From contig NC_091134.1 of the NCBI RefSeq assembly GCF_041381155.1, positions 1,546,001 to 1,610,000 on the forward strand: a stretch of DNA of 64,000 nucleotides, given 5' to 3'. Origin of the DNA: Argopecten irradians (taxonomy: Eukaryota > Mollusca > Bivalvia > Pectinida > Pectinidae). This document shows, in pieces, positions 1 to 64,000 of the stretch (position 1 is its first letter; each line of letters starts with the position of its first letter). The position numbers and the translations under genes were made by a program. Under the pieces are notes generated by a model. It saw only the letters and a program-made list of their open reading frames with translations. It was not told the DNA's origin and searched no databases.

Positions 1-883
1 ATGGCATGAGTTTAAATATCGATAAAAAAAATTTCCATGAAAAACCTCATTTATAAGGCCGAATGTAGGTCCTTTGCATTAAAAAACTGCTATGCTGATT
101 TACAGTTAAATGTTGGTTAATCTTTGAAACACTAGCAAAGTTCATTGTATAATAGTATCAAGACTGTTATGGCCATTTTATAACTTTGACAGAAAATTAA
201 AGTGAAAGTATTTTACAAGATGCATGGGTGACTATGTTGGAAATCATTGTGTCGTTAGTCACCTCTGGATCATAAATTCATTCAAAACATGTTTGATAAA
301 TTTCCCATTGTTTACTTCACCAGTTTTCCTTCACCTCAAAACCTAGGACATCCTCATATGAAGCAATCTTTTAAAATAAATTCATAACAACAACAAAAAT
401 AGTCGACAAAACAGTTGACAAACTTATACAACAATCTAGTCTCTTACCAAAAAAATGAGGAAACAACTTATTTACATCATTTTCTTCTTTATTCACTTGT
501 GCGAACAGTCATACACCCATGAATGACCAGTAACCCCCTTTCAGACAGAGTGCTCATCGTAGTTGTAAATCCTGATGGCATCTTAAAATGCAAACAATTG
601 GTTTACCTAGACAAAGTTTTGCACCATGATTGCCAACAACTGTCATTCACCATTGATCATACCATGTTTGTATCCAATAGAATTTGTTTTCAGACGTCTG
701 AAGACTTTTAACACAAGAATAACTTTTAGTTATCACATAATCACATCTCTGTTGACCTCCTATGATATAGTCCAGTTCTATTTTCACATGACGGATAATA
801 ATCAGAGAGTTTTGATGTGAAGTTCCTGTGTAGGATTGTTGAGTCCCCTAAGTTGTGCTGCGTAGTCAATAAACTGTGTCCCC
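1..883. other. 3' flank/3'UTR of INTS11, no gene seen
   Basis: AT-rich sequence downstream of the INTS11 stop. Short open frames here show no recognisable protein and no codon-use signal. Part of it is presumably the INTS11 3'UTR. Confidence 0.5.
488..493 (-). terminator. candidate INTS11 poly(A) signal
   Basis: AATAAA on the minus strand about 390 bases past the INTS11 stop codon. It is the first canonical hexamer I noticed downstream; the window shows no independent proof of cleavage there. Confidence 0.35.
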
Positions 884-3800
884 TCAGGTAACTAGTTCAG
901 ATTTCAGCAGCTGTAACAGATAGCTACCAACATCTTCATCCTGAAAAAAATGTGAGGTGATTTCAGTATTTTTATAATTATTATAATTCAAATAAGAAAT
1001 AAATACCATTACAGTTTTATGGAACCTGGGCAGTACTCAATGAGAAGGGACGGTAATCGCCACCTTTCAGTTCCTAACTGGTGCATTAAAATCAAAGGGA
1101 CCACTAGGTGAGACTATTTTTTACATTTTTACAAATAACAATGAAGCAACATAATTCTGAATTTGTTGTAGTTCATCCTTTATTCAAACAAAACCAACAT
1201 TATTGACAAATCCACAATAATGATAAATCTTCTGTTTGATATCATATAAATTCCTATACAAGCTGAACGATTACACAGGGCCCAGTTCATCAATATTTTA
1301 AACTTAAGTTAAAGTTACCTCATACGACCAGGACACAAGGACAGACTTGGACTCCTCATCTCCAGACACTTGGACAAGGACTGAATCGGAAATTGTGATA
1401 CTGCCATCGGAGGAGTAGTGCGTCGGAAAATCCTTCAGTTGGCTGTAAGAAATGTTAAAACAATTTAAGCTATATATACAATACATATGGTATCACAATG
1501 ACTGTAATGCTGTAATTTTCACATTATTATAGGATATCTATGTTTGTTTGCGAAGCACAAAAAAACCTTTGGATCGGCACATAATTTTTTTTTTTATTTT
1601 TTTTAATGTTTTAAGTTATCAAACTTACATTTAATAATAGTGTAGACATGATGTTAAAGGCCCACTACCTTTCCGAAACGGCTTTTAATTTTTAAAACGG
1701 GAATGTAAAACAAGATCGATAATTTTGCAGAGTCTTTAAAATTATTAACTTACCGTTAATACTACATTTGTCATCACCTTCTGAACAATTTAATTAAAAT
1801 AAATAAAATGTTTATTTTCATAACGCGGGTCGTCCTAAATACCGCGCGGTAGTTGACTATGACTACGCCAGACGGCAAGACAGCGAGTTGACTCTCCACT
1901 GTTTTCATATATTACGCAGGAAATCTTGCATATGTTTGGTGTTGTAATCTTATTTTAGGTCATCGGTATGCATTTTCTGATGTTATTAATGTTTTTTAAG
2001 AAACCTTTATAAGTTACTCCGGAGAGGTAATGGGCCTTTAACTGCCAGATCTCCTTGTGGTACTTACCTCTTCACCAGCTGGTATATCTTATCCGCTGTA
2101 CCTGTGGTGGGTCCTTCCTCGTCAAACGACAGTGTTGACGTAAACCGTAGCTGGTGCTCTGCCAGACCAAAATCCTTCAGCGCATCAGCTGGATCTATCA
2201 GTTGTAACTTCTGCATTACAAACAAAACAGATTATCAATGATAAGTGTATGATAGTTCTTACATATATGTATGTCTTTGACATATTGATATTAATGAGAT
2301 ATTTAAAAAAAAAAAAATTCATAAAACAAATAATAATTTTATCTATAATTGAACTAGAAGGCCTCCGAATAAATGACTGAACCACTAGGGAATCAGACTC
2401 TACAGTAAATTAGTCCCTATTAATTTACAATGAAAATACATGTAATTCATATACCATGTGATTCTCGATAACCTTAATGTGGTACTAATATCTCCAGTGG
2501 TGATGGATGGTCACTCTTTTTAATCTTACCGCTGAAATGACGTTACATTCCATCACCAATACTCTTACACAAACATAATCATCTATCAGGTGGTACGTGA
2601 ATTATTCTCATTATATGCTACTTCATATAGGTAATATAGGTAATATACAGTAGCTCCTATTTTCATACAATATGATACCTGGATGTGTAGACACTTACAC
2701 TTCCCTTCATCACGAGAGCACCGTGTAAAACCCTCGGCCTCTTGGCATCAGGTGGCAGTAGGCCTGTGGAGAGGTAGGAAAAACTTACATTTCATACTAC
2801 ATGTATGTAAATCCTATAGAGATACAGTGTCATTGAATTAAAAGAAATTAGGAACACAAATTATCATCACAAATGATTTATTCATCCAAAGAGAATGACA
2901 TGATGAATTAAAGTTTTGACTTTATCGTTAATAGGAACATTAAGCTATTAAATAGAATTAAGATTTTAATTTGAACAAGACACATGGTTTTTCTTAATCT
3001 GAACAAAAAAATAACATTTTACGGGTTTGATCAGTGAGTTTCCACCGTCAGAGAGACTGGAGAAAACCAGTTCTTAGTATTAGGTTGTTACCTATAAAGT
3101 TAGACTTACCGACTTTAGAGGCTTCCCTTTTCAGTAAAGACAATGAGATATCTATAATGTTCGACTTACCGACTTTAGAGGCTTCCCTCTTCAGTAAAGA
3201 CAATGAGATATCTATAATGTTAGACTTACCGACTTTAGAGGCTTCCCTTTTCAGTAAAGACAATGAGATATCTATAATGTTCAACTTACCGACTTTAGAG
3301 GCTTCCCTCTTCAGTAAAGACAATGAGATATATCTATAATGTTCAACTTACCGACTTTAGAGGCTTCCCTCTTTAGTAAAGATAATGAGATATCTACAGG
3401 TATGTTGTGTTTCGTCTCCATCACAGCTGTCTCACCATTGGCTGGCATGAAACAGTCAATACCTGTCAGGTAAAGAAAAACATAAATAGGACGGTGTCCT
3501 CCCAAAATATATGTAAAACACTGTGTTTATATAAAATTAAATACCTAATGGGTCACCAAAACTTCATAGGGCAAAGTTCTCAAAAAACTGAACATCTTAA
3601 CACTCTTAAAGCTCCCATCTTTGTGAAAACTAAACAGGGAGACGATTACATGCATATAAATACACTTATTAAATGTTTCGGAAAAAAAACAAATTATGAA
3701 AGTTTATAATTATTATCACAAAATAACATTATCATATTACCATATGTTATTTAGCTTATTAAACATCTTGAGTTTGCACAACTGATTCAGAAAGAATTTC

Positions 3801-6800
3801 TTAAAACTAAAAAAGTGATCAAAGAAAAAATGAAAACAAATAGAGGCATTTGATGATAAGAATTTGAGACGGAAATGTATCAGATTCAAAGCACAAAAGA
3901 TATCATTTGCAGAAAATTAATCTCAAAGACAAAATATAAATTTGACTTCTTCATTTTTTGTTTGAATTTTGCTTTGATAGAAATAGCATATTTGACTTTC
4001 TGAATATTTGTTTGTTGTAGACTTAGTTTTGATGATCTAGCTTTGCAAATCTGGCATTTTGAAATTTGTTTATTTACATATTTGAGGAACTGTGTAAATG
4101 TGATTTTATGGATTTCTGTTTGATTTTTGTTTTGAGGAACTTTATAAAGCTGACTTATAGTGAGACTGAATTTTGTTTTGTGATACTTTCACATCAGACT
4201 TTCTAAATTCTTGTTTGACTTTGTTTTGAGGAACTTGTACATCTGAGACTTACTGAATTCTTGTTTGATTTTTGTTTTGAGGAATTTGTACATCTGACTT
4301 ACTAAATTCTTGTTTGATTTATGTTTTAAGGAACTTGTACATCTGAGACTTACTGAATTCTTGTTTGATTTTTGTTTTGAGGAATTTGTACATCTGACTT
4401 ACTAAATTCTTGTTTGATTTATGTTTTAAGGAACTTGTACATCTAAGACTTACTGAATTCTTGTTTGATTTTTGTTTTGAGGAATTCCATCTTGACAGCC
4501 TCCCCATGTACTAGTAGGACATTACTTGGTTCACACTGACTGATGAGCTGCATGATACCCTTAGCATCAGCATGGGCACTGAACGACATGTACTCTACAG
4601 CTAGCTTAACGTCCAACTGAAATACACAGCAAAAAGGCACAAGTTGGTTACATTTATGTGTTAATAATAATATTCAAGCTTCTTTAAGTTCTTCAAGCTT
4701 ATATTCAAGGGAGATTAATGTATGCAATAAAAATCTTGTAAACTATTAGTTTAACAAGAGGCCCAGAGGGCCTGTATCGCTCACCTGGTTTGAAATGCCA
4801 AGTAATATTCTGAATTCTGTTCCCCTTCCCCCAAGGATGTTTATGGCCAAATTTGGTCACAATCCAAGTAAAACTCTAGGACAAGCAGCGATTTATAGGA
4901 TTTACCTCTATTTCCCCTATTGGGCCCCACCCGTCCTGCCCCCGGGGGCCAGAGCCAAATTTATACAAGTCTTTCCCCTTCCAAAAAGGATGTTTGTGGC
5001 CAAATTTGGTCACAATCCATGCAGAACTCTTGGACAAGTATGATAATAGGATTTACCTCCCCCTATTGGGCCCCCCCCCCCCCCCCGGGACCAGAGCCAA
5101 CATTTATACAAACTCAGTTCTTATTCTCCCAAGGATATTTCTGACCAAATTTGGTTACATTCCATGCAGAACTCTATGACTAGTAGCGATTTAAAGGATT
5201 TACCTCTATTTTGTTTTATACAAGTTCTGTTCCCCTTCCCCCAAGGATGTTTGTGGCTAATTTTGGTTACAATCCATGCAACACTCTAGGACAAGTAGCG
5301 ATTTAAAGGATTGATCTCTATTTTCCCTATTGGGCCCCGCCCCTCCTGCCCCCGGGGGGTCAGAGCCATAATTTATATTAGTTCTGTTCCCCCTCCCCCA
5401 AGGATGTTTGTGGCCAAATTTGGTTACAATCCATGCAACACTCTAGGACAAGTAGCGATTTATAGGATTTACCTCTATTTCCCCTATTGGGCCGGCCCCT
5501 CCTGCCCCCGGGGGTCAGAGCCAAAATTTATACAAGTTCTGTTCCGCCTCCCCCAGGATGTTTGTGGCCAAATTTGGTTACAATCCATGCAGAACTCTAT
5601 GACAAGTAGCGATTTAAAGGAAATGTTGACGGACGGAAGGACGACGGACGGACGGACGATGGACGCCGCGCCATGACATAAGCTCACCGGCCCTTCGAGC
5701 CAGGTGAGCTAAAAATCACTACAAATCTGTTTCAAGCAAAGAAGCATTACAATAATATCTAACTAAATGATGTAAATAATCTAAAAAAGCAGTTTTGAAT
5801 CAAAACATGAAAATAAAATTTGTTTGAATTAAAGTGCCTAGCCAGTAAATATATACGTTTTCACTTGGTAGTTTGAAAATTACTTCCCCTTCCTTAACGT
5901 TAAACAGATATTTAATAATTACTTCCCTTTCCATACAGATATTTGATAATAAGATCATGATAAATAATATAATGCTTCCTGATACCATATCTAAATCTCT
6001 GTATGATTTGTTTCTTAGGTTTGATGCCATATAAACAATAAGAGTCAAATTGATAGAGGCATTTTACCTCACTTAGAGAAAAGAAATGTCTACACTGTAC
6101 ATACCATTTGTTTGTTTTCCATTTCCAGTTTTCGGATGCCATTGAGAATTTTATGTCCAACAGTCCCAGCTACACAGTAACCAGGCATAATTACCTATTA
6201 AATGAATGACAAAATAGGATAAATCGAAAAGGGACTAAGGGTCATCTGACTACCTGTAGCACATAAATAATGTACCTCTAAGTCAGTAACACATTCCAGG
6301 AAACTAAATACACATTTATAAGAAGAGTTAATAATGAAAATTGACCAAAATCAGTCAAGTAAAATTTCAGCTGAATCTGAAATTTAAAAGGAAGCTTTTT
6401 AACAGCTTTTTTGGACAGCTGAGGTGGCCACCATGTATTTCAGGAAATTTCAAGCAGAACAAGAAGAATCCACACACTGTTTTTTATATAATCTATGGTG
6501 GAATCATAACGCAGCAAACAATTCACCTTTAACAGATATAAAAGTTTGATGGGTGGAGTCATTTTTCACCTTTGAAAATGAATTAAGAGTTTGGACAGAA
6601 TTTTTTATTACAAACCATATTTTTATCATTTGGTGCCCAGCGTCTAAAGATCTGTAGTGAAAGCCCAGCATGCAACATTCCCGGGGTAGCAAACACAACC
6701 ATTGGTCCGGGGTTGTCAATGTAGGCACGATCAAATGGCTGGAAATGAAAACTTGTCAGATTAATATGCTTATTTGTTTGTATTATGTATGTATGTATTC

Positions 6801-9800
6801 AATATATCCACATGTATCATCTGCTATGATAAGCAGTTGGCTAGGCATACACTGAAGTTCTGTTAGAACCAATTTCTACCAATCAAATTACATTTATTAT
6901 ATGGTCCCCTGACTTTTGTGAAACTTTATGATGCTAGATCATACAACCCTAACCCTAGTGGTGATCTTAAACTTAAAAAGTCCAAAGGTACCATTCTATC
7001 GCCATGACAACCAAACAGATCTTCAATTTCTGTAAGCTTGATTAAAATGTTTTCATCCATATTGTCTCCTTGTGACTTTCATTGATACTTTCTGCGACCT
7101 TGATCTAAATTCTATCAAACTCACCTTGATGTGTTTGAATTCGAACATGTTTCTCTGTACAAAAGTCTTTTTGATCTTCTGACTCGTCCAGGTAATGAAT
7201 AGTTTGTAGTAGTGGTTAGCCTGTTGAGGAGAAACCAAGATTTACTAGGTACATCATCTATTAATTGTTTCCTAATTATGAGTATTATAAAGATTATGGA
7301 GAAAATATGTCAGAACAATTGATAGCAATATCATTCCGACAAAAGAGAAATGTATTTTTAGTGGGCTTGATAACAGTTAATATCCTTTTTAAAAATCTTG
7401 AAATGTACCTTTTCTGTCAGTCCTAGAGAGAAATAGACTGGAACTTTGAGATTCATCCGATCCCAGTAGGTCTCCAATAGGATGCACAGCTCCTGGGCAC
7501 GTCCTAAAGCAAACACCGGAATCAGTACCTGGAAACCAATAAACAAAGTGATTAGGCCAAAAAAAAATAATACGTCTGTGTAGGGTTACCCGACCAACCC
7601 TAATTTTTTAGGCCCCGACCCTTAAAAAAGTTAAAAGTCGGGATTTCGATCTCAGAATTCTGTTCCGGCCATTATTTTAGAGTGAATGACACTAAAAACA
7701 AATCCTCCCGACTGACTGACCCTATTTTTTTTTTGCCAATCTAAACCTAAACAGACATATTTTTTTTGGCCTTAGTTATTCCATTTTGTTTTCTGTAGCT
7801 TGCTAAGCTTTTATATGGCATAACTATGGTTTACATTGCTGTGTGTCGTCATCAATTTTGACACATAGTAACGTCCCTGTGATGATGCTCTGATGAAAAT
7901 GCTTGAAAGCAATTGCAATTTCATCATTTCTGTTTTAAGTATGGGAGAAAAATAATCAAGTATGTGTCTGTCAAGTAAAAAATCGTGTAAGATTGAAATG
8001 ATTTTTAATTTTCTACTCGCCTTTCCTCCTTTCTCGACACAATTATGCACCTTCTTCAGGAAGTCTCGCTCACGGCACCTTTTAGAGTCGCGGATCGTCG
8101 TGGCGTAGGTAGACTCGGTGATCAGTAAGTCAGGACGACATTTATCAATCCACGCGGCTCCAAGATGTCGGTCTGGAGTCATATTGTAGTCACCCTAGTC
8201 ATCATACAAATCAATTGATGTACATGTGTAAGTAATACTTACTAACATAACTTCACGAATATTATGACTGATTAAAACCACACTATACGTAACTATCAAC
8301 AAAAAGTCCAGTTAGATTTCATCCCGATATTGTTAGTAGCTGTAGTTGAAATTAAGTTTTATCAAAGAATATTTGAACTGATTTCTTAATAACTTCGTTA
8401 CAGTAGTTGTTGAAAGTCGATACTTGGAAAAATGCCTTCATTTTAAACAGGTCGCTATAGAATTTACGATTATTGCCAAAGAGTTTGGACAGACGTTACA
8501 TAGTTACGGTAGTCAAATGATGTTCTTGGCAACAAAGTCACAATGTCGGCTTACCTCGGTTTGTTTGACTAAATGGGGGCCACCGAGCGATGTTCAATAT
8601 TTATTTGATATTTGACAAAAGTTTCCGAATCACGATCACTCATCTTGACTTTGATTTAGTCCTTTCTCTGCATGATTTACAACAAGATATTTTTTTTAGC
8701 ATTTGAATTTTCACATATTGTCACAGGAAAACATTTGTATTGCATTAGGGCTTAGTATGAATAATTCATTATAACCTGTGTCGTCCGTGAATTCGGTGAG
8801 CAGGAAAACTTTCAAAGCATAGGGTTTTGTATAAATTTATATAAGCGTCAAGCTATTTATTTTGCTGTTAACATTAAATTGTTTCTTTTAACTTATTTGA
8901 TAGCTACCTAATGTAATTAGTCAGACCTCATGTAATTTTACAAATTACGAGCCAACTCAAAACTTTGGTGTTAAATCTTGACTTGCTGAAACTATTTACT
9001 CAACCAATTGTTTGTTTATTCAGTGGTAAAAAGATTTATTCATTGTATTGTTCACTGTTTTTGTAATATATATTTCATATGCAATACAATATGATGCATT
9101 TTATATACGTTGTTTAGTATGAGCCTAACACCATATTGTGGAAACATGAAACAAATATTTGCAACATTCTATACAGAGAAACAAAGAAGAAAATGACTTA
9201 CAAATTACAAACTTACAAAATCATAGCCCCCTCTCAGCTCATCTGTATAAACTTACTGTGTACACAACAGACTGCTGTCCAACTTTGATATGGAACATTG
9301 CTGCTCCAAGTACGTGGCCAGCGTAGTATGCTTTGATCTCCATCTCATCATCAACCTGTTTAGGACAACTGAACACTAAATAAAGTACAAATATACAGAC
9401 TGGGCATTGGTTATGAGGTGAACAGACAATTTTGCCCTGCTACATGCATTAGAATTTAGCTATATAACCATTACTTGCATTGACCATATGCATTCTTGAT
9501 CACAAAAAGGAACATCCAATATGATTTTCTTGGTACAAAAGGCAAAGTCTTTATAATGACATTTAAATTCATGTTCTAAAACATTGATCAGCTCAATATT
9601 TTACAAAAGACATCAAAGATAACATTAATTTCATATTAAAATGTTTGAGAAGGAGTGAGAAATATCACTTTCAGAACTTGTTGATGAAGGAGGACAACTC
9701 TGACCTGCATTGTCTGATGTAGGTTGACAGCTATGACCTTTTTCATACATGTTTTGATCATTTCTGACGTGAAAAAATTGGTTTCTCCTTTTCTCTCTAC

Positions 9801-12800
9801 TGTAATTTTTCTGTAATCCTCCTGAAATATAAATGATAAATAGATAATTAAATAATTATTACAATAGAAATTAAATAAATAACTATTACAATACAAGAAA
9901 TTGCAAAGACAGACTGTTGTGGGAGCTAGAGATGGAAAGTAGATTATGACGTATCAAAAATTTCCAAATTATTTACTACATAAAGAGTGCCTTCGTAAGT
10001 CAATATCTGATGGGTATATAAGTGTATGATAATTGAAATTCCTCTGATACCAATAATTTTCTAGACTTCATTAAACTTATCTATAACTTGAAATGTTACC
10101 TACCAAGAGAATGGGACAAATAGCTTTTGTTGGATGTGTCATGTATATTGGTCCATCAAAGCCTACCATCTCTGACATGTAAGGCAGGGCGCCACAGTGG
10201 TCCAGGTGAAAGTGGCTGAGAACATTAGAGAAGAACTAATTAGAATACAGTTGGTGACATTTATAGTAAATAAAGATGCTCCACTGCCGACAGAGCATAT
10301 ATGGTATTCATCATTTGAACAATAATTGGTGTTTAATAGTATATATACATATACCTAATTAAACAACAAATAACATAAAATAATTTATTTCGCATTTGGT
10401 GCAAGCACAATCATTACTTCATTCCATATTAGATATAGTGCCACAGATTTTTTCCGGGATGCAATTAATTATTTTTCATATTTTTAACTTAAAGTAAAAT
10501 TAGAAGCTGAAACTTTTGAATGGTAGTAATGGTGAAAAATAAGTAACTTTTGTAACTGAAAAAAATACTAAATCCTCTGTTCCTGTTTTTGATAGTGAAA
10601 AAAATACCATTTGTCAGCGATGGACCATCTTTAAACATTATTTTAAGGTTATAATAAGGTCAGGTGAATAAGGTTTGGTTTTAATTGTCTTTAAGGCCTT
10701 TTATCACGTGATAAACCACACTTCTGATGTTTGAATAAAATTTCAGAGTTCCCAGACAAGAAAAAAATATTTAACTTTGTACCAAGAAATGGCAAATGCT
10801 CTTTATGACTTAGGTTCTGCTTACTCAAAGGAAACTCATCATGATATGTTGTGCAAATACTTAGTCAAACAAGAGGGCCATGTTTTCATGTTGTTTGACA
10901 TCAATTAAAGGCACATTACCTTTCCGGAGCAAAATATAAAGGTTTCTTAAAAAGCATTGATAACACCAGAAAATGCATACCGATGATCTAAAATAAGGTT
11001 ACGACACCAAACATATGCAAGATTGCCTGCGTAATATATGAAAACAGTGGAGAGTCAATTCGCTGTTTGCCGTCTGGCGCAGTGATAGTCAACTACCGCG
11101 CGGTATTTAGGACGATGGCGGGAAATGATAAATGTAGTATTAACAGTAAGTTAGTAATTTTTTTAGGACTCTACAAAATTATCGATCTTGTTTTACATTC
11201 CCATTTTAAAAATTAAAAGCCGTTTCGGAAAGGTAGTGGACCTTTAAAACCCCTATAGACCAATTTTCATTGAGATCGGAGACTGAAACCTTAAAACAGG
11301 AAGTAGGCCAGCGGCCATCTTGGAATACCAAAAATCTTTAAGAAAATGTTGTATGTTGTTCGGCATCAATTAAAACCTTTATAGACAAATTTTTCATTGA
11401 GATCGGAGACCGAAACCTGAAAACAGGAATTGGGACAGCTAAAATTAAGAAAATTTGCCATTTTGGGGCCCCACCCCTCAGCCCCTAGGGGTCAGACCAG
11501 ACTCTTTTATATAAAATATGATTGTCCTTCCCAAATGATGTTTCACACCAAATATGGATGAAATTCATCCAAGGATGAAGGAGTAGTAGGATATTAAAGC
11601 TAAAATTAAGAAAATTTGCCCTTTTGAGGCCCCATCCCTAAGCCCCTAGGGGTCAACAAGGGTCATTTATATAAAATATGATTGTCCTTCCCCAATGACG
11701 TTTCACACCAAATATGGATGAAGGAGGAGTAGGATTTAAAAGCTATAATTAAGAAAATTTGCCCTTTTGGGGCCCCGCCCCTCTGCCCCTAGGGGTCGGA
11801 CCTATCTCATTTATATAAAATATGATTGTCCTTCCCCAAGGATGTTTCACACCAAATATGGATGTAATTCACTCAAGGGTTTAGGAGGAGTAGGCTTTTG
11901 TATAAATAGTTTTACGCACGATGCACGGCAAACTACCATGTTACATAGTATATTATACTAATAAGTTTTTATCACCAGAGATTCAAGACAGAAAGAAATG
12001 GAAATGTGCCTTCTATATATGTTTCTTTTACCTGATAATTACACAATCCAGGTGTTGTGTCAGTCTGCCTTCCTTGGTGATGTAGGTAAAATCAGGAAAC
12101 CGTCGCTTTAAATCAACAAAAATTATATATACATAATTTATAACCGTACATTTGACTACAGTATGCAAAAGTATGCTAGAAAGGTAATTAACTCTCTATC
12201 ATATTCATTTTATCAAATTAAAATGGTTTTATTTCAAAATACAGTCATGCAAACCTTGTCCCCTTGAAGTTGATAGGACATCTTCATTACTCTACAGTTC
12301 CAGATAAGTTATAAAAATAGGTTTATGGTTCTTTGTTGAAGTTGATACCATGTGAAAATATCTTATTACACATGTAATACCCTCATTGATAGCTATACAT
12401 ATACTAGTGTTAATTGTTAAGTAAAAGGACATTCTATGATGATTTAAAAGATCACTGTTTCAAAAAATATCTTGTCTATCTAATTTCTTTATAACTTGCA
12501 AAGTTTTGAAAGTTAATTGTAAAATTTAGAAGATATAATTTTTGCACAACACAGATCAATGATATGACAATTAGGATTTTCATTCTCCATTCTGAACAAC
12601 AATAACTTTCATACATACCTCATCATTGTAGCCCATGTGCATTCCACAGTCCAGCATGACATTTTTACCGCCAATAGAAAGCAAAATACAGCTACGACCA
12701 ACATCTAAAGGTTACAAAATTTGTTGTTATACTATTTTTTATTAAATATATCCTGTTCATCGCTTTTCATTAATTTTCATTATTTTTAATTTTTTACAAT

Positions 12801-13937
12801 AAAAAAATTAAAATATTACAAATATTATAATACAGTAGTGCTTTACATTTATCTGTGCTATGTTACTTGGATGGATCTGATCATGCAACTTTGAATTAAA
12901 GTGTATTAGATCTTTAAATTAGATTACTTGAAAATCAGATCCCCACCAATGTAATAATGGTTAGCTGTTGTAGTAGAAAAGCCTAGAAAAGCTGAAAAAT
13001 CAGTCAGATGGTAATATCTTTTCCACTACAACCGTTACATTTGTATACTTCTTCTGCTTCGAATTCTGCCATTGTGGTATCACTAGTCGACATTCCGACT
13101 ATTTTGATACCTTGGCCATGGGTGATTGCGCAAATTGCAGTGAAAATTTTAAATCTTAATGAGAATAATTGAAGAAAACAAATATTATCCACAATTAGAA
13201 TAATACACTTCTTGCAGAAAAAAAGGAAATAGCCACAAAAAAGTGACATAGAAATAAATAGGGTTAAAAACATAGTTCAATGACGTTTACAGTTTAGAAG
13301 ATGAGAGAGAGTTTTTGAAGCTGTCTAAAGTTTTGGCATGTACAGTATTGGATGTGAGGTTATTTCAGTCTATGATTATACGTAACGTTAGAAATTACAT
13401 GTACTGATTCAGATCATGTTGGTTTCTAGAATTTTATGTATACAGTAATTAGCAGGTCAAATAATCAGAGCCCTGTATACAGTTACACTATGACCTTCAA
13501 TCTTTTTTAAGATCAATGTTCTACATACCCTGGCCAGCACCTGAAAAATAGATAAGAGAAGGATCTTAACATCTTATGATAAGATGTGCAACATTTAAGA
13601 CTTATCCACCGAAATTATAAACTCTTAATTGACATTTTTTGTTATTTTTCTTTTTTTTTACTTAAAACTAAACATCACATAATCAGCGTAAATAACATAA
13701 AATAAGAATTGTATCTGATAATGCATTTAAGATAGATTTACCACCAATAGAAACTCATTAACGGGTACTGTAACGTTAAAAACATCCAGATCGTCAGATC
13801 GTGGTGACTTATACAGGTACAATGTATCCTTTGCTTAGTTATCCTGACCACTTGTCAAGTACACAAATCGAATCAATTAAAACGCACACAAAAAAATACA
13901 ATTTTTTACCTAAGGGTGTAACTCGTATCTCCGTCAT
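884..13937 (-). CDS. INTS11: Integrator complex subunit 11 (endonuclease), 18 coding exons
   Basis: Catalytic metallo-beta-lactamase/beta-CASP endonuclease of the nuclear Integrator complex, which cleaves snRNA and promoter-proximal nascent transcripts. Exons, 5' to 3': 13910-13937, 13529-13540, 12619-12704, 12032-12105, 10104-10215, 9705-9821, 9257-9355, 8021-8194, 7409-7528, 7125-7220, 6616-6738, 6105-6194, 4454-4616, 3352-3462, 2699-2763, 2068-2210, 1319-1442, 884-940. They sum to 1794 nt (597 aa plus stop); from memory the human protein is about 600 aa. All phases agree. Start is ATG ([10 protein letters not shown]). Visible motifs: HFHLDH (residues 68-73), GHVLGAA, GDYNM, ESTYA, SAHAD and LVHGEA, so the metal site looks intact. 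Introns have GT-AG ends except the one after exon 8 (GC-AG). Exons 13 and 14 run into tandem arrays of their own 3' ends. Exon 18 ends SELVT-stop. Assignment rests on near-continuous similarity to remembered animal INTS11; exon edges were placed by eye. Confidence 0.97.
1658..2037. mobile_element. TTAA-flanked MITE, family 1 copy a (piggyBac-like)
   Basis: A 380-bp element starting AGGCCCACTACCTTTCCG and ending with an imperfect inverted copy (...GAGGTAATGGGCCT). It is flanked by TTAA at 1654-1657 and 2038-2041, the target duplication of piggyBac elements. No coding capacity, so presumably mobilised in trans. It sits in the INTS11 intron between exons 16 and 17. A second copy is at 10909-11243 in opposite orientation. 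Confidence 0.8.
3105..3398 (-). repeat. 60-bp minisatellite built from the INTS11 exon 14 3' end and its splice donor
   Basis: Five tandem copies, period 60 bp except one 62-bp spacing. Each contains the exon 14 end ([13 protein letters not shown]) plus its GTAAG donor. Donor copies begin near 3351, 3289, 3229, 3169 and 3109 reading 5' to 3' on the minus strand. The first copy is the true exon end. The 62-bp spacing shifts frame, so reading past the first donor gives ...IIDISHCLY-stop. The downstream four copies stay open in one frame because 60 is a multiple of 3. Array recent, since units differ at only a few bases. Confidence 0.95.
3945..4494 (-). repeat. ~50-bp decaying tandem array of the INTS11 exon 13 3' end and donor
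   Basis: Starting inside exon 13 (codons for [12 protein letters not shown] plus the donor A|GTAAGT), the exon end is repeated downstream into the intron. Clear copies lie near 4400, 4350, 4300, 4250 and 4200, with worn copies to about 3945. Alternating unit types give a ~102-bp dimer (4246-4347 against 4348-4449). Most clear copies keep a TTAGTAAGT- or TCAGTAAGT-like donor. Similarity falls with distance from the exon. Confidence 0.88.
4753..5716. mobile_element. bivalve-type interspersed repeat with internal ~150-bp monomers
   Basis: Starts aacaagaggcccagagggcc and carries gctcacctgg near the left end, with its inverted match ccaggtgagc near the right end (about 5700-5709). The interior is about six degenerate monomers, each with an aaggatgttt-type core (near 4832, 4987, 5131, 5240, 5400, 5556) and C-rich runs such as gccccgcccctcctgcccc, then a ggacggacgg tail. 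Lies in INTS11 intron 12. The inverted ends suggest a non-autonomous DNA transposon; the family name is unknown to me. Confidence 0.7.
7555..7771. mobile_element. Harbinger-like MITE with TTA duplication
   Basis: A 217-bp element with inverted ends: GGCCAAAAAAAAATAATACG at left, and ...CATATTTTTTTTGGCC at right (its reverse complement starts GGCCAAAAAAAATATG). TTA lies on both sides (7552-7554, 7772-7774). A 3-bp TTA duplication with a GG-start terminus fits PIF/Harbinger MITEs. No ORF. In the INTS11 intron between exons 8 and 9. Confidence 0.7.
10866..11895. mobile_element. monomer-rich interspersed repeat, interrupted by a MITE
   Basis: Begins caaacaagagggccatg and holds degenerate tandem monomers (for example aaggatgtttcacaccaaat, attgtccttccc, and attgagatcggagac twice). 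It resembles the 4.75 kb repeat in style but uses different monomers. It is interrupted at 10909-11243 by a TTAA MITE. Lies in INTS11 intron 4. Confidence 0.6.
10909..11243. mobile_element. TTAA-flanked MITE, family 1 copy b
   Basis: 335 bp with ends AGGCACATTACCTTTCCG and an inverted partner ending GGTAGTGGACCT, between TTAA at 10905-10908 and 11244-11247. The host repeat offers an internal empty site: an uninterrupted monomer near 11365 reads catcaattaaaacc, while here the same words are split at the TTAA. The interior matches the 1.66 kb copy in reverse orientation, including an accgcgcggtattta block. Confidence 0.85.
13529..13540 (-). other. INTS11: 12-nt microexon of INTS11
   Basis: A 12-base exon bounded by TTTTTCAG upstream and GTATGT downstream. 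It supplies codons for G-A-G-Q between exon 1 (ending CCC TTA G) and exon 3 (starting AT GTT GGT), giving the family-conserved PLGAGQDVG stretch. Without it the protein would lose four conserved residues but stay in frame. Phase 1 on both sides. The homology requirement makes the call firm even though the exon is tiny. Confidence 0.9.
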
Positions 13938-13993
13938 TTTAGAGAATGTAACGTTAACCCTGCTCAAAAATCACAATTTTTACTTTTCATGGA

Positions 13994-14005
13994 GGCCGCC
14001 ATATT
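13994..14005 (-). promoter_or_regulatory. YY1-like ATGGCGGC element in INTS11 promoter/5'UTR
   Basis: On the minus strand the sequence AATATGGCGGCC lies about 60 bases upstream of the INTS11 start codon, matching the AAnATGGCGGC consensus of YY1, common just downstream of housekeeping transcription starts. Its ATG would open a 12-codon upstream ORF ending before the main start. Role inferred from motif and position only. Confidence 0.5.
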
Positions 14006-14704
14006 GGATTGTGTAATTTTAGAATCACATGTGTACATTGACGGAAAATTTAAATCCGGAAGCACACATACTACTGAGTACAGTAAGTACTGACAATTTA
14101 CTCATTCATTTACGATTAAATTTATTATAAATGCATACATTACAAGTATAATTACTGGCTAAATGTATTATTTACCTAACAATAAACATATAGATTTTAT
14201 TTATAAATCATTGATTAAAAAATTCTTACAAATATTTAAAATTATTTTCTAGAACGTATACGTGACGGTATCCAAAACAAAACAATCTTAAAACAAGTTA
14301 TACAGAATTATCCTTTTACAATCTATTAACTAACAAAAAAACTGCCATGAGTATAAATTATTAAAATGGTCCGAATAAATAAACTGTAATTTCCATAAGT
14401 CGTTTGCTTTCAAATCGTTTATTATCTGTTTTTGAAAATGAAAATAATGAAATTCTGAAAAATTCCGGGAAATGACGTCGTGCGACAATCTTAAAAACAT
14501 TATAGATATTTTACAAACAAGAAAAACAATTGCTGAACGGGATATTTTTGACAGAAATGTGACTTAAATGAACTAAATAATATTTGAACTTTGAAACGCA
14601 TTCAATCATTTTTATGATGTTTACGGCATTTATCAATCAAATTTTATTTGGGAGGCGATCTGTTTTGGGTACTCAAACCTGCTGAAACACAGGGCTGGAC
14701 CCTT

Positions 14705-15000
14705 CCTCGATACTCCAGGGGTTCCGATCACATTCGATCTCTACACCCCTCGACTACTACCTCATAGTAAAACTGGAGGCAACAGAACAGAACAGGTAAG
14801 AATCGTACTACGGTACACCGTGGTTGACTGCGTGGCTTTGAAGTTGAGAGTCGCTCTCTGTAGTCTTCAAAGGAATTTTTTGCTTGCCTGTGATTGGTTC
14901 AGAGTTTTTCTCTCAGCTGGCTCCAGTTTTATTATGCCGGATAGTCCAGGGGTGTAGAGATCATCAGTGATCGGACGCCTATATAGCTAGAGTATCGAGG
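14705..15000. mobile_element. 296-bp inverted-repeat element near the INTS11 promoter
   Basis: Starts CCTCGATACTC and ends GAGTATCGAGG (perfect 11-base inverted ends). Inner arms also pair: GATCTCTACACCCCT against AGGGGTGTAGAGATC. No coding capacity; foldback/MITE-like. I could not see a clear target duplication, so the superfamily is left open. Confidence 0.65.
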
Positions 15001-15967
15001 ATTGGCTGGACAAGGCATGCTTCAAAGATCTCTATTTATATATATCTGCACGGATGACAAGTAAATATATCATGGAATTAAAACTGAAGCCATCTATTGG
15101 TAGAATGTCAATAAAAACAAACCTGCATTCAAGCACACGCTAGAAATGTTTTACAATTATCTTTAAAAAGAATTCGAATGTGGGTAGCGTCACGTTACAT
15201 TGATACAGACTTAGATTATGTGGCGTAAAGCTCTGAATATATATACTGATGATGTTTTACGGGAGATTAGTACATGTACAATGCATAAATGTTGATGTTG
15301 AATGGATGTGTTTTGAAAGTCACTGCATAACAAATGATTTCCATCATGTTTATGTAAATAAGACTTCCTCGTGAGAGGTTTTCTTTGGAATTTGATTAAA
15401 AAGAGATTTAACCGGCTGATCATGATATGGACGCTTCAGTGACATAAAGGAAAAGGTGAAATGTTCAAGATTTTCGTATAAAACTTATCATTGTGATTTG
15501 ACCACACGAATTTCAATTTTAGATTTATTCCTTATTTTTTCTTGCCTTGGCACCGCGCATGCACTCCAAATTCCATCCTTCCTCCACATTAATATAGATA
15601 TATTTGGAATGTCAATTTGGACCTTATTTATATCAATTGTGTCAATTCTTGTGGTTTGAGATAAGCTCTCATGGTTCTAAAGCGTCCATAGTGTTTCATT
15701 CGCTACCATTGTATTGGAGTGAAACGTTTATTCTTCATCCTGAGCTTGTATAGTGTTCAAAATGGAAGAGTGTCAATAAAGGTTATTCTTCTTTTCCCTC
15801 AAAATGGAGGATTTTATTTGGACAATATTCTGTTATATGCTATATATGAGTATGTGTGGGTAATCCTAATTATTCTGTCTCTTGTAATCTTCCAAATAGG
15901 TCTGATTACCTTCATGTATATATGTATATAAAACAATGGGAAGATAGAATAATTCAGAATAACGTGT

Positions 15968-16236
15968 GTTTGTTTGTTTGTTTGTTCGATTTATTAACGT
16001 CCTATTAACAGCTATGGTCATGTAAGGACGGCCTTCCACGCATGCGGTGTGTTGCGTGTATGTTGTGCGAGGTGCATGTTTTGGGAGACTGCGGTATATT
16101 CGTGTTGTGTCTTCTTGTATAGTGGAACTGTTGCCCTTTTTATAGTGCTATATCACTGAAGCATGCCACCGAAGACACCAAGCAATACACCCCACCCGGT
16201 CACATTATACTGACAACGGGCAAACCAGAATAGCGT
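15968..16236 (-). mobile_element. short interspersed repeat with GTTT microsatellite and TTAACGTCCTATTAAC tail
   Basis: Read on the minus strand, it ends CATGACCATAGCTGTTAATAGGACGTTAA followed by an (AAAC)n run, a typical retroposed 3' end. The body includes a CCCGGTCACATTATACTGAC-like block, recurring in part near 26.51 and 58.56 kb. The tail resembles that of the tRNA-headed SINE at 30.0 kb, suggesting a shared LINE partner (inference). Confidence 0.6.
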
Positions 16237-16628
16237 GTGGTGAGTACGTATGTGGTTTGAAGAGTATTTCAACCTACCATTTGCTTAAAGGTCGCATTTA
16301 TCTCAACGAAACATGCACAGAGTAAATCTGATCAGCAGACATACCCCAACTATACTAGGTTTATATTATAAACAAAGACGTTGCGAATAATTTATAAACA
16401 AAAAAGACGCCGTAGTTGTACAGTTTAGGCCTGTCTGTGCAGATACATACAGGTACATAATATGTATAGACTGATACGAGATATGAATATCTAATATATA
16501 TGGACTATATCCTTACAGATTAAAACAGTTTGTGTATCCGCTACATAAGATAATGTGTATACTATACTATTACGTGGTTAACAGTAGGTGTAATTATCAC
16601 AGAACCCTGACGCATCATCATTGTGAAC

Positions 16629-18740
16629 ATGGTTCCCACTGCCCTGGACAGGTATGAAATTTACAGAGCCTTTATAATAACATAACTATTACCCTTGTTA
16701 AAACAGATAGGACTCATTGTCACATTTAACCTACTCACATTAGCCTAACTCGATTTGCCCTCTTCTACTTCCAGAATATAACTTCCGTTCACTCGATTGT
16801 AGCTCTTCTTCTTCTGGAAGCTCTTCCGTCTCCGTCTATAGGCTGGAGGATCTTCTGAGAAGACTTCTCTTCTTAGAAGAGCGCAAATCGAGTTGAGCTA
16901 GTGTGTCCAACACAATAAGAAAAGATAGTCAAAGCAAAAGAATTCTCACGAAATATGGCCTAAGTACGCTAAGTAGTTTTGATCTTCCGAAGATGTCAAT
17001 TCTCATGTTGATTAGCCTGGTGCATATGAGTTAAGATTGATATACACTTGTATACTAAGAAGACGTTTGTATTATATGCAGATTCACAATTGTTCGTTTT
17101 TCGTATACCCGATTTTGGCCTGTAAGCACGAAGCTGGGCGAATACTTAAAACCCCACTGTTACAAATGTAAACGAATGAAGATTAGGATTCATGTCTGGC
17201 TGGTAATTTAAGTGATCAGATTTAGTGATATTTTAAAATAAAATATATACATATATACATTTTTAATCTATCAAGGAGTTCATTGTCACACGACCTCGAG
17301 ACAAAAGGTTACTCCATTGTTCCGGGAGTGGTATCAAAAGAAGATTGTGATAGCTACACCCGACAGTACAAAGAATGGGTGGAGAAGTTTGGAGACGACC
17401 CCCCTTTCAGCCATGACTCGCTGATGCACTACTACAGAGTTGGTCATTTCGATGCCACGTGGAGAGTTCGACTAAAATCAAAGCCTGTGTTTGCCTCTTT
17501 GTGGAGAACAGAAAAGCTGCTTTGTAGTATGGATGGCATAGCCATAGGGATACCACCGGAACTCGGTAATGTATGACGGAAAACACATGAGACAGCTCAG
17601 AAATATTGAATCGGTTCAAATAGATAAGTACTATTTTTCAGTAATAAGTGCGTGATGTTGAGAAAAGGAGAACATTATCCTCCTCGATGCATGTTAACGT
17701 TATGAGATTGCATGAAGATACATTATACGAAACACATTTTAAACAAACTTCACTATAAGCTACGTTGTTGAAGAAAAAGCAAGGGACTGAAGTATCGATA
17801 ACTGGCCGGTTGAGGTCAATAAAATAGCTTGGCTCACAATGTATGGTTATCAAACATTTTAATGATCTCATTTATCTGCTTTGATAGTTTTAAAGCATGT
17901 TTCCAATGAACAATTAACCGTGTTTTATGCATCTGATGGATAGACATGAAAATATGTTCAAAGAGTTAATTTTCGTAATGAAAGCAATCACTGATACAAA
18001 GTATTGTTGCCATTAAAATAGGCGGAGGGAAGTACAGAAGTGAGGATACAAACTGGTTTCACCTTGACCAAGGAAAGACGAGGAAAGGATTACATTGTTA
18101 TCAAGGAGCTGTATACCTGGAGGAGACTACACAGGGCGATCATTGTCTGAGACTTATTGAAAAGTCTCATCTTTATCACGACAGATTCCAGGAAGCTTTT
18201 CCTGACGCTATGGTCCTCGAAGACGAGGCAAATGAGGAAGAGTTCTTCCCTTTAAAGGAAGAATGGATTGCTTGGTATAAAGAACAAGGTTGCACCGAAA
18301 GGATAATTGAGGTTCCGAAGGGCGGAATGGTCGTATGGGACTCACGTACGGTCCATGACGCTGTTTTACCAAAACGAGGCAGGAGCAATTCAGATAGATG
18401 GCGCTTTGTCGTTTTCGTCTGCATGGCACCGGCCATTTGGGCAACTGATGAGGATTACAAGACAAAGAAATTCGCATATGATAATTTCCGTAGTACCGCT
18501 CATTGGCCTTCCCAGAAAAATATAGTGTTCAGATCAACAACCGGAAATCCATATACCGAACACCGGAAGCATATCTATGCTGTGGATACGATGCCAGATA
18601 TTGCAGCAACAAAAGAAGCTAAACTGTTAGCCGGGCTTGACCGTTATGATTTCAATGATGGCACCCCGAACGATCCTGGGTGGAGACCAACCTGGGACAA
18701 ATCGTCCGTCTTCTATCCTCGGTACAGTGGTATGGCTTAA
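16629..18740 (+). CDS. phytanoyl-CoA dioxygenase (PhyH) domain protein, 3 predicted exons
   Basis: Fe(II)/2-oxoglutarate-dependent oxygenase of the PhyH-like superfamily; substrate unknown. Exons 16629-16651, 17276-17565 and 18022-18740 total 1032 nt (343 aa). Visible features: GYSIVPGVVSKEDC at the N-terminus, typical of PhyH folds; metal-ligand pair H118-L-D120 (WFHLD); distal H216 (RTVHDAV); Arg230/Arg232 (DRWRF) as candidates for 2-oxoglutarate binding. The frame from 17283 opens with TTG, not ATG, and has no upstream in-frame ATG before a stop, so the start must come from an upstream exon. The ATG at 16629 (MVPTALDR) ends in CAG|GTATGA in phase 2 and joins a TCAAG|G acceptor at 17275/17276 exactly in frame. 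Exons 2 and 3 are firm; exon 1 is a prediction. Possible poly(A) signals AATAAA at 18767 and 18809. Confidence 0.86.
16741..16900. mobile_element. 160-bp palindromic element in the first PhyH-like intron
   Basis: Ends TAGCCTAACTCGATTTGC and GCGCAAATCGAGTTGAGCTA are inverted matches with few differences; the arms continue through CTCTTCTA/TAGAAGAG. Foldback MITE-like with no coding capacity. It lies between predicted exons 1 and 2. Confidence 0.65.
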
Positions 18741-20280
18741 TAATGTAACGGCAAGTATAAGAGAAAAATAAAATGATTGATCAGACAACTAAAGTAATTT
18801 TTGATTTCAATAAAGTTAGGATTTAATTTTGCAAGTGTCGAGAAATTCTAAGTATGATGTGACATAGCAGACATATGCTCATCATTTAGCTTGGCTATAC
18901 TCCTGCTAAAGTTACAGTACAATAAAGACTATGAGGAATGTACATCATGCCAGACATCGTCATTTGACTGGAAGACACCTGTTTTTAATATAGTTCTGTT
19001 TTTTATATTTATTTTTTATTTGTTTTCACATTAAATCCGACTTTCTACTTGGCAGATTCGTTTTTTCATACATGTACCACTATAATTAATTTGTATTTGT
19101 CTTCATTCTAAATCCGACTTTCTATTTGGCAGATTCAATTTTTATATACAAATGTAACACTATATTTAATTTATATTTGTCTTCATAATAAATCCGACTT
19201 ACTTATTGGTAGATTATTTTTCTTTATACTACTAATATGACTGAAGGCAAGGCCTTAAAGGGCGCAGCCTGATGTTTTAATATGAATCATGCACGGCATA
19301 GGAATCAGAGCGAAGCCTCTACTTGTTAATTTTATTTTATTTTTCATGTAGAAGACATAATTTAGAAATAAAAGGACGCACTTTAAACTATAGAAGTATA
19401 TGATGTAATAATTGTCTAGCATAAAGAAATGAACTCAAAGATTCGGATTTCTCTGTGTCCATTCAAGAAAAAAATGATTTCGAGCCATTTGTTGAGGTTA
19501 TGTGACGTCATGATTCCTTGTGCTCATCTTCGCCTTGGTGGATATTTTGACTGCATTCTATAGCTTTTAATTTAAGTGTTATTATTATTATTAAAGATAA
19601 TAAAAAATGTTCTTTTACTCGTGTAAATAATTATTAATGCAATTGCATTAGTTAAATATAAATTTACTGGGGAGAGCAGTACCGGCGTAACGCACAACCT
19701 CCCCATATGTATGAAAAAAATGGCGGCCGCAAACTGAAGCTGTCAGTGTGTAGGATTGAATTTTGAAGATTGTGTTTTTTCTTATATTTTCGTGTATCTG
19801 TTACCTTAGAAGTGCTTCGCACTTCTGCGCCCTTATAAAGAAACAATCAAAGATTATAGTCTACGTGGATTCACACAATTTGCAAATAAAATTTCTCTCA
19901 CACTCCGATGAAGAAAAGTGACATCAAAGACTTAAATAAATTCATATCGTATTCAAACTCTGCTGATCTATATGAATGAACATGGTCGTAAAATGGTTGA
20001 TCATCTTTATTTGCATTGAAACACAATTTAGAATTAACTCCCTTGGTTAATTTATTTTCTTCGTGTGTGTATCTAAAATTTAATGACTATAACTTTCCAC
20101 TAGTGTGCTACATTCTGAAGTGGCAGAATGTTCTAGGTTTATCCATATAATTACTGCAATCAGTTAATTCTTTGAATAAAATACAAAATATAAGTAATCC
20201 ATAACATATTTTAAATTTTGTTTTCAATAATTATTCGTAAACTGTTACTTTGACATTCATTATCAAAACGTCATATAAAT
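18741..20280. other. intergenic, with a ~77-bp tandem repeat
   Basis: No gene seen. At about 19018-19222 three imperfect units carry AAATCCGACTTTCTA-TTGGCAGATT. The rest is AT-rich; an isolated atggcggccgc near 19720 is not followed by a convincing ORF. The region includes the 3' ends of the PhyH-like gene (plus) and the GPCR (minus), which converge here. Confidence 0.5.
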
Positions 20281-21558
20281 TCACTTTCTACATACTGAAC
20301 AGTGAGACATAAGTTGACCATACAGCTTTGTTAATTCTCTCCGGAATTTGCTGTCCATGAAGCCATACACCAGCGGGTTTATGGCGTTGTTCAGGAAAAT
20401 CATCCAACGAATGAACAGATCCAGGGCTCCATAATTGTCCGTGAAGCTCTGGTACAGGGATTTGTTTACATTCCGAATCAACGTGACTACAAGATAGGGG
20501 AGATAACCCCCAAACGATATTATTGAAACAACAAGAAATATCATAGTCAGGTTTATACTTTTGTCAAGTGCTTTTCGTTTCTTTTTCTTCAATGTATCAA
20601 GGTTTCTGATTTCTGCTCCGGCCTTTGGTTGATTTTTGAATTCATTGACATTGCTTTGGACAAAATTGCCGTTGGGATATAACGTCGTAGCATGACTTTC
20701 ATGAGATAAGTTAGATTTGGAAGTTTCGGGTGTCGAAACAGCGCTTGTAATAACTCCAGAGTCGTTGTCTTGGCGTTGCCTGTTGCCATGTTTGTTGCCA
20801 TCATCTGCTGACGATAGTGAGACATCTCTTTGTTTAGATTCTTTAACGCGAGGCTCGGTTGCCAAAAACTCATCAGTTTTTCTGAGTTTGTTTTTATGAG
20901 TATAAACTTTTCTTCCGATCAAAGTATAGAGTACCACTGCAATGATCAAGAGGACCACGAAAACAAAAAAGACAAACCCCCGGTATACTTTTATGAGCGT
21001 TGAGGTTTTGTACTGGTCTAAAACTGTACATTCATATCCAATGAGTGAATGAGTTTTAGTTATCCTCTCATTGATGCCATAGATAATGGCAACGGGTATA
21101 ATGATCACCGCTATCACAAGAAGACACAATGAAGCACATATCACACGGGTAATCTTTAACGTGAACTGAGCACGTGTGGCTTGACACACCTTCCGATAAC
21201 GTTCTATGGCGATACAGTCCAGAAGTAGAAGAGAGTATGCTCCAACAAAGTAGCTAAGTGTCCTGGCACCTTTACAGAAAGCCGCTGACTGTACAGAGTA
21301 CGTGTGTATGATGATGTAAAGAGACATCGGTATACCGAGTACACATCCTAGGAAATCCACGGCAGCTAAACACTGGATAAACGTCTTGTATATGTTTGAC
21401 TTATATTTTAGTAAATACACCAGGAATACGTGCATGTTTCCAACAGTTCCAGTTGCACACAGGCATATCAAAAACACAACAATGGGGATACCATTCGATT
21501 TAAATTCATTCCAATCTTCATCCTCCAACGAAAATGTAACATTCGTGGATAAGTTCAT
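20281..21558 (-). CDS. class A (rhodopsin-like) G-protein-coupled receptor, orphan, single exon
   Basis: 425 aa, seven-transmembrane receptor at the cell surface; probably peptide- or amine-type, ligand not identifiable. Short N-terminus with two N-glycosylation sequons (NLS, NVT). TM1 has GN (TVGNMHVF), TM2 LAAVD, TM3 starts with the conserved Cys (AFCKGA) and ends with ERY in place of DRY. ECL2 Cys (YECTVLDQ) can pair with it. TM5 precedes a long Ser/Thr- and charge-rich third intracellular loop of about 110 residues. TM6 reads ISFGGYLPY, so the usual CWxP is G-Y-L-P. TM7 has NPLVY followed by GFMDSKFRREL. The C-tail ends HCSVCRK, with cysteines that could be palmitoylated. ATG start and stop are clear; the gene is intronless across the domain, common in molluscan GPCR expansions. 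The missing toggle Trp is worth noting. Confidence 0.93.
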   Translation of the reverse strand: MNLSTNVTFSLEDEDWNEFKSNGIPIVVFLICLCATGTVGNMHVFLVYLLKYKSNIYKTFIQCLAAVDFLGCVLGIPMSLYIIIHTYSVQSAAFCKGARTLSYFVGAYSLLLLDCIAIERYRKVCQATRAQFTLKITRVICASLCLLVIAVIIIPVAIIYGINERITKTHSLIGYECTVLDQYKTSTLIKVYRGFVFFVFVVLLIIAVVLYTLIGRKVYTHKNKLRKTDEFLATEPRVKESKQRDVSLSSADDGNKHGNRQRQDNDSGVITSAVSTPETSKSNLSHESHATTLYPNGNFVQSNVNEFKNQPKAGAEIRNLDTLKKKKRKALDKSINLTMIFLVVSIISFGGYLPYLVVTLIRNVNKSLYQSFTDNYGALDLFIRWMIFLNNAINPLVYGFMDSKFRRELTKLYGQLMSHCSVCRK

Positions 21559-21956
21559 GTTGACAAGAATGAATAAGTATTTGACGATAAGTTATTTCGT
21601 TTGTCGTTACACTGTTTATGTAAGAATAATACGTCAGATAAACACCACCCACTAGCGGTTAAACCAGGAACTAGATTTATATTCATATCAGGCGTAATTA
21701 TTTAAGTCGCGTCAGGTATATATACATGTATGACATAATAAATTCCTTCTTCCGTATTGAAACATATTTACAGTACACGGTAAGACTATTTACTTTGTGC
21801 ATCCCGATTTATTAAAAGCTATAGCCATTCTAAAACGAAACAGTTTAAAGGATATAGAAAGTCATGAGAAATTAATTTAAAAAAAAAAATACTACGCCTA
21901 GTACCAAGCGCTACCAAGTAATGATCTCGAACTCGATGATATAGTTGAAGGGTTAC

Positions 21957-22509
21957 AGGGACAATTCAATGAAGCTAATTCTGTTTCATAACCACGAAGC
22001 AAAATATGACATAAATGTATAGTTCCATATTCCTTATGAAACATATAACAAGAAATATTTTCAAATTCCACGACATTGTTAAGTATTATGAATAATACCG
22101 TTGAAATTCCAAATCGTTGATCGATACGATTAAGCAGGTATAGAATGTATGCTGTACCCATACCCGAGCCAAAGTCGTGTATTTTAATCAAATGCAACAC
22201 AGAACCACTGAGGAGTTGGTGAAATAATATTTAGACATGAACATGCACCTAATAAGGTAAACACACTACTGTAAGAGCGATTTGAGTAATTTTAGACAAA
22301 AAAATGCTTTACTGCACTGGCAAGGGCAAGGGCTCAGTATACAAGGCGTCCGACCACAATGTGTAATGGCGGACAACAAGTGAGTTTGAACATTTCCCAT
22401 ACATTTCAATACAGTGTGCTCTGGCATATCACAGTAAAACCAACTAAAGAACTGGTTTGTATCTGATATATATGCAAATTTTAATGTGCTGTTAGACTGA
22501 ATTGTCCCT
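21957..22509. mobile_element. TTAA-type MITE, family 3 (AGGGACAATTCA ends)
   Basis: Perfect 12-bp inverted ends AGGGACAATTCA / TGAATTGTCCCT enclose 553 bp. The right flank is TTAA (22510-22513); the left flank is TTAC (21953-21956), one base off. That suggests a piggyBac-like TTAA duplication with one later mutation. No transposase visible. Confidence 0.65.
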
Positions 22510-23827
22510 TTAAAGGTAGAACCTTTTTTATCACTCGTCCATCGCTGCTTATTGAATCTGAGAGTTTTTAGTAATACAAGTGGGGAAGGAGAGATCGCCA
22601 ATTATGCGATGCTTCCAGTTTGTATGATTTGGACAGGGAAACGGAAAATATTTTGCGGTATTCTATGGTAAATCCACCATTGGGACCAATGGTTATAAAT
22701 ATTTAAGAATATGCTACTAAACTCTTTATTAATGTACCCACATTGTCGTTGGCAGCGTTAGTAACGCAACGCTTCCGTAAAAGCCTCCTCGGTGATACAT
22801 AAATGGTGGACGGGTATAATTTAAACAAAGTAAGCTGTTTATTGCTATGACGATATTAGTTTTCAGTGATTCAACGATCCTATAGTGTGTTCATATAGGA
22901 TTTCCCGGTTATAAGGTTTTTAATTGCTGTTATTATTGTTCATGATACATTAATAGTCAACATGTGCACATTCATCTAAAACACGTACACTGTTGTTGTC
23001 TTTATATGTGTGACAACCTTTATGGTTACACTTTTGTCTGAAACTTCTATGTTATAGTTTTCATTTTCATCTCTGGTTTTTAACCCTGGACATTAGTACA
23101 AGTTTTTATATCATTATATTAGCTAGATGTCAAAATGGCAAGAATTGTACCCCATCTTTGCTGCTTCCCATTTATAATGTTGATTATAAGTGTAAAGTCA
23201 TAGTCCATATTAAACTTCAAATCAGGTAAACTTCATCCATGCGTTGTCTTATAACAAGACTTTACGACAATTACATGGACATTCAATCGTCACCAGACCG
23301 TTAAGAAGATGTCAAACAGTCGGATGAGTGTCGGATGATGCACAATTACTGTAGTTGAACTCTGTACAAACGACATTAAATAAACCTAACCTATATATGT
23401 ATGTAAACAATAAAGTGTGTATATTTCAGTGTGTAGAAAGGTGAGTCTGGATTACATTATGACTATCTAGTGTAGTATATATACCGTTTGTTCGGAATTC
23501 GTGTCAGGTTTCCTGTGGTGATCGGTATATAAGACCTTTATCAAAATATGTTTATATTGTAATCATTTAATTGTTTACTGTAAATTATGGTTTAGTTATA
23601 TAGAGAATATTCCTCATTTCTTGTTGAACACCAGTAATGTGTCATCGAGTGAAGTGGAAACTTTGATATTTTTCACGAGACGTGCAAAATACTGGTATTC
23701 ATCAAGAAACAATGAATATTCTATTTATTCCATTTGTTTTCTCCCTTCCATTTACAGGAGACCACAACTACTAGTTCCGTCAAAGGTTATTCCGCTATGG
23801 TATTTTACAGAGTTATTTGCCCTTGCA

Positions 23828-24005
23828 TTTATTACGTCATATTTCTACACAAAATATGACGTCATTTTTCTGCACATACTAATGACTTCACAATCAAAAT
23901 AATATTTTCACTGTCAATACTGCATTCAGATTGGTCAAAGGCGAGTGAAAATATCACTTATATTTTCACCATTAAACCTTATATTTCACTGCGAAAAATG
24001 TAATA
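23828..24005 (+). repeat. interspersed repeat, copy 1 of a pair with 60896-61095
   Basis: Shared words with the other copy (reverse strand) include CACTGTCAAT-CTGCATTC, GATTGGTCAAA, GCGAGTGAAA and a closing TTTCACTGCGAAAAATGTAA. Both contain a TGACGTCATATTTTTGTG-like block (CRE core TGACGTCA in both). Family unknown. Confidence 0.6.
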
Positions 24006-24839
24006 ATACCTTATATCATTTTGTCTACCTTCTTCAGAACATTGCATTATTAGTATGTCTTTTCTGATTTGTGATTATGATTTGTTTATCAGTATAATGT
24101 ATGTGCTGTGTTATTACTTCCCTTTGTAGGTTCACACAATAATCCCTATTTAGCGTATAAAACACCAAGCATACACGGGGATTGACAGTGATAAGACACT
24201 GAAACCATCTAAATTTGTATCGATATCGCTATACTGTATGTGATTTCTTTTTATTAGCATGAAATGTTATAGTCCTGCCTATATTATTAGGCATTTTTTA
24301 GTTGCAACACAAAATAGTATAATGATATAGGCAGGTTTAGCGGACTAGAACTATTATTACTCAGTAACAGATTTTTTGCACTACGTAAAAGGATAAACTG
24401 AACTTCAGTATTAATTATGACTTCATTATTTTGTGAATAACTGGTGCCGTTTTACTCGTACACCTATGACGTCACCATCAACACCTAACCGCAGATGGAG
24501 ACAACTCTGTAAAATGCAAACACGGAAAAGAGACAGTAATGCGTATGTTCATACATTTTTTTAACCAATTTACAATGTTGAGTCCGTTATGTAAGCAGTC
24601 TCTACATAACGTTAGATAAAAAACAACTTATTACATACACAATATGATTTCATTTATTTTCCAACAGAACAAGACCCTCGTTAATGCCACATGTCAATAG
24701 TTCTATAAACGTCTTTTCTATGTATTTCATTTATTGTTGATTTCTCATATGTTCGATGATTTAAAAACTTCCGAACATGTTGATAATTCTTTTATCTGTT
24801 GTATCATTTACCATCGGCTGTCTATATGTTGTGGCGCCT

Positions 24840-25815
24840 CTAGCGCCGGCGCCAAGTTGGCCTAGTTGGGCGTCTTCGTCTACGAGAACCAAGCCAAGGT
24901 TGTAGACATGGACACGGCAGGTGGTTGCATATACAAGAAGGCATTTTCCTGCCTGGTCTGATGGCTGTGGCAAAAATAAAAATAAACCCATAAAAAGCAA
25001 TAAAACAAAAAGAATACAGCCAAATTTTTTAATCTAAATTATTAAGTTTTTTCCTTGAGCTTTTGCCAAATCTTCCTATCTCCCTCATCAACTTAATACT
25101 TAAGCAGTTTGGATATGGCGAAACCTACAAATGATCTGACCAAACTAGTATGTGATACTTTAATTACCATGCACATATTCTGAGACTGAAAGTAAAAATA
25201 AAACACAGTCTGCAGTGATATTATTTTTATATTTGATATGGCAAAGTAGAAGACTACATTTTACTTTTTTTCTTCAAATTATTCTGTGCTGACAAAACAA
25301 AATGTTAATGTCCATAAGCTATCTTGTATTCCTCCTTGTCAACACTACCGCTTATTCTGACATAGTGTTCGTTGGATTGTCGAGTTATGGTGCTCTAACG
25401 TACTGTAGTATCTAGCACCAAATAAGTCAAACTGTGAGTAACAAATCAGGACATTTCACATCATTATTCAAATACATCTGCTATCGTTTGTTAATAACAA
25501 AGGATGTAAAAGGTCCTTGGTACATGTAAGCAAATACTGACCGGGAGGATCAACTTCTCCTATAACGACATCTGTTGCAATTATGAGTTCATCATGACAA
25601 CATTTCATATTACATATACAGTGTACCTTCTAATAGTACAATTGCATGTTTTTTACTGAAAGTCTTGCTTGAAGTTACGTTTATTGAACATTTTAAACAA
25701 CATCAACATCAAAAACAATGATATGAACAGGCAAAATACGAATCGACTTGCCCTGTACATCCGAGGCGCACACCATCAGTGCCATGAACATCACAAATAT
25801 GTATATAGGTCTCAT
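24840..25815 (-). CDS. secreted cationic Cys/Arg-rich peptide (paralog 3), GC-AG intron
   Basis: Two exons, 25752-25815 and 24840-24964, encode 62 aa. Exon 1 gives the leader MRPIYIFVMFMALMVCASDV, a clear hydrophobic signal peptide. Exon 2 gives a mature region with CICNHLPCPC followed by an Arg-rich tail (GSRRRRRPTRPTWRRR-stop); about +12 with no acidic residue. The splice is phase 1 as in the two paralogs, but the donor is G|GCAAGT; the acceptor is TTTTTGCCACAG. Reading straight through exon 1 instead gives a 40-residue product that loses the cationic part. Upstream, CTTTATAAAC serves as a TATA-like box and TTGATTGATGCAGCA recurs in paralog 1. Secreted and probably membrane-active or antimicrobial by composition (inference); no named family recognised. 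The match of both exons to paralog 2 makes the model credible. Confidence 0.72.
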
Positions 25816-27069
25816 TGTTGTATTCTATGTTTACCTTTAATTGTAAGTGTTTATAAAGGTTTGCTATCACAGTAAACAGAGGAAAATCATTCATTACCCA
25901 AATTCTGTGAATCCTGCTGCATCAATCAAGTAAGAGAATGAAAAGGAAGCGATCAGGTTTAATTTGTCTGTTTATGATGGAGAGCAGAGATCAGGTAAAC
26001 TCTAGATAAGCTTGTGTACTTGGAAAAAGAAATGTTATTGTCTTATGAGTCTTAAAAGACTAGATAAACTCTTACAGACTATTATCACATGTCTGATATC
26101 TTATATCGACTAGCTATGTTAAAAATCTCTTTCTTTTCTATCCAATCATGTCAAATAAATAATTTTGTATTAACTTTCTATGGTTATTTTTATAATTAGT
26201 TAATAAAATGCTCTGAAACTTTTCATTAAAATAGAAGTTTTCAAATATTGATGTTTTGGGTGAAGGTGGATCCATAATAATCGCCGTCATGAGTAAAGAA
26301 AATAATTAATGACAAGCTAAATAGTTATAACCGCTGACTTTCGAAAAATATTATATCATTTAAGGATGTATTTTTTAAGTTATGGGTTGGAATTGAATTG
26401 TTATTTACTTTGGAGGATATTGGCGAATCAAGAAAAAATAAAACTTTATGCTTTGGGAGACTGATGCATACTCGTGTTTTGTCTTCTTATACAAAATAAT
26501 AATATACGCCACCCGGTCACACCCGGGCAAACCAGTCGTCCCACTAATTTTATGCTGAGCGCTAAGCAGGGACAGAAAGTACCATTTTATAGACTATGGT
26601 GTGCCTAGACCGGGGACAGAACCCAGAGCCTTGCGCACAGAGTGAGCACTCAACCGAAGGCCAAAAGTGAGGTAGTGTCAAGGGAGACGGTGGGAAGAAG
26701 AACGTTATTAGGAAGAAAGAAAAGCTAAGACCCTAAATTCAATTGCCCTTTACAATCATGCAATAGGGGCAACAGGTACAATTCTAACACCCTACCGACC
26801 GAGGTGATTTAGAAAGACGACAGAACTGTAGGTTGTTGTTATTTTTTTAAATGATAGTTCTTCAACGATGTTCCTCCTTCCAACTCCTCAATACACTTTA
26901 TTTGTATTTTGTATGATTTAAAAAAAAAGTTGCCATCAATAATCAGCAATAATCAACTCTATAAATTACTGCTAATGATCACATGTAAACCGTCAATAGT
27001 AATTTAATATCATGTTATCATTAACCTAAAACAGGTTTTGTTCGATGAAAATGACTTGGTAAAAGTAAT
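25816..27069. other. paralog 3 promoter and repeat-rich spacer
   Basis: The first ~170 bp are the paralog 3 upstream region. From about 26455 to 26815 lies an interspersed repeat (cacccgggcaaaccagtcgtcccac, tagactatggtgtgcct, gaccggggacagaaccc) with relatives at 49.5-49.83 and 58.47-58.57 kb. Nothing coding seen. Confidence 0.5.
26455..26815. repeat. interspersed repeat related to 49.5 and 58.5 kb copies
   Basis: Contains CCAGTCGTCCCACT, TTTTATAGACTATGGTGTG and GGGAGACG-GGGAAGAAG blocks that recur at 49553-49830 in a different order. A related piece is at 58470-58570 on the other strand. Permuted block order suggests a larger parent element with deletions; family unknown. Confidence 0.5.
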
Positions 27070-27304
27070 GAATATTTTTGATACTGAAAAATATCGTTTT
27101 TCCAGATAAAAAGTTGGGAACTGTGTTAAATATTTTATTTCTCCTAGGATGTTGATTCCCGTTGGTCAAAATTAACATTTTATTTCCCTTCCCCGTGTCT
27201 TCTTTGATTGATGAAGCAGAATGTGGATAATGAATGATCCCGTCGGCATTAGAGCTAACCTACATAAATACGCCTGGCAAGATTTAAAATCATAGAACAC
27301 AACA
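27070..27304 (+). promoter_or_regulatory. conserved promoter of cationic-peptide paralog 1
   Basis: About 230 bp aligns to the region upstream of paralog 2 (30428-30680, other strand). Shared blocks are TCTCCTAGGATGTTGATT, TTGGTCAAA-TTAACAT, TTTGATTGATGAA, GTGGAT-AT-AATGATCCCGTCG and the TATA-like ATAAATACGCCTGG. The paralog 3 upstream region retains TTGATTGATG and AATGAATGAT. Conservation exceeds that of the mature coding part, suggesting shared regulation. Confidence 0.65.
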
Positions 27305-27719
27305 ATGAGGCCCGTATACTTATTGGCATTGTTCATGGTACTGATGGTGTGCGCATCGGGAGTACAAGGTATGTAATTTATTTCTCTTTAACATAACGCA
27401 AAAGTTTTTACTGCTAATATTTTAAGAAATATTTCCGCAAATGATATTTCTACAACACTACCGTTAACGTTGTATGATGTAGTTTTATGATGTATAAATT
27501 AGCATGTATACATTGTACGTGTCATAACGGAGATATACGTAGAATGTTTTCATGTCGTATTTATTGACTAAGATGGTGTTTTGTGTTGTTATTGCAGCCA
27601 TCAAACATGGCTGTGTTCCTTCACCGCTCCGCAAAAAGCCAGGACGTGATATTCGTACACGAACACGCCCAACGACATTCCAACATGGCGGCCACAAGCG
27701 CCCAACTAGGATAATATAA
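27305..27719 (+). CDS. secreted cationic Pro/Arg-rich peptide (paralog 1)
   Basis: Exons 27305-27368 and 27598-27719 (61 aa). Leader MRPVYLLALFMVLMVCASGV is almost identical to paralog 2. The mature part has a single Cys (KHGCVPSPLRKKPG), many Arg/Thr/Pro (IRTRTRPTTFQ, GGHKRPTRII-stop) and about +10 net charge. Intron phase 1, GTATGT donor, ATTGCAG acceptor. Promoter about 45 bp upstream: CATAAATACGCCTGG, plus a CCGTTGGTCAAAATTAAC block conserved in paralog 2. Poly(A) signal AATAAA at 27959. It lacks the C-x-C-x4-C-x-C core of its two neighbours, so it may have become a linear peptide. Short cationic bivalve antimicrobials such as myticalins are a comparison, not an assignment. Confidence 0.78.
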
Positions 27720-29612
27720 CAATTACAATTACTTCAAATATGCTTATATTGGGAGGACAAACAATTTCTGAAGAGAAAACGTGTATTGTTTGTGTAACCA
27801 GCAGGGATTTTGAAACTCGTGCTCATTTTAAACAAAACATACATGTTTAGACAATTAATTTTATCCATATTACATTGTGTGAGCAGCATAAACTAACAGG
27901 CCTTATATAAAAAAGTTTGACAACAATACGTGTATGAGGAATTGGATTACAATTTTACAATAAAGTAATAAAACGTTTTGAGTAAAATTATTAATATATG
28001 TAGCAAACTGTTATGGTCCTTAACTTGGTTTTAATTCGTCACTTTTTTAATTTACAAATTAAAAAGAATGAAATAAATCTTATGAACTATAACACAAGTA
28101 TACGAACTAAAACCACCCTCTCGACATACAAATCGTTCATGGTTTCTTTAAAATAGAATTTTCCAGCAAATGTGTTTACATATATAGCATTATGGTGATC
28201 TGAAAGCCAAGTTTTTTGTTTCTAGATTTTTATATTCATATAGTAAGGAATGCACAAATAAGTCCACTCTGTGATAAAAGTTAAGTGATAGAGTTCTGCG
28301 CAGAAAACTTTACTAACCTACTTTTATTAGGTTATAAATTTGTATATGACAAAATTTCGCAAGTGGAAAAACATACAAACGTGGCGTTCAGAATAACATA
28401 TTTTATATGTGTAATTGGAGTACACTTTGCGTTTTTAATAATGTAGTGTTTTTTTCTATTGACCTTGTTCAAATATGTACTTGATAGCATGTAGTAGTCA
28501 AGATAGAAAATTTAGCCATCGGTGTCTATCTTTACTCCTACCTTTGCTGTTCAAATAAAAGAAAATCTCCAATATTATCTATTTATCAGAGAAACAGTTT
28601 TATGCTATAATTGTTTATAATTTGGAGAAGTCATTAATAAATGACAATAACAACAAATATCTGTCTCCGTTATTGTTCTGTAAATTATATAGCAAACATA
28701 TAGCTGCGGTCACTTTGCTCCGTTGAATGCGAGAGATTTGACATTTATTTATACTAGTAAATAGATTTATATCTGTCTGTTATCTGTTATTTTAATCAAT
28801 CGTATCCTGGACCCCTCTGAGTACGGGTTGTTTACATGTAAACAAAAGACACAGAGCAACGCTAGCTTGTCTGTGTGATTGAACTCCAACAAGTTTTTGT
28901 AAGAAAATCAAAGTAACCCATAAACATTTTTAAAATAAAGTTAAAGTTATCTGTTGGGAAAATTTTGACGTGATTTTTTTAGTTATCTATCGAAACCAGA
29001 GTTTTGACGATTAAAACTGTAAAAATCATTCAAAGGTACGGACAAACATGCATGATGCTTATGCACTGTAAGTCTGTAATAGTTCTGTATGTGTAGAAGA
29101 AAACATTTTTGAATACGTCATTTCGTAATTACTAATATCGCTATAAGACTGTTAAACGAAATTGTAGACCACAGCTTGGATTCTTGTCTTGACAGCGTGT
29201 GTTCATTTCACTGGACAGTAGACGCACATGTCATATATTGGCAGTAATGCTCTTATTTTGCGCCATAAAACGGAAACCTATGTATTGTCAGTATTTTTAT
29301 TTGTCAAAATGTTGGTAACGTTTGGGGGTAAAGATTATATCAAAAGCTCACTATGCATCATGAGCATAAAAATTACGGTACTGATAACTTTAAGTCCCTA
29401 AAGATTTGCTTATACTTATATGTTGGACATTTTACAGGAAAAAATAATAAAACAAATCGTCTAAAATATATTTATTTTTGGTTTTAAATCATTGTTCGTT
29501 GCATAAAAACATGTTTCGTCTTCCACGAATGCTTTCTTAACCGTATAGTACAAGAAGTAAGTGTGTTCGTTGTGTAATGTATTATCTTGGTTGGACATTT
29601 GGGTGACGCCAG
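27720..29612. other. spacer between convergent peptide paralogs 1 and 2
   Basis: 3' flanks of the two genes and AT-rich unique sequence. No further leader exon (ATGAGGCC / CTGATGGTGTGCGC) was found here. Confidence 0.5.
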
Positions 29613-30427
29613 TTACCGTCCTCTCGGGAAAGTTCGTCTATTTCGCCTACGGCTTGTCCATGAATTACTGCAGGGACACGGCGAACGAACACAGACACAA
29701 AAGCGGCTACTCCTTCTGCGAGTTTTGGCGACTGAAACAACAAAATAAAACAGTCATAACATTGAAATATGTAACTTAAAGATTGACCTATGAAAACACC
29801 TACATGTATGTAGATCAACAACGAATCGTACACTGCCTTTTTGCAAGCTCGCCTGCCACGTCTAAACGATAGCATTGCTGACAATATATCATTATATCTC
29901 TCGTTCTCTTTTATGGCAACTTGTTTTATTAAAAGAAATAAGCAAATAAAAAGTTCCATGCTACATATAGACATCGAGACCATCGCTATGCTGTTACAAA
30001 AAGGACCGCGGAGACCGAGTGGTTAATATGAACTGACATATTACCACAAGTCCTCCACCTCTGGGTTACGAGTTCGAATCCAATGTGGGACAGTTGCCAG
30101 ATATTGAACGCTGGACATTGGTTTGTGTCCGGGTACTCCGCCTTTCACCCACCAACAAACCTGGCACGTCCTTACATGACCTTGACTGAGAATAGAACGT
30201 TAAATTTATAAAACCAAAACTATTTTAATGAGTGTTTAAAAAAGGAAAACAATAGCAAATCGACAGTTTTATGAAACGTATCCAGCTGAACTGATATGAT
30301 TCTTTGAAAAAAAAAATTAAAATAACTTTTGCTTTACGTTAAAGAGAAATAAAAGATGCTTACCTTGTAGCCCCGATGCGCACACCATCAGTACCACGAA
30401 CAATGCCAATAAGTATACGGGCCTCAT
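29613..30427 (-). CDS. secreted cationic Cys/Arg-rich peptide (paralog 2)
   Basis: Exons 30364-30427 and 29613-29731 (60 aa). Leader MRPVYLLALFVVLMVCASGL; the mature part carries FCVCVRSPCPCSNSW, the same C-x-C-x4-C-x-C core as paralog 3, flanked by Arg-rich segments (AKTRRRSSR and SRRRNRRTFPRGR-stop), about +13 with no acidic residue. Intron phase 1, GTAAGC donor, TTGTTTCAG acceptor. Promoter has TATATAAATACGCCTGG, then upstream GATCCCGTCGACATT and ATTGGTCAAATTAAC, all shared with paralog 1 over roughly 250 bp. It converges tail to tail with paralog 1. AATAAA on the minus strand at 29471-29476 is a candidate poly(A) signal. Four clustered cysteines could form two disulfides or bind metal; function unproven. 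Confidence 0.78.
30003..30215 (+). mobile_element. tRNA-derived SINE
   Basis: The head shows an A-box-like GACCGAGTGGTTAA and a good B box (GAGTTCGAATCC) at tRNA-like spacing. Body about 100 bp, then a 3' tail ACGTCCTTACATGACCTTGACTG-AGAATAGAACGTTAAA that resembles the tail at 16.0 kb in reverse (TTAACGTCCTATTAACAGC). It sits in the paralog 2 intron, between its two exons. Single-copy degeneracy suggests an old insertion. Confidence 0.75.
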
Positions 30428-30680
30428 TATTGTATCCTGTGTTTTCAAATCTTACCAGGCGTATTTATATAGGTAAGTTTTAATGTCGACGGGATCATTT
30501 ATCATCCACATGTATTCTGAGAAACTTTCATCAATCAAATAAGACAAGAACATGTACTATGTTAATTTGACCAATAGAAATCAACATCCTAGGAGATTTA
30601 AAAAATGAAACACATTTCTTTTTATTTTAAAGAGCGATTTTTTTCAGTATTATCAGCAAGTAATTACCTTGATACATAAA
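30428..30680 (-). promoter_or_regulatory. conserved promoter of cationic-peptide paralog 2
   Basis: Reverse-strand counterpart of the paralog 1 promoter, with TATATAAATACGCC about 50 bp upstream of the ATG and an inverted CCAAT box (ATTGGTCAAA) further up. Same order and spacing of blocks as at 27.1-27.3 kb. Confidence 0.65.
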
Positions 30681-33600
30681 TGCTCTATATTTGTTCTTAT
30701 CGCTTTATATTCTAGTTGACAATGTTAAGAAACCTTTTAGGTAACAGTGACGATATGTATTTGATCATTAACAGTGTGTAAGATAAACTATTGCTGATTT
30801 GTTATACTTGAGGACGACTTTAGCTTCAAAAAGATCAAACAAAATGAAAATATACTACATTTTGTATTCTTTGAATGATTTCCAATATTAAATATCAAAA
30901 CGCACGTGCCTTCGGGAAAAGCTTATATTTTCGCATCCTATCGCTACAATACCTAGCAACTATTTCTGCATATTTGACTTTGTTTTAGTATTTATATCTG
31001 TGTCCTAAACAGGACCATAATTTAAACTAAATAAAAGAATTTAATTTATTACTATGATTTACCGTTATCAGGTAGTATCGTATTCCTTATACGAAAAAGA
31101 AACTTGATTGTCGAGATGCCGGATCATGTCACTCAAAATAGTCTGACAGAAGTGTAATTTCTCAGGACAAAAACATCATGAAATATGATGTGGTTTCTAT
31201 GTTTTTACAATTTTCCAAAACCTAAAAAACAAAATCAGAAAGGTTTGACTGCAAATTATGCATGTGTTATGACATAATATTGACGCAATGTAACAAATAT
31301 CGTTTGAAACAGTCGAAAAGCTGCCTTTCTAACTTTCCCATAGATGTCAGGAACAACATACTTTGTTTTCTCATTTGCACACGTGTTTGCGTTATATCGA
31401 AGTAATACTCGTCACATCGTATATCCTCCCTCCAGGATGTTTTAGTGATGTTAAAGACTATGTATAGTTCTATCCTTGTAGATTGGTATCATTTGTGATG
31501 TTTAACGTCCTATTAACTACCAGGGTCATTTAAGGACGGTTTCCCATTTCAATGTGGTGCAGTACGTGTTTTACAATTTTACATTTTTCCACAATGGGCT
31601 GTATACGGAGTTTATTGACGTCTTCCACACTGTCGAAAACATCTTGAATGAAATAACAAGTTAACGCCTGATGACAAAAGAGATGTGTACGATTTTGGAG
31701 ACAAGAGTGATGTCACGTGAAATTAGTTGAAAGTAAGATTAAAGATTTCCTTTCTAAAAACGGTTACAACTTATCTATGATAGTGTAGTGTTCAACCATT
31801 ATCAATGTCTTATGTAAAATTTCAAATATGCATCTTTAGCAAAAGACATATTCATGTACTGACGAATGTATTAAGACATCTAAATTATGTGTTTAGTCTT
31901 ATTTTCATTTTCGACATTTCAATTGCTTTTTATGACTTTATTTCCTGTCAATCAGTTCCTGAATATATGGGTACATTTGTGTGTTTAAAGTTAATTAACA
32001 TAGAAATACTGCATTATGATTTATTACAAAATTTGTGCGCGATACAATGTAGGAAACAAGAGCTGTATGCTAACAGGTTGGCTTAAAGATCAAGTCATGG
32101 AGAAATTTTACTTCTAATAGCACCTTAAAATGTTAATGAAAATCTTAATTCGTCTAGTTTTGGAATTGTAAACTACATAAAACCACCGCATGCTCCGTAT
32201 TTTGACAGCGAAAAATGTAAACAAACCACCCCACGCCCATACTCGCATGACTTATGTGGTTTAGCTTGAACGAATCGTGCATCCTTGGCTTCATGCAACA
32301 CATCTCATCGGTAGACTGAAAATCACTCTACTTGCAAAAATTGTTGGTTTTTAATTTTCCTCTCGATATATGTGTCTGTGATCGCATTGAAAAAATGTAA
32401 ACAGCTACCGTCGGCCATTCTCTCGCTTCGAGCTCCCCCAATGCCGCCTCAGCGCCCTTTAAGTCAAAAAGATAATAGAAAATTTTGTTATTTTCTTTCT
32501 TCATTCATGAATTAAGCAGTAAAAATCATTCAAATGGCTTCAGATGCCTTATATTTTAAAAACGCTAGTTATAACACAGAAAATATGAACTGTAAAATTG
32601 TTGTGTTTTTATGCATTATTATATGTAAGTTAAAATGGAAACACTTACCAGCAGAAATCATGTTACTAATAAAATGTGAAACGACATTTGGCTTTATTGT
32701 CTAGCCGTATTTACTAATTCCACTTCATTGTAAATGTAAATGTAATTATTTTTTGCAGTCCTACCTAAATCATATCCAGCTCTCATTTGTACCAGTAAAA
32801 TTAAAACATATACATTGTACATTGAAAGTTCTCAAAGGTTATTTTTGTTTGTTGGTGAATAACATATTAAAAGCTCAGCTCGATCCGTGAGTATGAAAAA
32901 TACGACACAAAAATGTAGGAATTCTTTATCCAACGCTGTCGCCGCGTGATGTTTGACTTATTTCCCTTTAATAAGTTACATGCACCGTATCCTTTAGTCA
33001 TTGAAAACTATGTTCTGTTCCCTTATTAAAGCAATGACAAATGGAAAATGAAAATGTTTTTCCGTTGTAAACACGCTTTTGATCGGTTTTTAGTATCCTT
33101 TAAATGACAAGAAAGGGTAGGAAGTTAAAAGGCAAAAAACAATAAAAACAGGTTTTAAGTTCGAAGTTTTATTTCAATAGAAGCAACATAAAATTGTTTA
33201 TAACAACAGTTTTCCTGATATTATACATACACAATTCTGCCTTGACTAAAGTCAATGTTTTCAATCAACACCTCAACATGTCTATCTTTACTTCGTCAGT
33301 ATTTTCCAGCAATACAAAATCCATTCGTTACTCTTGCTTTCATTATGTTGGTGTCAAAAATTTGATGGAGTCACGAATCTAATCCTATACTCTAAAACGT
33401 TTTATCCATACGGTAAAAATTTAATGTTGTCAGAAAAGGAAGAAAATTGGTCGTCTGAAGAATTATATGTCCTGGAAAGTACCGACGGTTCCCGATTGTC
33501 TTTGTTAACTGCATTACATAACAGAACAAAAGCCAATATTGCATTGTTCATTGGTTTTATGATAAATCCAATAGATCGAATACAACACATGGACTTTACA

Positions 33601-36600
33601 TCAGTAGTTAACATTTAAGATATTTTTACAGCAAGCTGTTTTTAGGAATCAATTTTCTTCAACAATGTTTGTACATGAAGTAACTATGAAGTCCAAAAAT
33701 TTCTAATATTAGTAAGTTAAATGTATGATTACTTCAGTTACATATATATATGTTTAGTTCCATGTGTCGGTCACTCTGTTCAAAACAACAATGTGATCCA
33801 TGTTCTGTATTTTATACCAGTGAACATTCTATACAAAGGCACATCATAACTAATGCATTGTGAAGAAAGTAAAATAAATAATAACTACATAGAGAATATC
33901 CTAGATATAGTACTACTAGTTAGGCAATGAACATATACCCGTAAGCAGTAATAGTAGTCTGCATACCAAGAGAGAGTTTTTAAAGAGTTTTTAAAAAGAC
34001 TAATCCGCATCTCGCAAATATGTAGTATACATGAATGGAAATATTTCCTCTGTTACTATTAAGATAATATTTTCACATTTAAGATATCTCCTGGAAATTC
34101 GCACCAACTACCATTGCTGGTTTCTATATGGTTAAAATGAACACACCTGGTTCATCCACACTAGTAAAGACGTGCTCCGTATAGTACCAAAATATGATAG
34201 AATGATAGGATATGTAACTAGATAATTATGACATGAGTCTATGATGTTATATGGTGAATATTGTATGGAAATGTCTAGGCCACATATATGTACATTATTA
34301 CACCGTCTAGGTCGTGATTAAAACGTTTCACACTGGATAATATTTCACACCCAGTTATCAATGTTTTACATTAACATATGTACAGTTAAGGTTTAATGTC
34401 CAGAAGACACGGGACTATCAACTAACAAACAACAATAGCCTGATGTAGTGGTTAACAGACTTAAAACTTTGAACATAAATGGATTTGTCATATTGCCAAT
34501 TTATAATGTAAGCAATTGAGAGAGTTTGACAAACGTTTGTTTACTAGTCTAACGCGAAATATAGAGTTATTTCCCTTTACAAAGCCTGTGTTTCTCGTTT
34601 ACAATATATATCATTATATTACTAAATTATAAAAGAATTGTAGTAAAGCATGAATATCACACCACTTCGCATCATCATGATATATTATAAGTAGAGTTGG
34701 AAGATAATCTGTTCCAAGAACCACCGGGAATGATATATATATATATATATACACGTTTTATGTACAGAATTGGCATATCATATTAAAATCATTGTCATCA
34801 ATATAGTATTCCATATACAAGACAAAGAATTTAAGTTTACATGAAATATAAAGAAAAGGTTGCATTTATCCACATAATTACAACGCTTAGTGTCACAAAT
34901 AAGGGTACCTGTTAACATTGATATGATTATATCATATTAAACACAACCTTATCATAACCAATACTTTATTCCATGTTCCTGCATCAAGTGTTTATCATAT
35001 ACATCATTTTCTTACCGCTGTTTTGCTTTTGGGTGTTTAATGCAATGATTTAGACGTTAAGCTACATTAATATTTTGGCATGTACAATTATGAGTTACAT
35101 GTAATTTAACCGACATACAATTTGTCACAGATATGGCGATTGATACGTATCATATATACATAATAATCTCTACGTATTGTGCAAACTGGAAAATAACAAC
35201 CTGTACATATCCATATAATGTTGCATAATGGCGTAAAATAACATCGTGCATTGAGTGTGGTTACAACAGTGGAATAATAAACATATCATAGTCATTGTAA
35301 GTTGAGGATGTGTTGTTCAGGTCAACACCATATTCTTACTTTGTTTTCCGATTCACTGTAACTATATACCAAGACTCTTTTAACTTTTTTATCATTTTCC
35401 TTTTTCTTTCTTTATAACTCTATCACTCTTTTCTTTTTCTTCTAATCCTGTCTTTGATTCCTTTCCTTAATATTCAGTACAATATGATTTTTCCCCTCAT
35501 CTCCAAACTCCTAATTTGTATCATTTTTTCTCCTTATGAACTAGAAATTTAAGCTTCGTATTTGTATGTATGTGAATGTATACTGTATGCATGTGTTAAA
35601 TATATGAGTGTATGTTTTTTAAGTAAGTATGTATGTGTTTGAGAGACTATTGAGTGTATTTGTATATTTAATTGTACTGAATGAAAATCATGAATAAAAA
35701 GATAATTATAAAAAAAACCTATATACTTGTGTTTGTAAGTAGTAGCGTTTAAGAGTCGTTTCATTTTGGAGAAATGAAAACCAACCCAAGCTGATAAGAT
35801 TGGAATGGATATATGCCGTAACCAAGGAAAAAATCCCCCACTTACTCCTAACAGTATTTATAACCTATTGAGTGAATACGTAGAACAATTATGGTAGGTA
35901 AAAAAAAATAAAAGAAATAAGAAATAAGAACGGCATGCAATTAAACATGTGACGTCATGAGATTCAGTACTCAGTAATCAGATCTAGTATGAAGATAAAG
36001 ACGTTTTAATAAACAGCAAAGGAGTACTGGTACAGTTGACGGTAAAATGTATGTATTATTAGTATTTTGAATTTTAAATGCGTCATTCCTAATAGGATGT
36101 AATTATCTGATGTTTCGAGTCATTACCGAAACTTAGTCCTAAAATTTCCGATCTTCCGCGTATAACCTCTTTAGTCAAATACTAGGAGGATACAGCGTTG
36201 TATTTACTGAGAATTCTGACAAATAGTATGCAATTGGCCATGGTTCACCAGCCAAGTAAATCGAGAAAATATAATTTGCTTAATGGAAAAGGCAACTGAT
36301 TGGTATATAGTCGAAATGATCAAAGGCAGATGGCATTCACATAAGTAATGATGACTTTCGTGACCGATGACATTTGTGTATTGTAACTAATGACATATCG
36401 TGTCAGGTCACAGTTCACAAACACTATAAATGAACACAAGTAAATACTTCTATGCACCAAACTCCAAGAGATCAGTCGTAAATGATAGCCATCTGTTATT
36501 ACAGAATGTGTTGAATGTTGCATGTATGGCCCTTTAAAATAGAAACTTGACAAAAGTTCACAGATAATGAATGTATACATTTTATCAATATGTAAATTGT

Positions 36601-36881
36601 ATACAATAGGATATAGTCAAATGTGACCTGTTATATAAAATCTCATAAGAATGAACACATTTGGACACGTTCACCACATAGCTCTATAGGACAAGCCAAT
36701 CAGATATGGACTCAATCCTTCAATATAAAAATGTAGTGCAAGATAAAACGTGTAAAACAAGACTGATACGTAAGTCTGCCATGAACTATGCAGTTTTAAG
36801 AATGTTTAACCTTCTTTTTACCCCTCCCCTATCACAAAAATATCCCCTTTAATCCAGCAGGTCCCAGTAACAAGAATATTG
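30681..36881. other. gene-poor AT-rich region
   Basis: No recognisable gene. Holds a SINE-tail fragment (about 31495-31560, TTTAACGTCCTATTAACTACC), a short (TA)n at 34731-34752, and long unique sequence. The frames at 31805-32086 and 33334-33618 show no known domain, signal peptide or splice support. Confidence 0.45.
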
Positions 36882-36885
36882 TTAA

Positions 36886-37222
36886 AGTGAACAGTCGGGC
36901 AAGGATGGCTAAAGTCGGTGAAAATGGTGTGAATGTATCCAGTATAATTTCTTATGAAATGGAAAAATAAAATCTCTCGTCAAAATCTGTCTGCGTACGA
37001 AGAAATTAATTTAAAGTATGGAAATTCTAAAACGTCCTCCCGGCTCACTATGTCCGTGGTTACATTTCCACGCAGCCTCGCTTTCAATGCTTTCAATTTT
37101 TCTTTACTTTAATGGTCAGAACTGGGAAACTAAGCAGAACTTGGCCGTCGTATTAATATGGGAAAACTTTTGGAAGGCCAATGAACGCATTTAGACTGGT
37201 TTTCTTTGCCCGACTATTCACT
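36886..37222. mobile_element. TTAA-flanked MITE, family 2 copy a, 3' of GRHPR-like A
   Basis: 337 bp, ends AGTGAACAGTCGGGCAA and TTGCCCGACTATTCACT, TTAA at 36882-36885 and 37223-37226. Piggybac-like non-autonomous element. Two more copies at 41720-42057 (opposite orientation) and 55818-56156 (same orientation). It lies 170 bp past the stop codon of the pseudoenzyme gene. Confidence 0.85.
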
Positions 37223-37394
37223 TTAAACTGCATTAACTACCTTTCTCACAGAAAACAGTATTGCTTAAAAAAGAACTTGTCTTCAATGGTCTCTTTGCTA
37301 AAAAAACAATAGTTTCCTATTGAAGGAATGTGATGCTTGTGAAAAAAGGACTTATTCATGTCGCTGGGATCCTCCGCTGTCGTAATTGGAATCA

Positions 37395-40300
37395 TTAAGC
37401 ATTGGTGAGTAAGGTCAAGATGTCATGCGCAAGGACACCGGAAGTCTGACTCCGGTTGTCCCATGTATGGTTGACCTCTTGATAAGGAAAGAAATGGCAA
37501 TTGCTGAGTCCTTCGAGGGGTGCCTTGAAGGAAATGTGTCCCTGTTCACGCACGTCGAGTCCTGCGGCATTGATTTCCCCCGTACGGAGGGCCTCATACA
37601 GGTCGGTATAGTTTATGGAACGACCCCTTGATGCGTCTATTAAAATTGCACTGTTTTTCATACGCTTAAAACTGTCTTTGTTGAACAAATTCCGTGCGTT
37701 TTGTGTATCTGGTTTACAGCTGAGACACAGAATGTCCGATTCTTCCAAAACTTGTTCTATTGGGCAGTATTCCGCACTGATGTCTTCAGCTGATGGTATT
37801 TTGGAAATGTCGTGGTAGACAATGCGACTGACTCCCATGTGGCTTAGTCGCTTAGCAACAGCATGACCGACCTTCCCCAAGCCAACAATCCCTAGCGTCT
37901 TGCCCTGAAATACTAGGTGGTTTTGGTTGGCATCTGTCACTTCTGTAACACTTCTGGTACTGGAATCTGAAAAAGAACGAAACAATTACAAATGTATGTA
38001 CGATTTAATGTTTTCTTCGATACCAAGATACACTTTGATAATAAGCAGGACGTTTTATCAAACCCTAAGACTATAAAGATGAGTTATCATTTGTAACATG
38101 CGTTTGGTTTAAATCAACAAATACATGCCATACAATGTAGAATCTACCACAAAACTGGTCAATTTGACATGTACCTAAAACTGGTACCAATCATTACAAA
38201 AGGTTTATCCAAACAAGAAATGTAAACTCGTGTTCCAAGAAACGAGAGAAAATCCATACATCCTCTATATTAATACAGTGACCTATATAAAACGCGTTCC
38301 GTTTAGGATTGAGTATCATAGCTACATGTAGTTAATGTGTTTAAACAGGTATTCAATTACGTTAAACAAGATATTCCTATTACTGATAAATGTCACTGCA
38401 GGTCAATAACTACACGATTTGGTCTGTGTGGCAGAGCTGACAGCATCTTCGTTAAAGGATTGAAACGATAATCAATGGCGATGCGACCTAGCTAGTGCGT
38501 ATGTATCGATGTTATCATTGGGGTGTCCGTATATTTGTCGTGAGGGAATTCGGAATCAAACCTATCCATAAATCCTTCACTCTTCATAACACAAATGATT
38601 CTACTATAACTTTATGTGAAGTACGTGCGTTCACTGTATCGTTTATGTGAGTTGTGTGTTTATTGTTGGTCTCCTTGTGATATTCGTATTTACCATTTTT
38701 GAGTGAAGGTCATCTTTAGGTACACTTTCCCTACGTCTTTGCTTGACATTGTGATATTTTTGACTTGTCTATCAGTGGTACATGTATCATTTTTGAAGTA
38801 CAATCTGTCAAATCCATGACTTTTATCGTACGTTTGTAGTTTGTATTCTTATTCGTAGCGTAGTATCAAGCAGGAGACCCCAGTTTTGGTACGATTGTAA
38901 TATTAACCAATATAATATTCTAATATGTTCAAATAAGCAGTAACTTTCTTATGACTTTATCTTTATCATAGGACTGAAAAAATGTCTGCCCCCAAAACGA
39001 CAAAATAAGGTGGGTGTCAAGATAGACAGAGTATTTTCTTTTGCAATAATGCAGTATTGACGAAAATGAATTAGTAGCAATTCCTCCAATACAATAATAG
39101 TACAAGTAAACGGCCTCAAAGTTACCTGATGATGTTGCTTTGAGAAGAATGGCGATGGTTAGATCGACGACTGCTTCCATGGATATTTTAGGTGGAGTAG
39201 CGATCTTGATTCCACGTCGATTACATTCATCAACATCGATATGGCTGAGGTTCTCAGATATCGTACCGACGACCTTGAGATTGGGACCTGTAAAGACAGC
39301 CAAATACCATATGTAAAAATGTGTGTGGCTGGTCTATTAATAAATAGAATAACAACAACACAAAAACATATCTAATATCAAAATAATACCGGGGATAGCC
39401 TAACCATATACGGACAGACGAACTCCGGCGGAAATAGCGTCATCAGTCTTACATAACCTAAAAACAAACAGGCCACTGATCACATGTCAGTAGAGTTCTT
39501 TATATTAGTAGAATGGTTGTAAAACCTGAACGACAACGACTTACAAAATGTAACTGGTATTGTGTGATGGATGGAATCCTCACCTCATTGACCGCAAAGT
39601 GTTTATAAATGTTTTATAATATAGTGAAATGTTTTTATATTAAAGTGTTGCTGCTGTTGACTCTTGGTTAAATGCATTAAAATTCCATGACCTTTAAATC
39701 AAGCATCTGGCTAATTGTCACGTGCGAGGAGTCCTTGATTGAGTGAAATATGAGATGTTAAAATTAATTAATTTCACCTTTTTAAGACCTTGAACAGCTA
39801 AAACTGACATAAGACGTGATTTCACACACGGTTGTAGACAAACTAAAGGAACTTTTATGGTAATAATATCAGTATATGCTAAGTGTATTTTCACACTGAT
39901 CATGCCAGAAGCCGAGGTGGTGCTAGTGGTATTTGGCACGCGAGCATGTTTGTATCCAGTTATGCGGCCATCACCCTGGTAATATTAGATCGTACATGGA
40001 CATTTATTGGCCAGTCTTAGGAGTTCAAATCTAACGTACCAAAACAACACCCCAAACAAGCTGTTTATGAAATTACGGACGAATGGAATTAATGTCACGT
40101 TTCTTATCTAACCCAGGTGAACGTCTGATAATAATTACAGAATAACATAAGTGTATCTACATGACGGTGTGATTCAGGTGTTGCTCCTATAAGTCACGTA
40201 CGCTCTCCCAGTACAAATAGATCTATTAATTAGCATATCCCTATCAATGGGCGATGACGTAAATGGATACTACGGGTCGCGAACAATGGCGATCCACCTG

Positions 40301-43300
40301 ACTAGGTAACAGTATGTAGGAACAACCTTAATATATACTGTGTCGACAATATGGGGTCATCGTCCTTCTAACAGGGTATTACCCCTAAAGGGCCAATGGG
40401 TATTACCCCTAAAGGGCCAAAGGGTATTACCCCTAAAGGGCCAAAGGGTATTACTCCTAAAGGGCCAAAGGGTATTACCCCTAAAGGGCCAAAGGGTATT
40501 ACCCCTAAAGGGCCAAAGGGTATTACTCCTAATTAAAGGGCTATTGCGTTAGTTAGTGGGCGGACATCAGGGCTAGTTGGCTGCATCTACGTGAGAGACA
40601 TACACAGAACTCTCTACACACGACATTTGATAATTTAATTTATTGTCCTTTTATGTTGAAGAATGATATATGATAGCTGGGGAAAGAGAGAGAGTCGTCG
40701 AAGTTAGAATTTTAGAGAAAGGATTGGGTGTGGGTGGGAATAGGGGGGAAACTCGTCAGAGCATGACGTCAGTCTATAACAGTCTCCTTTGTACAATATT
40801 GAGACGTCAAAAGGGAGATTTATTTTCGAGTAAGTCTATTTTCTGTCCATGTATGGTAACGTAATGCCCTTGATTATCATCTCTGATTGGATGTCACGCA
40901 ATGTTCTAGTGTGTGTTTTGAGGTTTAGGGTTTCACTGTACATTTTGTCTGCATTTCATTGGGCAGACTACTTGGTAAACATGCACCTGTTTAAAGTTAC
41001 ATTTTAAAACTTTTTTGCCTTCATGTCGTGATATAAATTAGATACAAATGAAAATTTTATGAGATAAGCGTTGATGATACAAATTACAAAGAATTATAGT
41101 ACTGAGTTGTGCCGCGGTACGTGTCCTATAACCTATATATGTTGAAAAACAACTTGTTGTCAATGGTAGTATTTACATACATTAGGTCATAGAAGTGCAA
41201 TTCGGGTGACCGATATATGAAATGTCACTAGAGAGCATTGCATGTGTTCATGAACTATTTCAAAAATACTTCCTTCTTTGATCGAACAAATGGAATCGTC
41301 CAGGCACAAGTACCCGCTTCAATATTTCAGAGTTAATGACTTATTTCGTTTTGTCGGTTGTTTTTTTTTTCTCGGTCGCATGGGCCCCGTCCATTATTCT
41401 TGCCACGGTGGTGAGATTATATACGACGATAATGTTTTGTCATTGTTGCTAAATGTGTCGGCGGATCCAGGATGTCCGTATATAATTACAGGGAAAATAC
41501 CGGGAAAGTAGGGTTGAGCGCTTCTTGGAAAGTGGGTTAGGCAAAGGCATTTAAAATCTATTCATATTTAAAATACATTTTGAAAGCTGTGAGTTAATTA
41601 TAACTAACTTTAATAAAAAGAAGATGGGGTAAAAACTACCGACTTTCGGTCAGTACCTTGTTACTGAACGTAAGGCTCAACCTCGTAACTAGGACGTGGA
41701 AGACTGAATATAAATTTAAAGTGAATAGTCGGGCAAAGAAAACCAGTCTAAATGTGTTCATTGGCCTTCCAAAAGTTCTCACATATTAATACGACGGCCA
41801 AGTTCTGCTTACGTTTCCCAGTTCTGACCATTAAAGTAAAGGAAAGTTGAAAGCATTGAAAGCGAGGCTGCGTGTAAATGTAACCACGGACATAGTCAGC
41901 CGGGAGGACGTTTTAGGATTCCTATACTTTAAATTAATTTCTTCGTACGCAGACAGATTTTGGCGAGAGATTTTATTTTGCTATTTCATAAGAAATTATA
42001 CTGGATACATTCACACCATTTTTACCGACTTTAGCCATCCTTGCCCGACTGTTCACTTTAAAACCAACGTCTAAAATCTGAGAATCTGGATATCACTGAG
42101 GCTTTAAAATTGAGCGGTGTCTTGTTTGGACGCTGAGTCAGCAAAGTGCCAATAAATACAATGACACACAATTACGTAATATGGATCTAGTCTACTAAAG
42201 AATGCACTGCAGGTAAACGGTCTTATCTGTAGGAACGATAACTCCAAAAAGCATATAGCTCAAATTTGGCTGAAGAAATTTTGCGTTACCCAGGGAGAAG
42301 CACTAAGAAATGACCATTACCTGACAACTATTCCAAGGGGTTCGAGTTAAAATGTGTAAATCCGATTTGAAAATTTTTTAAATTCATTTCTTCACTTGTT
42401 TAATAGACCGTTGATTTTAACATTTATACCAAGTATCTCATTCTGTACATTAACACTTTGATATGAATACCATGACCGCATTTTACACGCTACATTTACA
42501 GGATAAAATGTTTATTTCTACATTCCTCACGTCACACATTCACCGGTCCTTTTCAGTCCGTGTTATGACATTATTGAAATATTTTTCACTTATTATTTAT
42601 AGTTGACTTGTTGCTACAAACGAATAAAATAAATTACGGTTGATAAATAAAGAGACACAGATATAGTTATACTGTTTACACATGAAAACATAAACAAAAT
42701 AATCAACAATATGCTAATTTGATAACACGTTTATTACAGTTGTGACGTAGATGATGGCGTAGGGATGCTTGACGTTTTCTTTTATTGAGATTATGTATGT
42801 AAAAGGTAATTGATTCTTCTTCATACACAATATACATTTAATATTTCCATTTCCGATTCCTGTGCCCCATCACACACATGACTTGGTTCCAATCAGACCA
42901 GCACTGTGTCAGCGCAGTGGGAACTAGATTATATTGGATTTTACCTTACAGAAGAGCTTTAGATAGATATATAGGTGTCTGAACGTACATGCCTTGCATA
43001 TTTAAATGTTTACACTTAACTGAAAGTGAAAACTTTTGACCTTGAAATTTGTAAGTTAGCACGTAACGCAGAATTCAAAAGAAATGGTAAGATGAAATTA
43101 ATAACATCTAGCCTAAATGTACATGTTTTCCTCCTTTCGACACGTTTCTCTCGGTAGAGTAAAACGTGTGCCAGCTAGCATTGACACTTCTCTCGGAAAC
43201 TCTAGTTAGTTATTCAAAAACAAAACACGACAATTTTTTAAATGACTGTCTTTTAAAAAGTGTGTGACTATCTATAGAAATGTTAATCTTAAATAAAATC

Positions 43301-46300
43301 ACGATTCGATAATATGACTTAAAACTGGGTTTGTACTCAGCCGCTTTGTAGTCACACAGTGGTTGGCTACCCGTAGTTCATTACACTGCATGCTCTGGTG
43401 GTATTTAATAATTCAAAATCATTAGGCAAGGCATCCTTTTAACATTCGCATTTTATCCAGACAAGAGCATCCCTACAAAGTTCGTATTTTATCCAGACAA
43501 GCGCATCCCTAACACGTTCGTATTTTATCCACACAAGCGCATCCCTAAAACGTTTGTATTTTATCCAGACAAGCGCTCTCTATAACGTAACTTCGTTTTT
43601 TATCCAGACAAGAGCATCCCAACAACTTTCGTATTTTAACCGTCAAGGGAGTAAATACTCGTGACATCTACACATTTAAGCAACATCCTTCAGTTTAAAT
43701 AACCTGTGTACATAGAACGTAAATGGATTGATGCTTTCGTCTTATCTCAGAACAAAATCTAGATTTTTTAACACGTGCCTCTCAATGTTTCTTTAAATCG
43801 AAACCACCGATATTTTTTGTTTGATTCTATAAAGTTTACATAATAATAAATATTAACGAGTTATTAAACTTGGAGGGAAACTTCTCTTACGAATTTGGTC
43901 CACTCTCGTCGTGCGTGTGATTGCGTCATCATGTTCGGGGATTCACTACGTCACGATGATGCAATGCTATTAAGTCAATTAACAGCTGATGTAATTTAGG
44001 TAAAAAATAAAAACTTGTATTCTATCACATGACGTTGTGGCGAAACATTGGTCAAATCAGTGAGGTTATTGTTAAAAAATGTATTGAGAAAGTAGCTAGA
44101 TAGTCGATATATATTTGAATGGGCTATATTGATAATGACATCGACGAGGTATGTATAGTCTGTGTACTTCAAGTCTATAGAGGAACCACCGGATAATAAA
44201 CATCATTATTAACGCCTTCCTTGTTTTCTTTGTAATTATTTATTTATACTTTTTTTAAGGAAAGTGGCGAAATCTACTTAATGTGTATACTTTTGTACAG
44301 TAACAGGTCGGTTATAACCTATTTAGTTTAGGCTTTCAACATGTAATGCCAGAAATCACTCATGCATCATCCAAAATTATATGTATGTAAGGTCAAACGG
44401 CCGGCTATATACAGAAGCCCGAAACAGCCGTGGGCTCTCACGTGTGTTCTACGTTAAAACGTATACGTACGTAGCGTGGTCAGTGCGTGGGCTTGCATCA
44501 TACTCGGCGTAAAGACTGGAGAATGGCGTGATCGTGATCATAGATGATGAAATCGGCCGAATTATTATGTCAATTGGGCTTGGAAACAATATAATTGACA
44601 TCTAACGACACAACAGAGGCCCGATATCTATTTATAACAATACGGAAAAGTATGGATAAAGTTCAATTAATTTAATTCGGGTACATCTACATCATAAATG
44701 TTTACATTTCTCGGTAAATAACCAAGCAAGTATCAACTAAGAAGAGACTAAATGTATATCAACGTTTACCACTGCTAAGACTTTTTTATGGTTAAAGGTC
44801 AGTCATCTGTCTTTTGTTACTTAGAAACTGATATTTTACTTCCATGACAATGAGGTTATACTTTCAAATTGCCGATACAATTTAGCTAATTAGTAAAATC
44901 TTTCCCGTGACACTAAAAGAAGCTACATTTACTATACAGCAATAGTGTTACGTGTCGAAATATTTGTCAAGTCAGTTTTTTTAAATGTAAATATCCATGT
45001 AACAGGTAATGATATCTGAATGCGTTCTATTAATAAAGTCATCTATATATAAGGGAAGCAGTCTATGTACTTCAATTTTTTAGAGATGCCATCTGAGCAA
45101 GTTAATACATTCTTTAAACTTAATTTTGAGTAAACGTATGTCTTCTTATATTTTAACCGAGAATCGCAGTGAGATATCACACATATACATATATACATAC
45201 GGATGGCCAAAACAGCCGTGGGCCCCCACGTGTGTTTTACGTTGATACGTATACGTACGTAGCGTGGTCAGTGCGTGGGCTTGCATCATACTCGGCGTAA
45301 AGACTGGAGAATGGCGTGATCATAGATGATGAAATCGGCCGAATTATTAAGTCAATTAGGCAAAGGAACGATACATAATTAACCTAACGACACAACAGAG
45401 GCCCGAAGTTTATTTATATCAGTACGAAAAATATGGATGGAGTTCAATTTGATTCAGACGTGTTTATATGTACATCATACATGTTTACATTTTACAATGT
45501 AAATACATGTAACTTACCAAACAGGAGGAAAATAAATTTGGATCAACGTTTACTCTACTAAGATTTGTTTCAATCGTTATAGTTCTCTAGCTGTCTCTTG
45601 TTTATATTTAAAAAATGACATTTTCGGTGATACAAATGATACGTAAAAACCTACATCCATGACACTGCGGTTTCGTATACCAGGTGTGGGCGGAAAACTA
45701 ATACACCTGTAATTAAAATCGGACTTTAATACCGGAAAGTTTGAGTTAATTTGTCTATAAACGTGTGAAAAGTTGCGTGATTGTCGCTTGATTACATCAA
45801 ACACACAAAAAAATGTTCAAAAAAGTTTAAGTGTACTATAGAAATACAAATGAAGCCGGCTAGCGTTACAATCTCACGTTGGCGGGCCACGTGAGTGTTC
45901 AGTAAATTATCCACAAGGGTTGGTGTACATCGTAAAATATAAGGATTTAAATCACGGACCAGCACTAAGTGAGATACGCGATACACATATATGTAAAGTT
46001 TGTATCAAAAGTGTCTTTTTATCTCTGTTAAATTTAATTAAACCCAATGTAATTGGCACTAAACTTTAATGAAAATATCACTGATTTAAATTTGAACGAT
46101 ATTTTAGCGAATGTAAATATTTGCCGTATACTTTCCAGTCTGAATAATGAAGTCTAAAACACGACTGACATTATGGTCATATTTGTAAACATGCTTTAGT
46201 TTGGCATGCATGAGAAATATCTCCCACGACTCTAGTAATAGCTATGTAATTTACTTTGGATTCAATGATCATTGCTGGTAATAGTATATGTTGATATAAT

Positions 46301-47393
46301 AAACGATACCCAACGTAGAATACAATGAAATAATCAGATCAAATAAAACAATCAAATCCAGACATTCCGAACAAAAACGTTGGGGGAATGTCAAGTCAAG
46401 AAATGAGCCAGTGATTACATTGAAATGTTAAAGTATTTTACATATAGACAAATGCCAGGTTATATCATTAAAATATGAACCGAGTTATCGGATCAACATT
46501 TTTTTCTTCATTTTTAACGAAATTGATATATCTAAAAAATTAATAAAAAGTATAGCTTTATACTTTTCAATCTTATTTGGATTTATGATATTGGAACACA
46601 TAAATTTATATAATATTTATGGAGTTTCAAGGTGTCAAGATACCAAATGATTACCGCTAGGTATATAATTAAACAATAATTTATACTAATCAGTTAATTA
46701 ATGATTGTCATCACGTACGTGGTTAATTAATGATCCAATAAACTCATGCATTCATTATTTTCTGAGTGAACATCACTGTCCATGTCTATTACTGATCATA
46801 TAGTGTCAAAAACAACGACATTCATAACGTTATGAAACTCATACAGAACATATACATATACTGTATATACTAAGTGTCAAGCTTATTAGGCCTAATTGAA
46901 TTTAAACCGGCACTTTGAAATCAAGGACCCTACAAATAAAATGAAATAATGGCACTGAACGAATAAATTTAAACGGTATACATATGTACTACATGTTAAT
47001 GTTGAGGAATTAACACATGCACACATGTACAAAATAACACATGTAAACTAAGCCTGGATATATGATGTACTTATATAAACGTTATCGGGATTAGAGGACG
47101 TGAGTGAACCGACATAAAGTCATTAAAGAATATGTACAAAACACTTAAGTCTAGTGTTTACAAAACTTATCATCGAGATTAAGAATGTTACCTGCTGAGT
47201 CGAGGAGTTCTTTGTCGATTTCGTCCACAGCCCGACACCAGATAGCGTCAACACCCTGCACCATTTTGACAAGCTCTCCTCTGGGAACAGCTTGATTTCC
47301 GTCCCAAATGGCAACATTGCAAGCTTTGAGTAAGGTATCAACTCCTTTTTGTGGAATATTATGGGTGATGTATACTTTCGGCCGGTGTTTCAT
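37395..47393 (-). CDS. GRHPR-like D-2-hydroxyacid dehydrogenase paralog A, predicted pseudoenzyme
   Basis: Exons 47192-47393, 39126-39287 and 37395-37966 sum to 936 nt (311 aa), all splices phase 1. ATG start (MKHRPKVYITHNIP); ends LLTNA-stop. It is a paralog of the gene at 56.3-62.5 kb. The Rossmann motif is kept (G150-L-G152-K-V-G155) with Asp at the end of beta-2 (VYHD). The catalytic Arg235 (ASRG) remains. However, the Glu of LDVxxPEP is Gly264 (LDVREQGH), the His of LPHxGS is Tyr283 (FPYQEV), and the substrate loop SVGYDH reads SENLSH. Redox catalysis by the family mechanism therefore looks impossible; cofactor binding may persist. The frame is intact, so it seems maintained rather than decaying. 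The first intron is about 7.9 kb; the last exon fuses what are two exons in the paralog. TATA-like TATTTATAA near 47466-47475. Confidence 0.9.
37967..39125. other. intron 2 of GRHPR-like A
   Basis: Unique AT-rich intron; no feature recognised. Confidence 0.5.
40374..40540. repeat. 24-bp minisatellite, 7 copies
   Basis: Unit GGGTATTACCCCTAAAGGGC-CAAA repeated at 40374, 40398, 40422, 40446, 40470, 40494 and 40518 with single-base variants (CCCC/TCCT). Period divisible by 3 so it stays open in one frame, but nothing suggests translation. Confidence 0.9.
41720..42057. mobile_element. TTAA-flanked MITE, family 2 copy b
   Basis: 338 bp, starts AGTGAATAGTCGGGCAAAG and ends CTTGCCCGACTGTTCACT, flanked by TTAA at 41716-41719 and 42058-42061. 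Opposite orientation to copies a and c. Intronic. Confidence 0.85.
43440..43640. repeat. 36-bp tandem repeat, 5-6 copies
   Basis: Unit TTCGTATTTTATCCAGACAA-GCGCATCCCTAAAACG with moderate divergence; in intron 1 of GRHPR-like A. Confidence 0.8.
44391..45680. repeat. tandem segmental duplication (~0.8 kb) with 75-base identical core
   Basis: Blocks at 44391-44900 and 45179-45680 align in the same orientation, offset 788 bp. The core at 44459-44533 equals 45247-45321 over 75 bases (starts ACGTATACGTACGTAGCG, ends GAGAATGGCGTGATC). The preceding CACGTGTGTT, the following GAAATCGGCCGAATTATTA, and CGACACAACAGAGGCCCGA are also shared. Flanking parts have diverged more. Confidence 0.85.
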
Positions 47394-47464
47394 CTTGAAA
47401 GCTCCAGTCAGATTCTCGGTCCTAACGTAAACACAGCCAAGTCGGAGTTTGTTTTGCTCGACGC

Positions 47465-47476
47465 GTTATAAATAGG
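47465..47476 (-). promoter_or_regulatory. TATA-like box of GRHPR-like A
   Basis: Minus strand CCTATTTATAACGCG about 75 bases upstream of the ATG. Comparable AT box (TATAAATAG) exists in the promoter of the paralog. Confidence 0.4.
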
Positions 47477-50085
47477 ACGGCCTTCACATATGACGTTATA
47501 AGCCTCGTTTTCCGCGATGGGCAGGCAACTTGTCGACCAATCAAATCGCGCCATTTGCACACACCCTTCCCGTAAACAACAAATACATGACAACCCAAGG
47601 TATATTATTTGCGAATAACTCAAGCACGAAAAACACGCAGTCATCAGAAATGTTTTCACCAAAAGCTAGAAATATGTTAAGGTAAATCTGACAAGTGCCC
47701 TGGCTTAAGTAAGCACTTGTACTGCACGTACACGTTAAACCATGTAACTGTTAGATCTACTTGTATAGCAATATGGGAGAGGGAGGATAAATGCAACATA
47801 TAAAAAAATAAAAAAATAAAAAATAAAAAAAATATATATATATATAAATATATATCGATTGATGCCTACCTCAAGCACAGCATGCATATTTCAATATATC
47901 AGGATGACGAAATTATCTTATGAACAAATCAATCAATTATCACTGAGAAAAGCAGTGTTTTGGACCTGTTTTATTGATTACGTGTTGTACAGCTGTATAT
48001 CTGGGTCAAATGTCAATGACCGGACAGGGAACTAGCGACAATAATAGATCTAGATATAGCACTTCGGCTTATTGTGTACAAATGGTATATTATGCACAAG
48101 CTAACTTAGTTCAGATCCGAACTCAGGTGCTATCATGTTATCAAATATAAGAGCTAAGTCAAGATAAATTTTCATTTTTTTTTGTTCGATTTGAATGAAC
48201 AAACATGAAGAGAGATAAAACACTGATAAATATCATAAACAAAGTGTCCTACATATTGTGTTATGTCCATGGAGTTATGATACTGGTCTGTTATAAACTA
48301 TTTTGAATCATTCAACGTATATACTGCATGTATCAAATAAATAACGAATTCTCAATCAAATTTAAATGTGGTAGCTTTCATGTCCATATCAACGCTACAG
48401 GACATTAGATTCATTAGCAGGTTAAAATGTCGTAAATAACCTAGGATATCTATATATAGCTAGGATAGGTGATTTTCAGTGAATTTACACACGAAAGGGT
48501 AGTAAGGTAACTTAATTAGTGATACATTCTTAAATGTATTTTGTATTCTGTACAAAATAAACCAAAGCCAGCTAAATTTACGAATAAACTAATTTATTAG
48601 CAACCAAAATGTCAATACTGCAATTATGATAACATAATGTGTATTTGAAAGTTTCAATCATTCAAACATTCTCTCACAATTGGAGCTCGATTTTAACAGA
48701 GAGAGCATATAATTTATACTATTTAAATACACGAATCTGACTTTAAAAAGTGCAGCGTGACGATCTGAAATCGAACTAATAAGATTCCTTAGATATTACC
48801 GAGAGTACGATATCATCACATTGTGTAATGAAATGTATTTTCGATAATGAGTAGATGTACTGATTCAACTACTATTTTCTACAATGACATTTAGACGGTA
48901 TCGGTGATGCCGTGTTGACGGCAGGTGCCGAGTTTTGACGAAGAGTACATGTACGTAACGGACTTACATCATATAATGTTCAAGGTCGCAATAGCTGGCA
49001 TCGGACTTGACGTTGATGATGATGATGATGATGCAATGTACATGTGCTGGCAGTTCATTAGTTATATAAGCCTATGTCAAAACGATGGCTATACAACATG
49101 CCTATATGTTTCGTACGGTTAGGAATTAAAATTTTACAATAATGGCTTAGATTAATAATAATTAGTGCTAGGTGGTTAATTAAGGGCTGAATTGCACGGT
49201 TTATAATTAAAGTTGTATTTCACCTGACAAATTGGCGCTAAGAGCCTTATTAAGGTCGAAATATCAACATTTCATTACTGTTAGTTCAATGAAACACCGG
49301 ACAGCCCACCAGGTCATCATGTTGTATTGAAAAACACACGGGCACGCATTTTGCTTCAAAAAAGATATTACAAAAGATTTCTTGGTAATATTATCTGAGA
49401 TAATATATTATTATTACCATGATGAGCATGCGGTCGGATTATTTTTAGTCTGCAAATGCCCGTGCTGACATCGTGCAAACTAGTTGTCTCACCCACTTTA
49501 AATGGAGCAGAGACTGTCAATTTTAAAGTCTGTGTCGGAGAAGGGAGGGGGTGGGGTGGTCGCTGTCAAGGAGGGAGACGTTAGGAAGAAGGAAGCTTAA
49601 GCCAGAAGAGGAGACAAATTCCGAGATTTAGTCGCCTTTTACGATCATGTGCAATGATGTGCAATTATAACGCTGCAGGCCAAAGTAGTAGAATAAAACA
49701 TCCATCAAGATAAGAAAATAATTATGGCAACAAGCAAATCAGTCGTCCCACTCCATTTATGCTTAAAACATTAAGCAATAGTAGAAACTGTCACTTTTAT
49801 AGACTATGGTGTGTTTCGGACTGTTGCAGAAGCTCATTAGATTAATAAAATAAAATTGATCCATAAATAAATGACAACTAAACTTGTCATATTAGAGTCT
49901 TCAACACAGGAACGAACGACAACTCTAAGCGAAACATCATCAAGACTCGAAAAATCATTTCGGAAGAAAACATATAACAGCATTTTAGCCGTCATTAACG
50001 ATCAGGAAACGGACCACATTTTTTTCGATTCCAATATAAGTATATATGTATGTATAATAATTGGTCATACATTACTCCCATAACA

Positions 50086-50151
50086 TGAGAGTCGACTGGT
50101 CAGCCGTTTTTTTATCGGACGTTATTTTGCTGACTGTCGACTCTCATTTCC
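50086..50151. repeat. short foldback (hairpin)
   Basis: Arms ATGAGAGTCGACTGGTCAGC and GCTGACTGTCGACTCTCAT pair nearly perfectly around a ~25-base loop. Possible tiny MITE or DNA hairpin. Confidence 0.6.
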
Positions 50152-50737
50152 GAAGGCCTATTTCTTTGATGCAGCTTCCGACGTCAGATGAAGGCGGAAG
50201 GAAAAGTACAATAATATCAATATTTCTTGCTCTAACAGTGATAGCATTGATGTGTACTTACAGTTTAGGTATTAATTATCCCATTTATCTAGGAAACCTA
50301 TAATTTGTGGCCTCATAAAAAGTATTTTAGCGGATTAGATATGATGAATCCCTTCCGTAACATTTTGACCTAGTTTTAAATATGGCGGCTGGTTACTACA
50401 AAAAACGGAACGTGAATTCAAGCGGGCAGAATGCAAGTAAAAGTAAAGGCAGATCAAACGTTTTGGGGACTTTGCAATGAGTTTTTTTCTATTTACCGGG
50501 CGGATCGCTTTCATCATAAAGTTTTGTCTGGGTCATGAAAGTTTACGTTAGGAGATGTAAATATTTGTTTTCGATGGATTTTACGGCTGATTTTGTCAAA
50601 AAAAATGTTGATTTATGAAAAAAGAGGTAGGTATTTGACATTGATGACGATTTAATCATGATTTAAACGTTTTATATTGTCACAATCCAAACTTTGAAAA
50701 TGTTACCCTCAGCATCGGGTAAATGGCCTATCGGAAG

Positions 50738-50799
50738 TTAGAGGTTAGACACGACGTAATGTTCCAAAAGTGTCTCGTCGTGCTATACCTCTAACATTG
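50738..50799. repeat. short foldback (hairpin)
   Basis: Arms GTTAGAGGTTAGACACGAC and GTCGTGCTATACCTCTAAC pair with two differences around a loop of about 20 bases. Confidence 0.55.
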
Positions 50800-52747
50800 T
50801 TGGAGTAGTCATACATATACTTATGTTAGATCGGAACCAGTGCATAAACTAGAACTGATTCACACGGATACGGAAAAAGACAAGGAAATCACAAACCGGA
50901 TATTATTTAGCCATAACACTTCAAAGTAGCAAAGGATCGGTTATTACTGGGATTAGGGGTTAAGTTACACCGGTCAGTCGATCATACAATGACCTATAAT
51001 AGTTTTTGTTGCTGTGGCGTCGGCGGCGACGACCACTTCCGTGACGTCGACAGCACATGGATTTGCCACTCCACAACAAATGAACAAATTAAACTCGTGT
51101 CTTGAACAAACAAACATTTATTTTGGAAATAATTCCATGCAAAGCCAGAAACATGTGTACTAGATTTCACTAGTAAATACACCAGGGAATTCTTGACCTT
51201 GACATTCTTAACAATAAACAATCATGGCACTCCACGTGTAAAATATGAATTCATATAAACAACATCTTATCTCATTAACATAAAGTAAATAATTCATGAA
51301 TACAAAGAAATATACATTACCTAATAAAGAAATATCTAAGAATCTGTCATAATGATGTAAACAAGTTCTCAGGACACGGTGAGTTACATGACGTCATTTT
51401 CAACGTAAACAATATCTATATTCCGTGACAAGTTTTCTAGGAACACTTTATAATGATGTCCTTGCCGAAGTTTTGGCCTCAATCAGAATGATTATTCCAT
51501 GATTCAAGCAAATAGAAAAAAAATGACGTGAAAACGTTCTATCACAATATTAAGATGTCCTTTATCAGGTTCAGACTCTATATGGCACCTATATTGATAA
51601 ATACGTCAGACTAGATCAAACGAAAACGTTATAGTGACTAACTCGTGGTTGAAATCTCGACACTTACTTGTAATATCAAATTATATGGCCATTTTGGCCC
51701 ATTTTCTCGGGTCATAGATACACAATTAATATGGGAAGATATATTAGTTAGAATGATGCCAACGGTACATTGTACGTTATATGTTGGCTGATCTGTTTGA
51801 GGTCAGAAAAGGTCCGAAATCCCACAAAGCATACCTTTATCATATGGTCCTGGAACCAGGATATGTAATTTAACTAAACCATATTTTTTTAGGATATTTT
51901 AGTTACATCTCCGATAAGATCATCAAATCCTAATAAATTACCATTTGGTCATATAATTGATGGAATACTTAACTCATAGGTCAAAATAAGTTTAAAAATA
52001 GCACAATACATCTGTAAAAGTCACTTTGTAAATTAACATACTTTTTGTATGTAAGTTATATTCATGCATATCCCGAGTCTGAATTCTGAATTCATCAGCG
52101 ATTTAAAATCGCTAGCAAATATCAAATATCTTGGACCCCCTCCAATAAATTAGACACCGGTTTGGTCCCAACTATATGTATTTGATTTGTTAAACATTTA
52201 AAACCCAACAGCATTCAGATTTATTTTCCATACATTTTCATTTTGGTTTCCATCGAAAACTGTTTTACATGTGTATATCATACGTCTTTGTGACTTGAAC
52301 TTTTAGCCCAATATCTTTGAGTAAATGATACACTTGTTATTACCATACACAAATAATTGGGTAGGTACATGTACAAAAATATCTTTTCTTTATTTTTCAA
52401 TATACGACACAAAAAATAATAAGATAAATTAAGATTACTAGTAAAACATATTACAAGTAGTTAACAGTAAATATTTTGTGAAAACCGCAAAATTACAATA
52501 TAATAGAACCCGAACGGTTCACTTAACAAGCACAATTGTAACAAAGCGACTCCGACCCTCATATTTGTAGATAGAAAAACATATCTCTTATCTCCCTTTA
52601 TACACCAGTGATACGAACGTTCTGTATACATAATACTTTCATTACCGACTCGCTACCATACAAACACAGACATCACAGGTTGTACCGCTGACAAGTGTTA
52701 AAGCAGTAACTAAAACTGTTAACCGCGGTGTCAAGCTGAACACCTAT

Positions 52748-52854
52748 CACAGGGACCTGGCACGAAAATGTTTAACCAACAGTATACAATATATATATAC
52801 TATAATATATATATGTATACTGTTAGTTTAAAAAAATCGTGCCAGGTCCCTGTG
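52748..52854. mobile_element. hAT-like palindromic MITE, copy 1
   Basis: 107 bp, ends CACAGGGACCTGGCACGAAA and its inverse TCGTGCCAGGTCCCTGTG; arms continue to AACCAACAGTATAC / GTATACTGTTAGTT with a (TA)-rich centre. Flanks ACACCTAT (52740-52747) and ACACCAAT (52855-52862) look like an 8-bp duplication with one change, fitting hAT. Second copy at 56908. Confidence 0.78.
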
Positions 52855-53185
52855 ACACCAATTGCAATGCTTATTATAATTTATTGTGTGTCCAACGGGA
52901 TCAAGCTTATAATGTATCATTGTGCACAAGGATAGAACAGTACTTAGTACAACCAAAATACCATCTGCACTGTGCACACACTTGTGACCGTAATTTATAT
53001 TACAGTCATCAAAGATGCATGATGCCAGCAAAATCGGTAAGTTTCGGTTTTTGGCTGATTTTGATGGTTTAAGATGATGTTGAAAGTTTTCCATTGCTCT
53101 TCGAAGTAAGAGTTTAACTTGCTGTATCTGAAAATCAGTGATCTGATCTGAAAATGTGCTTTCGCTTGACCACCTGCAAGATCCT

Positions 53186-53278
53186 TCGCATTACATAATA
53201 CATCTTCAGCAATTCAATGTGACGCCTTCCCTCACATTACATAATACATCTTCAGCAATTCAATGTGACGCCTTCCAT
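53186..53278. repeat. ~46-bp tandem duplication
   Basis: Two near-identical units with CATTACATAATACATCTTC and AGCAATTCAATGTGACGCC; one follows the other directly. Confidence 0.8.
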
Positions 53279-53751
53279 TAAAGCAGTAGTGTTACACTCT
53301 GATATCGATGCCTGTGTTAAACTACAGATACACCACTCTATAACGTTTATATAATTAGAATCTCAACAATTGTAAACACTTGAAAAATAGAACTACACAC
53401 CATATTTTATATAGTGTTTAGATCGCATGCTGTTAATCTGGATATTGTTGCAGGAATTAAACTTAGTTTTATTAATGGTTGAAAAGTAATATTTGTACAA
53501 AGTAGTTTTGCAAACCCTGTTTAATATTAGTATTTTATTTGGTACTTATCATGTATATTTTCGATTTTGTACAAAATTCTCTCTTCACTGGTACATGCCT
53601 GGCATTGATAGCCGTGAATTAAATTTGGCGGGCAAGTGCTTTTCTCCAATGTTCCCCACAAAAAAGACCCAGGTTAACAGCATATCATATGATTCAATAA
53701 CAGTAACCGGTATTAAATGCTATGGACAGTTCCTTTGGAAAGCGTCAAAAT

Positions 53752-53858
53752 CAATCTGATTAAAATACAGATCCTTATAATCACTCCGTTAAATATAGGA
53801 TCCCTATGGGATTTCCTCAGATCCTCTTATGATAAGGATCTGTATTTTAATCAGATTG
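53752..53858. mobile_element. Mutator-like MITE with perfect 9-bp target duplication
   Basis: 107 bp, ends CAATCTGATTAAAATACAGA and TCTGTATTTTAATCAGATTG (perfect inverted repeat, arms about 27 bp). CGTCAAAAT flanks both sides (53743-53751, 53859-53867). A 9-bp duplication points to MULE-type insertion and its perfection to a recent event. Confidence 0.85.
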
Positions 53859-54328
53859 CGTCAAAATATAAAGCTTCTACTATAGAGTAAATTGTATACA
53901 TATAATGACTTGTAAATATAGTTATAATGTGAAAAGAGAAAAATATATAATTTTCAAAATTCAAGATTAATAGAAAGGAAACTATTCACTTTCAAGTTAA
54001 ATACTAGATCAAATTAATGAAAAGTAACAAATGGCAAGCAAGGACTCTTCTAACTACAATGTAGACCAAGACATTTGTGTTGCACAAACATATATACATA
54101 TTATAAATAAATCGACTCAAATAAAATGAATTCGAATACTGAAAAAAGCGGCGGATAGAGAAATGGACCCAATTTTGAAAGTTATAATGTAAAATTTGGG
54201 TTTAATTTATTTGATTTTTTTTTAAATCTAAGATCAGTGCCTGGCAGCTTCAACATCAGTAAGATTTACCTCCCTTAGTTGAGAATTCCGATGTTCTTAG
54301 CAATTTTCAAGAATATAACAATTATTTA

Positions 54329-55313
54329 ATTGAGTGGCGTAGCGCCCGTGCATGCTTGCATGCTCGAGCATGCAAAAATAATCTGACTAACATTTTTGTA
54401 CAGTCAGAAAAAAAACCCACAAACATTTGTATACACTAACGCTGCAGAATATAAATGACGTATAAATACACGTGATGTGTGACCGACTGTATGTCTAACA
54501 TAACTTTGTGCACATTTGAAAGACTTTTTGGCCATTACGGAAATTTATTAGAATAGTCAATATATTTCCAGTTACCAAGTTACCAACAAATGTGCATTTC
54601 GAATCGGCAAACACTTACGATCACCAAAATAAACAACATCGTATGAAAGTTAGAAATATTCTAAAAACAAATAATTATGTTAAAATGACAGCAAAACATC
54701 TCAAAAATAGCACTTACAACATGTTTTTCGCCATAGTAATGAAAAAGTTGGGTTTTTTTCATTTTGGTTCACTTACAGCCCGTTAAAACGCGTGTTTACC
54801 TATGATTTCCGGGGTACGAAATAGTTGGCTTTGTTTTTTGTCGAATATGTAGTTCAATATTTTTTGTTGTTGATTTTTAGAAAAAAATATCTAAATAGAC
54901 CAGAATAGGTAGAAATCTTAAGTCATAAATATAATGTTTCATTTTTTTATTGACGTGTTCGGGGACTGGCTTACGCAATTTCCACCATTTTGGCACTGGT
55001 CTTTTGACTTGCTGTCGTAAACAAACCAAACACGTGAACTTAATCTTAATTTTGTTAAAAATATTCGTCAAAATTTTGTCCTAAGTTAAAATAATACATT
55101 CATATATACGTTTATAGTTACCAATGAGGTTAAATAGTTATTACATTGTAACAATTTCCCGTCAGTTTTTGGGGGAAGGGGGGGGGGGGCTTCGCCCCCC
55201 TCCCCCCATACCCCCTACCGAGGCTTCGCCCCTGGACCCTGAGCAGGGGGCTATCGCCTCCTGCACCCCCAAGCATGCAGATCTTTCCAAACCTAGCTAC
55301 GCCGTTGTAATTG
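54329..55313. mobile_element. possible DNA-transposon-derived unit with GGCGTAGC inverted ends
   Basis: Left end AATTGAGTGGCGTAGC and right end GCTACGCCGTTGTAATT are loose inverted matches about 985 bp apart. A G12/C-run hairpin (GGGGGGCTTCGCCCCCC, about 55180-55206) and repeated GGCTTCGCCCC words lie near the right end. No transposase detected. Boundaries tentative. Confidence 0.45.
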
Positions 55314-55817
55314 ATATGATTGATCCCAAAGCGTTCTATGAAACTGAATATCATTATCTGGAAATAACAGGTAAAATAGGATATGAGTATTGAGGAAAGA
55401 ATATTTTCATAAAAATTTGCATGAAAATAAATTTTAATTGACTGAAATGTTATTTTAGCATATAGAATATATATTAAATGAGACAACATATATTTTTATT
55501 CCATTAAAAAATGAGATGCTCGTGAAGTGACAATACCTTATAAACAGACATTGATTGACATCATAATATTACATTATGATTAAATATTGCATGGAATGAG
55601 TAAAATTATAAATTATAAACACAAACATAAAAAACACTGACAATAAAAGATACTAAAAAATGCTCTAGGAGTTCGAGACTCTAAAAAGATATAAAAAAAA
55701 TAATGAAGGGTTGTATTTTTAAATGTAGACATACTTTCTACCTTAGAACCGCATTCCTATCTTGCCATTTTAAAACATTTCATATTTCATTGACTAAATA
55801 TTGCAACTAAACGTTAA

Positions 55818-56156
55818 AGTGAACAGTCGGGCAAGGATGGCTAAAGTCGGTAAAAATGGTGTGAATAATGTATCCAGTATAATTTCTAATGAAATAGAAA
55901 TAGAAAATCTCTCATCAAAATCTGTCTGCGTATGAAGAAATTAATTTTAAGTAAAGGAATCCGAAAACGTCCTCCCGACTGACTATGTCGGTGGTTACCT
56001 TTCCACGCAGCCTCGCTTTCAATGCTTCAACTTTTCTTCATTTCAATGGTCAGAACTGGGAAATGTAAGCAGAACTTGGCCGTCGTATTAATATGTGAGA
56101 ACTTTTGGAGGCCAATGAACGCATTTAGACTGGTTTTCTTTGCCCGACTATTCACT
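55818..56156. mobile_element. TTAA-flanked MITE, family 2 copy c, 3' of GRHPR-like B
   Basis: 339 bp, ends AGTGAACAGTCGGGCAA and TTTGCCCGACTATTCACT with TTAA at 55814-55817 and 56157-56160. Same orientation, and nearly the same distance from the stop codon (about 150 bp), as copy a has from the paralogous gene at 37.4 kb. Confidence 0.85.
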
Positions 56157-56304
56157 TTAAAGCGACAGTTAATGCTGATTTCGAAATATGAAAATGGAAT
56201 CTAAAACAATAATCCTTAGATAGAACAGAATTTATATAAACTTTTCTTATCAAACACAGTTCACTCTGTCTTTTCTGAATCCCCACAGTATAGCTTGCAC
56301 CTGT

Positions 56305-59300
56305 TTAGTTCACAAGACCATACGGGTCCTCGCCATTTTTAACAGACACTATATTCCTTGCAGCAATCTCGGCCATGTGGTTTCTGGAATCCCACGTGTT
56401 GCTTCCCATATGGGGAAGTATGACACAGTTCTGTAGTCCCACAAGTGGGTGATCATGGGGTAGCGGTTCCGGTTCAGTGACGTCCAATCCAGCAGCATAT
56501 ATTTCACCGGAAGTGAGCGCCTCGTAGAGATCATCATGCTGCACAACGCCTCCTCGACCACTGTTTATCAAGATGGCCGTCTTCTTCATCTTTTTGAAAG
56601 TTTCCTTGTTAAACTTGTGCCTTGTGGCGGCCGTCAGATTGCAGCATATGATCACCATGTCCGATTCTGTTACCATGGTATCAAAATCGGTAAATTCTGC
56701 ATCTACTTCTTTAGCATAGCTCACCTGAAATGATAAGTTCGACAGCTTCAAACGGGATCACGCACGGACAAATTATTAGCTGTACGTATATATGCATGGA
56801 TAAGAGGCTTGACCGGTATTATGACCACAACTTTTTAGTGGTTGCGATGTATCGTTTGAAACCCGTGTAGGGCGGGTATCACCTCCTAAACCCGACACGT
56901 CCCTAAACACAGGGATATGGCACAAAAAATTTAACCAACAGTATACATACTGTATGTATAATATAGTAAAATACATACATATATATACTGTTGGTGAAAA
57001 ATTTTCGTGCCAGGTCCCTGTGTCCCTAAATGACCCCACTGCCAACAGGGCATTTCATCAAACAAACCAAACAACAATTCTGTTCCTCTCATGTTTATGA
57101 CAGACATATTTATCAAGACGACTTCAGTAATATTAAGAATTGGAGTTGGGTCTTAAGCTGATGACTAACATTAAAATGATAATTCCTTCTTTAATTATGA
57201 ACTAACAGTTTCATTGGAAAAGTATTAATCGCTTTCTCACACATCTGTGCCGAATGACGTAATGTTAAATACCAATTGGTTTTAGATTAAATAGAAGTTG
57301 GCAATACATATTTATGATGAACAGATGGACTGTGTTACTGGACTATAAATGTATAATTATATGTTAAATTATATCTTAATATCTATCAAAAACATTTCAC
57401 ATAATTAATTTGTACCTCGTGAACATCGTGGTATAGGATACGACGGACTCCAAACGGCTTCACACGCTTGGCCACTCCATAACCGATACGGCCAAGTCCG
57501 AGGATCCCGATGGTCCGGTCGGTCAGTTCCACCCCACATAACCACATCGGCTTCCAAGGACCCCACTCACCATTCTTTACAGAGTCCACTCCTATCAAAA
57601 AGTAACATTTCAATCATGTACATGTATGTACAGATGTTGTTCTCGACTCGGTATATTAGTCCTGAAAACCTACATTCCTATCGATAGATTAATGTCGCAA
57701 TACACTATAATTGATGACTACATTGCTATGAAGTTAGGATATTAATCATATCATCGAAAATAGAAGATTAGAAGATAACATAATATTTTGTTTTTGTGGA
57801 AAAACAAAGAGGTGTTTGGGGTACGTTATTACATAGTTATCGGATGTCTTTAGGCTCTCTTGCGGTTTCATTTTGCTGTCTATGTTGAAAACATAAAAAA
57901 GTTTTCAAAGATTCGTTTTATATAATATCAAAACCCTTTTTATTTAGTGAGTAGCTTATATTAATTAATTACCTTCTACCAGCCGCCTGGCAGTCAGTAG
58001 TAACAGAGATAGGGTCAGTTCGGCCACACTGTCGGTAGAGACATTCGGAGTGTTGGCCACAACAATCTTTCTCTTTCGGCACTCCTCTGTGTCTATGTGG
58101 TCATACCCTACAGACATTGTGGTGATCACCTTCAGCCTCGACCCTACAACAAACCAACACACCCATAAGTAGAATTAGACATATCCACTTTAATTGATAA
58201 ATAAGAAGGAACATTAAACATACATGCAGCCACAGAACAAAATAACTGACGACATTTTATTGTGCTGTTTGGTCCTAATTAGTATAGGGTAATGTGATTT
58301 GTGTCGAGACAAGCAAAGACTCGTGAGTAATCCATGCTGAATGTAATGAAATGAAACGAAAGGAAATGAAATGGACCTATGATGAATAATTTAGATATAA
58401 ATTGACCACTAACCAGATATATGCATTAAGATTATTACGGTTGACCTTGAGTTGAGCGCTCGCACCTGTAAGCGGGGCTCTGGGGTTTGTTCCCTGGCCG
58501 AGACGCATTTTGAGCAGTCTATGAAGTGAGACGACTGGTTAGCCCGTTGTTAGCATAATGTAACCGGGCTAGATGTATATATTTGGCGGTGTGCTTCAGT
58601 GAGATAGTACATGTACTATACAAATGGCGAATATATTATTACATAGACATACATAAGGTCAATTATCTTATTGTAATATCGCATGTTTATACCTATGTTA
58701 TAGAGAACAGGAGGGCTGGTTCTTATCAACAATTGTACGAAGAACAAGATGCCAGTCCAAGGTCAGCGAGCAAAGGTTAACCAAGGTCAGCAATCATTGT
58801 GCTTGCAGTAAGAGATACACTTATTTTGAGGTTTGCAATGTGACGCATTCTTTATTCCCCGGCCCTCTTTCAAACCGAGTACCGTTTTGATATCACGGCT
58901 ATAGCCGATGTTTTCAAAGTAATTTTTGTTTATGATACAATGAGCTTAACATTTTTCCTCGTGTAATGGTACAGTGAAATATCACGCGGTGGGAGAAGTC
59001 AAGAATGGCACAGCACCAAGTCTGTAGACTTTCGGTTAACGGAAAGCTACTGAAAGCAAGAGTTGTTAATTGTTACACGATATAGTCCATATTTCATTTC
59101 TATGTAAATACAATGTTAGGAACCGTTTAGAACTGCTTGTGCAGTTATAATCCTAAGATATAAAACCCATTTGATTACACTTACTTAATGGCCAAATCGA
59201 ATTCCTTTTCGTATGATTTAGTGATTGTTATATATATAAATAAGAAAGTGATTATACTTAAGTCTGTGATGATGAGTGATAGCGCCGATATCATTTCTAA

Positions 59301-62300
59301 ACCTCCTCAAAATGAGGGGAAGGTTCTGATGACATAGAGGCGTTAATTACGGCTAATACGGTAACTATATAATGTAGCCATGTCTTTATACATGAATCCA
59401 GAGGTGAGATGGTATGATTAATACAACACGGAATGTATATTAGGTAACACACACGTCTGTGATCACAGAATCGATTTTCTATTAATACACCGATACAGAA
59501 AGAAGTAATTGTTTCGTTTTGTACTGCGTCATAACAAATCGTCCGAATCATGGCAAAGACCTCATAAACTGTCTGTGCTATCTGTTACATGAATACATGT
59601 CAAAATGTCTTTGGAGAGCATGACGTGTTTAGAACTTAAACACATATAAACCAGTCAACTACGGTCATACTAAGATACTGTAGGCCTGGTGTTTAAAGTT
59701 TGAAACATTGACCACTAATGTGGTTCAGAGTTAAAGATAATGTCAGACACGTTGACCTCTAAGACTAGTGACTGAATGCCAGATACCTTGACCTCCAAGA
59801 CTTGTGACTGAATGCCAGACACGCTGACCTATAAGACTAATGACTGAATGCCAGATACCTTGACCTCCAAGACTTGTGACTGAATGCCAGACACGTTGAC
59901 CTCTAAGACTAATGACTGAATGCCAGATACCTTGACCTCCAAGACTTGTGACTGAATGCCAGACACGCTGACCTCTAAGACTAATGACTGAATGCCAGAT
60001 ACCTTGACCTCCAAGACTTGTGACTGAATGTCAGACACGTTGACCTCTAAGACTAATGACTGAATGTCAGACACGTTGACCTCTAAGACTAGTAACTGAA
60101 TGTCAGACACGTTGACCACTAAGACAAGTGACTGAATGTCAGACACGTTGACCTCTTAGACTAGTAACTGAATGTCAGACACGTTGACCACTAAGACTAA
60201 TGACACAATATTAGACACGTTGACCTCTAAGACTAATGACTGAATGTCAGACACGTTGACCTCTAAGACTAATGACTGAATGTCAGACACGTTGACCTCT
60301 AAGACTAATGACACAATGTTAGATGCGTTCACCACTAAGCCAACGTGGTTCAGAGATAAAGAGCTATAACGTTTTAAAAATGACAGACACGTACGTATAT
60401 CATAATAATATTGCGTAATGTTTACTCCTAAATTTTATTATTATCAGGCGCACAATATTTTGTACAGATCAGAGACAGTTTGTTTACTCCATATGGTCTA
60501 CGTGCACAATGTGCACTACAAGCAGTAAACATGCATGAAATGTCGACGTGACATCGGAAGCATAGGAAACCGTATCGACCGGGAAATTATTTAACCGAAA
60601 CTATACACATTCTTAGGTACACATGTTTGTGAACAACATCATACACCGAGTTTCCGGTGGCCTGGATACCGGTCAGAGACAATCGGACATATGTAAGTCC
60701 CTGGTACTAAATGTATGTGTACATGAATGTACAACACATATAACGTGCATATATAGGTTGTATATATAGGTTATATATATAGATTGTTTGTGCACCAGAC
60801 ATCAGACAAAAACAACCTAAACATTATTAGTGAATTGAATGCTATATTTAGCTCATACGTAATTCATGTTTATCAATATTATGTATATTTATTACATTTT
60901 TCGCAGTAAATGTAAGGTTTTATGGTGAAAATATAAGTGATAATTTCACTGGAGTGAATATATCACTTTTGATATTTTCTTTTGATTTCACTCGCTTTTG
61001 ACCAATCGGAATGCAGCATTGACAGTGAAATTATCATTTTGATTATTACGTCACTAGTTTGACCACAAAAAACGACGTCATATTTTTGTGTAGAAATATG
61101 AAGTTATGCTTAAAAAATACAATGGCGGAATAGACAGAGGTCTAGATCAAAAAACGATGAAAATCATACTTTACATGGTACTATAGTCTAAGAGCACTCT
61201 GGTGGGTCCATTCATATATAATATGTAACTAATTATCAGATCCCTGTGTCTGGTGGGTCCATTCATATATAATCTGTAACTAATTCTCAGATCCCTGTGT
61301 CTGGTGGGTCCATGCATATATAATCTGTAACTAATTCTCAGATCCCTGTGTCTGGTGGGTCCATGCATATATAATCTGTAACTAATTCTCAGATCCCTGT
61401 GTCTGGTGGGTCCATGCATATATAATCTATAACTAATTCTCAGATCCCTGTGTCTGGTGGGTCCATGCATATATAATCTGTAACTAATTCTCAGATCCCT
61501 GTGTCTGGTGGGGTCCATGCATATATAATCTGTAACTAATTCTCAGATCCCTGTGTCTGGTGGGTCCATGCATATATAATTTGTAACTAATTATCAGATC
61601 CCTGTGTCTGGTGGGTCCATGCATATATAATCTGTAACTAATTCTCAGATCCCTCTGCTGATACACACAATGTAGTCTCATTTTCATCATGCTTTTATTG
61701 TATTATGGTCTAAGGAGATTCTGGTGGCTTTTCGGAAGAGATAACACAATCTATATGACGTAAGCAATATTTTCCGATATAGCAAAAAGTGAATGGGTAT
61801 ATACACAACACATACATGCACAATGAAATGACCCCCCTCACATACGATAACAGTGTTTATAACATCTGCTTCTTGTTTTAATGTGTGCTATAGTATAGCG
61901 TATATCAAATCTGTCAAATGTTATTTTTTGACATATTCGCATATGTGTATACAAGACACACATTTGTATTAATTATTCCATTATCACTCATTGCAACATG
62001 AGATATATGTTGTATGACTTTTATGTGTAGACTTCTGACAATATCCTGTATTTCTCTTGGCTGAAATTATCATTTATATTTGGTGATATGATATTTTTAT
62101 TTGGTGATATGATATTTCTTTGATATGTTTAGTAGCATTTTTATAATTATTGTATGTGTACAAACTATGCTGAGAAGATTATTTGACTCAATGTGCAATC
62201 GAATGCAAATAAACTCCATTATTCATTATTATTATATAAACAGAGACAATGGAAAGAGAAGTACTTACCGCCTTTTGCAATGACCTCCTTATCAATGTCA

Positions 62301-62467
62301 TCCGTCAGCATACACACCAAGCCATCGATGTCACCCATGTGCTTCAAGAGTTCCTCCTTTGGGATAGCATCGTCTCCCTCCCAGCTCGTGACGTCACATT
62401 GGTCATTCAGGATCTTTAATCCAGGTTCTGGTATCCTTCTTGTAACATAAACTTTAAAGTTCGACAT
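56305..62467 (-). CDS. GRHPR: glyoxylate/hydroxypyruvate reductase-like D-2-hydroxyacid dehydrogenase (B)
   Basis: Reduces glyoxylate or hydroxypyruvate in known family members. Exons 62269-62467, 57973-58143, 57416-57591 and 56305-56724 sum to 966 nt (321 aa); from memory human GRHPR is 328 aa. Splice phases 1, 1, 0 all agree. Start ATG ([16 protein letters not shown]); ends GLVN-stop. Motifs: substrate loop [16 protein letters not shown] (residues 155-160), catalytic Arg239 (SGRG), Glu268 (VTEPEP) and His287 (ILPHMGS), all present. WKPMWLCG matches the GRHPR-specific WKPLWLCG. Beta-2 ends LYHD; an Asp here usually favours NAD(H), whereas human GRHPR has a GRQPR-type NADPH pocket, so cofactor preference may differ (inference). 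A TATAAATAG box lies ~150 bp upstream. Its paralog A lies 9 kb downstream in the same orientation. Confidence 0.94.
56908..57022. mobile_element. hAT-like palindromic MITE, copy 2, in GRHPR-like B intron 3
   Basis: 115 bp, ends CACAGGGATATGGCAC and GTGCCAGGTCCCTGTG with the same AACCAACAGTATAC arms as the 52.7 kb copy. Flanked by a perfect 8-bp duplication TCCCTAAA (56900-56907 and 57023-57030), the hAT signature. Confidence 0.88.
59740..60330. repeat. 36-bp minisatellite, ~16 copies with 72-bp higher-order period
   Basis: Unit TGACCTCTAAGACTAATGAC-TGAATGTCAGACACGT. In the left half two variants alternate (ATACCTTGACCTCC and ACACGCTGACCTCT types), making a 72-bp dimer; the right half is monomeric. 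Similar words (CACCACTAA...GTGGTTCAGAG-TAAAG) border both ends of the array. Confidence 0.92.
60896..61095 (-). repeat. interspersed repeat, copy 2 of the 23.8 kb family
   Basis: Reverse-strand relative of 23828-24005; shared blocks TTACATTTTTCGCAGT, GGTGAAAATATAAGTGATA, TTTGACCAATC and GACGTCATATTTTTGTGTAG. Confidence 0.6.
61196..61656. repeat. 51-bp minisatellite, 9 copies
   Basis: Unit CTGGTGGGTCCATGCATATA-TAATCTGTAACTAATTCTCA-GATCCCTGTGT. Copies begin near 61199 and every 51 bp, one with an extra G. Near-identity indicates recent turnover. A multiple of 3, so long reverse-strand frames appear; these are artefacts of the repeat. Confidence 0.95.
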
Positions 62468-62616
62468 TTTAGAATTTGTCTTCGGGTATAGCGTATATCA
62501 ATGTAAGTGTTCCCTTTAGATATCGAATCAGCTCTGGTATTCTAGGTACTGGTCCTGTATAATATAGCGGAGATTCGGTAATACCCCTTGCTATTACGAA
62601 AGACACAGCTGACACG

Positions 62617-62626
62617 CTATTTATAG
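62617..62626 (-). promoter_or_regulatory. TATA box of GRHPR-like B
   Basis: Minus strand CTATAAATAG about 150 bases upstream of the ATG; a canonical TATA match. Confidence 0.5.
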
Positions 62627-64000
62627 ATTACGCACGCCGGTAATTTTTCTCTGTATTGCCGTATGCAGACGATAGGTGTGTTCTGTAAGTTTAAAAGCAC
62701 AATTCAAAGCTTGCGTAATGTGTCCACGTTAACTAACAAACAGATATTTGAGACGGTACGTGTTTATCGTTGAGCTGCACTATGTCATGCAGACGAGCAC
62801 GTACCGGCAAAACACATTTATTGAATAATTATGCACGTGTGTATCGAACGACAGACAGGGTAATCCCATATAGATATATATGGTGGTACACGGAACTTCT
62901 CGGGTTGTATCATAGGAATCTAACGGATTTTTCGGTATTGGTCGTCGAAAACTGTTTAATAAATTCGCCCTGTAAGGCGGGGCCCGGTCTCCTTGTTGGA
63001 AGGCCAAGGTGACTTTCGCTACCGTCTGCACGTGGGATTTTCCAGCATCATTTCGTCAGCTGAAGGTGATGAAATGGCAGGAAACTAGGATCGATAAATT
63101 GATCGCGCTTCTGGCTCTGCTATTGGTGTTGTATAAGAGAGCGAAATTCCGGATTTGTTGTATTGTTTCTGTTCAATTAAACTCGGTTTTTTTTGCGACT
63201 GGACATCAGTATTCGGACACGTCATGTTTTACTATAGTATATATCTCATGAATTTCGATAAATTATCAAAAGACTGGCTCGTTTTTCAAAGGATTTTCCT
63301 CAAATAAAGTGTTGCAGTCTTCATTGCAGCGAAATGGATAAATGATTAAAATGAATTATGATAATTTTGATTGTGCTTTGTCTCATTTAGTTATGGCAAT
63401 TTTCCATAAAAAAGTTTATTATAAAAGTTAAATTATTTTCATTTATAACTAGGTAGATTAAATGATGTTAGTTTTCGTGGAATCGTATAGATAAACCGGG
63501 TTACTGCCTCAATAGGAGGTTTTCAGATGTAAAAATTACATCGGTAAAGTACGATTACCCAATCTCTCCCAGATGCACTGCAGTCCACTTATATCACCCC
63601 TGTAAACGACTCACGAAAATTTTAAGATTCTTGAAAAACGTATTTCGAACTCATACTTCATTTTTAAAAATATATTTTAAGTTTCCTTTTGTAACATTTG
63701 CTTATCGTCATGATGCAATATTCTGTGATTCGAGGTGATTATGTCGTCATCGATATCATATCAGGAAATGACGTCACAATTAACGGAAAGTGCGACAGAA
63801 AATCATACTTCACTCTCGCCATTTTGGTATCTCGAAATTGACGTACATGTATTTTCTGTCTATTTGTTTTAATAGTAACACCAAAGTGTCACAATCATGT
63901 GGCAGAAAATGTAGTAGTGTATATACACTATACGAACAGTTTATTTTCCAGTGTATCAAAGAGCCTGGCCACTCGCTATATTAGACACTGATTGTCATCT
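62627..64000. other. upstream flank of GRHPR-like B
   Basis: No supported gene. Short frames at 62.77-63.25 and 63.79-63.98 kb show no recognisable protein. Confidence 0.45.

Follow-up and report, generated by a model that had tools for sequence, protein, structure and literature searches.

Organization of the three genes

In the window, that is, the whole 64,000-nucleotide stretch of DNA that was analysed, from the bay scallop Argopecten irradians and thus from a bivalve, as had been guessed, there are three two-exon genes. We re-derived their exon/intron boundaries, and the coordinates, strands and exon structure of the original prediction were confirmed, as was the common intron that it had claimed: all three introns are phase 1 and lie at the same codon.

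Gene 1 is on the minus strand. Its exon 1 (25815-25752) contains the start codon, the 21-residue signal peptide and the first base of the next codon, with a matching leader, and is followed by a phase-1 intron of 787 nt (24965-25751) of the GC-AG type, with the donor GCAAGT (CAGG/GCAAGT). Exon 2 (24964-24840), which was recovered again in a whole-genome search, encodes the mature peptide, a C-I-C-x3-P-C-P-C core with an Arg/Pro-rich tail, and ends in TAG. By inspection and alignment, a TATA-like box was found at 25850-25856, 41 nt 5' of the ATG; the first AATAAA 3' of the stop codon was located by inspection at 24730-24735 and a second at 24653-24658. Gene 2, on the plus strand, has a TATA-like box, CATAAATA, at 27263-27270, 42 nt 5' of the ATG (inspection and alignment), a signal-peptide exon (27305-27368), a phase-1 GT-AG intron of 229 nt (27369-27597) and an exon 2 (27598-27719) for a basic mature peptide with a single cysteine, closed by TAA; inspection placed its AATAAA at 27959-27964. 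Gene 3 is again on the minus strand, with the TATA box TATATAAATA at 30462-30471, 44 nt 5' of the ATG, a signal-peptide exon (30427-30364) and a phase-1 GT-AG intron of 632 nt (29732-30363) that contains a dispersed repeat at about 30003-30219. Its exon 2 (29731-29613; stop TAA) encodes a C-V-C-V-R-S-P-C-P-C core and an Arg-rich tail ending in RGR, and an AATAAA was seen by inspection at 29471-29476.

The GC donor is confined to gene 1, genes 2 and 3 having GT. The G+C content of exon 2 is 51-55% in the three genes, compared with 35% in the window. The locus is flanked by a GPCR gene (20284-21558) and by exons of a 2-hydroxyacid dehydrogenase. All three genes are apparently unannotated, and were probably overlooked because their coding exons are tiny.

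Leaders, promoters and selection

Over residues 4-18 the leaders of the three genes have a hydropathy of 2.4-2.7 and are signal-like. They had been described as almost identical, which is true of genes 2 and 3 (19/21 residues, 90%) but not of gene 1, whose leader is 67% and 57% identical to the other two; tblastn within the window matched them with E-values of 8.8e-10 (genes 2 and 3), 1.8e-7 (genes 1 and 2) and 1.65e-6 (genes 1 and 3). The similarity claimed for the upstream DNA is long in genes 2 and 3, where it starts at -224 and runs 41 nt into the intron (80% identity in 341 columns), defining a promoter-leader cassette at 27081-27409 (plus strand) with 80% identity to its counterpart at 30321-30650 (minus strand), whereas in gene 1 it is limited to a short stretch. 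The TATA region is conserved in all three genes, and an element TGATTGAT is found at -113, -100 and -110 in them. Between genes 2 and 3 the leader (61/64 nt identical) is more conserved than the upstream DNA (174/214; Fisher p 0.005), and for genes 1 and 2 no significant difference was seen between the leader (51/64) and the adjoining 100 nt or so upstream (68/98; p 0.20). No NF-kB-like site was found with two consensus patterns in the 1.5 kb 5' of each of the three genes; in Argopecten purpuratus the NF-kB pathway is reported to participate in big defensin regulation (PMC7203481).

In 6/6 pairwise comparisons (three of leaders, three of mature parts) dN was lower than dS, the mature alignments being short and near saturation. 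The proposed dN/dS comparison of leader and mature part thus revealed no excess of dN, and positive selection is unsupported. For genes 2 and 3 dS was 0.07 in the leader and about 1.3 in the alignable mature part, where the alignment is poor. The layout of a conserved leader with a diversified mature part was therefore borne out only partly: genes 1 and 3 keep their core, and the contrast in genes 2 and 3 is seen at silent sites as well. For the promoter and leader likeness of these two genes the best explanation is a recent event, either duplication or gene conversion, that would have put the cassette before older, diverged mature exons, and their leader/mature contrast looks largely like the outcome of this copying.

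Mature parts

The mature parts of genes 1, 2 and 3 carry charges of +12, +10 and +13, in agreement with the very basic regions (about +10 to +13) that had been predicted. Their Arg content is 17.5-30.8%, proline makes up 17.1%, 12.5% and 7.7%, and there are 4, 1 and 4 cysteines, respectively. Genes 1 and 3 have in common C-x-C-x3-P-C-P-C, a W and SRRR; the C-x-C-x4-C-x-C core proposed earlier thus stands for these two genes but not for gene 2 with its one cysteine. In 519,916 six-frame codons of the window and its 196 kb of flanks C-x-C-x3-P-C-P-C occurs twice, by sequence in genes 1 and 3. AlphaFold, given two-sequence alignments, returned a mean pLDDT of 54-55 and neither strands nor a hairpin for genes 1 and 3, an uninformative outcome that gave no fold.

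The score of the mature proteins of genes 1 and 3 was reached by 0/5000 shuffles, and tblastn matched them at E about 1.6e-6 without reference to exon 1; their exon 2 DNA match was weak (67/2000 shuffles), so the kinship of these two genes rests on protein. For gene 2 the opposite was found. Its mature protein did not match genes 1 and 3 significantly (1691/5000 and 656/5000 shuffles), and its kinship therefore rests on DNA, namely a 38-bp exon 2 match with gene 1 (0/2000 shuffles) and an exon 2 score with gene 3 that was reached by 6/2000 shuffles. Mature regions that had been called divergent are so in the gene 2 protein but not in genes 1 and 3 with their common core. Taken at the level of sequence, these comparisons show common descent of the three genes.

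Copy number and searches for relatives

When the whole assembly was searched with promoter and leader DNA, the three genes only were found. No further copies were present in the flanks (96 kb to the left and 100 kb to the right; 20 loci, 196 kb), where nothing better turned up than 26 bp of matching DNA (E 0.004) and, at the protein level, a match with an E-value of 0.09. A whole-genome protein search with the mature part of gene 1 returned gene 1 alone; as it missed gene 3 it is insensitive, and the claim of three copies therefore rests on the DNA search and the flanks. A candidate fourth mature exon (22343-22311, minus strand; CILSPCPCQCS, tblastn E 0.016) was rejected; it is part of a short element bounded by inverted repeats of 12 bp (21957, 22498) and has no splice acceptor at the corresponding place.

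Pfam gave 0 matches for each of the three precursors, protein database searches, in which scallop proteins were included, gave no relative in any other species, and the three leader strings were absent from the 5.39 million papers searched, all of which supports the earlier description of the genes as apparently undescribed. In PDB sequence searches, the mature part of gene 1 had no match and that of gene 3 one match at chance level (E 1.7).

Resemblance to arasins

The original prediction assigned the mature sequences to no named family, which has to be amended, as genes 1 and 3 have a core resembling that of the crab arasins. We scored 30 published peptides, defence peptides throughout; arasin 2 and arasin 1 took the top ranks for both genes, and C-x-C-x3-P-C-P-C is present in 2 of the 30, both arasins. 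Compared with arasin 2 of the spider crab Hyas araneus, 8/10 core positions are identical in gene 3 and 7/10 in gene 1; compared with arasin 1 of the same species, 6/10 are identical in each. The score of gene 3 with arasin 2 was reached by 1/20000 full shuffles and by 23/20000 with the cysteines fixed. With fixed cysteines the match of gene 1 to arasin 2 was weak (800/20000), and those of genes 1 and 3 to arasin 1 were not significant (4304/20000 and 2782/20000). Gene 2 showed no arasin resemblance (382/2000 and 406/2000 shuffles).

Arasins have 37 residues and the scallop mature parts 39-41, and an Arg-rich segment adjoins the core both in arasins and in genes 1 and 3. The order is reversed, however: in the scallop genes the core comes first and the basic tail after it, whereas in arasins, which are defined by an N-terminal Pro/Arg-rich region and a C-terminal cysteine region (PMC11767717), the Pro/Arg-rich segment comes first. 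The proline content of 7.7-17.1% compares with 30-32% printed for arasin 2 and 1, a PRP motif is missing, and the host is a mollusc, not a decapod crustacean. We therefore do not count genes 1 and 3 as arasins in spite of their four-cysteine core, but, since the domain order is reversed and proline is low, as arasin-like. In arasin 1 the four cysteines form two disulfides and the activity is in the Pro/Arg half (PMC3543460), the cysteine half being largely dispensable in vitro.

Comparison with other peptide systems

The myticalins and modiocalins of mussels are also small, lineage-restricted multigene families with a conserved leader, a variable basic mature part and a phase-1 intron. They are described as having the signal and mature parts in one exon, with the coding intron after the mature part, and an acidic C-terminal extension (PMC5577615), and as being without cysteine (PMC12294457). 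In the scallop genes the intron splits the signal from the mature part, and the precursors end in the basic part with no acidic extension after a dibasic site, so membership was rejected. The big defensin AiBD is likewise a secreted cationic peptide of Argopecten irradians. It was outside the best 8 of the 30 peptides for each scallop mature part, and its leader score was reached by 71/2000 shuffles for gene 3, one of 10 leader comparisons, and by 425/2000 for gene 1. Big defensins have a hydrophobic N-terminal domain and six cysteines (PMC3182236); with 4, 1 and 4 mature cysteines and no hydrophobic domain after the leader, the scallop peptides are not members.

Proline-rich antimicrobial peptides have at least 25% proline (PMC7736402, Box 1), a share that excludes the scallop peptides from the class, while the charges of all three lie above its minimum of +1; the class is further defined by a target inside the cell, DnaK or the ribosome. 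The Ap peptide from haemocytes of Argopecten purpuratus, which a review (PMC11767717) calls a proline-rich, cationic peptide, comes from the same genus but, unlike the genes here, has no cysteine. No similarity to it was detected (best 308/2000 shuffles, gene 2). The C-x-C-x4-C-x-C spacing is also the protegrin spacing. The scallop core, however, has a proline between its last two cysteines, whereas the beta-hairpin class is described as having sheets without proline (PMC13001179), and the scallop precursors have no cathelin domain, which protegrin precursors have (PMC4410394).

Discussion

A signal-like leader with a short basic mature part is the general mark of a secreted host-defence peptide, and all three precursors have both. 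We lean towards the interpretation that the three are paralogues which code for protein under TATA promoters and form a small, apparently undescribed scallop family, its products being host-defence peptides that are secreted and cationic; antimicrobial activity is inferred from their composition. Against this interpretation stand the lack of a match in any other species, the leader of genes 1 and 2 being no more conserved than the DNA before it, the absence of NF-kB-like sites, the uninformative structure prediction, the missing excess of dN, and the limits of the arasin match, which fails for gene 2 and weakens in gene 1 once the cysteines are fixed. The signal peptide would be cut off, and the four-cysteine core of genes 1 and 3 would close two disulfides to form a compact loop. 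The Arg-rich tail, in gene 1 also Pro-rich, would bind anionic microbial surfaces and, by analogy with the active half of arasin 1, might disrupt or cross membranes. Gene 2, which has one cysteine only, would yield a linear form, and gene 3, given its -RGR end, may be C-terminally amidated.

It is rather improbable that the peptides are secreted for a non-defence role in signalling, reproduction or the shell matrix and are basic by happenstance. Such a role would suit the terminal -RGR of gene 3 and the presence of several dibasic sites, as both occur in neuropeptide precursors too; the absence of NF-kB-like sites points the same way, as does a rhodopsin-type GPCR gene in the neighbourhood, although linkage is no evidence of pairing. 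Repeated amidated units, common in neuropeptide precursors, are however absent from the three precursors, the Arg content is 17.5-30.8%, and the core is nearest to the arasins, though within a panel made up of defence peptides. Equally improbable in our view is that at least one copy, gene 2 in particular, is a pseudogene in decay, which would leave a family of one or two working genes. The one cysteine of gene 2, compared with four in genes 1 and 3, would fit decay, as would a 2-nt gap in the 38-bp match of genes 1 and 2, which changes the frame in the tail, and the GC donor of gene 1. But functional GC donors usually read GCAAGT, the three frames are open through both exons, with splice signals and a downstream AATAAA, and genes 2 and 3 have a conserved promoter in common.

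Metal binding by a metallothionein-like or zinc-binding core instead of disulfide formation is very unlikely: metal-thiolate proteins typically have CxC pairs, but there are just four cysteines here, on peptides with signal-like leaders, secreted cysteines normally oxidise, and those of arasin 1 are disulfide-bonded. Just as little credence can be given to chance basic frames read as exon 2 behind a genuine, duplicated leader exon; the frames are indeed short, about 40 codons, but the second exons of genes 1 and 3 match one another independently of exon 1, and acceptor and frame agree across the three genes.

A more speculative extension of the host-defence interpretation, which we regard as possible but unlikely, is that the arasin cysteine core did not originate in decapods: a permuted arasin-type module, inherited from an early protostome or re-invented, would be present in a mollusc, delivered by a promoter-leader cassette that is copied from one paralogue to another as the mature exons diverge, with the core sometimes dropped, as in gene 2. 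If true, the shift of a defence-peptide family between disulfide-closed and linear forms could be followed in scallops. An arasin-type core outside crustaceans raises the question of deep ancestry versus convergence. As a caution, divergence of mature parts between paralogues can mirror the copying of leaders and not fast mature evolution. If expressed, the three genes would give a scallop of major importance in aquaculture a peptide family that is apparently undescribed, and its four-cysteine and one-cysteine paralogues let the contribution of the core be compared in a natural setting.

Structure and copy number of the genes

The three two-exon genes proposed in the original prediction at 24840-25815 (minus), 27305-27719 (plus) and 29613-30427 (minus) were rebuilt from the window sequence and proved correct and real as gene models. 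Gene 1 is composed of exon 1 at 25815-25752 and exon 2 at 24964-24840, gene 2 of 27305-27368 and 27598-27719, and gene 3 of 30427-30364 and 29731-29613; genes 1 and 2 are divergent and genes 2 and 3 convergent. In each, exon 1 encodes the leader and stops one base into codon 22, thus all three introns are phase 1. The introns measure 787, 229 and 632 nt, respectively, with GT-AG borders in genes 2 and 3 and GC-AG borders in gene 1 (donor GCAAGT). Counted from residue 22, the mature parts are 41, 40 and 39 residues long, carry charges of +12, +10 and +13, and contain four, one and four cysteines. By inspection, with the promoters aligned, a TATA-like box was visible 41-44 nt upstream of the ATG in all three genes, and AATAAA was seen 105-240 nt past each stop. 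All three upstream regions also share a TGATTGAT element (at -113, -100 and -110, inside a conserved promoter stretch), which we take to be a possible homeodomain-type site. The intron of gene 3 contains a dispersed repeat (30003-30219) with a tRNA B-box-like stretch recognised by eye; at least 39 further places, of about 205-230 bases and 83-86% identity, were found among 40 candidates scored.

A 257-base query covering the promoter and leader of gene 3 matched the whole assembly (845.8 Mb, 1508 contigs) at exactly three places, all within the window. In 196 kb of flanking DNA (20 loci, covering 96 kb to the left and 100 kb to the right), tblastn and blastn gave weak matches only, the best having E 0.004 over 26 bp for DNA and E 0.09 for protein. 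A genome search with the mature part of gene 1 recovered only gene 1 itself, and it says little because gene 3 was missed. An apparent fourth-exon match was false; it sits inside a short MITE-like element (21957-22509) with 12-bp terminal inverted repeats (AGGGACAATTCA).

Relationship between the three genes

The leaders matched one another within the window with tblastn E-values of 1.65e-6 to 8.8e-10. Independently of exon 1, the mature sequences encoded by genes 1 and 3 matched each other (E about 1.6e-6), and shuffling that of gene 1 5000 times never gave as high a score against gene 3. Both mature sequences keep the four-cysteine core C-x-C-x3-P-C-P-C, a W four residues past the last cysteine, and S-R-R-R. 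The mature protein of gene 2 had no significant similarity to those of genes 1 and 3 (1691/5000 and 656/5000 shuffles). Its exon 2 DNA, compared by dinucleotide shuffling, contained a 38-bp match to gene 1 (0/2000) and a 19-bp match to the cysteine region of gene 3 (6/2000). Since genes 1 and 3 match as protein and gene 2 as DNA, the second exons of all three are, judging by sequence, probably homologous. The lone cysteine of gene 2 falls opposite cysteine 2 of gene 3 when the DNA is matched but opposite cysteine 1 when the proteins are aligned, and the gene 2 tail leaves the frame of gene 1 at a 2-nt gap.

The proposed layout of conserved leaders and diversified mature parts was only partly borne out. 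A promoter-leader cassette common to genes 2 and 3 starts at -224 and takes in the first 41 nt of the intron (80% over 341 columns), where the matching ends. Within it the leader exon is identical at 61 of 64 nt and the upstream region at 174 of 214 (Fisher p 0.005), and this higher identity of the leader suggests that selection acts on it. Between genes 1 and 2 the difference was not significant (leader 51/64, nearest 100 nt upstream 68/98; p 0.20). The dS of genes 2 and 3 was 0.07 in the leader and about 1.3 in the alignable mature part, where the alignment is poor. Amino-acid selection does not account for this difference; as read from the sequences, recent copying or conversion of the cassette does, and it is the best explanation of the gap in these two genes. 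The motifs kept by genes 1 and 3 also speak against diversified mature parts. An excess of dN over dS was not seen, dN being lower in three of three leader and three of three mature comparisons.

Neighbouring features

An intact, single-exon rhodopsin-type GPCR of 425 aa lies at 20284-21558 (minus); among the 27 matches listed, five paralogues on the same chromosome were 50-58% identical. Their names conflict (cholecystokinin-like, serotonin 1F-like, No18), and the group is apparently scallop-expanded with unreliable names. D-2-hydroxyacid dehydrogenase-like exons on the minus strand (37395-37985 and 56305-56757, the two submitted to Pfam, with 47151-47465 and 62219-62497) apparently form a tandem array. 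Phytanoyl-CoA dioxygenase-like exons are located at 17229-18740 (plus; PhyH E 3.1e-5, open frame 17982-18737). Open frames built of short tandem repeats (3031-3347, 59743-60434 and 61171-61542) are probably minisatellites, not genes.

Comparison with known peptides

Pfam assigned no family to any of the three precursors. A protein-collection search returned no candidate for gene 3, and five for the three-gene alignment, none reaching E 10; it requires exact five-residue words, and distant relatives may escape it. With the neighbouring GPCR as query, annotated proteins were recovered from this collection for A. irradians, Pecten, Mizuhopecten and Ylistrum, and the missing matches therefore suggest that genes 1-3 are unannotated there. 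None of the three leader strings occurred in the literature searched, which takes in few subscription papers. Their exon layout and acidic extension set myticalins apart from the scallop genes. By the shuffle test applied to the peptide panel below, neither the Ap peptide of A. purpuratus nor the bay scallop big defensin had convincing similarity to the three genes.

A likeness to arasins 1 and 2, defence peptides of the spider crab Hyas araneus, was noticed first, and a panel of 30 published peptides was scored afterwards (22 from a bivalve table and 8 chosen, both arasins among those 8). The arasin sequences are those quoted in a review table (PMC11678341) for arasin 1 and in PMC7736402 for arasin 2. 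The ten-residue core of arasin 2 is identical at eight positions in gene 3 and seven in gene 1. Its score with gene 3 was reached by 1/20000 shuffles, or 23/20000 with cysteines kept in place, and with gene 1 by 81/20000 and 800/20000; arasin 1 was weaker (gene 3, 63/20000 and 2782/20000; gene 1, 520/20000 and 4304/20000). In the panel, gene 3 ranked arasin 2 first (0/2000) and arasin 1 second (5/2000), and gene 1 gave the same order (11/2000 and 53/2000), followed by myticin A (78/2000); no peptide was prominent for gene 2 (best 169/2000). Only the two arasins in the panel have the core pattern, shrimp stylicin 1 having the cysteine spacing but not the prolines, and it occurs twice in 519,916 six-frame codons of the window and flanks, in genes 1 and 3. 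The sequence evidence for a resemblance beyond cysteine spacing is moderate, and the ten-residue loop may have arisen by convergence. The domain order is reversed in the scallop peptides and their proline content is 17.1% (gene 1), 12.5% (gene 2) and 7.7% (gene 3), which rules out true arasins.

Proposed function

The three genes probably fit host-defence peptides, because they combine a signal peptide, a short basic mature part, a small paralogous cluster and an apparent lineage restriction. Counting against this reading, the 1.5 kb ahead of each gene contained no NF-kB-like consensus site, and structure prediction gave no fold. In the arasin 1 study (PMC3543460), activity is carried by the Pro/Arg-rich half, the linear, thiol-blocked cysteine half is inactive by itself, and the full-length peptide with blocked cysteines was less active against Gram-negatives only. 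By analogy, microbes are the expected target of the Arg-rich tail of the scallop peptides, and the cysteine core is expected to stabilise the peptide; the cleavage point, disulfides and amidation are predicted. Genes 1-3 probably represent an undescribed family of scallop peptides, and specialist attention would be best spent on their arasin-type core.
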